This document shows, piece after piece, positions 1 to 48,414 of a stretch of DNA of 48,414 nucleotides. Origin of the DNA: Billgrantia endophytica. Lineage in GTDB: Bacteria > Pseudomonadota > Gammaproteobacteria > Pseudomonadales > Halomonadaceae. A program made the translations under genes and the position numbers. The stretch's first letter is position 1. Each line of letters starts with the position of its first letter. The stretch is taken from NCBI RefSeq assembly GCF_002879615.1, contig NZ_PNRF01000006.1:1-48414 (forward strand), read 5' to 3'. The notes below the pieces were generated by a model, which saw nothing but the letters and a program-made list of their open reading frames with translations, was not told the DNA's origin and did not search any database.

Positions 1-635
1 TAAGTGGCTTTTCAAAATTAATCGCGTACTCAGATCCGTAGCCACCGAGTAGGCGATCGACCTCGTTGCAGAGCCGATCAAACGAGAGATAGGCACTCAA
101 CGGCAACCATGCGTACTTCATCTGCCGCCACAGAATCTCAATCAGATTCAGCTCCGGCGAGTAAGCCGATAGGTAGACCAGGTGTACACGATGCGACATC
201 CACTCCACTATCTTCCGTCTGAAGGCTTTGGAACGATGCATGCTGGCATTGTCGAGCACCACGACGGCGAAGGTATCGGGGTCTTTCTGGGCCACAAACT
301 GGTCAAACGCTTCGATGACCGTCTCGGTGGTCACCGCTTTGGTGGCGGTGTGGTAGATCAGCTTCCCGGCACGGCTGAGGAACCCCAGTACGTTCAGCCT
401 TCGGCTATGAGAGTAAGCGGTCACCTCGCAGGGCTTGCCGATGGGGCTCCATGCATATGGGACCGATGACGATTGTGAGAAGCCCGATTCATCAAAGTAG
501 TAGAGCTCATGTTCCCCTTGGTCTTCACGCTCCTGGAGCGCTTTCAGCAGGCCCTGAGTGTTGCGGAAATCCGTCTCGTCACGCCGCGCCTTGAGGGAGT
601 GCCGAATGCGCTTGAAGCTGAAGTCATTTTTTTTT
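1..635 (-). CDS. IS630 transposase, C-terminal DDE catalytic half (partial)
   Basis: Read leftwards from the nine-A run, this open frame encodes the DDE domain. The first acidic residue is in YYFDESGF, the second in VVLDNASMH, and the last in SPELNLIEILWRQMK. This order and spacing are characteristic of IS630. The frame is shifted relative to the N-terminal half. It is equivalent to losing one A, so transcriptional slippage or programmed frameshifting would make one protein of about 340 residues. No stop is reached before position 1, so the last few residues lie outside the window. The catalytic triad is intact and the element may still be active. Confidence 0.85.
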
Positions 636-1022
636 CAATGCCCGGCGAAGGGTCACCGTGCTGACCGTCTTGCCGGTCTCTTCTTGCAGACGTGCCTGCA
701 AAGATCGAATCTGATGAGGTTGCTCGGCGACCAGCTCCTGCAGCCGCTGGTGATCGCACTCATCCAGGATCGGCGTGCGTCCACTGCGTGGCTTATCGAT
801 GAGCCCGTCGAGGCCCGACGTCTCCCACTGTTTGAGCCATCGAGATACGGCATCGCGGCGGACCTGCAGTATCTCACTGATCTGGTCGATGGTATGGCCT
901 TGATCACTCAGCAGGATGGCATGCGCACGCCGACGTGAGGCGCGCTTCTCACCGTGGTGATAGGCGGAGGTCAGCGTCTGCTGCTCAGATTCAGTGAGAG
1001 GGGCAACGAAGCGCCTAGCCAT
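624..1022 (-). CDS. IS630 transposase, N-terminal (DNA-binding) half
   Basis: This 132-residue frame carries the helix-turn-helix region of an IS630-type transposase. Residues about 12-70 include ASRRRAHAILLSDQG and a second helix-turn-helix around VRRDAVSRWLKQW, followed by the typical GLDGLIDKPRSGRTP linker. It ends in three lysines encoded by a run of nine A (627-635 on the other strand) and then a stop. The catalytic half continues in another frame, so a full transposase requires slippage at the A-run. That arrangement is known for several IS630 members. Start chosen at the ATG giving MARRFVAPLTESEQ. Confidence 0.85.
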   Translation of the reverse strand: MARRFVAPLTESEQQTLTSAYHHGEKRASRRRAHAILLSDQGHTIDQISEILQVRRDAVSRWLKQWETSGLDGLIDKPRSGRTPILDECDHQRLQELVAEQPHQIRSLQARLQEETGKTVSTVTLRRALKKK

Positions 1023-1080
1023 GGTTCCATCCGTGTTAGAGATCCTAGCATGGATTCTACACGAAAATTTTTGATCAGGT

Positions 1081-1797
1081 ACTTATGTTGTGTGGAGGAA
1101 TCCTGACTGGGTGCCTGCGGCCAAAGACTTTGATAAAAAGGCGGCGATTGAGTCAATTAAGCCAGTTTGGCCTGTTTTTCTGCTTATTGGAATAGTTGTA
1201 TTCGCTCTTTATGGCGGTGTGGCAACTACCAGTGAAATCGGTGCGCTGGGTGCCTTTTTTGCCTTTATAATTGTTGTATCTCTAAGACGTCTTAATAGGG
1301 AGCGTTTCATTGAATCCCTTGCTTCAACTATAAAGACAATATCTATGATTATTGCCATTTTGACCGGGGCAATGATTTTTGGGTACTTCTTGACTTTCTC
1401 CCAGGCGACAGAGTCTCTCATTTCATATGTAAACTCCTTAGGCCTTAGTCCAATGCAAGTGATGCTGTTGGTAGTTCTAATGTATCTTGTCCTTGGGCTA
1501 TTTATGGATCAGTTGGCTATTTTAGTGCTGACGGTTCCTACAACATATGCTTTAATTAGTACATTCGGGTTTGATGGAGTATGGTTTGGCATCGTTATAA
1601 CCAAAACGGTAGAAATCGGACTTGTAACTCCACCTTTGGGGCTGAACGTGTTTGTAGCCTCTGGAGTTACTGGTGTAAAAAGCTCTGAGTGCTTTAAAGG
1701 TGCTATGCCATTTATTTTTATTGATTTGATAATCTTGGCCGTAATTATTGCTTTTCCAAGCCTCGTGCTTTGGATACCCAATATGTCTGGCTGGTAG
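1081..1797 (+). pseudogene. TRAP transporter large permease (DctM type), 5' half lost
   Basis: The frame encodes about 235 residues matching the C-terminal half of a TRAP large membrane subunit, which is normally about 430 residues. Several membrane helices are visible, including PVFLLIGIVVFALYGGVATT and MQVMLLVVLMYLVLGLFMDQ, and the conserved C-terminal part with TPPLGLNVFVASGV. The first GTG (1090) is not a natural start. Open frame extends back to the IS630 end, so the insertion removed or separated the first half. The sequence is much more AT-rich than the backbone genes, suggesting foreign origin. The small subunit and binding protein are not in the window. It is unlikely to function. 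Confidence 0.85.
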
Positions 1798-1834
1798 GGA
1801 AGGGTGAGATTTTAGCTGTTCATGGTGTGTTGTT

Positions 1835-1860
1835 AGGCCGGCTAAAGTCGGCCTTTTTTA
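1835..1860 (+). terminator. Rho-independent terminator after the TRAP permease remnant
   Basis: A six-base-pair GC-rich stem, AGGCCG paired with CGGCCT, with an eight-base loop runs directly into a T tract at 1854-1859. It lies 38 bases after the stop codon of the TRAP permease fragment, on the same strand. This is the expected place for the end of the original TRAP operon. Confidence 0.8.
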
Positions 1861-2019
1861 AGGTTCTTCGACGTTTCATGTGGATTTGGCTTGACTCTCA
1901 GGCGTCGAGATACCAGCAAATCTTCTCCCCCAGCAATAGAAAGAGCGACACGCTGACTGCAATATATGCTCTATCGGAAAGATATCAGGCATCTTTAGCC
2001 TCGATTTCATTTTTTTAGC

Positions 2020-2100
2020 AAATATCTTGCGAAGACGGGCGGCAGGAAGAGCGAACTGCTGAACGCCAAGTGGGAGGATATCGACCTGAAAGAGGGCGAC
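2020..2100 (+). pseudogene. Tyrosine recombinase (phage-type integrase) remnant
   Basis: About 27 codons starting at AAA 2020 read KYLAKTGGRKSELLNAKW followed by EDIDLKEGD. This matches the box I region of tyrosine recombinases, where TGxRxSELxxLxWxDID holds the first catalytic arginine. Upstream and downstream the frame loses any similarity. It has no start codon and is joined directly to a dispersed repeat at 2100. It is a scrap of an integrase gene and shows that a mobile island once touched this locus. The rest of 1861-2340 holds no gene that I can support. Confidence 0.6.
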
Positions 2101-2222
2101 TGCGCAGAACCTCGGCGACCGTGGCCGAGATGTTTAACATCGTGCTGACGGATACCGCCGACAGCGGCTTTTCACTCTGTCGGAGCGCCTGGTTCGACGC
2201 CTCGATTCTGCGTCGCGACGGG
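2100..2222 (+). repeat. Dispersed intergenic repeat, copy 1
   Basis: Two blocks are shared with other intergenic sites here. The first, from CTGCGCAGAAC through GGCGACCGTGG, recurs at 6945. The second, AGCGGCTTTTCAC and then GGAGCGCC, GGTTCGACGCCTCGA and GCGTCGCGAC, recurs at about 7005-7057 and 7661-7715. The core CGACGC(N9)GCGTCG can form a hairpin. The copy sits directly on the broken end of the integrase remnant. Confidence 0.7.
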
Positions 2223-2301
2223 CTACACGTGGATCAGTGTTTGAGTTCCTCGCGCGGTACTGTCTGGCCATCGAACGCTAGTTCGTCCACTCCACTATCT
2301 C

Positions 2302-2366
2302 ATGACTACATGCCATAGTCATATGCCCGCACTACCTTGGTGACTAGGCATGATGACTAGAGGCAT
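2302..2366 (+). promoter_or_regulatory. Probable operator array of the phd-vapC operon
   Basis: Four copies of the hexamer TGACTA or its complement lie just upstream of and across the antitoxin start: 2303-2308 forward, 2316-2321 reversed, 2341-2346 forward and 2354-2359 forward. The first two form a palindrome of seven base pairs with a seven-base spacer. The last two sit in near-identical direct repeats, TGACTA(GA)GGCATGA. Antitoxins of this class repress their own operon, so these are likely binding sites. This is inferred from position and symmetry only. Confidence 0.55.
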
Positions 2367-2370
2367 GACG

Positions 2371-2607
2371 ATGCCAGCCGAACAGGTATCCAAATCGCAG
2401 TTCAAGGCCAAAGCGCTTGAGATTTTTCGCCAGGTAGAGACCTCTGGCGAATCGATCATTGTGACAGATAAAGGCCGACCCACGATTGAAGTGCGTCGAT
2501 ACAAGGCCGATAAACGCTCACCCCTGGAGAGGTTGAGGGGAAGTGTCATTGAGTTGAGCGATCCTTTCGAGCTGGTAGGTGAGGAGGAATGGGAGATTCT
2601 GGATTGA
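2371..2607 (+). CDS. Phd/YefM-family antitoxin
   Basis: A protein of 78 residues from this start (MPAEQVSKSQFKAKALEIFR). The N-terminus has the Phd/YefM fold signature: SKSQFKAKALEIFRQVETSG followed by ESIIVTDKGRPTIEVRRY. The acidic C-terminus (ELVGEEEWEILD) is the likely toxin-binding tail. In-frame ATGs also exist at 2350, 2353 and 2365. I prefer 2371 because AGAGG at 2359-2363 is well spaced for it. The gene overlaps the downstream PIN toxin gene, the usual antitoxin-first order. It neutralises the toxin and probably represses the operon through the TGACTA sites upstream. Confidence 0.85.
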   Translation: MPAEQVSKSQFKAKALEIFRQVETSGESIIVTDKGRPTIEVRRYKADKRSPLERLRGSVIELSDPFELVGEEEWEILD

Positions 2608-3005
2608 TCGTTCTGGATACGCATGCACTCCTGTGGTGGGTGAGCGGGGATTCCCAACTATCCCGACGTGCACTCGAAGCCGTTGAGCGTGAGTTGCAAG
2701 CGGATGACGGAGAAATTCTGGTTTCTGCCATCTCGGCGTGGGAGATAGCCCTTTTGGTCGATAAGGGATGGTTATCTCTCTCCATGAGCATTGACGATTG
2801 GCTCGATACGGTACAGGAAATTGACGGCGTCCATTTCGTTGCCGTTGACCCCGCCACGGCCGTTGCGTCAACCCGGCTGCCAGGAGAGTTTCATAAAGAC
2901 CCGGCAGACCGGATGATCGTGGCGTTAACGCGCCGCTTCAATGCCGAACTGGTCACCGCCGATGAAAAAATGACGGCGTATCGGCACGTTCGAACGATTT
3001 GGTGA
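2589..3005 (+). CDS. vapC: PIN-domain toxin (VapC-like ribonuclease)
   Basis: A PIN-domain protein of 138 residues, the standard length. The acidic metal-binding residues are all visible: Asp in IVLDTHALLWW, Glu in SAISAWEIALL, Asp in DPADRMIVA and Asp in ELVTADEKM. VapC toxins are Mg2+-dependent endoribonucleases that cut tRNA or rRNA and arrest translation. The start is ambiguous. ATG 2589 overlaps the antitoxin by 19 bases, whereas TTG 2604 (giving MIVLDTHALLWW) would overlap its stop by four bases and is preceded by GGGAG. The pair looks intact, unlike the other toxin-antitoxin genes nearby. Confidence 0.88.
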   Translation: MGDSGLIVLDTHALLWWVSGDSQLSRRALEAVERELQADDGEILVSAISAWEIALLVDKGWLSLSMSIDDWLDTVQEIDGVHFVAVDPATAVASTRLPGEFHKDPADRMIVALTRRFNAELVTADEKMTAYRHVRTIW

Positions 3006-3045
3006 CGCGGGCCGAGGGTGGGCCACGCGCCATCATGAAAAGTCA

Positions 3046-4353
3046 TCAACGCAAGCGCATGCAGTTGTCATAGAACGCCACGGTGGCCGGCCAGTCGGAG
3101 AATACGCCGATGACGCCGACATCCTGCGCCAGCACGTCCAGCGAGATCAACATGTCGCCGTCCCGGCGGATCACGTCTTCGGTGGTGCTGTGATACCACT
3201 CGCCGCCCTCGGCCAGAGGGCCGGAACGTTCCAGCGTCCAGGCAATCAGGTCGAGGCCGGCGTCCTTGGCGCGCTCGGCGTAGATAGATGGCACCACTCG
3301 GCTGTCGTCCTCGCCAAAGTCGGGGTTGGAGGCCAGCAGTTTCCAGGTCGGTGGAGCGAGTATCTTCACGCCTTGCTCGGCAAGTTCCTCCATACTCGGT
3401 GACCAGGTATCCGGGTCGTCGTGCACGAAGTCCTCGTCGTCGTAGCGACCGTCCAGGTAGACCGCCTGTTCGCCGAACTCGGGTTCGTGCTCGATCCAGT
3501 AGAGCACGTCGTCGAGCAGGAAAGACTGTACGTAGACGTCGCCGGCGGGTACGTCGGCGGCCTTGTACTCGTCGATCATCTTCTGCGCGTAGTCCTCCTG
3601 GGACATGCCGTCGAACGGCATCTCCACCTCGGGCTCCTTGAGTTCCGGGGTCATCTTCGCGCCCAGTGCCTTGAACAGTTCGATGCTCTCGGCGTGGGTC
3701 ATCAATGTGCCCCGAGTGGCGTAGAGATCGGTGCGCCAGTTGGGCGTGCCGTCGAGATACTCCTCGATGCTACGCGCCTCATTGTTGATGCCTTCCATCG
3801 TACCCTCCAGCGTGCGGAACTCGGCCAGGGTGATGTCGCTGGTGCAGCACTGGATGTCGGCGGCGTTCAGCAGTTCGCCGCTCTCCGGGTCGAATTCTGG
3901 CGGCACGCTGCATTTCTCGGCGAGCTCGGTTTCGACGATGTTGGTGGTGTAGTGCAGATCGCACTGAGAGTGTCGGCAGACGAGTTCGTGATCGGCGGTG
4001 AAGGTCACGTCGCATTCCAGAATGCCGGCACCCATTTGTGCACCAACCAGATAGGACTCGAGGGTATGTTCGGGAAACTGTAGCGGCGCACCGCGATGAG
4101 CGATGGTGAAGTCGGTACGCTGCCAGTCGCGATGGTCGGCGGCGCAACTCAGCAACTCGGACTTGAGCTCGCGTTCGCGGGCGGTTTCTTCGCTCATGTC
4201 GTTGACCAGAAAAAGCGGGCGTGGACCCATGGTCACGTTATTGGTCGCTTCGATCAGGGCATCGCTGTAATCGGCCTGCACGCTGGGGGCGAGCACTGCC
4301 GTGGTGAGCAGGCCGAGGGCGAGAAGAGGGGGCCGAAGAGAGTTCTTGTTCAT
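3046..4353 (-). CDS. Secreted glycerophosphodiester phosphodiesterase
   Basis: A protein of 435 residues from the ATG at 4353. A longer frame reaches 4512, but a clear signal peptide ([20 protein letters not shown], cleavage after VQA) begins at this ATG. The GDPD catalytic set is present: His86-Arg87 in TIAHRGAP, Glu113 and Asp115 in ILECDVTF, and His128 in VCRHS. It should hydrolyse glycerophosphodiesters to glycerol-3-phosphate in the periplasm. At about 435 residues it is longer than GlpQ (about 350). The extra length includes a cysteine-containing insert around residues 150-185 (ADIQCCTSD). It stands alone, with no glycerol-3-phosphate transporter nearby. Confidence 0.85.
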
Positions 4354-4443
4354 GGCGTGTCTCGCTGTCTTCCTTGTTGGCGTGAGAGCTGGCGTGAGAT
4401 GAGCCTTCACTGTGGCCGTCGTGTATGACAGGCGTGCAATGTC

Positions 4444-4473
4444 GCTGTTACAGCTTGACTCACCTGTAACAGC
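4444..4473. promoter_or_regulatory. 10-bp perfect inverted repeat upstream of the phosphodiesterase
   Basis: GCTGTTACAG is followed by a ten-base spacer and then its exact complement CTGTAACAGC. It lies about 90 bases upstream of the phosphodiesterase start, on the side of its promoter, and just before the hicAB remnants. It could be an operator for either. It is not a convincing Pho box, since the half-sites are inverted rather than direct repeats. No T tract follows, so a terminator is unlikely. Confidence 0.45.
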
Positions 4474-4489
4474 GTAGAAGCTTCTCATC

Positions 4490-4543
4490 GTGATCGGCAC
4501 GCAGCGCAACATCTATCGACAAGACGGCTGGACCTGGGGGTAA
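4490..4543 (+). pseudogene. Possible hicA 3' remnant
   Basis: Eighteen codons ([13 protein letters not shown] is the core) end in a stop three bases before the hicB-like start. HicA mRNA-interferase toxins normally end with a motif of the kind 'P-x-G-T-x-x-x-I-x-x-Q-A-G', and hicA normally sits directly upstream of hicB. Position and sequence both fit the last codons of a deleted hicA. The match is short, so confidence is low. Confidence 0.35.
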
Positions 4544-4728
4544 AACATGCTCTATCCCGTCTACATTCACAAAGACCCTGACAGTGCTTGCGGCGTCACC
4601 TTCCCCGACTTCCCGGGCTGTTTTTCCGCTGCAGACGAGTTGTCCGACCTGCCGCGTATGGCCCAGGAAGCCGTCGAAGTCTATTTCGAAGGCGAGAATA
4701 TCCCTATCCCCGCGCCCTCGGTGCTTGA

Positions 4729-4770
4729 CTCCCAATTTGGGAGGATCTATTGCTTCTCCCAAATCGGGAG
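4729..4770. promoter_or_regulatory. Twin 15-bp palindromes, probable higBA operator
   Basis: CTCCCAATTTGGGAG (4729-4743) and CTCCCAAATCGGGAG (4756-4770) are two near-perfect palindromes sharing the same arms, with centres 27 bases apart. They lie immediately before the higB-like start at 4776. HigA-type antitoxins bind palindromes in their own promoter, so this is a likely relic operator. The antitoxin remnant here has lost its DNA-binding domain. Confidence 0.5.
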
Positions 4771-4775
4771 GGGGT

Positions 4776-4892
4776 ATGCGAGTCATCGCCAAGCGCACAT
4801 TGAGAGAGTTCTGGGAGCATCGGATCATCGTGTCCATCCGGTACACCCAGCAGACTGCCTGGGTGCGCTTCGTTGGCACGCACACTCAGTAT
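4776..4892 (+). pseudogene. higB: higB toxin with internal deletion
   Basis: The frame starts MRVIAKRTLREFWEH, the characteristic beginning of the short HigB (RelE-superfamily) mRNA interferases. It then jumps straight to the conserved C-terminal part, IIVSIRYTQQTAWVRFVGTH followed by TQYDQ. Full-length members have about 95-105 residues. Roughly 40-50 central residues, including much of the ribosome-binding and catalytic surface, are missing. The reading frame is preserved across the deletion, but the product cannot fold as HigB. It is preceded by a G-rich ribosome-binding site and the twin palindromes. Confidence 0.7.
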
Positions 4893-4903
4893 GATCAGGC
4901 CAT

Positions 4904-5116
4904 AATGATGCTGACCTGGATCGCGCCTTTGCTCGCCTGGAAGAACTGTGGGCGGCAGAGGACGGTACCCCGGAAGCGGACGAGTTGGAAGGGCTCTCTA
5001 TCCTGATCGAGAAATACGAGGATGAGCACTATCCCGTCGGGCCATCAGATCCTATCGAGGCCATCAAATTCCGTATGGAGCAGCAGGGCCTTACCCAGCG
5101 CGACCGGGATAGATGA
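4904..5116 (+). pseudogene. higA: higA antitoxin, both ends lost
   Basis: The frame reads NDADLDRAFARLEELW, then DELEGLSILIEKYEDEHYPV and SDPIEAIKFRMEQQGLTQRD, and then stops. This matches the N-terminal region of HigA antitoxins of the YgjM type, which continue into a helix-turn-helix beginning at the TQRD segment. Here the whole helix-turn-helix is gone. The start codon region has also been lost by a fusion to the higB remnant. The gene order higB-higA is the usual one for this family. Confidence 0.7.
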
Positions 5117-5226
5117 GTCGATCAGCGCCATCACGTCCCAGGATGTGCTGGCGGTGTACACCGTGGCTACTCTCCGACAGCTGTTTGCTCCTCTCCCACA
5201 CTGCTTTTCCACCCTGGGCGAGCGAT

Positions 5227-6150
5227 CTAGCTTTCGCGAGAGATGCCCATCTCCTTGGCAAGGCTCGGCAAACGCTGCGCCAGGAAGTCGATGAGGTGCC
5301 TGACTGCGGGGCGCAGGCCGCGGCGGTATGGGTATACTGCGTGTACCTGCCCGTGGGGCAACTGCCAGCTTGGCAGCACCACCTGCAGTTCGCCGGCCGC
5401 CACGGCCTCGTGGCAGACGAATCCCGGCAGCGCCACGATACCGATGCCGGCAATGGCCGCTTCGCGCAGTATCTGCATGTCGTCGGTCAGCAGCCGGGGT
5501 GAGAGCGAAACGGACCGGCTCGTGCCGCTCGGTTCGGTAAGAGTCAGGCTGTAGCGGCCATCGGCGAAGCGCATGGAAAGGCTGGGGAAGCGCTCCAGGT
5601 CGGCCGGCGCTTGCGGCGGGCCGTGGCTTGCGATCAGTGAGGGGCTGGTCACCAGCACGCCGGGGCTGATGGCGAACTGACGCGACACCAAAGACGAGTC
5701 CTCCAAGCGTGGCCGAACGCGAAGGGCGAGATCCACGCCCTCGGCGATGAGGTCCACTCGACGATTGGTAGCGTCCAGTTCCACTTCCACGCGAGGAAAG
5801 CGCAGCATGAACTCGGGCAGGGTGCGGGCGAGCAGCGTCTGCGAGAGGGAGATGGGGCTGCTTATCACCACGCGGCCGCGTGGCTCTCCCTGGACCTGTT
5901 CAATGACCCCCTCTGCCGCTTCTGCCGCTGCGAGCAGATCGTGACAGTGGGCCAGGTAGGCACGGCCGGTGTCCGTCAGCGTCAGGCGTCGCGTGGTCCG
6001 GTGCAGCAGGCGCACCTCCAGCCGCTCCTCCAGCTGGGCGATGCGCCGGCTCAAGGTGGACTTTGGCATGCCCAAGGCATGGGCCGCAGCGGTGAAGCTG
6101 CCGTGCTCGGCTACCTGAGCGAAGTAGTAGAGGTCGTTGAGGTCTTGCAC
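5227..6150 (-). CDS. LysR-family transcriptional regulator
   Basis: A protein of 307 residues, the standard length. The N-terminal winged helix (residues 1-60) reads MQDLNDLYYFAQVAEHGSFT and ALGMPKSTLSRRIAQLEERL, a textbook LysR DNA-binding domain. It is followed by a type-2 periplasmic-binding-fold effector domain (about 90-295). It is divergently transcribed from the azoreductase gene, and a palindrome lies between them at 6177-6198. It therefore probably controls azoR in response to a quinone or electrophile. The effector is not deducible. Nothing looks unusual. Confidence 0.92.
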   Translation of the reverse strand: MQDLNDLYYFAQVAEHGSFTAAAHALGMPKSTLSRRIAQLEERLEVRLLHRTTRRLTLTDTGRAYLAHCHDLLAAAEAAEGVIEQVQGEPRGRVVISSPISLSQTLLARTLPEFMLRFPRVEVELDATNRRVDLIAEGVDLALRVRPRLEDSSLVSRQFAISPGVLVTSPSLIASHGPPQAPADLERFPSLSMRFADGRYSLTLTEPSGTSRSVSLSPRLLTDDMQILREAAIAGIGIVALPGFVCHEAVAAGELQVVLPSWQLPHGQVHAVYPYRRGLRPAVRHLIDFLAQRLPSLAKEMGISRES

Positions 6151-6176
6151 GGGGGATTCTCGAGAACGAAAAGCCT

Positions 6177-6198
6177 ATTGTTCCATTTTCGGAACAAT
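6177..6198. promoter_or_regulatory. Palindromic operator between the LysR gene and azoR
   Basis: ATTGTTCC, six spacer bases, then GGAACAAT form a perfect eight-base inverted repeat. It lies 27 bases from the LysR start and 98 bases from azoR. LysR proteins bind interrupted palindromes in exactly this sort of divergent intergenic region. The position near the regulator start suits autoregulation as well as control of azoR. Confidence 0.65.
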
Positions 6199-6295
6199 GA
6201 ATTCAACGATTTCAGACTAGTCTCACATGTGGGTGAACCCTAAGGTGGAGCACATGGCGCGAAGCGCCTCCAACCGACTCAAGGAGACACCCGCA

Positions 6296-6919
6296 ATGAA
6301 ACTACTGCACCTGGATTCCGGCCTGTTCGAGAATCAATCCGTCACTCGCCAGCTTTCCGCTCGCATCGTCGAACAGCTGCGTGCCACCACGCCTGCTCTC
6401 GATATCGTATATCGCGACCTGATAAGGAACGCACCCAGCCATCTTTCTGGCGAGATATTGGCAGGTGGCGGTCTGACCGAGGAAGAGCGCAACGTGCACC
6501 AGCGCGAGGAAGCGGCAACGACGGAAACGTTGCTGGAAGAGTTTCTGACGGCTGAGGTAATCGTCGTCGGTGCGCCCATGTATAACTTCGCCATTCCAAG
6601 CCAGCTCAAGGCCTGGCTGGATCGTATTCTCCAAGCCGGCAAAACCTTCCGCTACACTGAGAGCGGTCCGGTGGGGCTGGCCGGGGGGCGCAAGGTAATC
6701 GTCGTATCCTCACGCGGCGGCATCTATTCGCAAGGGCCGGACGCCGAGAACGACTTCCAGGAGCGCTACCTGCGCGCCGTGTTTGGCTTCATCGGCATCG
6801 ACGACGTCACGATAATTCGCGCCGAGGGCGTGGCCATGGGCGATGAGATGAGACAGAGCGCACTGAACGCTGCCCATGAAGCCATTGCCCGGCAGGCAAC
6901 GCCGCGCCAGGTGGCGTAA
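6296..6919 (+). CDS. azoR: FMN-dependent NADH-azoreductase
   Basis: A protein of 207 residues from ATG 6296. An AAGGAG ribosome-binding site is at 6281-6286, so the longer frame from 6227 is not needed. Flavodoxin-like fold: the phosphate-binding loop is near LHLDSGLFENQSVTR, the FMN-contact motif is APMYNFAIPSQLKAWLDRIL, and the GGRKVIVVSSRGGIYS segment is typical of AzoR. These cytosolic enzymes reduce azo dyes and quinones by two electrons with NADH, protecting against thiol stress. It is divergent from the LysR regulator, which probably controls it. Confidence 0.93.
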   Translation: MKLLHLDSGLFENQSVTRQLSARIVEQLRATTPALDIVYRDLIRNAPSHLSGEILAGGGLTEEERNVHQREEAATTETLLEEFLTAEVIVVGAPMYNFAIPSQLKAWLDRILQAGKTFRYTESGPVGLAGGRKVIVVSSRGGIYSQGPDAENDFQERYLRAVFGFIGIDDVTIIRAEGVAMGDEMRQSALNAAHEAIARQATPRQVA

Positions 6920-6944
6920 CTCTGCCCACCTGGACCCTGGGCAA

Positions 6945-7090
6945 CTGCGCAGAACTTCAGCGACCGTGGTGTTCGACATCAAGCTGGCACTACCTCCAAC
7001 AGCGGCTTTTCACCCTGTGGGAGCGCCCGGTTCGACGCCTCGACTTTGCGTCGCGACTGGCGCCGCCAGGCGCCTTGGCGGCGGCCGCTG
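6945..7090 (+). repeat. Dispersed intergenic repeat, copy 2 (long form)
   Basis: It starts 26 bases after azoR with CTGCGCAGAAC and GCGACCGTGG, as in copy 1. It continues through AACAGCGGCTTTTCACC, GGGAGCGCC, GGTTCGACGCCTCGACTTTG and CGTCGCGACTGGCGCC, and ends in a GC-rich palindromic tail (GGCGCCGCCAGGCGCC, GGCGGCGGCC). CGACGC(N9)GCGTCG makes a hairpin. The block 6920-7425 contains only such repeats and no gene that I can support. Confidence 0.7.
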
Positions 7091-7126
7091 TGCTGGCAGC
7101 TATCGCTAACGCAGGCAACACCGCGG

Positions 7127-7152
7127 TCGCGAGCTAAAGCTGTCTCCTACAG
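7127..7152 (-). repeat. REP-like element, inverted orientation
   Basis: On the minus strand this reads CTGTAGGAGACAGCTTTAGC followed by TCGCGA. It matches the widespread gammaproteobacterial REP pattern GTAGGAGC...GCTCGCGA, with the arms AGCT/AGCT pairing. Together with the forward copy at 7170 it gives the head-to-head arrangement of REP doublets. Confidence 0.6.
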
Positions 7153-7169
7153 TGCGGTAGTCGCCGACC

Positions 7170-7232
7170 TTGTTGGAGCGCCACTCTGCGTCGCGACTGG
7201 CGCCGTCAGGCGACTCGGCGGAGGCCGCTTCG
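7170..7232 (+). repeat. Dispersed intergenic repeat, copy 3 (short form)
   Basis: It shares TTGGAGCGCC, CTGCGTCGCGACTGGCGCCG, a CAGGCG segment and GGCGGAGGCCG with copies 2 and 4. The central GGTTCGACGCCTCGA block is missing, so this copy is an internally deleted version. It is paired with the inverted REP-like element 18 bases upstream. Confidence 0.65.
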
Positions 7233-7425
7233 TGACGATGATTGTCTGCCCGGGCATTGCTGTTGTCGTGTCGCTCTTTCTGCTGCTGGGGAAGAAGATC
7301 TGTCGGTATCTCGATGCCTGAGGGTCATGACCCCTCATGAAGGGTGATGCCCGACGCATACGACTGACTCGCGAGCTCGAGTCCACTATCATTGAGCGCT
7401 ATCGGCTCTGGCCCCGAGGTGACCC

Positions 7426-7617
7426 ATGACAGAGGCAGAACATCGGCGAATCATCGAGGAACTGGAGTCCTTGATTCGAGATACCCGGCACACCCTCGAG
7501 CGTTTCGAGGCCACCGGCATGGACGAACGGATGCCGGCCGATTACGACAAGCTTCTGGTGATTCTGGACAGGGCAGTAAAGGACCAGCGTGCCCATACGC
7601 TGGAGATGCTGTCTTAG
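7426..7617 (+). CDS. Small hypothetical protein (63 aa), helical
   Basis: Reads MTEAEHRRIIEELESLIRDT, then a central THTLERFEATGMDE-like segment and KLLVILDRAVKDQRAHTLEM. It is highly charged and predicted almost entirely helical, with no signal peptide or membrane segment. GAGGTG lies eight bases before the ATG, a reasonable ribosome-binding site. It sits between two repeat clusters with no operon partner. I do not recognise a family. Codon use looks like that of real genes in this window, which is why it is kept. Confidence 0.6.
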   Translation: MTEAEHRRIIEELESLIRDTRHTLERFEATGMDERMPADYDKLLVILDRAVKDQRAHTLEMLS

Positions 7618-7629
7618 GAAATGGGCTCC

Positions 7630-7747
7630 GCGATCGCGAGCTGAAGCGACTTCACACGCCCTGTTTTTCACCTTGTCGGAGCGCCCGGTTCGACGCCTCG
7701 ACTTTGCGTCGCGACTGGCGCCGCAGGCAGGCGCCCTGGCGGAGGCC
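7630..7747 (+). repeat. Dispersed intergenic repeat, copy 4, with REP-like half-element
   Basis: It begins with CGCGATCGCGAGCTGAAGCG, the same half-element as the inverted REP at 7127. It continues as CTGTTTTTCACC, TTGTCGGAGCGCC, GGTTCGACGCCTCGACTTTG, CGTCGCGACTGGCGCCG and CAGGCGCC, and ends GGCGGAGGCC. It begins a few bases after the small ORF stop. The stretch 7618-8044 otherwise holds no supported gene. Confidence 0.7.
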
Positions 7748-8008
7748 AACGGCGTGGCGCATGCCCGTACGAACCAGGCCGTGAAGAAGACGCAATGTCG
7801 ATCAAGCGGTTGACTGGGTCCGATTCATCAAAAAACTCAAGAATTTCCTGCGCATGCCGAAAACATATCGTATCAGGCATGCGACGCTAATGGTTATCGC
7901 GCATCTCGTCGGCCAGACCATGCCGTCATCGCATGGCAATCCGCTAGAGGGAGCCAATGCGTGGGTCGCCAGGGCGCCATCGCCGCGAGGGTGGAAGACG
8001 GGCCTGAT

Positions 8009-8019
8009 GGGGGGGGGGG
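8009..8019. repeat. Homopolymer of 11 G, possible slippage site
   Basis: Eleven consecutive G lie 25 bases upstream of the ATG of the membrane protein at 8045. This position overlaps where a promoter or leader would be. The reading frame of the downstream gene is also open through the tract back to an ATG at 7961, so length changes could alter either transcription or an N-terminally extended product. A sequencing or assembly error in the tract is possible. Confidence 0.7.
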
Positions 8020-8044
8020 AGCGTTGTTGCTTCGCTGTCGGCAT

Positions 8045-8926
8045 ATGAATCCCGAAGAGGCTGTAGTGGTGGCGATGGACATTCTTGAGATACTCAGAAC
8101 CAGGCAGGCCGATATCTATCTACCACTTTTCATGACCCTGTTGGGGTTGATGCTTGGCTTGATTCTCTACGCCGTTCTCCACAGGAGGTATCACTACGCT
8201 TGCCAGGAAAATGAGGCCATCGTCTCCATCACGGTTGCCAATGTCATAAACCCAAGGTTGACGTGCAGGTCACGCTATTCGAAAGATGAAGGGTTAATGC
8301 TTTTCATAGGCCTTGCTGCCTTGGTTTCAAGCGGAATATATCTTTTCAACAGAGTCGCAGTGCTTAACCTGTTCTACTATTGCACAGTATTCATCATGTC
8401 GTTGTGGACTGGAGGGTTTTTATACAGCCTACTGAAAGGCCAGTATTCTGGCTGGCACTGGGCCGCTAACATCACTTTCTACGCGATATTCTTCATTGTT
8501 CTGTTCATGGCGATGGGAAAGGCGATTACGCCTAACTATGCTCCAGCGAATTTTCAATATAGCCAGCAAATCGTCAACCAGCATGGCATTTTAGGTCTAG
8601 GTAATTATTTTTCGGCCCTGGATATCAGGTGGTTCATTTTTCACTTGCTTGGCGTATTGCTGCTCTTCATTGCGATGTTCAGGCTATGCCTGTCGGCCAC
8701 GTACTTTGCCGTCATGGGGCGCTATATCCTCTCCGAGGAAAGCCGGGAGCCCTGGTTGGCTAGAAAAACCAGGAAGTACGCAAAATTTTGGGAAAACATC
8801 ATTTTCGTTTCTCTGCTGCTGTTCGCCGCTTACTACCTCATTGCAGGCGATTTTTTCATGTGGTTCGAGTATGAGATGCCCAATAGAGTCGACTCATTCA
8901 TGAATGCGCTATTGCATGGCTTATGA
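8045..8926 (+). CDS. Uncharacterised polytopic membrane protein
   Basis: A protein of 293 residues from ATG 8045 (MNPEEAVVVAMDILEIL); ATG 8075 is an alternative. Six hydrophobic segments are visible, near residues 25-48, 84-106, 111-135, 138-162, 198-228 and 248-270. I see no conserved motif that names a family. The N-terminal cytoplasmic loop has several cysteines (YHYACQENE, RLTCRSRYS). Base composition is lower in GC than the flanking genes. It stands alone between a repeat cluster and the convergent BCCT gene, and an 11-G tract lies just upstream. Function unknown. Confidence 0.8.
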   Translation: MNPEEAVVVAMDILEILRTRQADIYLPLFMTLLGLMLGLILYAVLHRRYHYACQENEAIVSITVANVINPRLTCRSRYSKDEGLMLFIGLAALVSSGIYLFNRVAVLNLFYYCTVFIMSLWTGGFLYSLLKGQYSGWHWAANITFYAIFFIVLFMAMGKAITPNYAPANFQYSQQIVNQHGILGLGNYFSALDIRWFIFHLLGVLLLFIAMFRLCLSATYFAVMGRYILSEESREPWLARKTRKYAKFWENIIFVSLLLFAAYYLIAGDFFMWFEYEMPNRVDSFMNALLHGL

Positions 8927-8979
8927 AGCGAGTTTTTTCCCGAGGTGGCTCACGCCTCGCGCTGGGTTGCTCGCCCGTG

Positions 8980-10533
8980 TTATTCATGTCGTCGCAGCCC
9001 CAGGTACAGCCCGGTACACATCAGCAGTAGCAGAATGGCGAAGGGCAGGCCGGATATGATGGCGACGGCTTGAAGGGCTTCCAGGCCGCCGGCCATGAGG
9101 AGTATGCCGGCTACCGTACCTTCCAGGAGAGCCCAGAAGATCCGCGTCGACTTGGGCGGGTTCGTGTCGCCCCCGGAGGTGATGATATCGATGATCAGCG
9201 AGCCGGAATCCGATGAGGTGACAAAGAAGATGGTCACGGCGGCCACCATCATGGTCATGCTGGCGAGTATGATCCATTCCGGCAACTGGAAATTGTCGAG
9301 GAAGAGGAAGTAGCCAAGCGCGGGGTCATCCTGCACGACGTCGGTCAAGCCGGCACCTTCGTACAGTTCGGCATATAGTGCAGAACCGCCCATTACCGTG
9401 AGCCACAGGATGGAGACGGCAGTAGGCACCAGCAGGACGCCGATCAGGTATTCGCGAATGGTGCGGCCCTTGGATATCCGGGCGATGAACATGCCCACGA
9501 AGGGCGACCAGGATATCCACCAGGCGAAATAGAACAGGGTCCACTCTTCCTGCCACTTTTCGTCGTCTGGCGGGTTGAAAGCCTCGGTGTACGTGCCGAG
9601 AGCGGGAAACCGTTGTAGGTAACTTCCCACGCTTTCCAGTAGAGAGTGGAAGAGAAACCGGGTCGGCCCGACGACCAGCACGAAGACCAGAATGATGGCC
9701 CCAATCACCATGGCGAGTTTCGAGAGCTGCTGGATTCCCTTGGAAAGGCCCGATAGTACCGAAAGCGTGGCCACTAGGGTGATGCCGGCAATCAAGGTGA
9801 GTTGGATGCCCAGGTTGTCGGGCAGGTCATAAGCCTGTTCCAGACCGGTGTTGATTTGCTGAACGCCCAGGCCGAGCGACACGGCGACTCCCACGAGGGT
9901 GCCCGCTGCGGCCAGCGTATCGATGGCGTTACCCAGGGGGCCGTGTACCTTGTCGCCCAGCAGCGGGGCGAAGGCCGAGCGTACGGTGAGCGGCAATTGG
10001 CGGTTATAGCAGAAGTAGCCCAGCGCCAGCCCCACCAGGGCATACATGGACCAGCCGTGCAGGCCCCAGTGGAAATAACTGTGTACCAGCGCGTTGCGCG
10101 CGGTCTCTTCGGTTTCGGCTTCACCGAACGGTGGGTCCGCAAAGAACGAGACGGGTTCGGCCACACCATAGAACAGCAGGCCGACACCGGTGCCCGCCGC
10201 GAACAGCATCGAATACCAGCCCCAGTTCGAGAACTCGGGTTTCTCGTCCTCGCCGCCAAGGCGAACATGGGCGAAGCGACTGAAGACAAGATAGAGGGCC
10301 AGCAGGAAAAAGGCGTTCATGGCCAGCAGGTAGAACCAGCCCAAGCCGTTGGCGATGACTGATTGGATCTTGTCGGCACCGGCTTCCAGCTGTTCCGGGT
10401 AGTAGGCACCGAAAGCCACCAGCGTGAGGATGATCAGGGCTGCCGGAATGAACACCCCGCTGTGTACCGGCACCCCGAAGAGGTTGTGCCGGGTGGCGCT
10501 GCCATAACGTTTCTGCTTCGAAGGGGTGGGCAT
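8980..10533 (-). CDS. BCCT-family osmolyte transporter
   Basis: A protein of 517 residues with about twelve membrane helices. The family core is clear: NWGWYSMLFAAGTGVGLLFY, the tryptophan-rich FAWWISWSPFVGMFIARISK segment that forms the substrate cage, and FFVTSSDSGS near the end. BCCT carriers import glycine betaine, choline, carnitine or related compounds with Na+ or H+. The substrate cannot be settled from sequence. There is no long C-terminal osmosensing tail: the protein ends shortly after the last helix at GLRRHE. No dehydrogenase operon (betAB) is adjacent. It suits a halophile's need for compatible solutes. Confidence 0.93.
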   Translation of the reverse strand: MPTPSKQKRYGSATRHNLFGVPVHSGVFIPAALIILTLVAFGAYYPEQLEAGADKIQSVIANGLGWFYLLAMNAFFLLALYLVFSRFAHVRLGGEDEKPEFSNWGWYSMLFAAGTGVGLLFYGVAEPVSFFADPPFGEAETEETARNALVHSYFHWGLHGWSMYALVGLALGYFCYNRQLPLTVRSAFAPLLGDKVHGPLGNAIDTLAAAGTLVGVAVSLGLGVQQINTGLEQAYDLPDNLGIQLTLIAGITLVATLSVLSGLSKGIQQLSKLAMVIGAIILVFVLVVGPTRFLFHSLLESVGSYLQRFPALGTYTEAFNPPDDEKWQEEWTLFYFAWWISWSPFVGMFIARISKGRTIREYLIGVLLVPTAVSILWLTVMGGSALYAELYEGAGLTDVVQDDPALGYFLFLDNFQLPEWIILASMTMMVAAVTIFFVTSSDSGSLIIDIITSGGDTNPPKSTRIFWALLEGTVAGILLMAGGLEALQAVAIISGLPFAILLLLMCTGLYLGLRRHE

Positions 10534-10695
10534 ATCCTTTGCCTCCGTTGGCGCCAGCCTGGCGGGTATCCTCGACTAAACACTAGGGTACGAGCTTGGG
10601 CCCGACAAGTCGGGCGGACGCCTATAGGGGGCATGGCTCGGTCATTTCAGATTATTCTGCTATAAAGGATCGTATTATATTGAATAGGTGACGGG

Positions 10696-12609
10696 ATGGC
10701 CTTGTCTGGCTGGCTGTCGGTAGCACGGCAGTGCGCGCGCGTGGGGGTACTGGTTGGCCTGCCTTCGGCGGCGGCTGCCGGCACGGCTGGTTGGGTGCCG
10801 GCGCCTGTTTTCTGGTGGGTAGTGACAGTGACCGCGATACTCGTTGCGGCCATTGCGGGTGCTGCGTGGCATAAACGCCAGCTGGCACGCCATGTCGCTG
10901 ATTCGCAGACCGGAAAGGATAAGCTGTCAGCCATTCTCGACAGCGTGGAAGCCTGCATCTATATCAAGTCTCCCGATTTGCACTACCAATATGTCAATCG
11001 CAAGACCAGCGAACTGCTGGGCTTGCCCCCGCGAGACATTATCGGCAAGACGGACAGGGATTTTTTCGACACGAATACGGTGGCGAGCCTTCACTTGAAC
11101 GATCGACGTGTCATCGAGGGCGGGGAAAAGGTGGTCGCCGAGGAGGGGCGTGTATTATGCGCAGGCGGCAGGGAACATACCTTTCTATCGGTCAAGCTAC
11201 CGCTGCGGAACCCCGATGGCTCGATCCAGTCTCTATGCGGCATCTCCACCGATATCACGGAATATCGCGAGATTCGGGAAAGTAACCACCGCCTGACCTA
11301 TTTCGACCCGCTTACCGGCTTGCCCAATCGACGGTTACTGCTTGACCGTCTGGAGATGGTGGTCAAGGGAACCCGGCGCTCGAACCGTTACGCCGGTTTG
11401 CTGTTCATCGACCTGGACAATTTCAAGGTGGTCAATGATACCCAGGGGCTCCACGAAGGCGACCAGTTGCTTCGCCGTGTCGCCGATCGCCTGAGCCAGG
11501 TCGTTCGCGAGAGCGATACCCTGGCCCGGCTGGGAGCCGATGAGTTCGTCCTCTTGCTCCATGATCTCGACAGCAGCATGGAACAAGCCGCCCAAGCCGC
11601 CGAGCGGGTGGCGGAAAAGCTGCTTGCCCGAGTACTCGATACGCTTCCGGTGGAGGAGAGGGCGCTGACGCTGCCCATTACGGGTAGCGTCGGTATTGCC
11701 TTGTTCGCTGGCGCCCGGGCGAGCGTGGATGGCGCCATGCAGCAGGCCGACATGGCGCTGCAGCAAGCCAAGGGAGCCGGTGGCAATACCCTGCGTTTTT
11801 TCAACCCGGAGATGCAAGCTGCCGTGATGGCGCGCGTGCATCTCGAGGCGGACCTGCATCAGGCGCTGGCCCGTGATGAGCTGCGCCTGCATTACCAGAT
11901 ACAGGTCGATTCGCAGTCACGGGTGACGGGTGTCGAAGCCCTGCTTCGATGGCAGCATCCACAGCGTGGCATGGTGGCGCCCGGCCAGTTCATCCCCCTG
12001 GCGGAAAGGACGCGCTTGATCCTGCCGATAGGCCATTGGGTGCTGGAGTCCGCGTGTCGGCAACTCGCCACCTGGGCCAAGGAGCCGGCCTTGGAGGCGC
12101 TGAGCATTTCGGTCAATGTCAGCTCGATACAGTTCCATCAGCAGGATTTTGTCGCCAGGGTGCGGCAGGTACTGGCGTCGACCGCTGCCAACCCCAATAG
12201 ATTGATACTGGAAGTGACCGAAAGCCTGCTGATGGAAGAGCCGGAAAGGGTTCGGGAGATCATGCTGCGACTCAACGAGCTGGGTATCCGCTTTGCCCTG
12301 GATGATTTCGGCACCGGCTTTTCGTCGCTGAATTATCTGAAGCGCTTGCCGCTGGACGCGCTCAAGATCGACCAGTCCTTCATCAAGGGTGTTCTCACCG
12401 ATCCGGTCGATGCCGCCATCGTACAGGCCACCATTACTCTGGCGGCAAGCCTTGGACTCGCGGTGACAGCCGAAGGCGTGGAGACCGAGGAACAACATCA
12501 ATGGCTTCAGGAGCATGACTGCAAAGCGTTTCAGGGTTACCTGTTCGGTAGACCGCTTGCCGTGGGTGACCTCAGGCTGGGGCAGCGGCATGGCTTGATG
12601 ACGTCCTGA
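10696..12609 (+). CDS. Membrane-anchored PAS-GGDEF-EAL protein (c-di-GMP turnover)
   Basis: A protein of 637 residues with an N-terminal membrane anchor (residues about 35-58), a PAS domain (about 70-190, YIKSPDLHYQYVNRKTSELL), a GGDEF domain (about 205-370) and an EAL domain (about 385-630). The diguanylate cyclase signature is LGADEF instead of GGDEF, so cyclase activity is doubtful. RESD five residues before it keeps the c-di-GMP inhibitory-site pattern. The EAL side looks active: EALLRW, NVSS, EVTES, DDFGTGFSSL, ALKIDQSFI and AEGVET are all present. It is therefore probably a phosphodiesterase that lowers c-di-GMP in response to a PAS signal. No partner gene is nearby. Confidence 0.92.
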   Translation: MALSGWLSVARQCARVGVLVGLPSAAAAGTAGWVPAPVFWWVVTVTAILVAAIAGAAWHKRQLARHVADSQTGKDKLSAILDSVEACIYIKSPDLHYQYVNRKTSELLGLPPRDIIGKTDRDFFDTNTVASLHLNDRRVIEGGEKVVAEEGRVLCAGGREHTFLSVKLPLRNPDGSIQSLCGISTDITEYREIRESNHRLTYFDPLTGLPNRRLLLDRLEMVVKGTRRSNRYAGLLFIDLDNFKVVNDTQGLHEGDQLLRRVADRLSQVVRESDTLARLGADEFVLLLHDLDSSMEQAAQAAERVAEKLLARVLDTLPVEERALTLPITGSVGIALFAGARASVDGAMQQADMALQQAKGAGGNTLRFFNPEMQAAVMARVHLEADLHQALARDELRLHYQIQVDSQSRVTGVEALLRWQHPQRGMVAPGQFIPLAERTRLILPIGHWVLESACRQLATWAKEPALEALSISVNVSSIQFHQQDFVARVRQVLASTAANPNRLILEVTESLLMEEPERVREIMLRLNELGIRFALDDFGTGFSSLNYLKRLPLDALKIDQSFIKGVLTDPVDAAIVQATITLAASLGLAVTAEGVETEEQHQWLQEHDCKAFQGYLFGRPLAVGDLRLGQRHGLMTS

Positions 12610-12614
12610 TCATC

Positions 12615-12629
12615 GGCGGGCTTCCCGCC
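12615..12629 (+). terminator. Probable terminator after the GGDEF-EAL gene
   Basis: GGCGGG, a three-base loop, then CCCGCC makes a strong short hairpin six bases after the stop codon. The following bases (AGCCTTTCCC) are pyrimidine-rich but lack a clean T tract, so it is a moderate candidate. Confidence 0.5.
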
Positions 12630-12711
12630 AGCCTTTCCCTATCGATACCCGTCTGGGTTAAGCTGCATTATTCCGTCAACGCTGTCGTTTGAATATTACT
12701 GGAGAAACTTC

Positions 12712-13137
12712 ATGCCATTTCGCTCCGTGCTTGCCGTCGTCGCGCTGGTATTGCCTTTGGCCGCCCTGGCAGGCTCCCCCAACATCGTGCCGGGCCAATG
12801 GCAGTTTACCAGTACGACGTCCGTTGAAGGTGATGTACCGATTCCCGACCAGACCGATAGCCATCAGGAATGTATCGTGCAGGGCGACCTGGATGACGCG
12901 GACTTCCAGTTTCTGGAAGTGGAAGAGGGCTGCGAACTGCTGGAGCACAATGTTTCCGCCGATGGGGTGGACTATCAAATGGTGTGCCATGCCGAAGGTG
13001 GCCAGGCCGATATCCAGGGTCGTATGGATTTCCTCGGCGAGCGCGTCGAAGGCAGCGTGAACATCCACACTGACTCGCCAATGGGTGAGATGACCATGGA
13101 CACCACCATCGAAGGCGAGCGTCTCGGCGATTGCTGA
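12712..13137 (+). CDS. DUF3617-family secreted protein
   Basis: A protein of 141 residues with a signal peptide (MPFRSVLAVVALVLPLAALA, cleavage near AGS). The mature part starts NIVPGQWQFTSTT, the PGxW-type opening of DUF3617 proteins, and alternates short beta-strand-like segments. It has four cysteines (CIVQG, EGCELL, MVCHAE, terminal GDC), typical of this periplasmic family. Molecular role unknown. It is preceded by a moderate ribosome-binding site (GGAGAAAC) and followed by strong hairpins, so it is probably a single-gene transcript. Confidence 0.8.
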   Translation: MPFRSVLAVVALVLPLAALAGSPNIVPGQWQFTSTTSVEGDVPIPDQTDSHQECIVQGDLDDADFQFLEVEEGCELLEHNVSADGVDYQMVCHAEGGQADIQGRMDFLGERVEGSVNIHTDSPMGEMTMDTTIEGERLGDC

Positions 13138-13193
13138 TGAGATAACCGATGGAAAGACACGCCCTGGCGTGTCGATACGCCGTACGACCAAGC

Positions 13194-13217
13194 AGGCCAC
13201 CCCCCCGGGGTGGCCTT
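13194..13217. terminator. Terminator between the convergent DUF3617 and RND genes
   Basis: GGCCACCCC, a three-base loop, then GGGGTGGCC form a nine-base-pair perfect stem followed by TT. An additional hairpin, GACACGCC-CT-GGCGTGTC, lies upstream at about 13155-13172. They sit between convergent genes and can serve both directions. Confidence 0.7.
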
Positions 13218-13257
13218 CTGCCTGCTGGAGATGAGATTCGTCCGCACTACGAGCGGC

Positions 13258-16200
13258 TCATTGCGCCACTGTACTGTCGGCCATTTCCGCTTCCAGGCGG
13301 CGCTTCACGGCGCCCGGCGAGCCGGTATGCCGGGCCAGCAGGTCGTATGCCACCGGCACCACGAAGAGGGTGAACAAGGTGGCCGCCGCGACGCCTGCCA
13401 GTATGACGGTCCCTATCACCATGCGGGATTCGGAACCGGCTCCGGTGGATACGATCAGGGGAATGGCACCGGCCATGGTGGTAACCGCGGTCATCAGGAT
13501 AGGACGCAGCCGGGTCACCGATGCGTTGAGCAGGGCGTCATGGAAGGCGAGCCCTTCGTCACGCAGCTGGTTGGCAAACTCCACGATCAGGATACCGTTC
13601 TTGGTGGCGAGCCCGATGAGCATGACCAGCCCCACCTGGCTGTAAATGTTCAGCGATTGCCCCGTGACGAACAGCCCCAGCATGGCGCCGCTCATGGCCA
13701 GCGGTACCGTCAACATGATCACGAAGGGGTGGACGAAGCTCTCGAACTGCGCTGCCAGTACCAGGAACACCACCAGGGCACCGAGAATCAGCAGGTAGAT
13801 CGTGGCACCGCTGGCTTGCCGGTAGTCTCGGGATGCGCCGCTGACGTCGGTCTGGGCCTGGCCCGGGAGCACTTCCGCCGCGGCGGCTTCCAGGTATTCG
13901 AGAGCCTCGCCCAGCGAGTAGCCGTCGGCGAGGTTGGCCTCGATCGTGATGGAGCGCAGTCGATTGAAGCGATTGAGTGTGCCGGCGCCGGCATCATCGG
14001 AGAAATTCACCAGGCTGGCCATGGGAATCAGCTCGCCTGAGCGTGCCGAGCGCACCTGGATGTTGTCCAGTGCCCGCGGGCTCGACTGACTGGCGCGATC
14101 CCCCTCCACTATGACATCATATTCCTGGCCGCCTTCGAGATAGCGGGTCACGTTGCGGCCACCCAGCATGACTTCGAGCGTTCGGCCGATCTCCGTCACT
14201 GTCACCCCGAGGTCCGCTGCCCGTGCGTAGTCGATGTCGACCCGCAGTTGGGGCTGTGTCTCGCGATAGTTGCTGTCCAGCGCGGTCAGCCTTGGGTTAT
14301 CGCTACGAATGTGGTTCATCAGCAGGTCGCGCCACTCGGCCAGCTCTTCATAGGTGCCGCCACCCAGCACGAACTCCACCGGTTTGCTGATGCGCTGGCC
14401 GAATCCCTGGCGCATGACGGTGAAGGCCTGCACGCCGGGCAAGTCGGCAAGTTCCTTGCCGACTTCGTCCATGATGGTCCAGGCATCCCGGCGCGCTCCC
14501 CAATCGGCCATGCTGATGATCGCAAAGCCGTTGTTGAAGATCTCGATATTGCCGAACCCCCGGGGGGCGCGAATGACGACACGTTCCAGTTCACCGCTCT
14601 CCCGCATGGGGGCGAGGCGGGTCTCGATCTCGTCCATGTAATCCATGATGTAGTCGAACGTTGCCCCTTCGGGGCCGTTGACCAGGATGATGAAGCTGCC
14701 CCTGTCTTCCTGGGGGGTGTATTCGCTGGGCAACAGGTCCGCCAGCCACACGGTGGCGGCGATCAGCGCGACGAAGACCGCCAGCACGGCCATGCGTGCC
14801 TTTAGCACGCCAATCAGCAGGGTGCGGTAGATACGCTGGGAGAGTTCCAGTAACCACTGCACGCCACGGGCAATGTGCCCGTCGTGCATCGTGGGCTTGA
14901 GAATCTTGGACGCCATCATCGGAGTCAGGGAGAGGGCCAGCACGCTGGAAATGGCCACTGCGGCGGCCATGGTAAGGGCGAATTCGGAGAAGAGCCTCCC
15001 CACGTTGCCCTGCAGGAACGCCAGGGGCACGAATACCGCCACCAGGACCAGCGTGGTGGCGATGACCGCGAAGGCTATCTGGCGGGTGCCGCGAAAGGCG
15101 GCAACCAGCGGTGTTTCGCCGTAGTCGTGCATGCGGCGGTGGATGTTCTCCAACACCACGATGGCGTCATCCACGATCAGGCCGACGGCCAGCACCAGCG
15201 CCAGCAGGGTCAGCAGATTGATCGAGAACCCCATCAAGGCCAGTGCCATGAAGGCGCCGATCATGGCTACCGGTACGGTCACGGCGGGTATCAGGGTCGT
15301 TCGGACATTGCCCAGGAACAGGAAGATCACTACCACCACCAGGCCCATGGCGACGCACAGGGTGATCACCACCTCCTTGATGGCGCCGGACACGAACACC
15401 GATGCATCGTAGTTGAGGCTCAGCGACATGCCTTCCGGCAGGCTGCCCTGCACGCGAGCCAACTCTCGCTGTACGCCCTCGGAGACTTCCAGCACATTGG
15501 CAGTGGATTGCTTCATGATGCCCAGGCCTACCATGGGCGTTCCGTTGGCCCGGAATATCGAGCGGTCCTCGACGGAACCTATCTCCACGCGGGCCACGTC
15601 GCCGAGCCTTACCAGGTAACCGTCGCTGCCCTGGTTCAACGCCAGGCGCTTGAAGTCGTCGGGTTCGGCGAAGCTGCGGGGCAGGCGTACCACGAACTGA
15701 CGCTCGCGCGATTCGATGGACCCGGCGGGGAGTTCCACGTTCTCGGCGCGCAAGGCGTTCTCCACGTCGCTCACGGTCAGATTGCGCGCCGCCAGGGCGT
15801 TGCGGTCGAGCCAGACCCGCATGGCATATTCCCTGCCACCTCCCACGCGAACCCGGGCGACACCGGGCTGTACGGAAAAGCCGTCCACCAGGTAGCGGTC
15901 CGCATAGTCGGTCAATTCGGGAATGGTGTAGCTGGCACCCGCAAGGCTCAGCCACAGGACCACTTCTTCACTGCTGTCGGCTTTCTGGACCTCGGGGGGA
16001 TCGGCCTCGTCGGGCAGGTTGCGCAGGGCGCCGGAGATCCGGTCGCGCACGTCGTTGGCGGCTGCATCGATATCCATGTCCAGGCGAAATTCGATGTTGA
16101 TCTGCGAGCGGCCGTCCTCACTCGATGAGGTGATCAGCTCGATGCCCTCGACCCCGGCGATGCGGTCTTCCAGCACCTGGGTGATCCGGGTTTCCACGAC

Positions 16201-16371
16201 GCTGGCCGAGGCGCCCGGATAGCGGGTGTCGATGCTGACGACCGGCGGGTCGATGGCCGGGTACTCCTGCAACGGAAGGCGTTGCATGGCCAGCAGACCA
16301 AACGCCACGATCAGCAGCGCCAGTACCGTGGCCAGCACCGGGCGCTGAACGGAAAGGTCTGACAGCCGCAT
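13258..16371 (-). CDS. RND-family efflux pump, inner-membrane subunit
   Basis: A protein of 1037 residues, full length for hydrophobe/amphiphile efflux (HAE1-type) RND pumps. Starts MRLSDLSVQRPVLATVLALL. The proton-relay aspartates are present as Asp401-Asp402 in GLIVDDAIVVLENI, and the lysine partner in GLATKNGILIVEFAN. It should export drugs, detergents or solvents using the proton gradient, docked with the adaptor encoded just upstream. Its start overlaps the adaptor stop by one base (TGATG), implying translational coupling. No outer-membrane channel gene is present in this window, so a TolC-like protein must come from elsewhere. Confidence 0.95.
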   Translation of the reverse strand: MRLSDLSVQRPVLATVLALLIVAFGLLAMQRLPLQEYPAIDPPVVSIDTRYPGASASVVETRITQVLEDRIAGVEGIELITSSSEDGRSQINIEFRLDMDIDAAANDVRDRISGALRNLPDEADPPEVQKADSSEEVVLWLSLAGASYTIPELTDYADRYLVDGFSVQPGVARVRVGGGREYAMRVWLDRNALAARNLTVSDVENALRAENVELPAGSIESRERQFVVRLPRSFAEPDDFKRLALNQGSDGYLVRLGDVARVEIGSVEDRSIFRANGTPMVGLGIMKQSTANVLEVSEGVQRELARVQGSLPEGMSLSLNYDASVFVSGAIKEVVITLCVAMGLVVVVIFLFLGNVRTTLIPAVTVPVAMIGAFMALALMGFSINLLTLLALVLAVGLIVDDAIVVLENIHRRMHDYGETPLVAAFRGTRQIAFAVIATTLVLVAVFVPLAFLQGNVGRLFSEFALTMAAAVAISSVLALSLTPMMASKILKPTMHDGHIARGVQWLLELSQRIYRTLLIGVLKARMAVLAVFVALIAATVWLADLLPSEYTPQEDRGSFIILVNGPEGATFDYIMDYMDEIETRLAPMRESGELERVVIRAPRGFGNIEIFNNGFAIISMADWGARRDAWTIMDEVGKELADLPGVQAFTVMRQGFGQRISKPVEFVLGGGTYEELAEWRDLLMNHIRSDNPRLTALDSNYRETQPQLRVDIDYARAADLGVTVTEIGRTLEVMLGGRNVTRYLEGGQEYDVIVEGDRASQSSPRALDNIQVRSARSGELIPMASLVNFSDDAGAGTLNRFNRLRSITIEANLADGYSLGEALEYLEAAAAEVLPGQAQTDVSGASRDYRQASGATIYLLILGALVVFLVLAAQFESFVHPFVIMLTVPLAMSGAMLGLFVTGQSLNIYSQVGLVMLIGLATKNGILIVEFANQLRDEGLAFHDALLNASVTRLRPILMTAVTTMAGAIPLIVSTGAGSESRMVIGTVILAGVAAATLFTLFVVPVAYDLLARHTGSPGAVKRRLEAEMADSTVAQ

Positions 16372-17471
16372 CAGGTATCACCCTCCGAGCGATTGGCTTC
16401 GAGAAGCTCCCGGATCGTGGTGTCATCATCGGTAATGCCAAGCAGCCGGACCTTGTCGCCTTCTTGTGCCCGTTGCAGGCCATGGCTGACCGCCAATTCA
16501 CCGGCTCCCAGCCCTTCCAGTATCTCGACCTGGCCGGTGCGGCGCTCCCCGACGCTTACCTGACGCCGTTCGAGCCGGTTGTCATCGGCCTCATCGATTA
16601 CCATGACGAACTGGCGGTCCCCGCTGGGTACCAGGACGGATTCCGGTACCACGACGGTATCCCGGGGGCTCCGCTGCAGTACGACTTCCATCAGCATGCC
16701 GGGGCGCAGGCGCAGGTCGGGGTTGGCCAGTTCCGCACGCACCATGACGCTGCGGCTGACCGGGTCGACCCGTGACCCGATGCTGGCCACCTCGCCGTCG
16801 AAGGTCTCGTCGGGAAAGGCGACGCTGCGAGCGGCCAACGGCAGCCCCGGTTGGAGTATGGCCAGATAAACCTCGGGTACGCTGAAGTCGAGCTTCATCA
16901 TGTCGAGCTTGTCCAGGGTCACCAGCTCGGTGCCGGGAGTGACCAGGCTTCCCACACTGATGTCGCGAAAACCTACCCGGCCGGCGAAGGGAGCGCGCAG
17001 TTGGTAATTGGTCAATCGTGCCTCGAGCCCCTGGATTTCGGCCTCGACCTGACGCAGTCGTGCCTGGCTGTCTTCCACGTCCGCCCTTGCAGCCAAGTTG
17101 CGATCCTGCAATTGGCTGAGTCGGCTGACGGTGCTGCGCCGTTCGTCACGGGTTGCCTGGGCCGCACGCAGTTGGGCCTGTTCCTCTGCGTCCTGTAGCC
17201 GAATCAATAGCTGGCCGGCTTCCACCATTTCGCCGTCCTGGAAGTTCAATTCGACAACGATGTCGGTAACGGTGGCGGAGAGGGTCACGCTCTCCTCGGC
17301 ATGCAGGGTGCCCAGCGCCTCCAGGGGGTCGGACCAGTATTGAAGCATGGCCCTGGCACCGATCACGGCAGAGCGTTCCTGCGCGGCAACCGGCGCGGAC
17401 AGGCAGAGCATCAGCAGCAGCCACACTGGGTGCAACCGCATGAAAGCACGAAAACGGTTTCTGGTAGTCAT
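16371..17471 (-). CDS. RND efflux periplasmic adaptor subunit (membrane fusion protein)
   Basis: A protein of 366 residues. Signal peptide MTTRNRFRAFMRLHPVWLLL followed by a hydrophobic stretch and cleavage around VAAQE; there is no lipobox cysteine at the cleavage site. The order is lipoyl half (VTDIVVELNFQDGEMVEAGQ), a coiled-coil hairpin (about 100-150, RDERRSTVSRLSQLQDRNLA), the second lipoyl half (LRAPFAGRVGFRDISVGSLV), and then beta-barrel and membrane-proximal domains. The hairpin is short, typical of single-hairpin adaptors. It is the first gene of a two-gene operon with the RND subunit. A 12-base inverted repeat lies 40 bases upstream. Confidence 0.93.
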   Translation of the reverse strand: MTTRNRFRAFMRLHPVWLLLMLCLSAPVAAQERSAVIGARAMLQYWSDPLEALGTLHAEESVTLSATVTDIVVELNFQDGEMVEAGQLLIRLQDAEEQAQLRAAQATRDERRSTVSRLSQLQDRNLAARADVEDSQARLRQVEAEIQGLEARLTNYQLRAPFAGRVGFRDISVGSLVTPGTELVTLDKLDMMKLDFSVPEVYLAILQPGLPLAARSVAFPDETFDGEVASIGSRVDPVSRSVMVRAELANPDLRLRPGMLMEVVLQRSPRDTVVVPESVLVPSGDRQFVMVIDEADDNRLERRQVSVGERRTGQVEILEGLGAGELAVSHGLQRAQEGDKVRLLGITDDDTTIRELLEANRSEGDT

Positions 17472-17510
17472 GGGGGCTCGGATGTATCAACTGGCGATGA
17501 GAGTTCGACG

Positions 17511-17537
17511 ACGGCTACCCATTCCATGGGTAGCCGT
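17511..17537. promoter_or_regulatory. 12-bp perfect inverted repeat upstream of the efflux operon
   Basis: ACGGCTACCCAT, a three-base loop, then ATGGGTAGCCGT. It lies between the tctC-like gene (upstream) and the adaptor gene, both on the minus strand. It could be the terminator of the former, although no T tract follows on that strand, or an operator for the pump. The long uninterrupted symmetry is also consistent with a structural hairpin. Confidence 0.5.
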
Positions 17538-17616
17538 TTGATCATACTAGAGACGTGGAAGGGTGAAAGTGTGACAACAATTCACAAATACCCGTTAATC
17601 ACAGGCTTGATACCCG

Positions 17617-18591
17617 CTACTCCTCGACTTCGACACCCCCCATCTCGTCGATCAAGGCGGTAAAGGCAGCACGCTGGGCATGGAGCGTGTCGGTCAGTTC
17701 CTCCTCGTCCATGTGGTTCACCGGCAGCAGTAGACGCTCTTCCGTCACCTCGATGAAACGTTCGTCCTGGGTGGCCGCTTCCAGGGCCTGGGCCAGCCGT
17801 TCGGCACGCTCATCCGGAACGCCCTTGGGTAGGGCGGCCATCAGAATGTCTCCCGGTGTGATGTCGTAACCGGCTTCGACCAGCGTCGGGGCATCCGGGA
17901 AGGCCACCAGGCGATCCTCGGCCAGGCTCAGGAGTACCGGCATTTCACCCGAGTCGGCGTAACCCGAGTGGGTACCACCGCTGTAGGCAAAGTCAACATC
18001 GCCGGAGAGAATGAGAGGGGCCATGCCGGCGCCGCCCGAGGTCGGCACGATACGCAGGTCCAGTTCTTCCTGCTCGGCGATGTAGTCGATGATCAGGCGG
18101 TCCTGGGCCGTCTGGGTGGCATAGCTGACCCCGGGATTTTCACGGGCGTACTCGAGCAGCTCTTCCCAGCTATCGCCGAAGGGGCGGCCCTCGCCGGTGA
18201 CGATGCCGGCCTGGGCCAGGGAAACCGCCGAGATATAGCGGAAATCATCGATGTCATAATCGACATCGGTGGCCAGCGGGCCGAAGGTGATGGGCGAGGT
18301 GGGGCCGTAGAGGAAGGTGTAGCCCGCGTCCTCGTTGTTGACCAGGCGGGTCAGTGCCACCCCCATGCCGGCACCTGGCTGGTTCACCACGTTGACCGGC
18401 TGGCCCAGCTCCTCTTCCAGCACATTGGCCAGTACGCGGCCCTGGATGTCGGTGCTGCCCCCCGCGCCGAAACCGATCACCATGGTCAGTGGTTGGCTGG
18501 GAAAGTCGTCGGCAAGAGCCACGCCACCACCGGCCATCAGGCTGGTGGCGAGCAGAGCGGTGCCAAGCAGTGCCTTCTTCGGATACGTCAT
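17617..18591 (-). CDS. Bug/TctC-type tripartite transporter substrate-binding protein (orphan)
   Basis: A protein of 324 residues with a signal peptide (MTYPKKALLGTALLATSLMA, then GGGVALADD). The Bug fold is marked by the first binding loop, MVIGFGAGGSTDIQGRVLA, and VNVVNQPGAGMGVALTRLVN. Members bind carboxylates such as citrate or tricarballylate in the periplasm and feed a TctAB permease. No tctA or tctB lies nearby, so it is an orphan receptor. It may serve a distant permease or act as a sensor partner. The C-terminal tail is unusually acidic (DEMGGVEVEE), in line with a halophile's periplasmic proteins. Confidence 0.9.
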   Translation of the reverse strand: MTYPKKALLGTALLATSLMAGGGVALADDFPSQPLTMVIGFGAGGSTDIQGRVLANVLEEELGQPVNVVNQPGAGMGVALTRLVNNEDAGYTFLYGPTSPITFGPLATDVDYDIDDFRYISAVSLAQAGIVTGEGRPFGDSWEELLEYARENPGVSYATQTAQDRLIIDYIAEQEELDLRIVPTSGGAGMAPLILSGDVDFAYSGGTHSGYADSGEMPVLLSLAEDRLVAFPDAPTLVEAGYDITPGDILMAALPKGVPDERAERLAQALEAATQDERFIEVTEERLLLPVNHMDEEELTDTLHAQRAAFTALIDEMGGVEVEE

Positions 18592-18750
18592 TGTTGAACC
18601 TCTTGTCTATTCTTGTGATGTTTCTTCGGTAGGCTTCATGACCCTAGCACAGCTTGATACTGCGTTTCCTGTGGCGCCGCCATGCATGGGCGATGGCGGC
18701 AGCGGCTGCTAGAATGCGCGGCCTGACACAGCGGGTGGAGCGGCAGTCGC

Positions 18751-19941
18751 ATGAACTATGACGTGGTGGTGATCGGGGCTGGTGCCGCCGGTTTGATGTG
18801 TGCGCTGACCGCTGGCCATGCCGGGCGGCGGGTGCTGGTGCTGGACCATGCCAACCGGGCCGGCAAGAAAATCCTCATGTCGGGTGGCGGGCGCTGCAAT
18901 TTCACGAACCTGGCCTCTGGCCCGGATAACTTCTTCTCCGCCAACCCGCCGTTCTGTATCTCGGCACTGAAGCGCTACCGTCCCGAGCACTTCGTCGAGC
19001 TGGTGGAGCGCCATGGTGTCGACTACGTGGAAAAGGCGCCGGGCCAACTCTTCTGTGCCGACTCGGCCAAGGATCTGCTCGCGGTGCTGCTGACCGAGTG
19101 TGAATGGGCCGGCGTCGATATCCGCCTGAAAACCCGCATTGAACGTGTCGAACGGCTCGGGGAAGGGATGCGGCTGGCCACTTCCATCGGGCGAATCGAC
19201 ACCGGAGCGGTGGTGGTGGCCACTGGCGGGCTTTCCATCCCCACCATGGGGGCGACCGGGTTCGGCTACGACATCGCGCGTCAATTTGGTCTGGCGGTTA
19301 CCGATACGCGCCCGGCGCTGGTGCCTTTCACCTTGACCTCGCAATGGAAGGCACGCGCTGCCGATCTGGCGGGTGTGGCCTGTGAGGCCGGCGTCCAGGC
19401 ACTGCACGGTGGGGAGAGCCGCGGCGACTATCGTGAGCCCATGTTGTTCACCCATCGCGGCCTGTCGGGGCCGGCCATGTTGCAGATTTCCAGCTACTGG
19501 CTGCCAGGCGATGAACTGCTGATCGACCTGCTGCCCGGGGTGGATGCGTTCGAAGCCCTGCTCCAGGCACGCCGTGCGGCACCGAAACGCCGGCTGTCGA
19601 CCTGGCTCGCCGAGCACCTGCCGAAACGCCTGGCGCAGGCGATGGTGGAGTGGCAGGGCGATGATGGTGTGCTGGCCGATTACTCCAATGCACGTCTCCA
19701 ACAGTGGGCCGAGGCACTGGGCGCCTGGCGACTCAAGCCCGCCGGGACCGAAGGCTGGCGCACCGCGGAGGTCACCCTGGGTGGTGTCGACACCCAGGCG
19801 GTTTCATCCAAGACCTTTGCGGTTCACGACCTGCCGCAGTTGCGCTTCATCGGCGAAGTACTGGATGTCACCGGCGAGCTCGGTGGGCACAACTTCCAGT
19901 GGGCATGGGCCTCGGGTGTGGCCTGCGGTTCCGATCTGTAA
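18751..19941 (+). CDS. HI0933/BaiN-like FAD-binding oxidoreductase
   Basis: A protein of 396 residues. The dinucleotide-binding motif is at the N-terminus (VVVIGAGAAGLMCALTAGHA), followed by the family hallmark AGKKILMSGGGRCNFTN at about residues 40-57 and the C-terminal GGHNFQWAWASGVACG. These HI0933-like (YhiN/BaiN) proteins bind FAD and have been linked to reduction of steroid or other C=C substrates. The physiological substrate in most bacteria is unknown. The gene is just upstream of egtB on the same strand, with about 90 bases between, so co-transcription is possible but not required. Confidence 0.88.
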   Translation: MNYDVVVIGAGAAGLMCALTAGHAGRRVLVLDHANRAGKKILMSGGGRCNFTNLASGPDNFFSANPPFCISALKRYRPEHFVELVERHGVDYVEKAPGQLFCADSAKDLLAVLLTECEWAGVDIRLKTRIERVERLGEGMRLATSIGRIDTGAVVVATGGLSIPTMGATGFGYDIARQFGLAVTDTRPALVPFTLTSQWKARAADLAGVACEAGVQALHGGESRGDYREPMLFTHRGLSGPAMLQISSYWLPGDELLIDLLPGVDAFEALLQARRAAPKRRLSTWLAEHLPKRLAQAMVEWQGDDGVLADYSNARLQQWAEALGAWRLKPAGTEGWRTAEVTLGGVDTQAVSSKTFAVHDLPQLRFIGEVLDVTGELGGHNFQWAWASGVACGSDL

Positions 19942-20032
19942 ATCATTACGCTCCGTTACCTGTCCCCTGCAAGGGTGCTGCTACGCTTCATTGGTACCCC
20001 AGGGATGTCGATGGACGAGACAGGAGCGCCTC

Positions 20033-21343
20033 ATGCCCCCTTTGACCCAGCAGTTGGAAGAGGAGACCCTCGACTCACGCCATACCAAGGAGTGGCTGAG
20101 ACGATACCAGCGGATACGCGAAACCTCCGAGTCGCTGTGCGCGCCGCTGCACACGGAGGATTACGTCATCCAGAGCATGGATGACGTCAGTCCGCCGAAA
20201 TGGCACCTTGCCCACGTCAGCTGGTTCTTCGAAGCCTTTCTGCTCATACCCTTCCTCAAGCATTACCGCCCGCTCGATCCGGCCTACGATTTTCTCTTCA
20301 ATTCCTACTATGAGACCCACGGCACGCCATTTCCGCGGCCGGAGCGCGGTGCGTTGTCGCGGCCTACCGTGGAGGAAGTCTATCGCTACCGGGCCCATGT
20401 GGACCGGTCGATGACGGAACTGCTCGACCACCTGCCGGAGGAGCATGGCGGGGAGATCCTGCGGCGTGTGGAGCTGGGGCTGCACCATGAGCAACAGCAC
20501 CAGGAGCTGTTGCTCATGGATATCAAGCATATCCTGGCGCAGAACCCGCTGTGCCCCATCTATCGCCACGACCTGGCTCCCGCGCCGCCGCAGGCGGCGG
20601 CTGCCCTCGAGTGGCTCGACCATGCAGCCGGAATCCGGCTCGTCGGCCAGAACCCGGATGTCGACCGCTTCGCCTATGACAACGAAATGCCGCGACATCG
20701 TGAGTTCGTCGAGGCCTTTCAGCTCGCCAGCCGACCGGTGACGAATGGAGAGTTCCTCCATTTCATCCGGGATGGCGGCTACGAGCGACCTGAGCTGTGG
20801 CTCTCCGATGGCTGGCAGCAGGTCAAGCAGGCCCGATGGCATGCTCCACTCTACTGGCTGGAACGGGACGGGGAATGGCGCTACATGACCCTGGGTGGCC
20901 AGAAACCCGTGGATCATCACGCGCCCGTGGTCCACGTGAGCTTCCACGAGGCGGATGCCTATGCCCGGTGGGCGGGGGCACGCTTGCCGAGCGAGGCGGA
21001 GTGGGAGACGGCAGCGGCAGGGGTGGAGTCGAGCGGTAATTTCGTCGAACGCGACCACCTGCAGCCGGTCGTTGCGGTGCCCTCCAACGCGTTGAAGGCC
21101 CCGACCCAGATGCTGGGCGATGTCTGGGAATGGACCGGCAGCGCCTATCGACCCTACCCGGGGTTTCGGACTCTGCCGGGTAGCCTCGGCGAATACAATG
21201 GCAAGTTCATGTCGGGCCAGATGGTGCTGCGTGGCGGCTGTTGCGCGACGCCTGCCGACCATGTTCGAACCACCTACCGGAACTTCTTCCCGCCCCATGC
21301 GCGCTGGGCGTTTTCCGGTTTCCGGCTTGCCAGGGAGGCATGA
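20033..21343 (+). CDS. egtB: Ergothioneine biosynthesis protein EgtB (sulfoxide synthase)
   Basis: A protein of 436 residues from ATG 20033, with AGGAG at 20022-20026; the longer frame is unsupported. The N-terminal DinB-like domain carries the iron ligands: His61 in WHLAHVSWFF, and His152 and His156 in HHEQQHQELLLMD. The C-terminal formylglycine-enzyme-like domain is marked by SRPVTNGEFLHFIRDGGY, WAGARLPSEAEWE and GDVWEWTGSAYRPYPGF. EgtB is a non-haem iron enzyme that joins trimethylhistidine (hercynine) to a thiol donor through O2. It overlaps nothing but is one base from egtD, so the two form an operon. egtA, egtC and egtE are not adjacent. Confidence 0.93.
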   Translation: MPPLTQQLEEETLDSRHTKEWLRRYQRIRETSESLCAPLHTEDYVIQSMDDVSPPKWHLAHVSWFFEAFLLIPFLKHYRPLDPAYDFLFNSYYETHGTPFPRPERGALSRPTVEEVYRYRAHVDRSMTELLDHLPEEHGGEILRRVELGLHHEQQHQELLLMDIKHILAQNPLCPIYRHDLAPAPPQAAAALEWLDHAAGIRLVGQNPDVDRFAYDNEMPRHREFVEAFQLASRPVTNGEFLHFIRDGGYERPELWLSDGWQQVKQARWHAPLYWLERDGEWRYMTLGGQKPVDHHAPVVHVSFHEADAYARWAGARLPSEAEWETAAAGVESSGNFVERDHLQPVVAVPSNALKAPTQMLGDVWEWTGSAYRPYPGFRTLPGSLGEYNGKFMSGQMVLRGGCCATPADHVRTTYRNFFPPHARWAFSGFRLAREA

Positions 21344-21344
21344 C

Positions 21345-22310
21345 ATGAACCAACTCGTCCGTTTTCATGACCAACAGCCACAGCTGTCCGACGATTCACT
21401 GTGCCGGGAACTGCTGTCGGGCCTGTGCTCGGACCCCAAGTGCTGTTCGCCCAAGTTCTTCTACGATCGGCGTGGCTCGGAGCTGTTCGACCAGATCTGC
21501 CGTCAGCCCGAGTATTACCCGACACGTACCGAGGAAGCCATTCTTCGCTCGGCCGCGGCGGATATCGCCGAAGCCGTTGGGCCCGAGGCGACCCTGATCG
21601 AACTGGGCAGCGGTGCCAGTCGCAAGATACGCCTGCTTCTCGAGGCCTTGCGCCCCTCTCGCTACATCGGCATCGACATCTCCCGCGACTTCCTGCTGGA
21701 CAGCACGCGACGGCTGGCGGCCGACTATCCCTGGCTCGACGTGCATGCCACCTGTGCCGACTTTTCCCGGTGCATGGCATGGCCGGTCGGCGTGGCGAAC
21801 GAACATCCGGTGGCGTTCTTTCCCGGCTCCAGTATCGGCAACTTCACGCCGGAGGAGGCAGAGGCTTTCCTCGGAAGGCTCCACCCGTTACTGCCGGCAG
21901 GCGGAGGCCTGCTCATCGGCGTCGACCTGATCAAGGACCCGTCGGTTCTCGAGGCGGCCTACAACGATGCCGCCGGGGTGACGGCAGCCTTCAACCTCAA
22001 CCTGCTGGAACGGCTACGCCATGAGTTCGGGGCGGACCTGGAGCCGCAACGATTCTCTCACCGGGCCTTCTACAACGGGATGGAGTCGCGCATCGAGATG
22101 CATCTGGTGAGCCAGGTAGAACAGGAGATCCACGTGGCGGGGGAGAGTGTCCATTTCGCCGCCGGCGAGACGCTGCATACCGAAAACTCCTACAAATACA
22201 GCGTCGAGGGGTTCCGTGAACTGGCCGGGCTGGCCGGCTTCGCGCCGCGGGCCTTGTGGACCGACCCGGAGAGGCTCTTCAGCCTTCACTACCTGGAGCG
22301 CGAGGGCTGA
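21345..22310 (+). CDS. egtD: L-histidine N-alpha-methyltransferase EgtD
   Basis: A protein of 321 residues. The SAM-binding motif I is TLIELGSGASRKIRLLLEAL. The characteristic EgtD segments FFYDRRGSELFDQICRQPEY, FFPGSSIGNFTPEEA and NMNLL-like NLNLLERLRHEFGADL follow. It makes hercynine from histidine with three methyl transfers, the first step of ergothioneine synthesis. The start ATG is one base after the egtB stop, with GGGAGG inside the end of egtB as ribosome-binding site. The egtB-egtD order is the inverse of the pathway but common in proteobacteria. The product protects against oxidants, in keeping with the surrounding redox genes. Confidence 0.93.
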   Translation: MNQLVRFHDQQPQLSDDSLCRELLSGLCSDPKCCSPKFFYDRRGSELFDQICRQPEYYPTRTEEAILRSAAADIAEAVGPEATLIELGSGASRKIRLLLEALRPSRYIGIDISRDFLLDSTRRLAADYPWLDVHATCADFSRCMAWPVGVANEHPVAFFPGSSIGNFTPEEAEAFLGRLHPLLPAGGGLLIGVDLIKDPSVLEAAYNDAAGVTAAFNLNLLERLRHEFGADLEPQRFSHRAFYNGMESRIEMHLVSQVEQEIHVAGESVHFAAGETLHTENSYKYSVEGFRELAGLAGFAPRALWTDPERLFSLHYLEREG

Positions 22311-22397
22311 GGTGGCGACCTCATCGGATGCAGTCACGAATCCCTTGTCACTGAACTATGCTCCATAGCATGTATCGCCTTCGAGGGAGAGCCTCAC

Positions 22398-23051
22398 ATG
22401 TCCATGATTGCCATACATGATGCCGCCGATTCCGGTCCGGCGACCTTTACCCACCAGGTCGTCGACGAAGCCGTCCGTCAGGCCGAAGAGCTGGGGTGGC
22501 AGGCCGTTCGCCTCACGGAAGTCGCCCGCGGTCTCGAGCTGTCCATGTCGGCGGTACTGGCCGAGTTCCGGGACATGGATGCGGTCGCCAATGCCTGGTT
22601 CAAGCGCGGGTGGAAGGCCATGCTGGCCGAGAAGCCCGAGACCTTCGACGACTGGCCCGAGCGAGTCCGCATCGAGCACTGTCTGCTGGCCTGGTTCGAC
22701 ACCTACGCCGCCCATCGCCGGGTGACGGTCCAGATGCTTCGCACCAAGGCACACTTGCCGCACCTGCATACCTGGGTGCCCATGGCGTTCGACCTGTCAC
22801 GTACGGTGCAGTGGCTGCGTGAGGCGGCACGGTTGGAGGCTCGCTACGGTACTCGTCGAGCCCAGGTCGAGGAGATCGCCCTGACGAGCCTGTTCCTGGC
22901 GACCTTGGCCGTCTGGTCGTCGGATTCCAGCGAGGGGCAGAGCCGTACCAGGCGCTTTCTGCAGCGTCGGCTCAAGCGAGGAGAGCGCTGGATGAAGTGG
23001 GTGCCGGGCAGGCGGCACCAACGGGCCGGCTCGGCGGAAGCCAGGTTATAG
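22398..23051 (+). CDS. TetR-like transcriptional regulator
   Basis: A protein of 217 residues. Residues about 18-65 form a TetR-type helix-turn-helix (FTHQVVDEAVRQAEELGWQA, LTEVARGLELSMSAVLAEFR). A helical ligand-binding domain follows. The C-terminus is strongly basic (RRFLQRRLKRGERWMKWVPG). The recognition helix diverges from the common TetR consensus. Good ribosome-binding site (GGAGAG) upstream. It lies 87 bases after egtD on the same strand; it may regulate the neighbourhood, but no operator stands out. Confidence 0.78.
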   Translation: MSMIAIHDAADSGPATFTHQVVDEAVRQAEELGWQAVRLTEVARGLELSMSAVLAEFRDMDAVANAWFKRGWKAMLAEKPETFDDWPERVRIEHCLLAWFDTYAAHRRVTVQMLRTKAHLPHLHTWVPMAFDLSRTVQWLREAARLEARYGTRRAQVEEIALTSLFLATLAVWSSDSSEGQSRTRRFLQRRLKRGERWMKWVPGRRHQRAGSAEARL

Positions 23052-23061
23052 CCGAGCCCGG

Positions 23062-23514
23062 CTATAGAAAGCGGCCGCCCGAAGCCACCGCCACGGTCAG
23101 CAGCCCGATCATCAGGTTGATGCCGATAAAGCGGCGGATTTGCGCCAGTTGATTCCCGCCTTCATGCCATGCATGCCCTTCTACGGCTGCCTTGAGGCGC
23201 CGGTAGGGCGCAAACCAGATATGACCGAAGATGGCCATCATGATCAGGCCGGTCAGCAGCATGAGATGAATATGCCAGCGGGCCCCGGCCATGCCGAAGA
23301 CGGCGAACAGCATCCACAGGCCCGTGGCCAGCAGCACGATGACCGACAGCCAGACCCAAGGGAAGAAACGCTGGAAGACGCCGGTCCACAGGGTCAGGCG
23401 CTGAGGCGGTTCCAGCAGGCCCGTCGCTACCGGCCTCAGCACCATCCAGGCGAAGAACATCCCGCCGACCCAGATGACGGCAGCCAGCATATGCAAGGTA
23501 ATGGCAATGGACAT
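23062..23514 (-). CDS. CopD-family membrane protein
   Basis: A protein of 150 residues with four hydrophobic helices and the CopD-type opening ITLHMLAAVIWVGGMFFAWM. Conserved histidines occur in the helices (LHMLAA, HIHLMLLTG, FGHIWFAPYRR). Single-domain CopD-like proteins are linked to copper uptake or haem-type electron transfer, but most are uncharacterised. It is convergent with the TetR-like gene and only 10 bases apart. No copper genes are nearby. Confidence 0.82.
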   Translation of the reverse strand: MSIAITLHMLAAVIWVGGMFFAWMVLRPVATGLLEPPQRLTLWTGVFQRFFPWVWLSVIVLLATGLWMLFAVFGMAGARWHIHLMLLTGLIMMAIFGHIWFAPYRRLKAAVEGHAWHEGGNQLAQIRRFIGINLMIGLLTVAVASGGRFL

Positions 23515-23601
23515 GAATGGTTCCTGTCGTGACTCGCGTGGGCTGGCACCCGGTTGAGATCATGCGTCGACGGGTGGGCGAACTCAACGCAATCGCCGGG
23601 T

Positions 23602-23922
23602 TCAGCGGAATCGCTGTAAAAGCCGCCTGGCCCGATTCAACAGCAAGGCACCGGCGGCAGCTCGCTTGCCCATTCGAATGAGTGAACTGGGATGCCGTGC
23701 ACTCCGCAGCAGCAGTAGGCCACCGATGGCGAGTAGCGGTGCCTTGTAACGCATCAGATGGCGCCAGCCGTCATCCAGGGGTCGACTGGCCTCTTTCCAG
23801 CGGTTTGCTTCGACCAGAATGTCGATGCGCTGCTGTTCGATCGTGGTCAGCAATGTGGCCTTGCGCTCGGTTCTACTGGGCGGAAGCGGCTTCCGGTAGC
23901 GGTCAGGGACTTGGCTTGTCAC
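23602..23922 (-). CDS. YqjK-like small membrane protein
   Basis: A protein of 106 residues if translation starts at GTG 23922 (MTSQVPDRYRKPLPPSRTER). GGAGAG lies a few bases upstream. An ATG at 23964 gives a longer, less likely form lying inside the previous gene. It has a basic N-terminus, one hydrophobic segment (YKAPLLAIGGLLLLRSA) and a basic tail. The position as third gene after yqjD- and yqjE-like genes is that of yqjK. It overlaps yqjE by 20 bases. The role is unknown; the cluster is thought to act at the envelope and, in enterics, to associate with ribosomes in stationary phase. Confidence 0.7.
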   Translation of the reverse strand: MTSQVPDRYRKPLPPSRTERKATLLTTIEQQRIDILVEANRWKEASRPLDDGWRHLMRYKAPLLAIGGLLLLRSARHPSSLIRMGKRAAAGALLLNRARRLLQRFR

Positions 23923-24304
23923 GGGTGCTCTCCACCAGTTGGCGGTCCGTTGCCAATTGGGCAAGGGTGCTTTTCAGCAAGGTGGGCCGACGAGCCAGGC
24001 GTAGCGCGATAAGAGCAAGCGAGACACCACCACCCAGTAGCACGATGGCACTGATGCCGATGGCGGTCAGGCGGTGGGTCTCCCAGAAGATGACGGCCAC
24101 CAGCAGGGTCAGTACGCCCAACCCCAGTAGCAACAACACCAGGCTCAATCCGATGATCAACAGGAGGGTGGTCAGTCGGGCCCGCTCTTCCTCCAGTTCG
24201 AGCACGGCGAGACGCAGACGCGTCTCGCCAGTGGCGAGCAGGCTGACGAGCAGACGCTTGCCAGCCCCGAACAACCGTTGTGCCGGTCCTTGGCTCGACT
24301 CCAT
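23903..24304 (-). CDS. yqjE: YqjE-family membrane protein (holin-X-like fold)
   Basis: A protein of 133 residues with two adjacent membrane helices (LTTLLLIIGLSLVLLLLGLG and an ISAIVLLGGGVSLALIALRL hairpin). An amphipathic N-terminal helix and an acidic coil (RLRLAVLELEEERARL) precede them. This is the pattern of YqjE, often labelled phage holin family although it is not of phage origin. Its start overlaps the yqjD stop by one base (TGATG), and yqjK overlaps its end, so the three genes form a tight operon. Confidence 0.85.
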   Translation of the reverse strand: MESSQGPAQRLFGAGKRLLVSLLATGETRLRLAVLELEEERARLTTLLLIIGLSLVLLLLGLGVLTLLVAVIFWETHRLTAIGISAIVLLGGGVSLALIALRLARRPTLLKSTLAQLATDRQLVESTRDKPSP

Positions 24305-24636
24305 CAGCGCCGCCCGATCAGCATGCCGATGACGATACCCGCGACGGCACCGAGGCCGACACTGGTCCAGGGGTTCTCGTGAACGTAGCGGTCGCAGGCA
24401 TCGGCCTGTTGATACAGCGAGTCACGCGCCTCGTCGTAGAGCTTTTCGCCGCGGGACTCGAGCCGATCACGGGTATCCTTCAGCCGTTTTTCGGCACGTT
24501 CACGGAGCTCCTTGATATTGCTTCGGGAATCGTCGGCGGTTGCGCTGACCAATTCCTCGATGGTGCTCGTCAGATGGTGCAGGTCTTCTTTCAGCTGCCG
24601 GGTGGTTTCGTTGGTGTGGGGAGTGCGAGATGCCAT
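24304..24636 (-). CDS. yqjD: YqjD/ElaB family DUF883 protein
   Basis: A protein of 110 residues. The N-terminal part is a charged coiled coil (LKEDLHHLTSTIEELVSATA, then NIKELRERAEKRLKDTRDRL). It ends in a conserved YVHENPWTSVGLGAVAGIVI membrane segment and RR terminus. In E. coli such tail-anchored proteins tether ribosomes to the inner membrane in stationary phase. First gene of the yqjDEK operon. Confidence 0.9.
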   Translation of the reverse strand: MASRTPHTNETTRQLKEDLHHLTSTIEELVSATADDSRSNIKELRERAEKRLKDTRDRLESRGEKLYDEARDSLYQQADACDRYVHENPWTSVGLGAVAGIVIGMLIGRR

Positions 24637-24732
24637 GACTGTCTTCCTTTGACGATGAATGACAGGCTCAGCATAGCAGCCGCAGGGACGAGTTCAATGC
24701 TGTTTCATCCCAGGTCGGTACGGTTTCCTGCC

Positions 24733-25749
24733 TTAGTGAACCATTCCGCTGCCGGAAAACAGTGGATTGAGGCTGAAGCCCAGGCTCAAGCGATGATTGC
24801 GATGATCATAGTCCACCATGCTCTCGCCGTAGCCGTAGTAATACTGGACATGGCCCCGGACGTTGCCGAACAGCGGCCAGGAGTAGTCAACCTGGGAGCC
24901 CATGTTCCCCGCGCTCGGGTTGCCGCGCACCATCAGGCTGGCTTCGTGGTTGCCATTGAAACGCCGGGCCACGGTGACGTCTCCATAGCCTATGTAGCGA
25001 TCGATGTCCGGGTTGTCGTCATCACCTTCCGACTCGGGAATGCGCCAGTGGGGGGCGATGGCCACGGCCCAGTCCCCCCGCTGGAAGATGCTCTCCAGGT
25101 ACACCCGGTTCATGCTGCGCGACAACGGGATGGAGCGGCCGTTGGAGAGATGGTTGAGCGAGACGCGGTTGAGGGAGTTGGTCCAGCCGAACAGGCGCCA
25201 GTCGTTGTCGAAGTCGATGAAAAATTCCGGCTCGTAATTGGTCTCGCGAAAGGGCGAGGAGGCATCGGTGTTGTAGGCCTGCCACCAGCTACGCTGGGTG
25301 TAGGCGAAGTAGAGATCGCCATTATCGCCAAACAGGTCTTCCACCAGGTTGACCTTGGCACTGAACTGGAACTTGACCTCTAGATCGTTGGGGCCGCTAT
25401 CCAGCACTATGTCGCGAAAGGCAACGTAGTTGGGATTGGCCGTATAGCTCAGTGGGAACAGGTAGTTGCTTCGATGCGTCGTGATGGCGAGCGGGTTGCG
25501 GGTCGACTCGCGCTCCAGCTGGCGACGCTGGGCGATCTCTTCACGGACCGGGTCGTCCTCCTGAAGAGCGGCGGCTGTCTCCCCCTCGGGCAGGCTTTCC
25601 AATTGGCGCTGAAGGTCTTCCAGTTCGCTGTTCAGGCGCTGGATCCTGGCTTCGATGGCATCTCGCTGGGCGTCACTCTGAGCTAGTGCTGCAAGAGGCA
25701 GCGCGCTCCAGAGAGCTGTACTGAGGAAGAGGACGGAACGGATGGTCAT
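24733..25749 (-). CDS. pldA: Outer-membrane phospholipase A (OMPLA)
   Basis: A protein of 338 residues from ATG 25749; a frame extending to 25914 lacks a signal sequence. Signal peptide MTIRSVLFLSTALWSALPLA, cleavage near ALAQS. Residues about 30-80 form a charged coiled coil absent from E. coli PldA. The beta-barrel then follows, with catalytic His200, Ser202 and Asn214 in NHLSNGRS and SRSMNRVY. The spacing equals that of H142, S144 and N156 in E. coli. Calcium-dependent dimeric OMPLA degrades misplaced phospholipids in the outer leaflet. The barrel ends FSLNPLFSGSGMVH with an aromatic-poor C-terminus. It is divergent from the mscK-like gene. Confidence 0.92.
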   Translation of the reverse strand: MTIRSVLFLSTALWSALPLAALAQSDAQRDAIEARIQRLNSELEDLQRQLESLPEGETAAALQEDDPVREEIAQRRQLERESTRNPLAITTHRSNYLFPLSYTANPNYVAFRDIVLDSGPNDLEVKFQFSAKVNLVEDLFGDNGDLYFAYTQRSWWQAYNTDASSPFRETNYEPEFFIDFDNDWRLFGWTNSLNRVSLNHLSNGRSIPLSRSMNRVYLESIFQRGDWAVAIAPHWRIPESEGDDDNPDIDRYIGYGDVTVARRFNGNHEASLMVRGNPSAGNMGSQVDYSWPLFGNVRGHVQYYYGYGESMVDYDHRNHRLSLGFSLNPLFSGSGMVH

Positions 25750-25892
25750 GGGCAACTCGAAGAGGGGTATTTGAGGTTCTGTTTCTACCACGACGCCTGC
25801 GCAAGTCAACCATAGACGACAATCATTGCCATGTTCTGTCCGTAAGACGAGAATCGTCACGGTTAGTGGCGCCCCTGCAATCGAGGACGGCT

Positions 25893-28800
25893 GTGAATCC
25901 AATGCATCGACCATCTGGCGGTACTGCCCGGCAGGCTGCTGTCCTTGGCCTGCTGTTCTATTGGCTATTCCTGATCGCTACCCCGGCGCTTGCCGATGAC
26001 TCCCTTCCCGAGCGTGCCGTGGTGGAGGCGCGCCTCGCCGAGCTACAGCCGGAGGAGGGCGAGTCCCCGAGTGCCACCCTGGAGCGCAGCATCGAAGCGC
26101 TCGAGTCGACCTTGCAGGGCCTGGAGTCGCTGGTGCAGGTAGAGGAGCGCCTCGAGGCACTCGAAGAAAGGGTGGAGCAGGCCCCCGCGGAACTGCTGAA
26201 CCTGGAACGGGAGCTGTCGCAGGAAGAGGAGGCCGCTGCCGCCCTGTTGGCGACGGACCTGGATGACGAGCCGTTGAGCGAACTCGAGTACCGGCAGCAG
26301 GAGGTGGTATTCGAACTGCAACAGCTGCAGGATCGTCTTGCCGATGTGAATGCCCAGTTGCTTTCCACCCAGACCATGCCCGAGCGGGCTCAGCAGGCCA
26401 TCGCCGAGTCGATGCGATCCGTCGAGTTGTCGCGCAGGGTGTTGGATGAGCTGGAAGGGCGGGGGCTGTCCTCCGATGACCCCCGGATGTGGCAGGCGCT
26501 GGTCGAACGGCGGCTGGCGGAGCGATCCCTTCGTCTTCATCAGCGAGAGCTCGGTACCAATACCCGATTGCGGGAGCTGGCCCAGCAGCGTCGGGATCTG
26601 TTGACCCAGCAGATCGCCCGGCAGGAAACCGAGCTTGCCCTGTTGCAGAGCGTCATCGACCGTCAGCGGCGGCTTGCTTCGGAGCAGGCGATTGCCGATG
26701 CCGCCCGTGACGACCCGCTCCTGGAGGCCGGCCACCCGGTGCTGGAGCGGGCCCAGCAGGTCAACCGGGACCTCAGTCTGGAATTGCTACGGGCCAATGA
26801 CCGCAATAACAGTCTGGTGCGCGAGAGCCTGGCGATCCGCAGCCAGCTCGACCACGTCCGCCAGCTCCAGCGCAGCCTGAACGAACAGATAGAAGCCATC
26901 CGGGGCAGTTTGCTGCTGTCGCGTATTCTGCGCGAGCAGCGACGCTCCTTGCCCCAGGTGGATGCGCGGCGCGACCTGCAGGACGAGATAGCCGACCTGC
27001 GTCTGCGCCAGTTCGATCTGGTTCGCCAGCGTGATGTATTGCGCCAGGGCGAGCGGCTGGCGAATCAGCGTCTGGAAGAAGCGGGTGTGGAGGTGACGCC
27101 GGCTCTGGTGGACTCCCTGCAGGGCCTCTACCAGTCACGTCGGGAGCTGGTCGATCAGTTGGAGCAGACCTATGGCACTCTGCTGAGTGCTGCCATCGAA
27201 CTCCAGCTCAATCAGAACCAGTTGTTGACGACCTCCCGCGAACTGCGCATTACCATCGACGAACAGCTCTTCTGGATTGCCAATACGCGCCCACTCGATA
27301 TCGGCTGGTTACGTCACTTGCCCTCCAACCTGCTGGCCGAATGGCAGGTCGGGGAATGGCGGGAAGTCTTGCCGGTACATTGGCAGAGGCCGCGACTCGA
27401 GGCACTGCTTGGCGTGCCGTTCCTGCTGTTGGCGGGGGCGCTGCTGTGGAGTCGTCGACGTATAAAGACGCGGCTTGCGCGGCTGCATGAACAGATCGGC
27501 CGGCTGCGCAGCGATACCCAGGCCCACACCCCCCAGGCGGTAGCCCTCAATGCACTGCTGGCCGTACCCGGGCCATTGGCGCTTGCCGGCGCCGGCACGG
27601 CGCTCGTGGCCGGAGGGCAGGGTATCGCGATCGGGCTGGGCCATGCCTTCTGGCACCTGGCCCTGGCCTGGGCGGTCATCGCCTGGTCACGACGTCTGCT
27701 GGTGCGTGATGGCGTCGCGACAAAGCACTTCTATTGGCCGGCCGCCTACGTGGCCCGGTTGCGCTGGCTGCTGTTCTGGCTGGGGATTGCCGTGGTGCCT
27801 GTCCTGTTGATCGCCACCCTGGTTCGCGATGGTGAGATCGGCTTGAGCACACGCCCCTTGGCCCTTGGGCTGCTGCTCGCCGGCCTGGTCGCAATGAGCG
27901 TGTGCCAGGCACGCCTGATTCTTGCCCACGTTCCCTTTTTCGGAGTCAAGCTGTTTCGCCTGATGCTCGGCCTGGCGCTGGCTGCCGTGCCGCTGTTGCT
28001 TCTGGGGCTGATCGTCTCCGGCTACGAGTACACGGCACTCAGCCTGATCGCCCGCTTTGTCATCACCCTCTACCTGCTGGGGCTATGGATACTGGTCGAG
28101 GCTTCGGTGGTGCGGGGACTGGCGGTAGCGGCCCGGCGGCTTGCCTTCCGGCGTGCGCTGACGCGCCGCCGGGCCCAGGTCCAGGAGGGAGCCGAAGGCG
28201 GTCTCGAGGTGGTCGAGGAGCCGCCACTGGACATGGAGCAGATCAACCAGCAGTCGCTGCGGCTTTCCAAGCTGATTCTGCTGATCGGCTTTACTGTGCT
28301 TCTCTACCTGGTCTGGTCGGATCTGCTGACGGTGCTGGGCTATCTGGAGCAAGTGGCGATCTGGGAGGCCGATGAGGGCGATAGCGACCTGGTAACCAGT
28401 ACGCTATCGGTAGCGGATATCTTTACCGCCCTGCTGATCTTTGGTCTCACGCTGATGATGGCGCGTAATCTTCCCGGCCTGCTTGAAGTGATGGTGCTGT
28501 CGCGCATGGAGCTGAAGCAGGGGAGTGCCTACGCCATTACGTCGCTGCTTTCCTATACCATCGTCGGTACCGGCTTTATCGTCGCGCTGGCCACCCTGGG
28601 CGTGGCCTGGAACCAGCTGCAGTGGCTGATAGCGGCGCTGGGCGTGGGGCTGGGCTTCGGCCTGCAGGAAATCTTTGCCAACTTCGTATCGGGGCTGATC
28701 ATCCTCTTCGAGCGCCCGGTACGCATCGGCGACACCATCACCCTGGGCAATCTCACCGGCACGGTGAGCAAGATCCGCATTCGTGCCACCACGGTGACCG

Positions 28801-29321
28801 ATTTCGATCGCAAGGAAATCATCATCCCCAACAAGACCTTCGTCACCGACCAACTGATCAACTGGTCACTGTCGGATACGATCACGCGGGTGGTGCTGAC
28901 GTTCGGCGTGGCCCACGGTTCGGACCAGCGGCTGGTCCATAATCTGCTGCGCCAGGCCGCCGACGAGAACCCACGGGTGCTGAGTGACCCCGAACCTCAG
29001 GTCTTCTTCATGGATTATGGCGAGAACGCCCTGGACTTCGAGCTTCGCGTCTTCGTCAACGCGCTGGGGGATCGGCTCTATGCCACCGACGAGATCAACT
29101 GCCGTATCGGTGAGCTGTTTTCGGAGTACGACATCCACATCGCCTTCAATCAACTCGATGTCTGGTTGCATCGTGCAGAGGGAGAAACGAAGAAAATCCG
29201 AAGCGTGATCCCGACGACCACTCATGCCCCGCATCATCCGCCTCCCGGTGCAGGAGGCGACCCGGGGGACATCGAGATCGGTGACAGCGATGGGGGAGAC
29301 GGGGGCGATGGAGGGCGTTAG
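25893..29321 (+). CDS. Large mechanosensitive channel, MscK/KefA type
   Basis: A protein of about 1142 residues from GTG 25893, which has GAGGA at 25883-25887; ATG 25902 is the alternative. Signal peptide (VLGLLFYWLFLIATPALADD). A long periplasmic coiled-coil region (about 30-490, rich in L, E, Q and R) is followed by a large set of membrane helices (about 515-910). The MscS core has the pore helix region LIAALGVGLGFGLQEIFANF and the beta domain VRIGDTITLGNLTGTVSKIR. It releases solutes on hypo-osmotic shock, useful for a halophile. The last 35 residues are an odd low-complexity tail rich in His, Pro, Gly and Asp. Its stop overlaps that of tlyA. Confidence 0.9.
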   Translation: MNPMHRPSGGTARQAAVLGLLFYWLFLIATPALADDSLPERAVVEARLAELQPEEGESPSATLERSIEALESTLQGLESLVQVEERLEALEERVEQAPAELLNLERELSQEEEAAAALLATDLDDEPLSELEYRQQEVVFELQQLQDRLADVNAQLLSTQTMPERAQQAIAESMRSVELSRRVLDELEGRGLSSDDPRMWQALVERRLAERSLRLHQRELGTNTRLRELAQQRRDLLTQQIARQETELALLQSVIDRQRRLASEQAIADAARDDPLLEAGHPVLERAQQVNRDLSLELLRANDRNNSLVRESLAIRSQLDHVRQLQRSLNEQIEAIRGSLLLSRILREQRRSLPQVDARRDLQDEIADLRLRQFDLVRQRDVLRQGERLANQRLEEAGVEVTPALVDSLQGLYQSRRELVDQLEQTYGTLLSAAIELQLNQNQLLTTSRELRITIDEQLFWIANTRPLDIGWLRHLPSNLLAEWQVGEWREVLPVHWQRPRLEALLGVPFLLLAGALLWSRRRIKTRLARLHEQIGRLRSDTQAHTPQAVALNALLAVPGPLALAGAGTALVAGGQGIAIGLGHAFWHLALAWAVIAWSRRLLVRDGVATKHFYWPAAYVARLRWLLFWLGIAVVPVLLIATLVRDGEIGLSTRPLALGLLLAGLVAMSVCQARLILAHVPFFGVKLFRLMLGLALAAVPLLLLGLIVSGYEYTALSLIARFVITLYLLGLWILVEASVVRGLAVAARRLAFRRALTRRRAQVQEGAEGGLEVVEEPPLDMEQINQQSLRLSKLILLIGFTVLLYLVWSDLLTVLGYLEQVAIWEADEGDSDLVTSTLSVADIFTALLIFGLTLMMARNLPGLLEVMVLSRMELKQGSAYAITSLLSYTIVGTGFIVALATLGVAWNQLQWLIAALGVGLGFGLQEIFANFVSGLIILFERPVRIGDTITLGNLTGTVSKIRIRATTVTDFDRKEIIIPNKTFVTDQLINWSLSDTITRVVLTFGVAHGSDQRLVHNLLRQAADENPRVLSDPEPQVFFMDYGENALDFELRVFVNALGDRLYATDEINCRIGELFSEYDIHIAFNQLDVWLHRAEGETKKIRSVIPTTTHAPHHPPPGAGGDPGDIEIGDSDGGDGGDGGR

Positions 29322-30082
29322 GGTATCTGGGCATGAAGCAGGAATTCGCGATTTCCATCGCCACCCAGCAGGGGGCTCTCCTGCCAGTGCAGTATCCGGA
29401 AGCCGTTCCGGGTGCACTCGGCTCGAATTTTCGCTTCCACGTCCGCATGAAGAGCTGGCTCGACGACGATGCCCCGGTCATTGACGCCCCCAGGCCCTAC
29501 CTCGAACTGGGGCTTGACCAGGGAGAGCAGTTGGCCACCGGGGCGGAGCAGGGCGGCAAGCTCGGGCAGGACCAGCGTCTGGGAGATGAAGGAGACGTCC
29601 ATGACCGCCAGGTCGGGGCCTTCGGCTCCCTGGGCCGTGAAGGCCTCGCGCAGACGAGGCTCGGTGGCCATTGTCCGTGCATTGAGACCTTCCAGGCAGG
29701 AGATTCGAGGGTCGCCCCGAAGCTCTCTATCGAGCTGGCCGTGGCCCACTTCCACGCCGACCACGTGTCGGGCGCCGAAGCGCAGCGCACAGTCGCTGAA
29801 ACCGCCGGTAGACTGACCCACATCCAGCACCAGCCTGTCCTCGAGGTCGAGGCCCAGCGCATCGATGAGCGCCTCCAGTTTCAGCCCTGCCCTGGATACG
29901 TAGCGCTCTTCGGGGTCCTCCGCTACGCTCAGCCGCACCTCTTCGGCCCACTTTTCGCTGGGCTTGGTCAACACGCGGCCGCTATTCGTCAGGCTGACGC
30001 AGCCTTTGCGAATCAACCGCTGCGCCCGGGTGCGTGACCGGGCCAGGCCCTGGGTGACGAGTAGCTGGTCGAGGCGAAGCAT
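29318..30082 (-). CDS. tlyA: TlyA-family rRNA 2'-O-methyltransferase
   Basis: A protein of 254 residues: an N-terminal S4 RNA-binding domain (MLRLDQLLVTQGLARSRTRA), a short linker, YVSRAGLKLEAL, then an FtsJ-type Rossmann fold. Motif I is VLDVGQSTGGFSDCALRFGA, the catalytic aspartate is in AVMDVSFIS, and the lysine is in SLVKPQFEVG. Members of the family methylate cytidine 2'-OH in 16S/23S rRNA, and some are annotated as haemolysins. The convergent mscK-like gene shares four bases with its end, so that TTAG holds both stop codons. Confidence 0.93.
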   Translation of the reverse strand: MLRLDQLLVTQGLARSRTRAQRLIRKGCVSLTNSGRVLTKPSEKWAEEVRLSVAEDPEERYVSRAGLKLEALIDALGLDLEDRLVLDVGQSTGGFSDCALRFGARHVVGVEVGHGQLDRELRGDPRISCLEGLNARTMATEPRLREAFTAQGAEGPDLAVMDVSFISQTLVLPELAALLRPGGQLLSLVKPQFEVGPGGVNDRGIVVEPALHADVEAKIRAECTRNGFRILHWQESPLLGGDGNREFLLHAQIP

Positions 30083-30112
30083 GTCGGGTTCCTGGCAAGA
30101 AGGACGAGCGAC

Positions 30113-30125
30113 ATTATGACATAAT
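30113..30125. promoter_or_regulatory. Palindrome in the tlyA/AbrB divergent region
   Basis: ATTATGACATAAT is a perfect palindrome of two six-base arms around one base. It sits in a 76-base divergent intergenic region, 31 bases from tlyA and 34 bases from the AbrB-family gene. It contains possible -10 elements on both strands (CATAAT and its mirror), so it may be overlapping promoters rather than an operator. Confidence 0.35.
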
Positions 30126-30158
30126 CCAGTCGTTAGCCAGTTAACAGAAGGGTGAGGC

Positions 30159-31196
30159 GTGGGGCGAACGGCAGTCAGGGCATTGGCAAGATCGCTGGGT
30201 ATCGGCGCGGTGGGTGGGGTGCTGTTTCACCTGACCGGCTTGCCGCTGGCCTGGATGCTGGGACCCCTGGTCGCCAACCTGCTGGTATCGGCCCGGGGCC
30301 TGGATGTGCGCGTGCCGGATGGTCTACGCGAGCTGTTCCTCGGCATGCTGGGGTTGGTGCTGGGCAGCCAGGTAACGCCCCAACTGGCGCAGCGGGTGCT
30401 CGACTGGCCATTGTCGGCGGCGTTGCTGCTGCTGGGCGTGGGCGTATCCACCGCCGCTGCGGCCGCCTGGTACCGGCGTTGCGGATTCGATTCGGTAAGC
30501 GCCTGGTTCTCCTCGGCGCCTGGCGCCATGACGGCGATGATCCTCATAGGGGAAAAGTGTGGCGGTGACCCGCAGCGTATCGCCATTGCCCAGTCGCTGC
30601 GCATCATTCTGGTGATTCTGTGGCTTCCGCCGCTGTTCTGGCTTTGGGAAGGCGGCGCGGCGTCGGAGTTCAATGACGTGACGCCGCCCGTGGCCCACCT
30701 GTGGATGCTGCTGGCCCTTCCGGCACTGATTCCCCTGGGATACCGCCTCAAGCTACCCAGCGCATCGCTGATGGCGCCTCTGCTGTTCGCGGCGCTGCTT
30801 TCCGGGCTCGATATTGCCAGCCTTCAGTTACCGGACTGGGGGTTGAACGGCATGCTCTGGGTGCTCGGCAGTGCCATCGGTTCACGCTTCCAGGGCCTGT
30901 CCCGGGCGCGCTTCGGGCGCTATTTGTTCGAGGCATCCATCGCCACGTTGTTGGCGCTCCTCGTGCTGGCCCTGTTCGCGGAATTGATCCATCAGTTGCT
31001 CGATGTGCCCCGTGACGTGGCACTGCTGGCGCTGGCGCCGGGTGGGATAGGCGAGATGGCGATCCTCGCCGTGGCGCTGGATATCGATCCGGTCTTCGTG
31101 GCGTTCCATCACCTGCTGCGCATGGTGGCGCTGATGATCATCGCGCCCTTCTGGGCGCGATGGCTATCGAGTCAGGCGAGGTCGGAAAAACGCTGA
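30159..31196 (+). CDS. AbrB-family membrane protein (DUF, 'ammonia monooxygenase' superfamily)
   Basis: A protein of 345 residues starting at GTG, with GGTGAGG just before. About ten membrane helices form two repeats. Each repeat contains a glycine-proline-rich hairpin: LTGLPLAWMLGPLVANLL in the first and LPSASLMAPLLFAALLSGLD in the second, with LGLVLGSQVTPQLAQRVLDW between. This is the AbrB-duplication transporter family. It is often mislabelled ammonia monooxygenase but has no such activity. Substrate unknown. It is divergent from tlyA and ends 31 bases before the convergent gene at 31227. Confidence 0.85.
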   Translation: MGRTAVRALARSLGIGAVGGVLFHLTGLPLAWMLGPLVANLLVSARGLDVRVPDGLRELFLGMLGLVLGSQVTPQLAQRVLDWPLSAALLLLGVGVSTAAAAAWYRRCGFDSVSAWFSSAPGAMTAMILIGEKCGGDPQRIAIAQSLRIILVILWLPPLFWLWEGGAASEFNDVTPPVAHLWMLLALPALIPLGYRLKLPSASLMAPLLFAALLSGLDIASLQLPDWGLNGMLWVLGSAIGSRFQGLSRARFGRYLFEASIATLLALLVLALFAELIHQLLDVPRDVALLALAPGGIGEMAILAVALDIDPVFVAFHHLLRMVALMIIAPFWARWLSSQARSEKR

Positions 31197-31226
31197 TGCC
31201 CGCCGGTGTCGGTGAATCCGGCAGAA

Positions 31227-33272
31227 TCACTGCTGCCCAGGGCCTTCGCAGGCCTGAAGGTCGCCAGGGGGGATCCTGTTGGCGCCCCAGCTGCGGTGAA
31301 TATGGCCGATCACCCGATCCACTTCATCCTGGGCGACCCTGGCCAGATCGCCCCGCTCCAAGGGGTCATAGTGGAAGATGTAGAGCCGCGAGGCGAACTC
31401 CTCGAAGGGCAGGGAGGCTTCTCCGAATCGTTCGCCCTGGCCGGCGGTGCTCACCTTGATGCCATCCCCCCAGTCCTGGCCGCTATCATTGTTGGGGTTG
31501 AAGAAATACACCCGCATGACATCCGAAGGGTCCAGCGATACGCGCAGTACCGTAATGGCATGCCAGCCGATGAAGCGCGCGGCGCTATCGGTGATGGCGA
31601 TGCCCGCTGGCTGAGGGTGGATGACGGGCTGATTGCCGTTGTAGTAGGGGTGATAACTGGCATAGAAGTGGCGCAGGAAGTCGTCCAGCTCATGGAGCTG
31701 TCCCGTTGCCACGTCGACATTGATGCGAAATCCCCGGCCGGCCCACCAGCCGTGAAACTCCGGATTCACCCAGCGATGCGGATCGCCGTCGCGACCCGCG
31801 CAGCGACGGCCCATTTCGGCATAGATCCTGTCGAGATGGGGTACCACCAGCAGCGAGACGGGATCGAGATCGATGGGCAGCTCGGTGGCAACGCCCGAGA
31901 GGCTGGCCATGGAAGAAATGGACTGGCCCTCGAAGTGCATCACGATCTCGTCGTCACGGGCCGCCCAGGCCACCATCTGCAGGAGATAGTCCGGATCGTT
32001 GTAGGCCCACATCGACAGGGCGCGAGCCGATTGGCAGGTGGGGTTGTTGCCTTGGCCGACACCCAGTGGCAGGCCGAGCATGCACATGACGCCTTCCAAT
32101 AACCTCGCCCTGGGCGAGACGGCTTCACCGAAGGCCAGGTTGAGCCGTGCCCGGGACCACTCCGACAGCGGCAGCCCCAACTGACGCCACATGGCGGGTG
32201 CCACCGGGGGCTGGTAAAGAATGCCCCGCTCGAGCATCAGGGTGAGACCATAGGCCGCCTGGGGCGTGGTTGGGTGCACGCCGCCACGGATCAGCGCATG
32301 TACCAGTTCCCGATAGCAGAGCAGGCAGTCGCGCCCGGTAGAGGAGAGCCCCAGCCCTTCGGCCAGCAGGTGGTCACCATGATCCAGTAAATGACGCAAC
32401 AGTACCGGATGGTAGGGCGACACCAGGCCGGTATCATGCATGGCACGGGCAAAGCCGGTGGCTTCGCTCTGGAGGGCGGCGCTATCCATGCTCGAGAGTC
32501 GGTCCCGATAGATATCCAGCCCCGGGTCTTCACGACACGCCTGGGTGGGGCCGAACAGGGAGCTGACCAGCCGGTCGGCTCCCTGGCCACTGACGCCCAG
32601 GTCGATTTCCGGGTTGGCCTGGCAGATGGCGATCTGGGTGATCATCTGCTTGACCGGCTCTACCTGGATCGGGCGCTGCTGCAGGATGCGCCAGATCTCC
32701 TCGATCAGCTTGTCGATGATGTGCTCATAGCCGATGCGCTTGGCCAGATGGAGGAACAAGTGGCGCGGTATCTCGGCAAGCCTTCCCTGGGTTTCCCGTT
32801 CGGCTTCGCTGGGGGCACCGAACAGCAACCAGAGGTTGAGCGCCATGACCTGGGTGAGGTAGTGGTGCGCCTGTTCCGCCGAGATCAGCGAATGCTGGTA
32901 GTCGCCCTTGGCAATGGCGAGCAGGCGCAGCTCGCTGAGTGACTCGATGACGACGGTATTGGGATTGGCGCTCTTGAGCGCATGGGTGGTCAACGAGGGC
33001 ACCAGATACTGCGGCGTCTCCCAGTCCGAGCCGTGAAAGATTCCGGCTTCCTCCAGGATTTTGGCGCGCCGCTCCACCTCCGCGGCCCCGCCTTCCTGAT
33101 GCAGCACACGGCGCGCCGTATCCATCACCCGCGGCAGCTTGCCCGGCTTGGCGAAATCACGGGATTCAGCCAGCAGGTCAATGGCTTCGTCGAGTCTCGC
33201 CAGCAGTCCCGCGAGCTTGTCGCTGGGTGCCGGCGGTTCACTCGTGTCTTGCGTGTGTCGGTGCGTCGTCAC
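31227..33272 (-). CDS. Uncharacterised 681-aa protein with putative papain-like catalytic site
   Basis: No named family is recognised. The protein is soluble: no signal peptide and no clear membrane segments. The first half (1-395) is mostly helical. The second half holds what may be a papain-type active site: Gln407 six residues before Cys413 in GQGNNPTCQSARALSMWA, His571 in IGWHAITVLRV, and Asn592 in YFFNPNNDSGQDWG. The order Q-C-H-N and the six-residue Q-to-C gap equal those of papain. This is my reading and needs a structure check. It is the second gene of an operon, 45 bases after an ATP-grasp ligase gene, suggesting the pair makes and processes an amide bond. Start ATG 33272 chosen as the only good one. 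Confidence 0.75.
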   Translation of the reverse strand: MTTHRHTQDTSEPPAPSDKLAGLLARLDEAIDLLAESRDFAKPGKLPRVMDTARRVLHQEGGAAEVERRAKILEEAGIFHGSDWETPQYLVPSLTTHALKSANPNTVVIESLSELRLLAIAKGDYQHSLISAEQAHHYLTQVMALNLWLLFGAPSEAERETQGRLAEIPRHLFLHLAKRIGYEHIIDKLIEEIWRILQQRPIQVEPVKQMITQIAICQANPEIDLGVSGQGADRLVSSLFGPTQACREDPGLDIYRDRLSSMDSAALQSEATGFARAMHDTGLVSPYHPVLLRHLLDHGDHLLAEGLGLSSTGRDCLLCYRELVHALIRGGVHPTTPQAAYGLTLMLERGILYQPPVAPAMWRQLGLPLSEWSRARLNLAFGEAVSPRARLLEGVMCMLGLPLGVGQGNNPTCQSARALSMWAYNDPDYLLQMVAWAARDDEIVMHFEGQSISSMASLSGVATELPIDLDPVSLLVVPHLDRIYAEMGRRCAGRDGDPHRWVNPEFHGWWAGRGFRINVDVATGQLHELDDFLRHFYASYHPYYNGNQPVIHPQPAGIAITDSAARFIGWHAITVLRVSLDPSDVMRVYFFNPNNDSGQDWGDGIKVSTAGQGERFGEASLPFEEFASRLYIFHYDPLERGDLARVAQDEVDRVIGHIHRSWGANRIPPGDLQACEGPGQQ

Positions 33273-33317
33273 GCCGACTCCTTGTCGTCAGGCTGTCATT
33301 CGCCCATGACGCCTTGC

Positions 33318-34541
33318 CTAGACATAGAAATCAAGTTCTTCCTGATGCTTCAGCAGGTCGCGCAGGATATGGGGGTCCTCGCCCTTGAAGTAGATCAGGC
33401 CCCAGTGAGTACCGAAGGCGGTGCGCTTGGTCACCGTCTCCGCCATGGGAGGGGTCAGCTCGTGGGACTCGAAGTAAGGGTGGTCCTCGACCTCCTCGGG
33501 GATCTCCAGGCGGCTGACGACCCGGCGGCGGGGGTAAACGCCGAAACAACCGGCATAGCACGTGGCATCGACCACTTCCCGTGGGAAGAACGCCTCGACC
33601 TCTTCGGGTTTGGTCTTGGGGTCGAAGACCATCATGCTGGCCTGATAGGCATTGAAGCCGTAGACCCGTTCGAGCAGTTCGAACACCTTGAAACCCGGCG
33701 GGCGGTAGGCCACCTCGCCAAAGTACATTTCACCATCGCTGGTCACGAAGTACTCGGGGTGGATCAGCCCGAACTCGATGTCGAAGGTCTTGATCAGTTT
33801 TTCGATCTGGGCCGTGATCTGGGGTCGGTAGCGCTCGATCTCGGGGGAGCCCGGCACGAAGACCGAATAGCCCAGTGTCACGTACTCGGAAATGTTGAGA
33901 AACGCGACCTTGCCGTTATGGACCCAGGCCTCTACGGCGAATTCCCACCCGTCCAGGTGCGACTCCATCAGCACGGGAAATTCTTCGTCGGGGATGGAGT
34001 CGACTTCATCGGGGGTACGGATCACCCGGTGGCCCAGGCAGCCGGCCTTGTCGAAGGCCTTGAGATGGATCGGGTCGTTGGGGTCGCCGTCGAGCTTCAG
34101 CAGGGTCTGGTTGACCCGCTTGAGGAAGCGGATGACATCGGCCTTGTCATGGGCTTCCTCGAAGATGCCCACGCGGATGCCGCCAAGCTGGGCTCGGCGC
34201 TTCATCAGGGCCTTGTCGCGCAGCAATAGCGACTGGCCGTAGAGGCGGGGGTTGTCGAGCAGCAGCGAGTTGATGGCGCCGGCCCACTCCACGGTTTCCT
34301 CGAACATCGGAATCGCCACGTCGACGCCCATTTCCTTGAGGGTCTCGGCGATTTCCATGGATCGGTCGTTGAGCCGCTCGAAGTTCCAGGAAACGTAGGG
34401 GATGTCATGCTGCTGGCAATACTTTTCCGCCCAATCCGGTGCTACCACCACGTAGCGTCGATCAAAGTTTTCGGCGGCTTCGACAGCGTTCAGGCTCCAG
34501 CCGAGCAAAGCGATATAGCCCTTGTTGGGGTCCTTTTTCAT
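33318..34541 (-). CDS. ATP-grasp domain carboxylate-amine ligase-like protein
   Basis: A protein of 407 residues, cytosolic. N-terminal Rossmann-like pre-ATP-grasp domain (KGYIALLGWSLNAVEAAENF). ATP-binding region around HLKAFDKAGCLGHRVIRT, then ESHLDGWEFAVEAWVHNGKV. The metal-binding end is EFGLIHPEYFVTSDGEMYFG followed by EVAYRPPGF, where the usual Asn of 'ExN' is replaced by Ala. ATP-grasp ligases activate a carboxylate as acyl phosphate and join it to an amine or thiol. It is the first gene of a two-gene operon with the 681-residue protein. Substrates are not deducible. Good start with AGGAGGCGCACC-like leader upstream. Confidence 0.88.
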   Translation of the reverse strand: MKKDPNKGYIALLGWSLNAVEAAENFDRRYVVVAPDWAEKYCQQHDIPYVSWNFERLNDRSMEIAETLKEMGVDVAIPMFEETVEWAGAINSLLLDNPRLYGQSLLLRDKALMKRRAQLGGIRVGIFEEAHDKADVIRFLKRVNQTLLKLDGDPNDPIHLKAFDKAGCLGHRVIRTPDEVDSIPDEEFPVLMESHLDGWEFAVEAWVHNGKVAFLNISEYVTLGYSVFVPGSPEIERYRPQITAQIEKLIKTFDIEFGLIHPEYFVTSDGEMYFGEVAYRPPGFKVFELLERVYGFNAYQASMMVFDPKTKPEEVEAFFPREVVDATCYAGCFGVYPRRRVVSRLEIPEEVEDHPYFESHELTPPMAETVTKRTAFGTHWGLIYFKGEDPHILRDLLKHQEELDFYV

Positions 34542-34651
34542 GGTGCGCCTCCTGAGCGGGTAACACGACTGTTCTCGTGGCTATGTCTCTTTAACCCTAC
34601 ACGACAAATCAACGCGTCACACACACGATCACGCCGAGCGCCGGAACGCCC

Positions 34652-34680
34652 TTGCTGGCCTGCCTGCCCGCTGGTATAGT
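34652..34680 (+). promoter_or_regulatory. Likely sigma-70 promoter of the 4.5S RNA gene
   Basis: TTGCTG (34652-34657) and TATAGT (34675-34680) are separated by exactly 17 bases. Transcription would start near 34687, giving a precursor with a 5' leader of about 68 bases. The leader is longer than in E. coli, so a second start nearer the RNA is possible. The divergent ATP-grasp gene begins 110 bases away. Confidence 0.6.
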
Positions 34681-34754
34681 GCACCCGCACTCGGCAAGCC
34701 ATTGATGTGGCGCCGGGTTCGATGCCTGCATCCAGCATGCGGACATCATGTCGT

Positions 34755-34864
34755 GGTGGCCCCGTCGGTCCTCCCGCAACGCTAAACCGCAAACCCCGCC
34801 AGGCCCGGAAGGGAGCAACGGTAGTGGTGGTCGCGTGTGCCGGGATGTGGCTGTCGGGGCCGCC
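34755..34864 (+). ncRNA. ffs: 4.5S RNA (signal recognition particle RNA)
   Basis: The ends GGTGGCCCCG and CGGGGCCGCC pair to close one long hairpin. The conserved SRP domain IV is present: CAGGCCCGGAAGGGAGCAAC carries the GGAA tetraloop and the symmetric and asymmetric internal loops that bind Ffh. GGTCCTCCCGCAACGCTA and GCGTGTGCCGGGATGTGGC match the E. coli molecule almost exactly. Length about 110 nucleotides, as expected. It works with Ffh and FtsY in co-translational membrane targeting and is essential. A decayed IS4 element starts about 60 bases downstream. Confidence 0.95.
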
Positions 34865-34922
34865 TCCATCTCTCTATAAAGGTTTTTAGGCCGCTGGGTT
34901 CGTCAAAAGCACAATCCGTTAA

Positions 34923-36108
34923 TCCGCGCCAAAACGCCTGCAAGCGTTGCTCGACGTGGTGGGCGTGCTGTTGAGCGAGCGCCGTCTTGGTGTGACGGCC
35001 TTGGGGCGTGCCTTGCCGGTATCAGCGACACCCAAGCATATCATCAAACGGGTTGATCGGTTTCTGACTAACCATCATCTACATTAGGGACGGGCACTTG
35101 TCTTATTGGCTCGTGGCGTCGCTGCTGATCGGCCACACTACCCGTCACTGATTCTGGTGGACTGGTGACCCGATCGATGACCCTGGCCAGCGATTCTTGT
35201 TGCGAGCCATTGTCGGGTGCTCACTACCGATTTTCGAAAAGGTCAACCATAAGAATGGTTGCCAGCGCTGTGAAGCGTACTTGCTCGCGGCCTTGGCCGA
35301 GCGAGTCCTGCCTGCCGATTCAACGCCGATCCTCATCACCGATGCGGGCTTTCGCGACCCTTGGTTCAAGGCGGTCGAGGCGCGTGGTTGGTACTACATG
35401 AACCGGGTTCGCAGCCCCACTAGGTGCCTGGCTCCGCGTGGCGGCCTGTGACAGCCTTGTTCAACAAGCAACCTCGGCAAGCACCGGGTTCCGTTCATAT
35501 CTCTGAGAACAACCCGCTGAGATTGCCCTACCCGCATGGTGCTCTAGCATCGGCCGCCGAAGGGATGTCAACATCGCAATAAGCAAGGCCAAGTCTCTTA
35601 AGACGGCTGCAGTCGGGCGATTGCCCAGCGCCAGAAGGAACCCTGGGTGCTGGTCAGCAACTTGTGGGAGCGCTCAACGCTGGCGGACAAGCTGATGGCT
35701 ATTTACCGGCAGCGCATGCAGATTGAAGAAGTCTTTCTTCATATCAAAAACACCTTGTTTGGACTGGGCTTCGGCATGTACCAGTCTTGCCAGGGCAAAC
35801 GCATCGAAATCCTGCTGCTGACCGCGATGCTGGCCAGTGTCATCGTGATGGTCGCCAGCCTGCATGTCCGTGAGTGCGGTCAACAGTGGTGCTACCAGAG
35901 CAACAGTATCCGGCACCGGGACGAGCTCTCCGTGTGGCGGTTGAGCCCGGAATGGTTACGGCGCCATCTTGTTCGGTGCTGCCCCTTAGCTCTCCTGAAA
36001 AAACGCTTCAAGCAAGCCTTGCTAGGCCTGGAGAGCGCCGGTGGTGAGTGGCGACTGGTCGCTATGGCATGGAACATCAAGCGGATGCACCGTCTGGTGA
36101 CAGGCTGA
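34923..36108 (+). pseudogene. IS4-family transposase, decayed by stops and frameshifts
   Basis: Pieces of one transposase appear in several frames. The N-terminal part reads LQALLDVVGVLLSERRLGVT, TPKHIIKRVDRFLTNHHL, then a stop at 35085. It continues ARGVAADRPHYPSLILVDW (first catalytic Asp) to a stop at 35166. The second Asp is in ILITDAGFRDPWFKAVEARG near 35335. The IS4 YREK signature is intact in YRQRMQIEEVFLHIK near 35700-35750. The last piece (35647-36108) ends KRMHRLVTG. Total span of about 1.2 kb is full length, so the element was whole before it decayed. I could not identify the terminal inverted repeats with confidence. Confidence 0.88.
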
Positions 36109-36428
36109 AGGGGCCCCCTGAGAGGGCTTTCTTACAGGCGATCAGGCCCCCAGTAGTGCTTCGAGAGTGGCTGATGGCGCTTCGTGACCTGAGCTGTGGG
36201 CGCCAACAGAAAGGGGCGTCGTTACCATGAGAGACGCCCATCACCCGACAGCTTGCTAGGGCTTATCAGCATGCGCCGATTAGATCGGCATCATAGTCGA
36301 CATTATGGGCAACGAACTTGTTGACAAAATCGGCGATGTCACTGACTATTTGAAATGTGGGGTGCGTGAAGCCCAATCAGGCAGATCACCTCTGAGCTCA
36401 CAAATAAATACAATTGGAGTGTAAGTTA
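36109..36428. other. Intergenic region between the IS4 remnant and the TAXI-TRAP operon
   Basis: No gene is supported here. It contains a palindrome GCCGAT-TAG-ATCGGC at 36275-36289. A weak promoter candidate follows: TTGACA at 36321-36326, 17 bases, then GACTAT at 36344-36349, which would drive the TAXI-TRAP operon. The first 130 bases probably include the right end of the IS4 element. Confidence 0.5.
36321..36349 (+). promoter_or_regulatory. Candidate promoter of the TAXI-TRAP operon
   Basis: A perfect -35 box TTGACA is followed at 17 bases by GACTAT, a poor -10 match. The weak -10 would fit a promoter that needs an activator. It is 80 bases upstream of the first gene. Confidence 0.35.
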
Positions 36429-37388
36429 ATGAAAAAATTAGTAACTGTCACCGCATCTGCGATCCTCGCTACATCCTTGTGCACCACCGCGCAAGCATCC
36501 CAGGATGTCACCATTGGTGCAGCATCCGTTGGCGGCACTTTTTATGTTTGGGCAAGTGGTATGGCAAGCGTCCTGAACAAGATTGGTATGAACACCAATG
36601 TGGAGGTAACTGGGGGACCGTTGCACAATATTCAGCTCGTCCATGGCGGTGAGCTGGAACTTGGCCTAGTGACGGCGGCGCCTGCCTATGAAGGTTTGCT
36701 CGGCATCGAGTGGGCGGATGGACAAAAATACGATAATATTCGCGCCGTGCTGCCTATGTATCCTAGCTACTTCACTTGGTGGTCAGTGAAGGACTCTGAC
36801 ATCAAAACCTTTGAGGACCTTGAGGGCAAAGTAGTGGCTATGGGACCGGCCGGTGGCACGCCGGATGCTTACGGTCGAAAGGTTTACGATCATACAGGCA
36901 TCCAGCCGTCCCAGATCGTTAATGCGGGTTTCTCGGACATCGTTAATCAGTTGCGTGATGGCCAGGTAGATGCCGCTCTCACCACTGCGGGTCTACCTCA
37001 TCCGGCAGTCGCCGAGACCGAATCCACCCATGGTATAAACCTGATCACCCTGCCGAAGGAAATCAGTCAATCCTTCATTGGGGAATACCCCTACTTTGGT
37101 ACCGATGTGGTTCCTGCGGGCACCTATGACGCCGTGACAGAAGACCAGCCGACACTCACCGTGTGGAACTTTTTAATCACGAACAAGGAACAGTCCGATG
37201 ATTTAGTTTATGAGATGGTCAAGGCAGCTTTCGAACACCACGATACCCTGATGGAGACCCACCGGGCCTCAGAGCATGTCATTCTGGAGAATATTGCTGA
37301 AATAACGGTTCCTCTACATCCGGGTGCCATCCGGTACTACGAAGAGCAAGGTGTTGATATCCCCGACCGACTCATTCCAGAGGACTGA
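36429..37388 (+). CDS. TRAP transporter TAXI-family substrate-binding protein
   Basis: A protein of 319 residues from ATG 36429, with GGAGTG at 36416-36421; an upstream TTG is not needed. Signal peptide MKKLVTVTASAILATSLCTT, cleavage near AQASQD. Mature part has the TAXI motif TIGAASVGGTFYVWASGMAS, then VTGGPLHNIQLVHGGELELG. TAXI receptors deliver organic acids such as glutamate- or oxoglutarate-like compounds to a fused TRAP permease. The permease follows at 37493. GC content is below that of the backbone genes. It is the first gene of the catabolic island. Confidence 0.92.
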   Translation: MKKLVTVTASAILATSLCTTAQASQDVTIGAASVGGTFYVWASGMASVLNKIGMNTNVEVTGGPLHNIQLVHGGELELGLVTAAPAYEGLLGIEWADGQKYDNIRAVLPMYPSYFTWWSVKDSDIKTFEDLEGKVVAMGPAGGTPDAYGRKVYDHTGIQPSQIVNAGFSDIVNQLRDGQVDAALTTAGLPHPAVAETESTHGINLITLPKEISQSFIGEYPYFGTDVVPAGTYDAVTEDQPTLTVWNFLITNKEQSDDLVYEMVKAAFEHHDTLMETHRASEHVILENIAEITVPLHPGAIRYYEEQGVDIPDRLIPED

Positions 37389-37492
37389 TCTACAAGCTCT
37401 ACAGGTTTGAGCGATGCCATGAGGCCCGCAGCGCCGAGCGTGGTGTCCTTGTCTATACAAAGTCAATAAAATAAATGTAAGTCGAGGTTATC

Positions 37493-39364
37493 ATGTCATT
37501 CCTGCGTGACAGCACCGGATGGTCCCTGCGGGCACTAATTGCCATTACTGCCTTGGCGATTCTAGGCTTCCATTTTTACGCCTTAATCATTCAGCCGCTG
37601 GATCCGCTGATTTTCCGTGTTTGGCATATCACGGGTCTTGTGGTCTTTGGTTCGCTGGTCAGTCTGACTATGGATAGTCCTTGGCTGCGTTATACCGCTC
37701 CGGCTCTAGCACTTGCAGTACTGAGTGGTGCAATTTACATGACAATGGATATGCAAGGCATCGCCATGCGGGCGGGTGTACTCCCATCGGATACGGATGT
37801 GATAATTGCCGTACTGATGGTGGGTGCGGTTCTAGAGGTTACACGTCGTACCACTGGCAACGCTATTTTTATCCTTGCTGTCCTGGCGATTCTATATGGG
37901 CTTTATGGTAATTATCTTCCAAACTTTGTTGGTCATCGCGGCTACAGTTTTGAGAGGTTGGTGACTTATCTATACACTACAAATGGTTTGTTAAATATTC
38001 CACTGGGATCCTCTGCGACCTATATATACCTTTTTGTCCTCTTTGGTTCACTGATGATGGCCTCTGGAGCCGGTGAATACCTGATCAAGTTAGCGATTGC
38101 GATGTCCGGGCGAGCGCGAGGCGGTCCTGCCAAGGTGGCGATTACAGCCAGTGGCTTCTTTGGCATGATCAACGGCACCTCGGCTGGCAACGTGGTGGCC
38201 ACGGGTTCGATGACGATTCCCATGATGAAACGGGCTGGCTATACGCCCACGGTCGCCGCTTCTGTCGAAGCCACATCATCAAGCGGCGGGCAGATCCTTC
38301 CGCCTGTCATGGGCGCTGCCGCTTTCCTGATGGTCGACATGACCGGGATGTCTTATACCAGTATTATCATGGCGGCCACGATTCCTGCGGTGCTCTATTT
38401 TCTTTCCGTGTTTATGATGTCGCACTATGAGGCAGTTAATCGCGGCATCGGCGGCGTATCGAATGAAGAGCAGCGTCTGGATAAAAAGTCTTTGCTTACG
38501 GGGCTGTATTTCTTGCTTCCACCGCTGGTATTAATTTTCTCCCTACTGGTGCTTAACGTTTCAATTATTCTCTCCGGCTTGTATGCAGTCGCAGCTACCT
38601 TGCTTGTGAGCTGGATCCGCAAGGTGACGCGTATCGGTCCGAAAGTCGCCACTAAGGCCAGCATCGATGCTGCAAGTAGTATTCTACCAATTGCCGCGAC
38701 CTGTGCGACAGCCGGGATTATCATGGGGGTACTTAATCTCACTGGCATGGGCCTGAAATTGGCAATGGTGATCATCACAATCACTGGTGGTAGCCTGTTC
38801 CTGACGCTGCTCCTGGCGATGGTAGTCACAATTGTCCTGGGTATGGGGTTGCCGACGGTGGCCGCCTACGCGATCACCGGGGCAGTGGTGGCGCCCGCAC
38901 TCACGCGCTTAGGCGTCGAACCGATGGCGGCACACCTTTTCGTGCTCTACTTTGCCTCCATGTCGGCCATCACACCGCCAGTTTCACTGGCTAGTTTCGC
39001 TGCGGCAGCTGTGGCGAGGGCACCGGTCTGGCCAGTGGCCATGACCGCACTCAAGCTGGGCACTGCCGGGTTCATCGTTCCATACTTATTCGTCTACCGT
39101 CCAGAGATCCTGATGGCTGGGAGCTTTGGCAGCATCGTCTTTGAAACAGTGATTGCCGTGATTGCGATTATTAGTCTGGCAGCCGCACTTCAGCTGCGTA
39201 CTGATACTTGGTGGCCAAGGGTTGCCTGGTTTGCCGGCGCCATTTTGCTACTGACACCAGATCTGCTGCTCACAGCTGTGGGATTGGCCATTGCTGGGCT
39301 CGCAACTGCTTGGGAGCTTCATCATCGCCGACAGCATCCAGTGGCTGGTCGAGCGGCTAGGTGA
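37493..39364 (+). CDS. TRAP transporter fused permease (DctQ-DctM), TAXI type
   Basis: A protein of 623 residues, the usual size for TAXI-linked fused permeases. The first four helices (about 1-110) are the DctQ-like part, and the rest is the DctM part with more than ten helices. The family signature GFFGMINGTSAGNVVATGSM and VEATSSSGGQILPPVMGAAA is present near residues 220-285. A matching second half is GLPTVAAYAITGAVVAPALT and MSAITPPVSLASFAAAAVAR. It uses a Na+ gradient to import the acid captured by the upstream receptor. Spacing of 104 bases to the receptor gene fits one operon. Confidence 0.93.
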   Translation: MSFLRDSTGWSLRALIAITALAILGFHFYALIIQPLDPLIFRVWHITGLVVFGSLVSLTMDSPWLRYTAPALALAVLSGAIYMTMDMQGIAMRAGVLPSDTDVIIAVLMVGAVLEVTRRTTGNAIFILAVLAILYGLYGNYLPNFVGHRGYSFERLVTYLYTTNGLLNIPLGSSATYIYLFVLFGSLMMASGAGEYLIKLAIAMSGRARGGPAKVAITASGFFGMINGTSAGNVVATGSMTIPMMKRAGYTPTVAASVEATSSSGGQILPPVMGAAAFLMVDMTGMSYTSIIMAATIPAVLYFLSVFMMSHYEAVNRGIGGVSNEEQRLDKKSLLTGLYFLLPPLVLIFSLLVLNVSIILSGLYAVAATLLVSWIRKVTRIGPKVATKASIDAASSILPIAATCATAGIIMGVLNLTGMGLKLAMVIITITGGSLFLTLLLAMVVTIVLGMGLPTVAAYAITGAVVAPALTRLGVEPMAAHLFVLYFASMSAITPPVSLASFAAAAVARAPVWPVAMTALKLGTAGFIVPYLFVYRPEILMAGSFGSIVFETVIAVIAIISLAAALQLRTDTWWPRVAWFAGAILLLTPDLLLTAVGLAIAGLATAWELHHRRQHPVAGRAAR

Positions 39365-39416
39365 TGAAAAGCAACGGGAAGAAATCTATCATTGACGAGC
39401 CAGCTAGAGGTATGTA

Positions 39417-40217
39417 ATGAACAGCACGTTCCTTGAATACTCCACGATCAACGTGGAGCGACGTGATAACGGCGTTGCAATCCTGACCCTTAACCGCCCT
39501 GATGCACTCCATGCCTTGAATAGCGTGATGGCCAATGAGCTGATTCGACAGTTCAGCGATTGGGCAGTGGATACCCGCCTGCGCTGTATCGTGATCACGG
39601 CCAGTGGACTCCGGGCTTTTTGCGTGGGTGCCGATCTCAAGGAGCGTAATTGCCTGGACGAAGATGGTATCCGACGTCAGCATGCGCTTTTCAGGTTGTT
39701 CCTGATGATTCGACTGAGCTTGGACATTCCGGTGATAGCTGCAGTTCAGGGGGTGGCGCTCGGAGGCGGCGCGGAAATAGCGCTAGCCTCTGATATCGTG
39801 CTTGCTACTGAGGAAGCAGAGTTTGGGCTGCCGGAAATCGGCCTTGGCATTATGCCGGGACTGGGTGGAACTCAGCTCCTCCCTCGAATTACCGGACGTG
39901 GCAGGGCACTGGAGATGCTGCTGACTGGCGAGCGGATCAATGCGGAAGAGGCTCAGGAGTACGGTATCGTTTCCCGGATTTTTCCTCAGAAAGAGATGCT
40001 CAGCCGAGCCTTGGAAAAGGCTGAGCAGGTTGCTAGGATGCCGCCGCTGGCGGTTCGCTCGATACGCCGGGCTGTGCATATCGGTGGCGAGCTCGACCTC
40101 AATAGTGGGCTCGCCTACGAACTTGCTTTGCATCAACGACTGATGGCCAGCGAGGACCGGACGGAGGGGGTGCGCGCCTTCATCGAAAAACGTACTCCCA
40201 CATGGCGTGGTCGATAA
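39417..40217 (+). CDS. Enoyl-CoA hydratase/isomerase family protein
   Basis: A protein of 266 residues, full crotonase length. Oxyanion-hole residues occur in RAFCVGADLKERN and VALGGGAEIALASDIVLA, and the catalytic glutamate region is FGLPEIGLGIMPGLGGTQLL. The family covers CoA-thioester hydration, isomerisation and C-C bond cleavage. It lies 52 bases after the TRAP permease on the same strand, so it is probably co-transcribed. No CoA ligase or thiolase is in the island, so the CoA step must be supplied from elsewhere. Confidence 0.9.
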   Translation: MNSTFLEYSTINVERRDNGVAILTLNRPDALHALNSVMANELIRQFSDWAVDTRLRCIVITASGLRAFCVGADLKERNCLDEDGIRRQHALFRLFLMIRLSLDIPVIAAVQGVALGGGAEIALASDIVLATEEAEFGLPEIGLGIMPGLGGTQLLPRITGRGRALEMLLTGERINAEEAQEYGIVSRIFPQKEMLSRALEKAEQVARMPPLAVRSIRRAVHIGGELDLNSGLAYELALHQRLMASEDRTEGVRAFIEKRTPTWRGR

Positions 40218-40241
40218 CGTGCGGTGGATATAGTATACGAT

Positions 40242-40937
40242 CTACATGACGAAATCTTGGTAGCGCACTAGCCATTCCTTGGCGCTGCGGATGATTCGTT
40301 TTTTCATATCCTCAGCTGCAGCAGCTTCACCCGCCCGCATGTGCTTGAGCATTTCCAAATGCATCTCGCGTCCGATGGCTGCGCGCCCGTTCAATAGCGT
40401 GACTCTGCGCTTGATAAGTCTAGCTTTGTCATAAACCAGATCCAGGAAATTGGTGGCATGCGTGTTGTCTGCCCAACAAATGATCTCACGGCGGAGTTCT
40501 TCCAAGGCATCGATGTAACGCTCTATCTCGCCGTCGGAAATAGCCTTTTCCATCACCGAGCCGAAGAGTTCGATATAGAAGTCCCACGTCTCGGGGGGAG
40601 CGTTGATCGTTGCCTGGTGAGTGCACATGCCCTCCAAGACCTCTCGAACATCGAATATTTCATAGACCTCCTTGGGATCGAGCCTAGCTACGACTGCCCC
40701 CCGGTTGTGGATGCGGTTGACAAGTCCGCGCTGTTCGAGAATCCCAAAGGCTTCCCTAACAACAGACCTGGATGTGCTGAACTGGTGAGCGAGTTCGAGT
40801 TCGTGGAGGCGTGTGCCGGGGGGGAGATCATGTTCTGCGATCATATATCGCAATTCTAGAAGCACTTCTTCGGTACGTTGCTTCTGGCCGCGCCGTTTTT
40901 CCTTACCTGTCTTTTCCTGTGTGATACCGACTTTCAT
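40242..40937 (-). CDS. GntR-family regulator with FCD domain (first of two)
   Basis: A protein of 231 residues. Winged helix: DLPPGTRLHELELAHQFSTS, SVVREAFGILEQRGLVNRIH and NRGAVVARLD. FCD effector domain: EVYEIFDVREVLEGMCTHQA onwards, with histidines in REMHLEMLKHMRAG of the kind that hold a metal in this class. It is convergent with the enoyl-CoA hydratase (24 bases between stops) and divergent from the ThDP gene. It resembles the second regulator at 46136 in domain order and wording (REVLEG, NRGAVV). It probably represses one or both operons until an organic acid binds. Confidence 0.9.
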   Translation of the reverse strand: MKVGITQEKTGKEKRRGQKQRTEEVLLELRYMIAEHDLPPGTRLHELELAHQFSTSRSVVREAFGILEQRGLVNRIHNRGAVVARLDPKEVYEIFDVREVLEGMCTHQATINAPPETWDFYIELFGSVMEKAISDGEIERYIDALEELRREIICWADNTHATNFLDLVYDKARLIKRRVTLLNGRAAIGREMHLEMLKHMRAGEAAAAEDMKKRIIRSAKEWLVRYQDFVM

Positions 40938-41074
40938 AACTTACATGCTCTTAACATTCGGTTGATTGTCTTGGAAATCGTGGGGGATCGCACAAGTTCT
41001 GCAGTTAAACGTCTACCCACGTCCGGGGGCGCGCTGCAAGGCTTCGGAACGCGTCAGCCCCCTGCTGTTTGTTA

Positions 41075-41095
41075 CCCCCCACATACTGGGGGTTT
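41075..41095. other. C/G hairpin in the regulator-ThDP intergenic region
   Basis: CCCCC, seven spacer bases, then GGGGG and TTT lie about 140 bases upstream of the GntR start and 315 bases before the ThDP gene. The interval 40938-41410 has no gene that I can support. The hairpin resembles a weak terminator or leader structure on the plus strand. Confidence 0.35.
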
Positions 41096-41279
41096 CACCA
41101 TAAAACCAGAATGGACGGATCAGTTCCACTGTATACCATACCCGTTTGATGACAATTATGTCTACGAAAAAAAGAAAATCTAGGGATCTTACGGATTGGA
41201 GTGCCGATGCCTACGAGGAGTGAGCCACGAAACGTAAGAATTCGCTCATGATGTGACAACACATAGATAGACAAGAATG

Positions 41280-41295
41280 TTGACAAAAGTGTCAA
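41280..41295. promoter_or_regulatory. Palindrome upstream of the ThDP gene, candidate GntR operator
   Basis: TTGACAAAAGTGTCAA has two six-base arms, TTGACA and TGTCAA, around four bases. It lies 115 bases before the ThDP gene and overlaps a possible -35 hexamer (TTGACA). A repressor bound here would block the operon that follows. FCD-type regulators bind short palindromes of this sort, and one is encoded just upstream. Confidence 0.5.
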
Positions 41296-41410
41296 TGGTC
41301 CGGTACTTTCAGGATTCTTGGGGAGGCTGGGGGCTCAGCGGATAATTTTCGCCGTCACGGACTAGGGTGATCAAGACGGCGCCAATCCTGATGAGGAAAG
41401 GAGCAAGGAA

Positions 41411-43099
41411 ATGACAAGAATGAGTGGTGGACGAGCGGCAGTCGAAGCGCTGCGAGCAAATGGAGTTGATACGGTGTTCGGACTGATTGGTTCGGCCACT
41501 ATGGAAATGTTCGATGCTCTGTATGATGCTGAGGAGATTCGCTTCATCGGGGTTCGAGATGAACGCTCTGGTACTCACATGGCGGATGGCTATGCACGCG
41601 CCAGCGGTAAAGCTGGGGTCTTCTTAGCCGGACAGAATGGCCCGGGCGCCACTAACCTCGTTACGCCCTTAGCCCAGGCTCGGGCGGCTTACTCCCCCGT
41701 TATCGCACTAGCGGGTTCGCTGGCCACCGGTCATGTCCATCGAGATGCCTTCCAGGAGGTGGACCAACAGCACCTGTTTATGCCTATCACCAAGAAGACC
41801 TACATGGTCAATAGTGCCGGTCGGGTTCCTGAATTCATCAATGAAGGTTTCCGCAATGCTCTGTCGCCCCGCCAGGGTCCGGTACTCCTCAACTTGCCTC
41901 GCGATGTACTGGCCGCCGAAGCCGAGTTCGAAGCTATCCGGGGTGCGATGGGAGATGGCATGCACACTGCTGTGCGGGCCAATCCGGAGCAAGTCAAGAA
42001 GGCGGCGAAACTCCTGATTGGCGCCAGTCGCCCGCTGATCATTGCGGGTGGAGGAATCAAGAACAGTAGGGCTCACGAGGTGGTCATCGAACTAGCCGAG
42101 TCTCTAGGCGTACCGGTGGCGACATCACCTGGGCATGGTGATGGGATGCCGTTCGACCATCCCCTGAATGCCGGTCAAGTGGGCCCGCGGGGCAACGACG
42201 TGGCCTCGTATCTGGCTCGTGAGGCGGATGTCATTCTCGCACTGGGTACGCGACTTGGCTTCAATTCAACCTTCTATACCTATGACAATCTCAATCAAAA
42301 GGCCGCCATTATTCAAGTGGAGATTGAGCCTACCGCGCTTGGGCGCTTTTTCCCCGTGGAAGTGGCTATCTGGGGCGATGCTTCGTCGGTAGTGCAGGAT
42401 ATTCGTGAGGCGATCCGGGGTAGTGAGCGCGACGGTGGCGCCTGGGTTGCTCAGTTCAAGGAACAACGCAAGCGTCACCTGGTGGCGCTGGATGAGACCA
42501 ATGACGAGCAGTCACCAATCAGTCCGGAGACGCTGTTCAAGGCCCTACGTGAGGTGGCTCCTCGAGACACTATGTATACCATGGATGCCGGGACACTGTG
42601 CCTGCAGGCCACCGACAGGCTGGCCTATTGGCAGCCGCCGGCACTGTTCACGCCGCTAGACTTCGGGTTAGTCGGCTTCTCCTTCTCTTGCGGCCTTGGT
42701 GTCAAGCTGGCTTGCCCAGAACGCACGGTCATTAGCCTGATGGGGGATGGAGGATTTGGCATGACCGTCTCTGAGCTCTCCACGGCAGTCGAACATGGTA
42801 TCAATACCGTCACGGTGGTAATGAATAACCAGTGCTGGGGAGCCGAGAAGGCTTATCAGCGCGACTTCTTCGGAGAGCGTTACATTGGAGCGAACCTGCA
42901 GAATCCACCCTATGACAAGCTTGCCGAACTCTATGGCGCCCGTGGATTCAGGGTAGACCAGCCGGGTGACCTGAGAAAGACCCTGGAGGCGGCCTTGGCT
43001 TGTGGCAAACCTGCTGTAGTTGATGTTCAGGTAGACCCGGCTGCCCTCTACAGCTTCCGTCGTGACTCTTTCAAGCATCGGGCAGGAGACAAGGCATGA
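41411..43099 (+). CDS. ThDP-dependent enzyme, acetolactate synthase superfamily (Xsc-like)
   Basis: A protein of 562 residues, with AGGAGCAAGGAA before the ATG. The ThDP-activating glutamate is Glu51 in RDERSGTHMADGYARASG. The cofactor motif runs from Gly445-Asp446-Gly447 in LMGDGGFGMTVSE to Asn472-Asn473 in VMNNQCWGAEK. Segments FGLIGSATM, FQEVDQQHLF, WGAEK and FRRDSFKH resemble sulfoacetaldehyde acetyltransferase (Xsc). Overall it is clearly different, so a decarboxylase, lyase or ligase on another 2-oxo acid or aldehyde is possible. The next gene overlaps by four bases (ATGA). Moderate confidence in function, high in superfamily. Confidence 0.9.
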   Translation: MTRMSGGRAAVEALRANGVDTVFGLIGSATMEMFDALYDAEEIRFIGVRDERSGTHMADGYARASGKAGVFLAGQNGPGATNLVTPLAQARAAYSPVIALAGSLATGHVHRDAFQEVDQQHLFMPITKKTYMVNSAGRVPEFINEGFRNALSPRQGPVLLNLPRDVLAAEAEFEAIRGAMGDGMHTAVRANPEQVKKAAKLLIGASRPLIIAGGGIKNSRAHEVVIELAESLGVPVATSPGHGDGMPFDHPLNAGQVGPRGNDVASYLAREADVILALGTRLGFNSTFYTYDNLNQKAAIIQVEIEPTALGRFFPVEVAIWGDASSVVQDIREAIRGSERDGGAWVAQFKEQRKRHLVALDETNDEQSPISPETLFKALREVAPRDTMYTMDAGTLCLQATDRLAYWQPPALFTPLDFGLVGFSFSCGLGVKLACPERTVISLMGDGGFGMTVSELSTAVEHGINTVTVVMNNQCWGAEKAYQRDFFGERYIGANLQNPPYDKLAELYGARGFRVDQPGDLRKTLEAALACGKPAVVDVQVDPAALYSFRRDSFKHRAGDKA

Positions 43100-44748
43100 C
43101 GGGTGTCAGGAGCAGCGAAGAGACTTTCGATTACATCGTGATTGGCGCCGGGTCGGCAGGCTGTGCCCTAGCTGGAAGACTATCGGAGGATCACAAGCAC
43201 TCGGTGCTCCTGCTGGAGGCCGGTGGTTGGCCGAACAATCCGTGGATTCGAGTACCGCTGGGCGTCGGTAAGCTACTGCAGAATCCGAAATATGCCTGGC
43301 CGTTTCATACAGCCCCCGAGCCTGCCTTGAATGACAAGTCCATCTATTGGCCCCGGGGCAAGGTAGTCGGTGGTTCCAGTGCCATCAATGGGATGGTCTA
43401 TGTGCGCGGCGATCCTATCGAATATGACGAGTGGCAACGCTTGGGCAACGAGGGGTGGAGCTACCGGGATGTGGCAGCCTACTTCAAGCGCATGGAGTGC
43501 TACCCAGAAGGAGACCCTGCGCTGCGCGGCCATGATGGGCCGATGCATGTTATCAACCGTGGCAGTTGGGATCCCGATCCCCTATCCACTGCTTTCCAGG
43601 ATGCCTGTGCCGAAGCTGGTGTGCCGCGTGCGGAAGACTACAATAATGGTACCTTCGAGGGTGTCAGCTACCTTCAGCAGACAGGGTATCGCGGCCGTCG
43701 CTGGAGTGCGGCGGATGGCTATATCATGGGTGCTCGCAGCCGCGCCAATCTCACCGTCAGGACTCATGCCCTGACTGCGAAGGTCCTCTTTGAAGGCAAG
43801 CGTGCCGTGGGGGTCGAATATCTCAAGGATGACAAGCGCTACCAGGTTCGCGCCCAAGGTGAGGTTCTGCTCTGTGCGGGGGCGATTCAGTCCTCTCAGC
43901 TCCTGGAGCGCTCTGGGGTGGGCGACGAGAATCGCCTCGCCAAGCTAGGGGTGCCGGTGGTTGCCCATCTCCCCGGGGTTGGTGAGGGCCTGCAAGACCA
44001 CCTCCAGGTTCGCTTAACCTACGAATGCACTCAGCCGCTGACGATCAACGACATTATTGGCAGCAAATGGCGCGGCATGCAGCACGGGCTTAATTACATT
44101 TTGAGGCGGCGGGGCCTGATGAGTACAACCTCGTCGACGGTGCACGCTATTGCCAAGACCCACCCAGAACTGGAGCGCCCGGACGTCAAGATCCAATTGG
44201 CGCTGATCAGTGGCCAAGACCGCTACTCGCGCAGTAAAGAGATGGGGATTGACAGGTTTTCGGGCTTTTCCCTGGGGGCATTCATGCTTCGACCACTATC
44301 GCGCGGATCCGTTCACGCCACCAGCGCTGATCCACAGTGCCCGCCCAGCATGGTCGCCAACTATCTCTCACACGAAGAGGAGCGCCGGACCTATCTTGAT
44401 GCCCTCAAGTTTATCCGCGAGATAGCTTCGCAGCCAGCACTCAGCAAACTGCTACGTCGAGAGATCCGCCCGGGTCCCGAGGTTACCGATGAAGAGGAGC
44501 TGATGGACTACATGCGCAAGACTGGGCAAACCTCTTGGCACCCCATCGGAAGCTGTCGGATGGGCAACGATGACCTGTCTGTGGTGGACAGCGAGCTGCG
44601 AGTGCATGGCGTCGAGTGTCTAAGGGTGGTCGATGCTTCCATTATGCCCACCATGGCATCGTCAAATACCAACGCACCGGCCATCATGATTGGTGAGAAG
44701 GGCGCGGATCTGGTACGTGGCATCAAGGGAGTTAATAATTATGGTTGA
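43096..44748 (+). CDS. GMC-family alcohol dehydrogenase/oxidoreductase
   Basis: A protein of 550 residues, full length for choline-dehydrogenase-like GMC flavoenzymes. FAD motif DYIVIGAGSAGCALAGRLSE. GMC signatures: GKVVGGSSAINGMVYVRGD, then QSSQLLERSGVGDENRLAKL. The catalytic His482 is in TSWHPIGSCRMG, and the partner is Asn526 in SNTNAPAIM. It should oxidise a primary alcohol to an aldehyde using FAD and a membrane or soluble electron acceptor. It overlaps the ThDP gene by four bases and the dehydrogenase gene by eight, so the three are translationally coupled and likely act on successive intermediates. Confidence 0.93.
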   Translation: MTGVRSSEETFDYIVIGAGSAGCALAGRLSEDHKHSVLLLEAGGWPNNPWIRVPLGVGKLLQNPKYAWPFHTAPEPALNDKSIYWPRGKVVGGSSAINGMVYVRGDPIEYDEWQRLGNEGWSYRDVAAYFKRMECYPEGDPALRGHDGPMHVINRGSWDPDPLSTAFQDACAEAGVPRAEDYNNGTFEGVSYLQQTGYRGRRWSAADGYIMGARSRANLTVRTHALTAKVLFEGKRAVGVEYLKDDKRYQVRAQGEVLLCAGAIQSSQLLERSGVGDENRLAKLGVPVVAHLPGVGEGLQDHLQVRLTYECTQPLTINDIIGSKWRGMQHGLNYILRRRGLMSTTSSTVHAIAKTHPELERPDVKIQLALISGQDRYSRSKEMGIDRFSGFSLGAFMLRPLSRGSVHATSADPQCPPSMVANYLSHEEERRTYLDALKFIREIASQPALSKLLRREIRPGPEVTDEEELMDYMRKTGQTSWHPIGSCRMGNDDLSVVDSELRVHGVECLRVVDASIMPTMASSNTNAPAIMIGEKGADLVRGIKGVNNYG

Positions 44749-46030
44749 AGTGGGCAGTGTCGGCATAATAGGTACTGGCCAGATTGGCTCGCGTATGGCC
44801 AGACGGCTTCTTCGGGCCGGTTACAGGGTGGTCACTCATGACATCGACACAAAGGCCATGGAAGGAATTGCCGGCGCAATAAAAGTAGAGTCGGCAGCGG
44901 ATGTAGCCCGTGACTGTGATCTGGTAATCACCTGTGTCACCGATCACCATGCTGTGCGTGACGTGGTAATGGGGCCAGGGGGAATTCTTGAAGTCGTTCG
45001 GCCGCATCACCTTGTGATTGAGACTACCACCTCCACTCCGGTGATCACTAGGGAAGTTGCCGCAGCCTTGCGTGAACATGGCGCAGACTTGGTGGATGCC
45101 CCGGTGAGCCGTGGTGTTCCTGCAGCAGAAAACGGCACCCTGTCAATCATGCTGGGTGGGTATGCAGCTTCCCGAGAACGGGCGCGGCCGGTGCTCGATC
45201 AGTTGGGTACCGACATCATCCTCACCGGCGAAGTTGGCACTGGTCACATCGCTAAGGCGATGAACATGATGGTGATGGCAGTCAATTTCACTGCCACCAT
45301 GGAGTTCATGCATATGGCACATTCCCTTGGCATCCCGAGGGAGGAGTCTATCGCCCATTTCGCGGCAGGGCCTGGCAGGACTTTTCTGCTGGAACACCAC
45401 TGGCCTCGCTATATTCTCCCAGCAACATACAACTCGGGGTTTACCCTGGGTCTAATGTGGAAGGATCTGCGAATCGCAAGCGAAATTGCCGTAGACAGTG
45501 GCCAAGTGCCTTTATTGGGGGAGCGGGTGACCTCACTGTATCGTTGGGCGGCCATTACCGGGATGGCTGAGGCGGACAATACACGGCTGGTTGAGTTTAC
45601 CGATCAGGCCCGTGGGTCACCGTCCTCGGTGCGTCCAAGAGTGCCATCTAAGGATGTGCTCAAGCGACTCGACCAGGCCCTTTTCGCAGCTGTCCATCTA
45701 GGTACACTTGAGGCCCTTGCAGTGTCCAGAGCCGCAGGACTGGAGCCTGAACAACTGCTTGCAGTACTCAATGTAAGCAGTGGTGGTAGTGCAGTTAGCA
45801 ATGGAGAGCATGGAGGTTATGAGAACCTAGAGCTACTCTACGCTAATACCAAGCAGGTTGGCTTGATAGCAGCAGAGAACGGAGATTTCTGCTTCCTTAC
45901 GAGCCTGGTCCTTCAGATTCTAGCAATGGAGTTGCGTGAGTTGCCCCGCATCGCCACGGATGAAGTCATCATAGACTTTATGCAGCGGAGGATGGGAAGG
46001 GGTGCTGGCGGCCAGGGTTCCGGCTCTTGA
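44741..46030 (+). CDS. Beta-hydroxyacid dehydrogenase with duplicated C-terminal domain
   Basis: A protein of 429 residues from ATG 44741; upstream starts lie inside the GMC gene. The N-terminal NAD(P)-binding domain has VGIIGTGQIGSRMARRLLRA and the substrate motif DAPVSRGVPAAENGTLSIML. The catalytic lysine is in GTGHIAKAMNMMVMAV. The family is normally about 300 residues. Here a second helical unit (about 305-425, LDQALFAAVHLGTLEALAVS, GLEPEQLLAVLNVSSGGSAV) resembles the C-terminal domain again, so the protein looks like a fusion. It probably oxidises a 3-hydroxy acid or reduces a semialdehyde from this pathway. Confidence 0.88.
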   Translation: MVEVGSVGIIGTGQIGSRMARRLLRAGYRVVTHDIDTKAMEGIAGAIKVESAADVARDCDLVITCVTDHHAVRDVVMGPGGILEVVRPHHLVIETTTSTPVITREVAAALREHGADLVDAPVSRGVPAAENGTLSIMLGGYAASRERARPVLDQLGTDIILTGEVGTGHIAKAMNMMVMAVNFTATMEFMHMAHSLGIPREESIAHFAAGPGRTFLLEHHWPRYILPATYNSGFTLGLMWKDLRIASEIAVDSGQVPLLGERVTSLYRWAAITGMAEADNTRLVEFTDQARGSPSSVRPRVPSKDVLKRLDQALFAAVHLGTLEALAVSRAAGLEPEQLLAVLNVSSGGSAVSNGEHGGYENLELLYANTKQVGLIAAENGDFCFLTSLVLQILAMELRELPRIATDEVIIDFMQRRMGRGAGGQGSGS

Positions 46031-46135
46031 CGCTGTTGTCAATAGCAATTAATGTTATCGTTTGTAGACATTTGTGGTAACAAAAATGTATGATTGGCGG
46101 CTATTAAGGTAGCCGATACAAGAGAGTGGTGTAAC

Positions 46136-46810
46136 GTGTCTGAGAAGCGCAAGCAATCCAAGGTTCGTGGCATGACCTCCGATGAGTTGGTGGAGGTGCT
46201 TCGCAAGCGTATCGTGGGCCATGACCTGCCCCCTGGGTCAAAACTTCGAGAGGTGGAGCTCACCAGTGAGTTCGATGTCTCTCGAGCCCGTATGCGTGAA
46301 GCGTTCGGAGTGCTGGAGGAACGTGGTCTCATAGAGCGGATCCCAAACCGTGGCGCTGTGGTCACTCGGCTAGATGTTGAGCAGATTTACGAGCTCTATG
46401 AACTCCGTGAGGTGCTTGAGGGCTTGGCAGTTCGTCTTGCGACAAAAAAGGCGCCTCCGGGCTCTTGGAACGATCTCGTGGAACTTTTCGGTCAACCGGC
46501 CGAGGAGGCTATTGGTCGCAATGATCTGGAATTCTATATCGATTGCATTATCCAGTTCCGTGAGCGTTGTGCTGAGGCCGCCGACAATGCCATGTTGAAT
46601 GCCCAGCTCGATGGGCTCTATGACCGGACTGGGGTGCTGATTCGCCGCTTGGTTCTGGTGCCTGGCAGGGCCATGGAGGGCGTTCGTCAGCACCAGTTGG
46701 TTTTGGAAGCCATGTGCAAGGGCGACGCATCACGAGCCGAGGAGTTGAAGCGCGAGAATATCCGCAATGCTGCAGCGGCCTTTGCTAAGTACCAAAAATA
46801 TCTTCTGTAA
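46136..46810 (+). CDS. GntR-family regulator with FCD domain (second of two)
   Basis: A protein of about 224 residues if started at GTG 46136 (MSEKRKQSKVRGMTSDELVE), with AGAGAGTGG just upstream; the longer frame from 46094 is less likely. Winged helix: DLPPGSKLREVELTSEFDVS, then REAFGVLEERGLIERIPNRG. FCD domain from EQIYELYELREVLEGLAVRL. It shares the wording of the regulator at 40242, though the two differ in many positions. It follows the dehydrogenase gene by about 105 bases. Two related regulators in one island suggest paired or nested control. Confidence 0.88.
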   Translation: MSEKRKQSKVRGMTSDELVEVLRKRIVGHDLPPGSKLREVELTSEFDVSRARMREAFGVLEERGLIERIPNRGAVVTRLDVEQIYELYELREVLEGLAVRLATKKAPPGSWNDLVELFGQPAEEAIGRNDLEFYIDCIIQFRERCAEAADNAMLNAQLDGLYDRTGVLIRRLVLVPGRAMEGVRQHQLVLEAMCKGDASRAEELKRENIRNAAAAFAKYQKYLL

Positions 46811-47081
46811 CTCAGTAATTTTGTTTCAAGAGGCTTCGGGCATCCCTCAGGGTCCACTCCTAACCCTGATCCGGCGCTGACATACATACGTGTGTAACTG
46901 TCATACGTGTGTAACTGTCCGCTGATCGTATCTGTCTAGTGAACCCATCTTTCTCTGACTCCGAAACTCCGTGACAGTAGGTGCCCCATTTATTATTAAG
47001 AGTATAAGCGACCGGTGAACACATCTCCCACTGAGCCCTGACTTTGATGGTAAGCGACCGGGCATCACCCTTCGCGAGTGA

Positions 47082-47465
47082 TCAGTCGCCCGGCTTCCAG
47101 TGCAGAGGTAAGAGTTCGTGGATCCGGCTGGCCTTGTGCGTCGGCAGTCGAGCCAGCACGTCTTTCAGGTAGGCATGCGGTTCATGGCCATTCAGTTTGG
47201 CAGTCTGGATCAGGCTCATGATGTTGGCGGCGCGCTGGCCGCTGCGCAGTGGCCCGGCGAATAGCCAGTTGCGGCGACCCAGCGCCCAGGGGCGAATCAG
47301 GTTCTCCACCCTATTGTTGTCGATCGGCAATCCGCCGTCATCCAGGTAGCGCGTCAGCGCCGCCCAGTGTTTCAGGCTATAGTCCAGTGCCTTGGCCGTA
47401 GCCGGTATCCGGCCGGTGAACACACCTTCCGCTGAGCCCCGACTTCGATGACGGTAGGTGTCCAC
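47082..47465 (-). pseudogene. IS66 transposase (TnpC) C-terminal fragment
   Basis: The last 110 or so residues of an IS66 transposase: ATAKALDYSLKHWAALTRYL, DDGGLPIDNNRVENLIRPWA, GRRNWLFAGPLRSGQRAANI, then the C-terminal LNGHEPHAYLKDVLARLP and HELLPLHWKPGD. The final acidic residue region (IDNNRVENLIRPWALGRRNW) is intact. The rest of the roughly 510-residue protein is missing. Upstream, near 47413, the frame fuses to an IS66 end segment, so the first 17 residues are not transposase. Confidence 0.85.
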
Positions 47466-47485
47466 CTATTGCTTAGTGGACACCT
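47456..47485. repeat. 10-bp inverted repeat before the tnpA fragment
   Basis: AGGTGTCCAC, ten spacer bases, then GTGGACACCT. It ends four bases before the start of the tnpA-like frame at 47489. It probably belongs to the control region or end of the IS66 element, and could restrict tnpA translation when read from outside. Confidence 0.55.
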
Positions 47486-47488
47486 ATT

Positions 47489-47656
47489 ATGAGTGAGTTA
47501 AGTGTATTGGAGGCGCCTCGAAAGCGCCGTCGCTATACGGCCGAGTTCAAGACCAGGATCGTCGAAGCGTGCCAGCAACCTGACGCCTCGATAGCTGGCA
47601 TCGCGTTAGAGCATGCCCTGAACACCTGGTGCACAAGTGGATCGGTCTCGCCCTAG
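47489..47656 (+). pseudogene. IS66 TnpA (IS3-orfA-like helix-turn-helix) fragment
   Basis: Reads MSELSVLEAPRKRRRYTAEF, KTRIVEACQQPDASIAGIAL, EHALNT, and then the frame slips. A small deletion before LVHKWIGLA (read in the next frame) breaks the helix-turn-helix. Shortly after, at about 47656, the sequence stops matching and the IS110 region begins. IS66 TnpA normally has about 120-150 residues, so half is missing. Confidence 0.75.
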
Positions 47657-47690
47657 ATACCATCTCTCCTAACCAGTCACAAACAACCCA

Positions 47691-48414
47691 TTAGGTGGTT
47701 TGCGACCGATATTCGGTTTGGGTCTTGAGGATGCCATAGGCGATGTGGATTAGCTTCCGCATCGCCGCCCCCAAGGCCGCCATTGTGCTCTTGCCGTTTC
47801 CTGTCAGCCGCCGGTAGAGCGCCGAGATATCTGGGTTTCGCCTCAGCCCTACGACGGCCGCCATGTACAGGCTCTGGCGCAGCTTCGGGTTGCCAGCTTT
47901 CGAAAGACGGGGCCGCATGCGCACGGAACTACCCGACTCCCAACTAACGGGCACAAGTCCCGCAAAAGCAGCAGCCTGCCGAGCGCTCTGGAACGCGCGG
48001 CTACGTAGCATCGCCAACAACCTGAGTGACACGGCGGGACCAACCCCCGGGATCGTTTGCAACAAGACCCGGTCCCGCTTTAAGCCAGGGTGCTGATCGA
48101 GATGATCATCGATCTGTTGCTGGAGGCGATCCCGCTCGCGCGTCAATGCCAGCAGGATGTCATCAATCGAGCGGAGAATATCGGTTGCCATGATGAACTC
48201 GGCTTTTTCCCGCCGGTTTCGCTCACGGTGAATGTCTTTGTCCATTGCATCGAGTCGCGCCGCCAGCGCCTTGAGCTTGCGCACTTCCTCAGGCTCTGGC
48301 TGCCAGCATTCAGGCTGTTGAGTTGCGCCATACCGTGCCAACACCACGCTGTCCTTCTTGTCCGTTTTGCCGCGTACCCCCAGGCTACGAGAGAAGTCAC
48401 GTACCTGCGCAGGA
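47691..48414 (-). CDS. IS110-family transposase, C-terminal part (cut by window end)
   Basis: The frame stays open to the window edge, so the N-terminal DEDD RuvC-like domain lies mostly beyond 48414. The visible part starts FSRSLGVRGKTDKKDSVVLA, which is the end of that domain with its KTDKKD motif. It then has a coiled-coil (LAALTRERDRLQQQIDDHL-like) and the Transposase_20 domain with LLQTIPGVGPAVSLRLLAML. The conserved serine region SVRMRPRLSKAGNPKLRQSL and the C-terminal GKSTMAALGAAMRKLIHIAY follow. The frame is undisturbed. In IS110 elements a structured bridge RNA guides target choice. It is not in this fragment, whose downstream side has only about 35-50 non-coding bases. Confidence 0.92.
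   Translation of the reverse strand, partial: PAQVRDFSRSLGVRGKTDKKDSVVLARYGATQQPECWQPEPEEVRKLKALAARLDAMDKDIHRERNRREKAEFIMATDILRSIDDILLALTRERDRLQQQIDDHLDQHPGLKRDRVLLQTIPGVGPAVSLRLLAMLRSRAFQSARQAAAFAGLVPVSWESGSSVRMRPRLSKAGNPKLRQSLYMAAVVGLRRNPDISALYRRLTGNGKSTMAALGAAMRKLIHIAYGILKTQTEYRSQTT

Follow-up and report, generated by a model that had tools for sequence, protein, structure and literature searches.

An ATP-grasp ligase gene and a gene for a predicted papain-like protein of an uncatalogued family form a conserved pair

Systems in which a ligase is matched with a partner of the papain superfamily are a known theme. Glutathionylspermidine synthetase/amidase carries opposed activities on one amide, and tubulin tyrosine ligase belongs to the ATP-grasp enzymes. 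According to the parts of PMC10318531 that deal with these systems, the E. coli glutathionylspermidine enzyme also combines a ligase with a papain-superfamily (CHAP) domain, vasohibin, which opposes tubulin tyrosine ligase on a eukaryotic protein substrate, is a papain-like enzyme (triad Cys-His-Ser), and BtrH, from butirosin synthesis, has a papain-like fold that serves acyl transfer, its substrate being an aminoglycoside and its partner an acyl carrier protein. PMC2922099 mentions a papain-like family described as new, as well as other operons with ATP-grasp genes.

Here we analyse a gene pair encoded by the minus strand of a 48,414-nucleotide stretch of DNA from Billgrantia endophytica (contig NZ_PNRF01000006.1), hereafter the window. 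The ligase gene comes first and is followed, after 45 bases, by the gene for a larger protein that we call PAP. This layout had been proposed from the letters alone and was recovered in full, with both reading frames located on the same strand at lengths of 407 and 681 residues. Whereas glutathionylspermidine synthetase/amidase is one polypeptide, ligase and PAP are two, and PAP has no CHAP match in Pfam. PAP's predicted fold resembles that of BtrH, but no butirosin-like cluster was seen at the pair. No description of the pair was recognised in a literature search whose scope left most subscription journals outside. The features of the pair are as follows:

33318..34541, minus strand: gene 1, ATP-grasp carboxylate-amine ligase of the L-amino-acid-ligase type, 407 aa
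33708..33716, minus strand: E276-x-A278 of the ligase, Ala replacing the usual metal-binding Asn
33273..33317, minus strand: intergenic gap, 45 bases
31227..33272, minus strand: gene 2, PAP, two-domain protein of 681 aa, GTG start
32163..33230, minus strand: N-terminal helical domain of PAP, about residues 15-370
31365..32153, minus strand: predicted papain-like domain of PAP, about residues 374-636
32052..32054, minus strand: Gln407, predicted oxyanion-hole residue
32034..32036, minus strand: Cys413, predicted nucleophile, starting helix 413-425
31560..31562, minus strand: His571, predicted general base, within strand 567-580
31497..31499, minus strand: Asn592, predicted third triad residue, in NPNNDSGQDWG, just after strand 586-591

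The gap varies from about 21 to 282 bases in the 13 tandem loci compared, as measured partly from alignment ends. A promoter scan found none, and the number of terminators was about that expected by chance.

The product of the first gene had been taken for an ATP-grasp ligase, an identity that the fold matches support: it models as an L-amino-acid ligase, with a predicted ATP-grasp fold of that subgroup, and the nearest proteins, the dipeptide ligases BacD/YwfE, RizA and BL00235, are also the closest known systems. Its PF13535 score is 25.6 bits against a cut-off of 27, and this family is precomputed for some, and not for others, of the 120 ligase relatives listed. An Asn is the usual metal-binding residue at one position of ATP-grasp enzymes. 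Its replacement, which the sequence-only reading had singled out, is real, as E276-x-A278 is invariant in 47 of 47 aligned ligases, but it is not the mark of an unusual ligase, because these columns read E-x-G in BL00235 (3vot), an L-amino-acid ligase of solved structure.

PAP is less well conserved (38-88% identity to the window's protein, against 74-93% for the ligase), and the claim that it belongs to no known family stood: Pfam and NCBIfam at E<=1, and PADLOC, returned 0 matches, the catalogued peptidase families C1, C2, C39, CHAP and transglutaminase included for Pfam and NCBIfam. Six of seven PAP relatives tested likewise lacked any Pfam family at E<=1, and the seventh gave DUF2891 only, at E 0.15. 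Sequence searches of the PDB, with PAP itself and with a PAP profile, found nothing significant. The nearest named relatives are Halomonas proteins, at most 88% identical, that carry the names hypothetical or uncharacterized. A database search in which 7,995 candidates were scored gave at least 2,612 relatives at E<=1e-3, and a second search, with a distant member as query, gave 567, including records named Myxococcota and Thermoanaerobaculia. Judged by these searches, PAP is a real, large and uncatalogued family, thousands strong and unnamed in all three collections, with an invariant set of putative catalytic residues. Anti-phage defence was considered and rejected: both window proteins and two PAP relatives had no PADLOC match, and Pfam at E<=1 gave no support for the name 'Zorya protein ZorC EH domain-containing' that UniRef attaches to two relatives (P0085 and P0129).

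What PAP may be is suggested by its predicted structure, a confident model (pLDDT 90.5) in which a papain-like domain (residues 374-636) lies behind the helical one. A fold search with the model placed calpain cores nearest, followed by staphopain, cathepsin B and Der p 1; transglutaminase and CHAP folds were absent among the 50 matches listed. Calpain (C2) is thus the best fold match, yet it has no sequence match. PAP differs from these papain-superfamily cores in having no family sequence match and in its additional large helical N-terminal domain, about 355 residues that, in the predicted model, weakly resemble ARM/HEAT-type binding proteins. A papain-like set Gln-Cys-His-Asn had been read from the sequence, and model and fold search agree with it: Cys413 stands at a helix start, His571 in a strand and Asn592 just past the following strand, which fits the papain-like arrangement.

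The four residues were found where they had been placed (Cys413 in GQGNNPTC, His571 in GWHAITVL, Asn592 in YFFNPNNDSGQDWG). In an alignment of 413 rows, which are related and not independent (236 database proteins, 176 locus copies and the reference; locus matches of more than 600 residues only, six locus rows with an internal stop being dropped), Gln407, Cys413 and His571 are identical in 413 rows each and Asn592 in 412, the exception being an Asp. Variation at Cys413 or His571, which would have told against a catalytic role, is therefore absent from these rows. Among the eight Cys of the reference, Cys413 alone is invariant, the next best being kept in 67%, and Asn594, Gln599 and Trp601 of NPNNDSGQDWG are as fixed as the triad set. 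By sequence, then, the family has the conserved Gln, Cys, His and Asn/Asp in the order of papain-like (clan CA) enzymes.

Are the two genes functionally coupled, as had been suggested from their proximity? Among 274 genomes drawn from the class, eight carry PAP and the same eight carry the ligase, a ninth genome (G096), whose PAP match covers 41 residues at E 7.6e-4, having been set aside; among 299 drawn from the phylum, again eight carry PAP and the same eight the ligase. Since one genome (G000) is in both draws, this makes 15 distinct genomes, from 10 families, and the search for a conserved pairing thus found both genes in 15 of 15 and neither gene alone. A near-full-length ligase gene lies within 300 bases of PAP on the same strand in 71 of 80 loci (the best 80 of 585 named). 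One further locus (L071) is cut by a contig end, and in the remaining eight the ligase gene is elsewhere in the genome, three of them retaining ligase remnants at the old place. Halomonas elongata strain 153B is among the bacteria with the pair (locus L065). In a set of 188 distinct PAP copies, chosen partly to follow paralogues and thus not a random sample, 118 are in tandem with the ligase gene, 12 convergent and 5 divergent, and for 53 no ligase is present within the 1.5 kb of flanking DNA examined. This variety of gene order argues for functional coupling, which is supported also by co-occurrence and adjacency. PAP thus appears to be bound to one conserved ligase.

The genomes that carry the pair have a further feature in common. 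Halomonas, like the other genera mentioned in this text, inhabits salt water, and an ectoine synthase (EctC) scores above the Pfam cut-off in all 15 (8/8 in each draw), so that in both draws the pair is confined to EctC-bearing genomes. EctC is found overall in 39 of 274 and 39 of 299 genomes (Fisher 9e-8 and 4e-8, phylogeny ignored), which leaves 31 EctC genomes per draw without the pair. One of the EctC genomes, G272, from the window's own family, has neither PAP nor ligase and speaks against a tight link. Two families of pair genomes (f5 and f150) also have class-draw members, G002 and G148, for which neither PAP nor the ligase nor EctC is listed. Halophily could account for the whole pattern. 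Physical linkage to EctC is a minority arrangement, seen in 2 of 147 distinct ligase copies, with some 110 bases between EctC and the ligase in both cases: in G260 (locus L228), PAP, a histone-deacetylase (HDAC)-family gene, the ligase and EctC follow one another in that order on one strand, and a ligase copy of Halomonas salicampi (L287) faces a lone EctC in convergent orientation. By a rough estimate, well under one such case would be expected by chance, although two cases are thin. In the window's genome the pair stands outside ectABC, with EctC on contig C26 and the two genes on C12. Taken together, genome context points weakly towards osmoadaptation in bacteria that carry ectoine synthase.

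The HDAC-family gene overlaps or abuts PAP in 4 of 188 PAP copies, again a minority arrangement, in four genome families and with varied layouts: it abuts or overlaps PAP in L228, overlaps by 4 bases in L272, is separated by 6 bases in L179, and is convergent with a 4-base overlap in L177. All four neighbours tested have PF00850, and the L228 protein has HDAC6 (E 1e-99) and HDAH (E 2e-59) as nearest solved relatives; the third gene thus matches the class II HDAC-like amidohydrolases, but adjoins PAP in some lineages only. In loci of at least 9 kb, relatives of at least 42% identity occurred three times near PAP and once far from it, over 0.89 and 1.48 Mb, and eight weaker relatives (32-38%) were divided four and four, numbers too few to be proof alone.

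Clustering of all neighbouring ORFs, with crude gene calls, led no further, since antisense shadow ORFs and the synteny of Halomonas genomes dominated the result. ABC-transporter genes occur within 10 kb in many loci, mostly as shared synteny. FabH-like and GCS2-like genes lie near some Marinobacter PAP copies (L162, L166, L168 and L216) and were given little weight. A link to polyamine transport was rejected: in Marinobacter genus g226, a ligase-less PAP copy stands by PotFGHI genes (L165, L170, L208, L210, L211 and L213), a neighbourhood to which we gave little weight because it is limited to one lineage and absent beside the copies of L209, L212 and L214.

Our preferred reading, to which we assign a probability of about 0.45, is that the ligase and PAP act on the same amide, one forming it and the other cutting or transferring it, in a small-molecule pathway of osmoadapting bacteria. 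The ligase would join an amino-acid carboxylate to an amine at the expense of ATP, and PAP would either cut the resulting amide or, by way of a thioester at Cys413, hand on its acyl part; in some lineages, the HDAC-family deacylase is probably a third enzyme. The pathway would most likely belong to bacteria that produce ectoine, and its likeliest substrate would be an amine or amino acid of ectoine/diaminobutyrate or polyamine type. The genes, their conservation, their co-occurrence and their neighbours are observations, and the folds and catalytic residues are predictions; the shared substrate, the direction of the reaction, the chemistry of the substrate and a response to salt are what we infer. 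Should the coupling be as we read it, salt adaptation would be expected to involve a new amide metabolite. The pair might also bear on solitary ectoine synthases, whose role is called unresolved in part of PMC5924519. A more specific version, which we consider quite unlikely, is a new osmolyte pathway in which the ligase would join an amino acid to diaminobutyrate or its N-acetyl form, giving halophiles a compatible solute or storage amide of peptide-like nature, PAP and, in some lineages, the HDAC-type deacylase would release it, and the solitary EctC would close its product into a ring; if true, solitary EctC proteins would gain their missing pathway.

The sequence-only reading had named peptide tagging, peptide natural product synthesis and cofactor modification as candidate roles. 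Could the amide be made on a protein? Such reversible tagging, in which the ligase would attach an amino acid to a protein from which PAP, docked through its helical domain, would remove it, finds a parallel in the tubulin system with its ATP-grasp ligase. The domain's weak ARM/HEAT-type resemblance and the L228 HDAC neighbour, nearest in the PDB to the protein deacetylase HDAC6, are consistent with it, as is the treatment of vasohibin as a papain-like enzyme in part of PMC10318531. However, our ligase is nearest to dipeptide ligases of free amino acids and the two genomes with EctC beside the ligase point to small molecules, so that we favour a small-molecule product and hold tagging to be rather unlikely. 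We judge equally unlikely a biosynthetic acyl transfer, whereby the ligase would load a carrier or a small thiol with an amino acid, which PAP would then move to an acceptor, much as the papain-like acyltransferase BtrH does (PMC10318531, in part). One donor serving several acceptors would fit the excess of PAP over ligase genes in 5 of 20 distinct genomes (G334, with 5 against 2, G435, G171, G558 and G565; G569, a repeat of G334, is omitted), and the FabH-like and GCS2-like genes of Marinobacter would also fit; the numbers are nevertheless equal in 13 genomes and reversed in two (G314 and G567), and on inspection no carrier-protein gene was noticed beside the pair.

A reading of PAP as an ordinary protease of the cytoplasm and of the ligase as a general dipeptide ligase, neighbours with no common substrate, would agree with PAP's predicted papain-like fold and with the copies that have no ligase gene nearby, but is quite improbable given that both genes occur in the same 15 genomes, neither alone, and that three differing gene orders are kept. 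Graspetide-type clusters can pair an ATP-grasp enzyme with a papain-like peptidase, and the ABC-transporter genes could be read in the same way, mostly shared synteny though they are. The maturation of a ribosomal peptide with PAP as leader peptidase is still very improbable, and a RiPP/graspetide cluster was rejected, as no precursor peptide gene was found beside the ligase and no short ORF is widely shared in the 700 bases upstream and downstream in 13 loci. This search, run without composition correction, gave upstream of the ligase two strong pairs (L087 with L292, and L070 with the window, the latter overlapping the SRP RNA) and two weak matches (E 5e-4 and 9e-4); the many weak matches downstream of PAP were read as compositional noise.

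Among viral contigs, one stretch matched a pattern and none encodes a ligase relative. In plasmid sequences, PAP is found in one record, a 1.83-Mb Halomonas replicon that also carries the ligase at 90% identity; 24 other records match the ligase at less than 60%, and those listed are other ATP-grasp enzymes or unnamed proteins.

At L054, L061 and L069, three loci from other genomes, the main-locus gene for the ATP-grasp ligase is present only as fragments, the gene for the predicted papain-fold protein (PAP) is intact, and a further ligase copy is found elsewhere. Among the ligase copies that stand apart from PAP, those of L287 and L288 have a gene for the omega-aminotransferase AptA nearby, and one in genome G314 lies about 2.6 kb from a transporter gene:

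L290, 2522-4144, minus strand: BCCT-family transporter gene

The putrescine-type transporter genes PotFGHI occur upstream of a PAP paralogue that has no ligase, either adjoining it or about 1 kb off, at six Marinobacter loci (L165, L170, L208, L210, L211 and L213). A different PAP paralogue has a 636-aa FabH-like gene close by at L162, L166, L168 and L216, and a GCS2-like gene is also close to it at three of these four loci.

In the window itself, an SRP RNA lies about 220 bases past the ligase start, on the strand opposite to the ligase, and is followed by two separate ORF pieces:

34763-34859, plus strand: bacterial small SRP RNA (RF00169, 74 bits)
35197-36108, plus strand: ORF pieces of 84 and 153 aa

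Judged by eye, these pieces resemble parts of a broken transposase; Pfam gives no match for the one of 153 aa. The window also holds two gene groups, and the one listed first resembles a catabolic cluster:

36414-46030: genes for a TRAP-type transporter (NMT1_3, DctM), an enoyl-CoA hydratase and a regulator of the GntR/FCD type, followed by those for a thiamine-diphosphate enzyme, a GMC oxidoreductase and a protein like 3-hydroxyisobutyrate dehydrogenase
13258-17471, minus strand: genes for an RND efflux pump (ACR_tran) and for the membrane-fusion protein that goes with it
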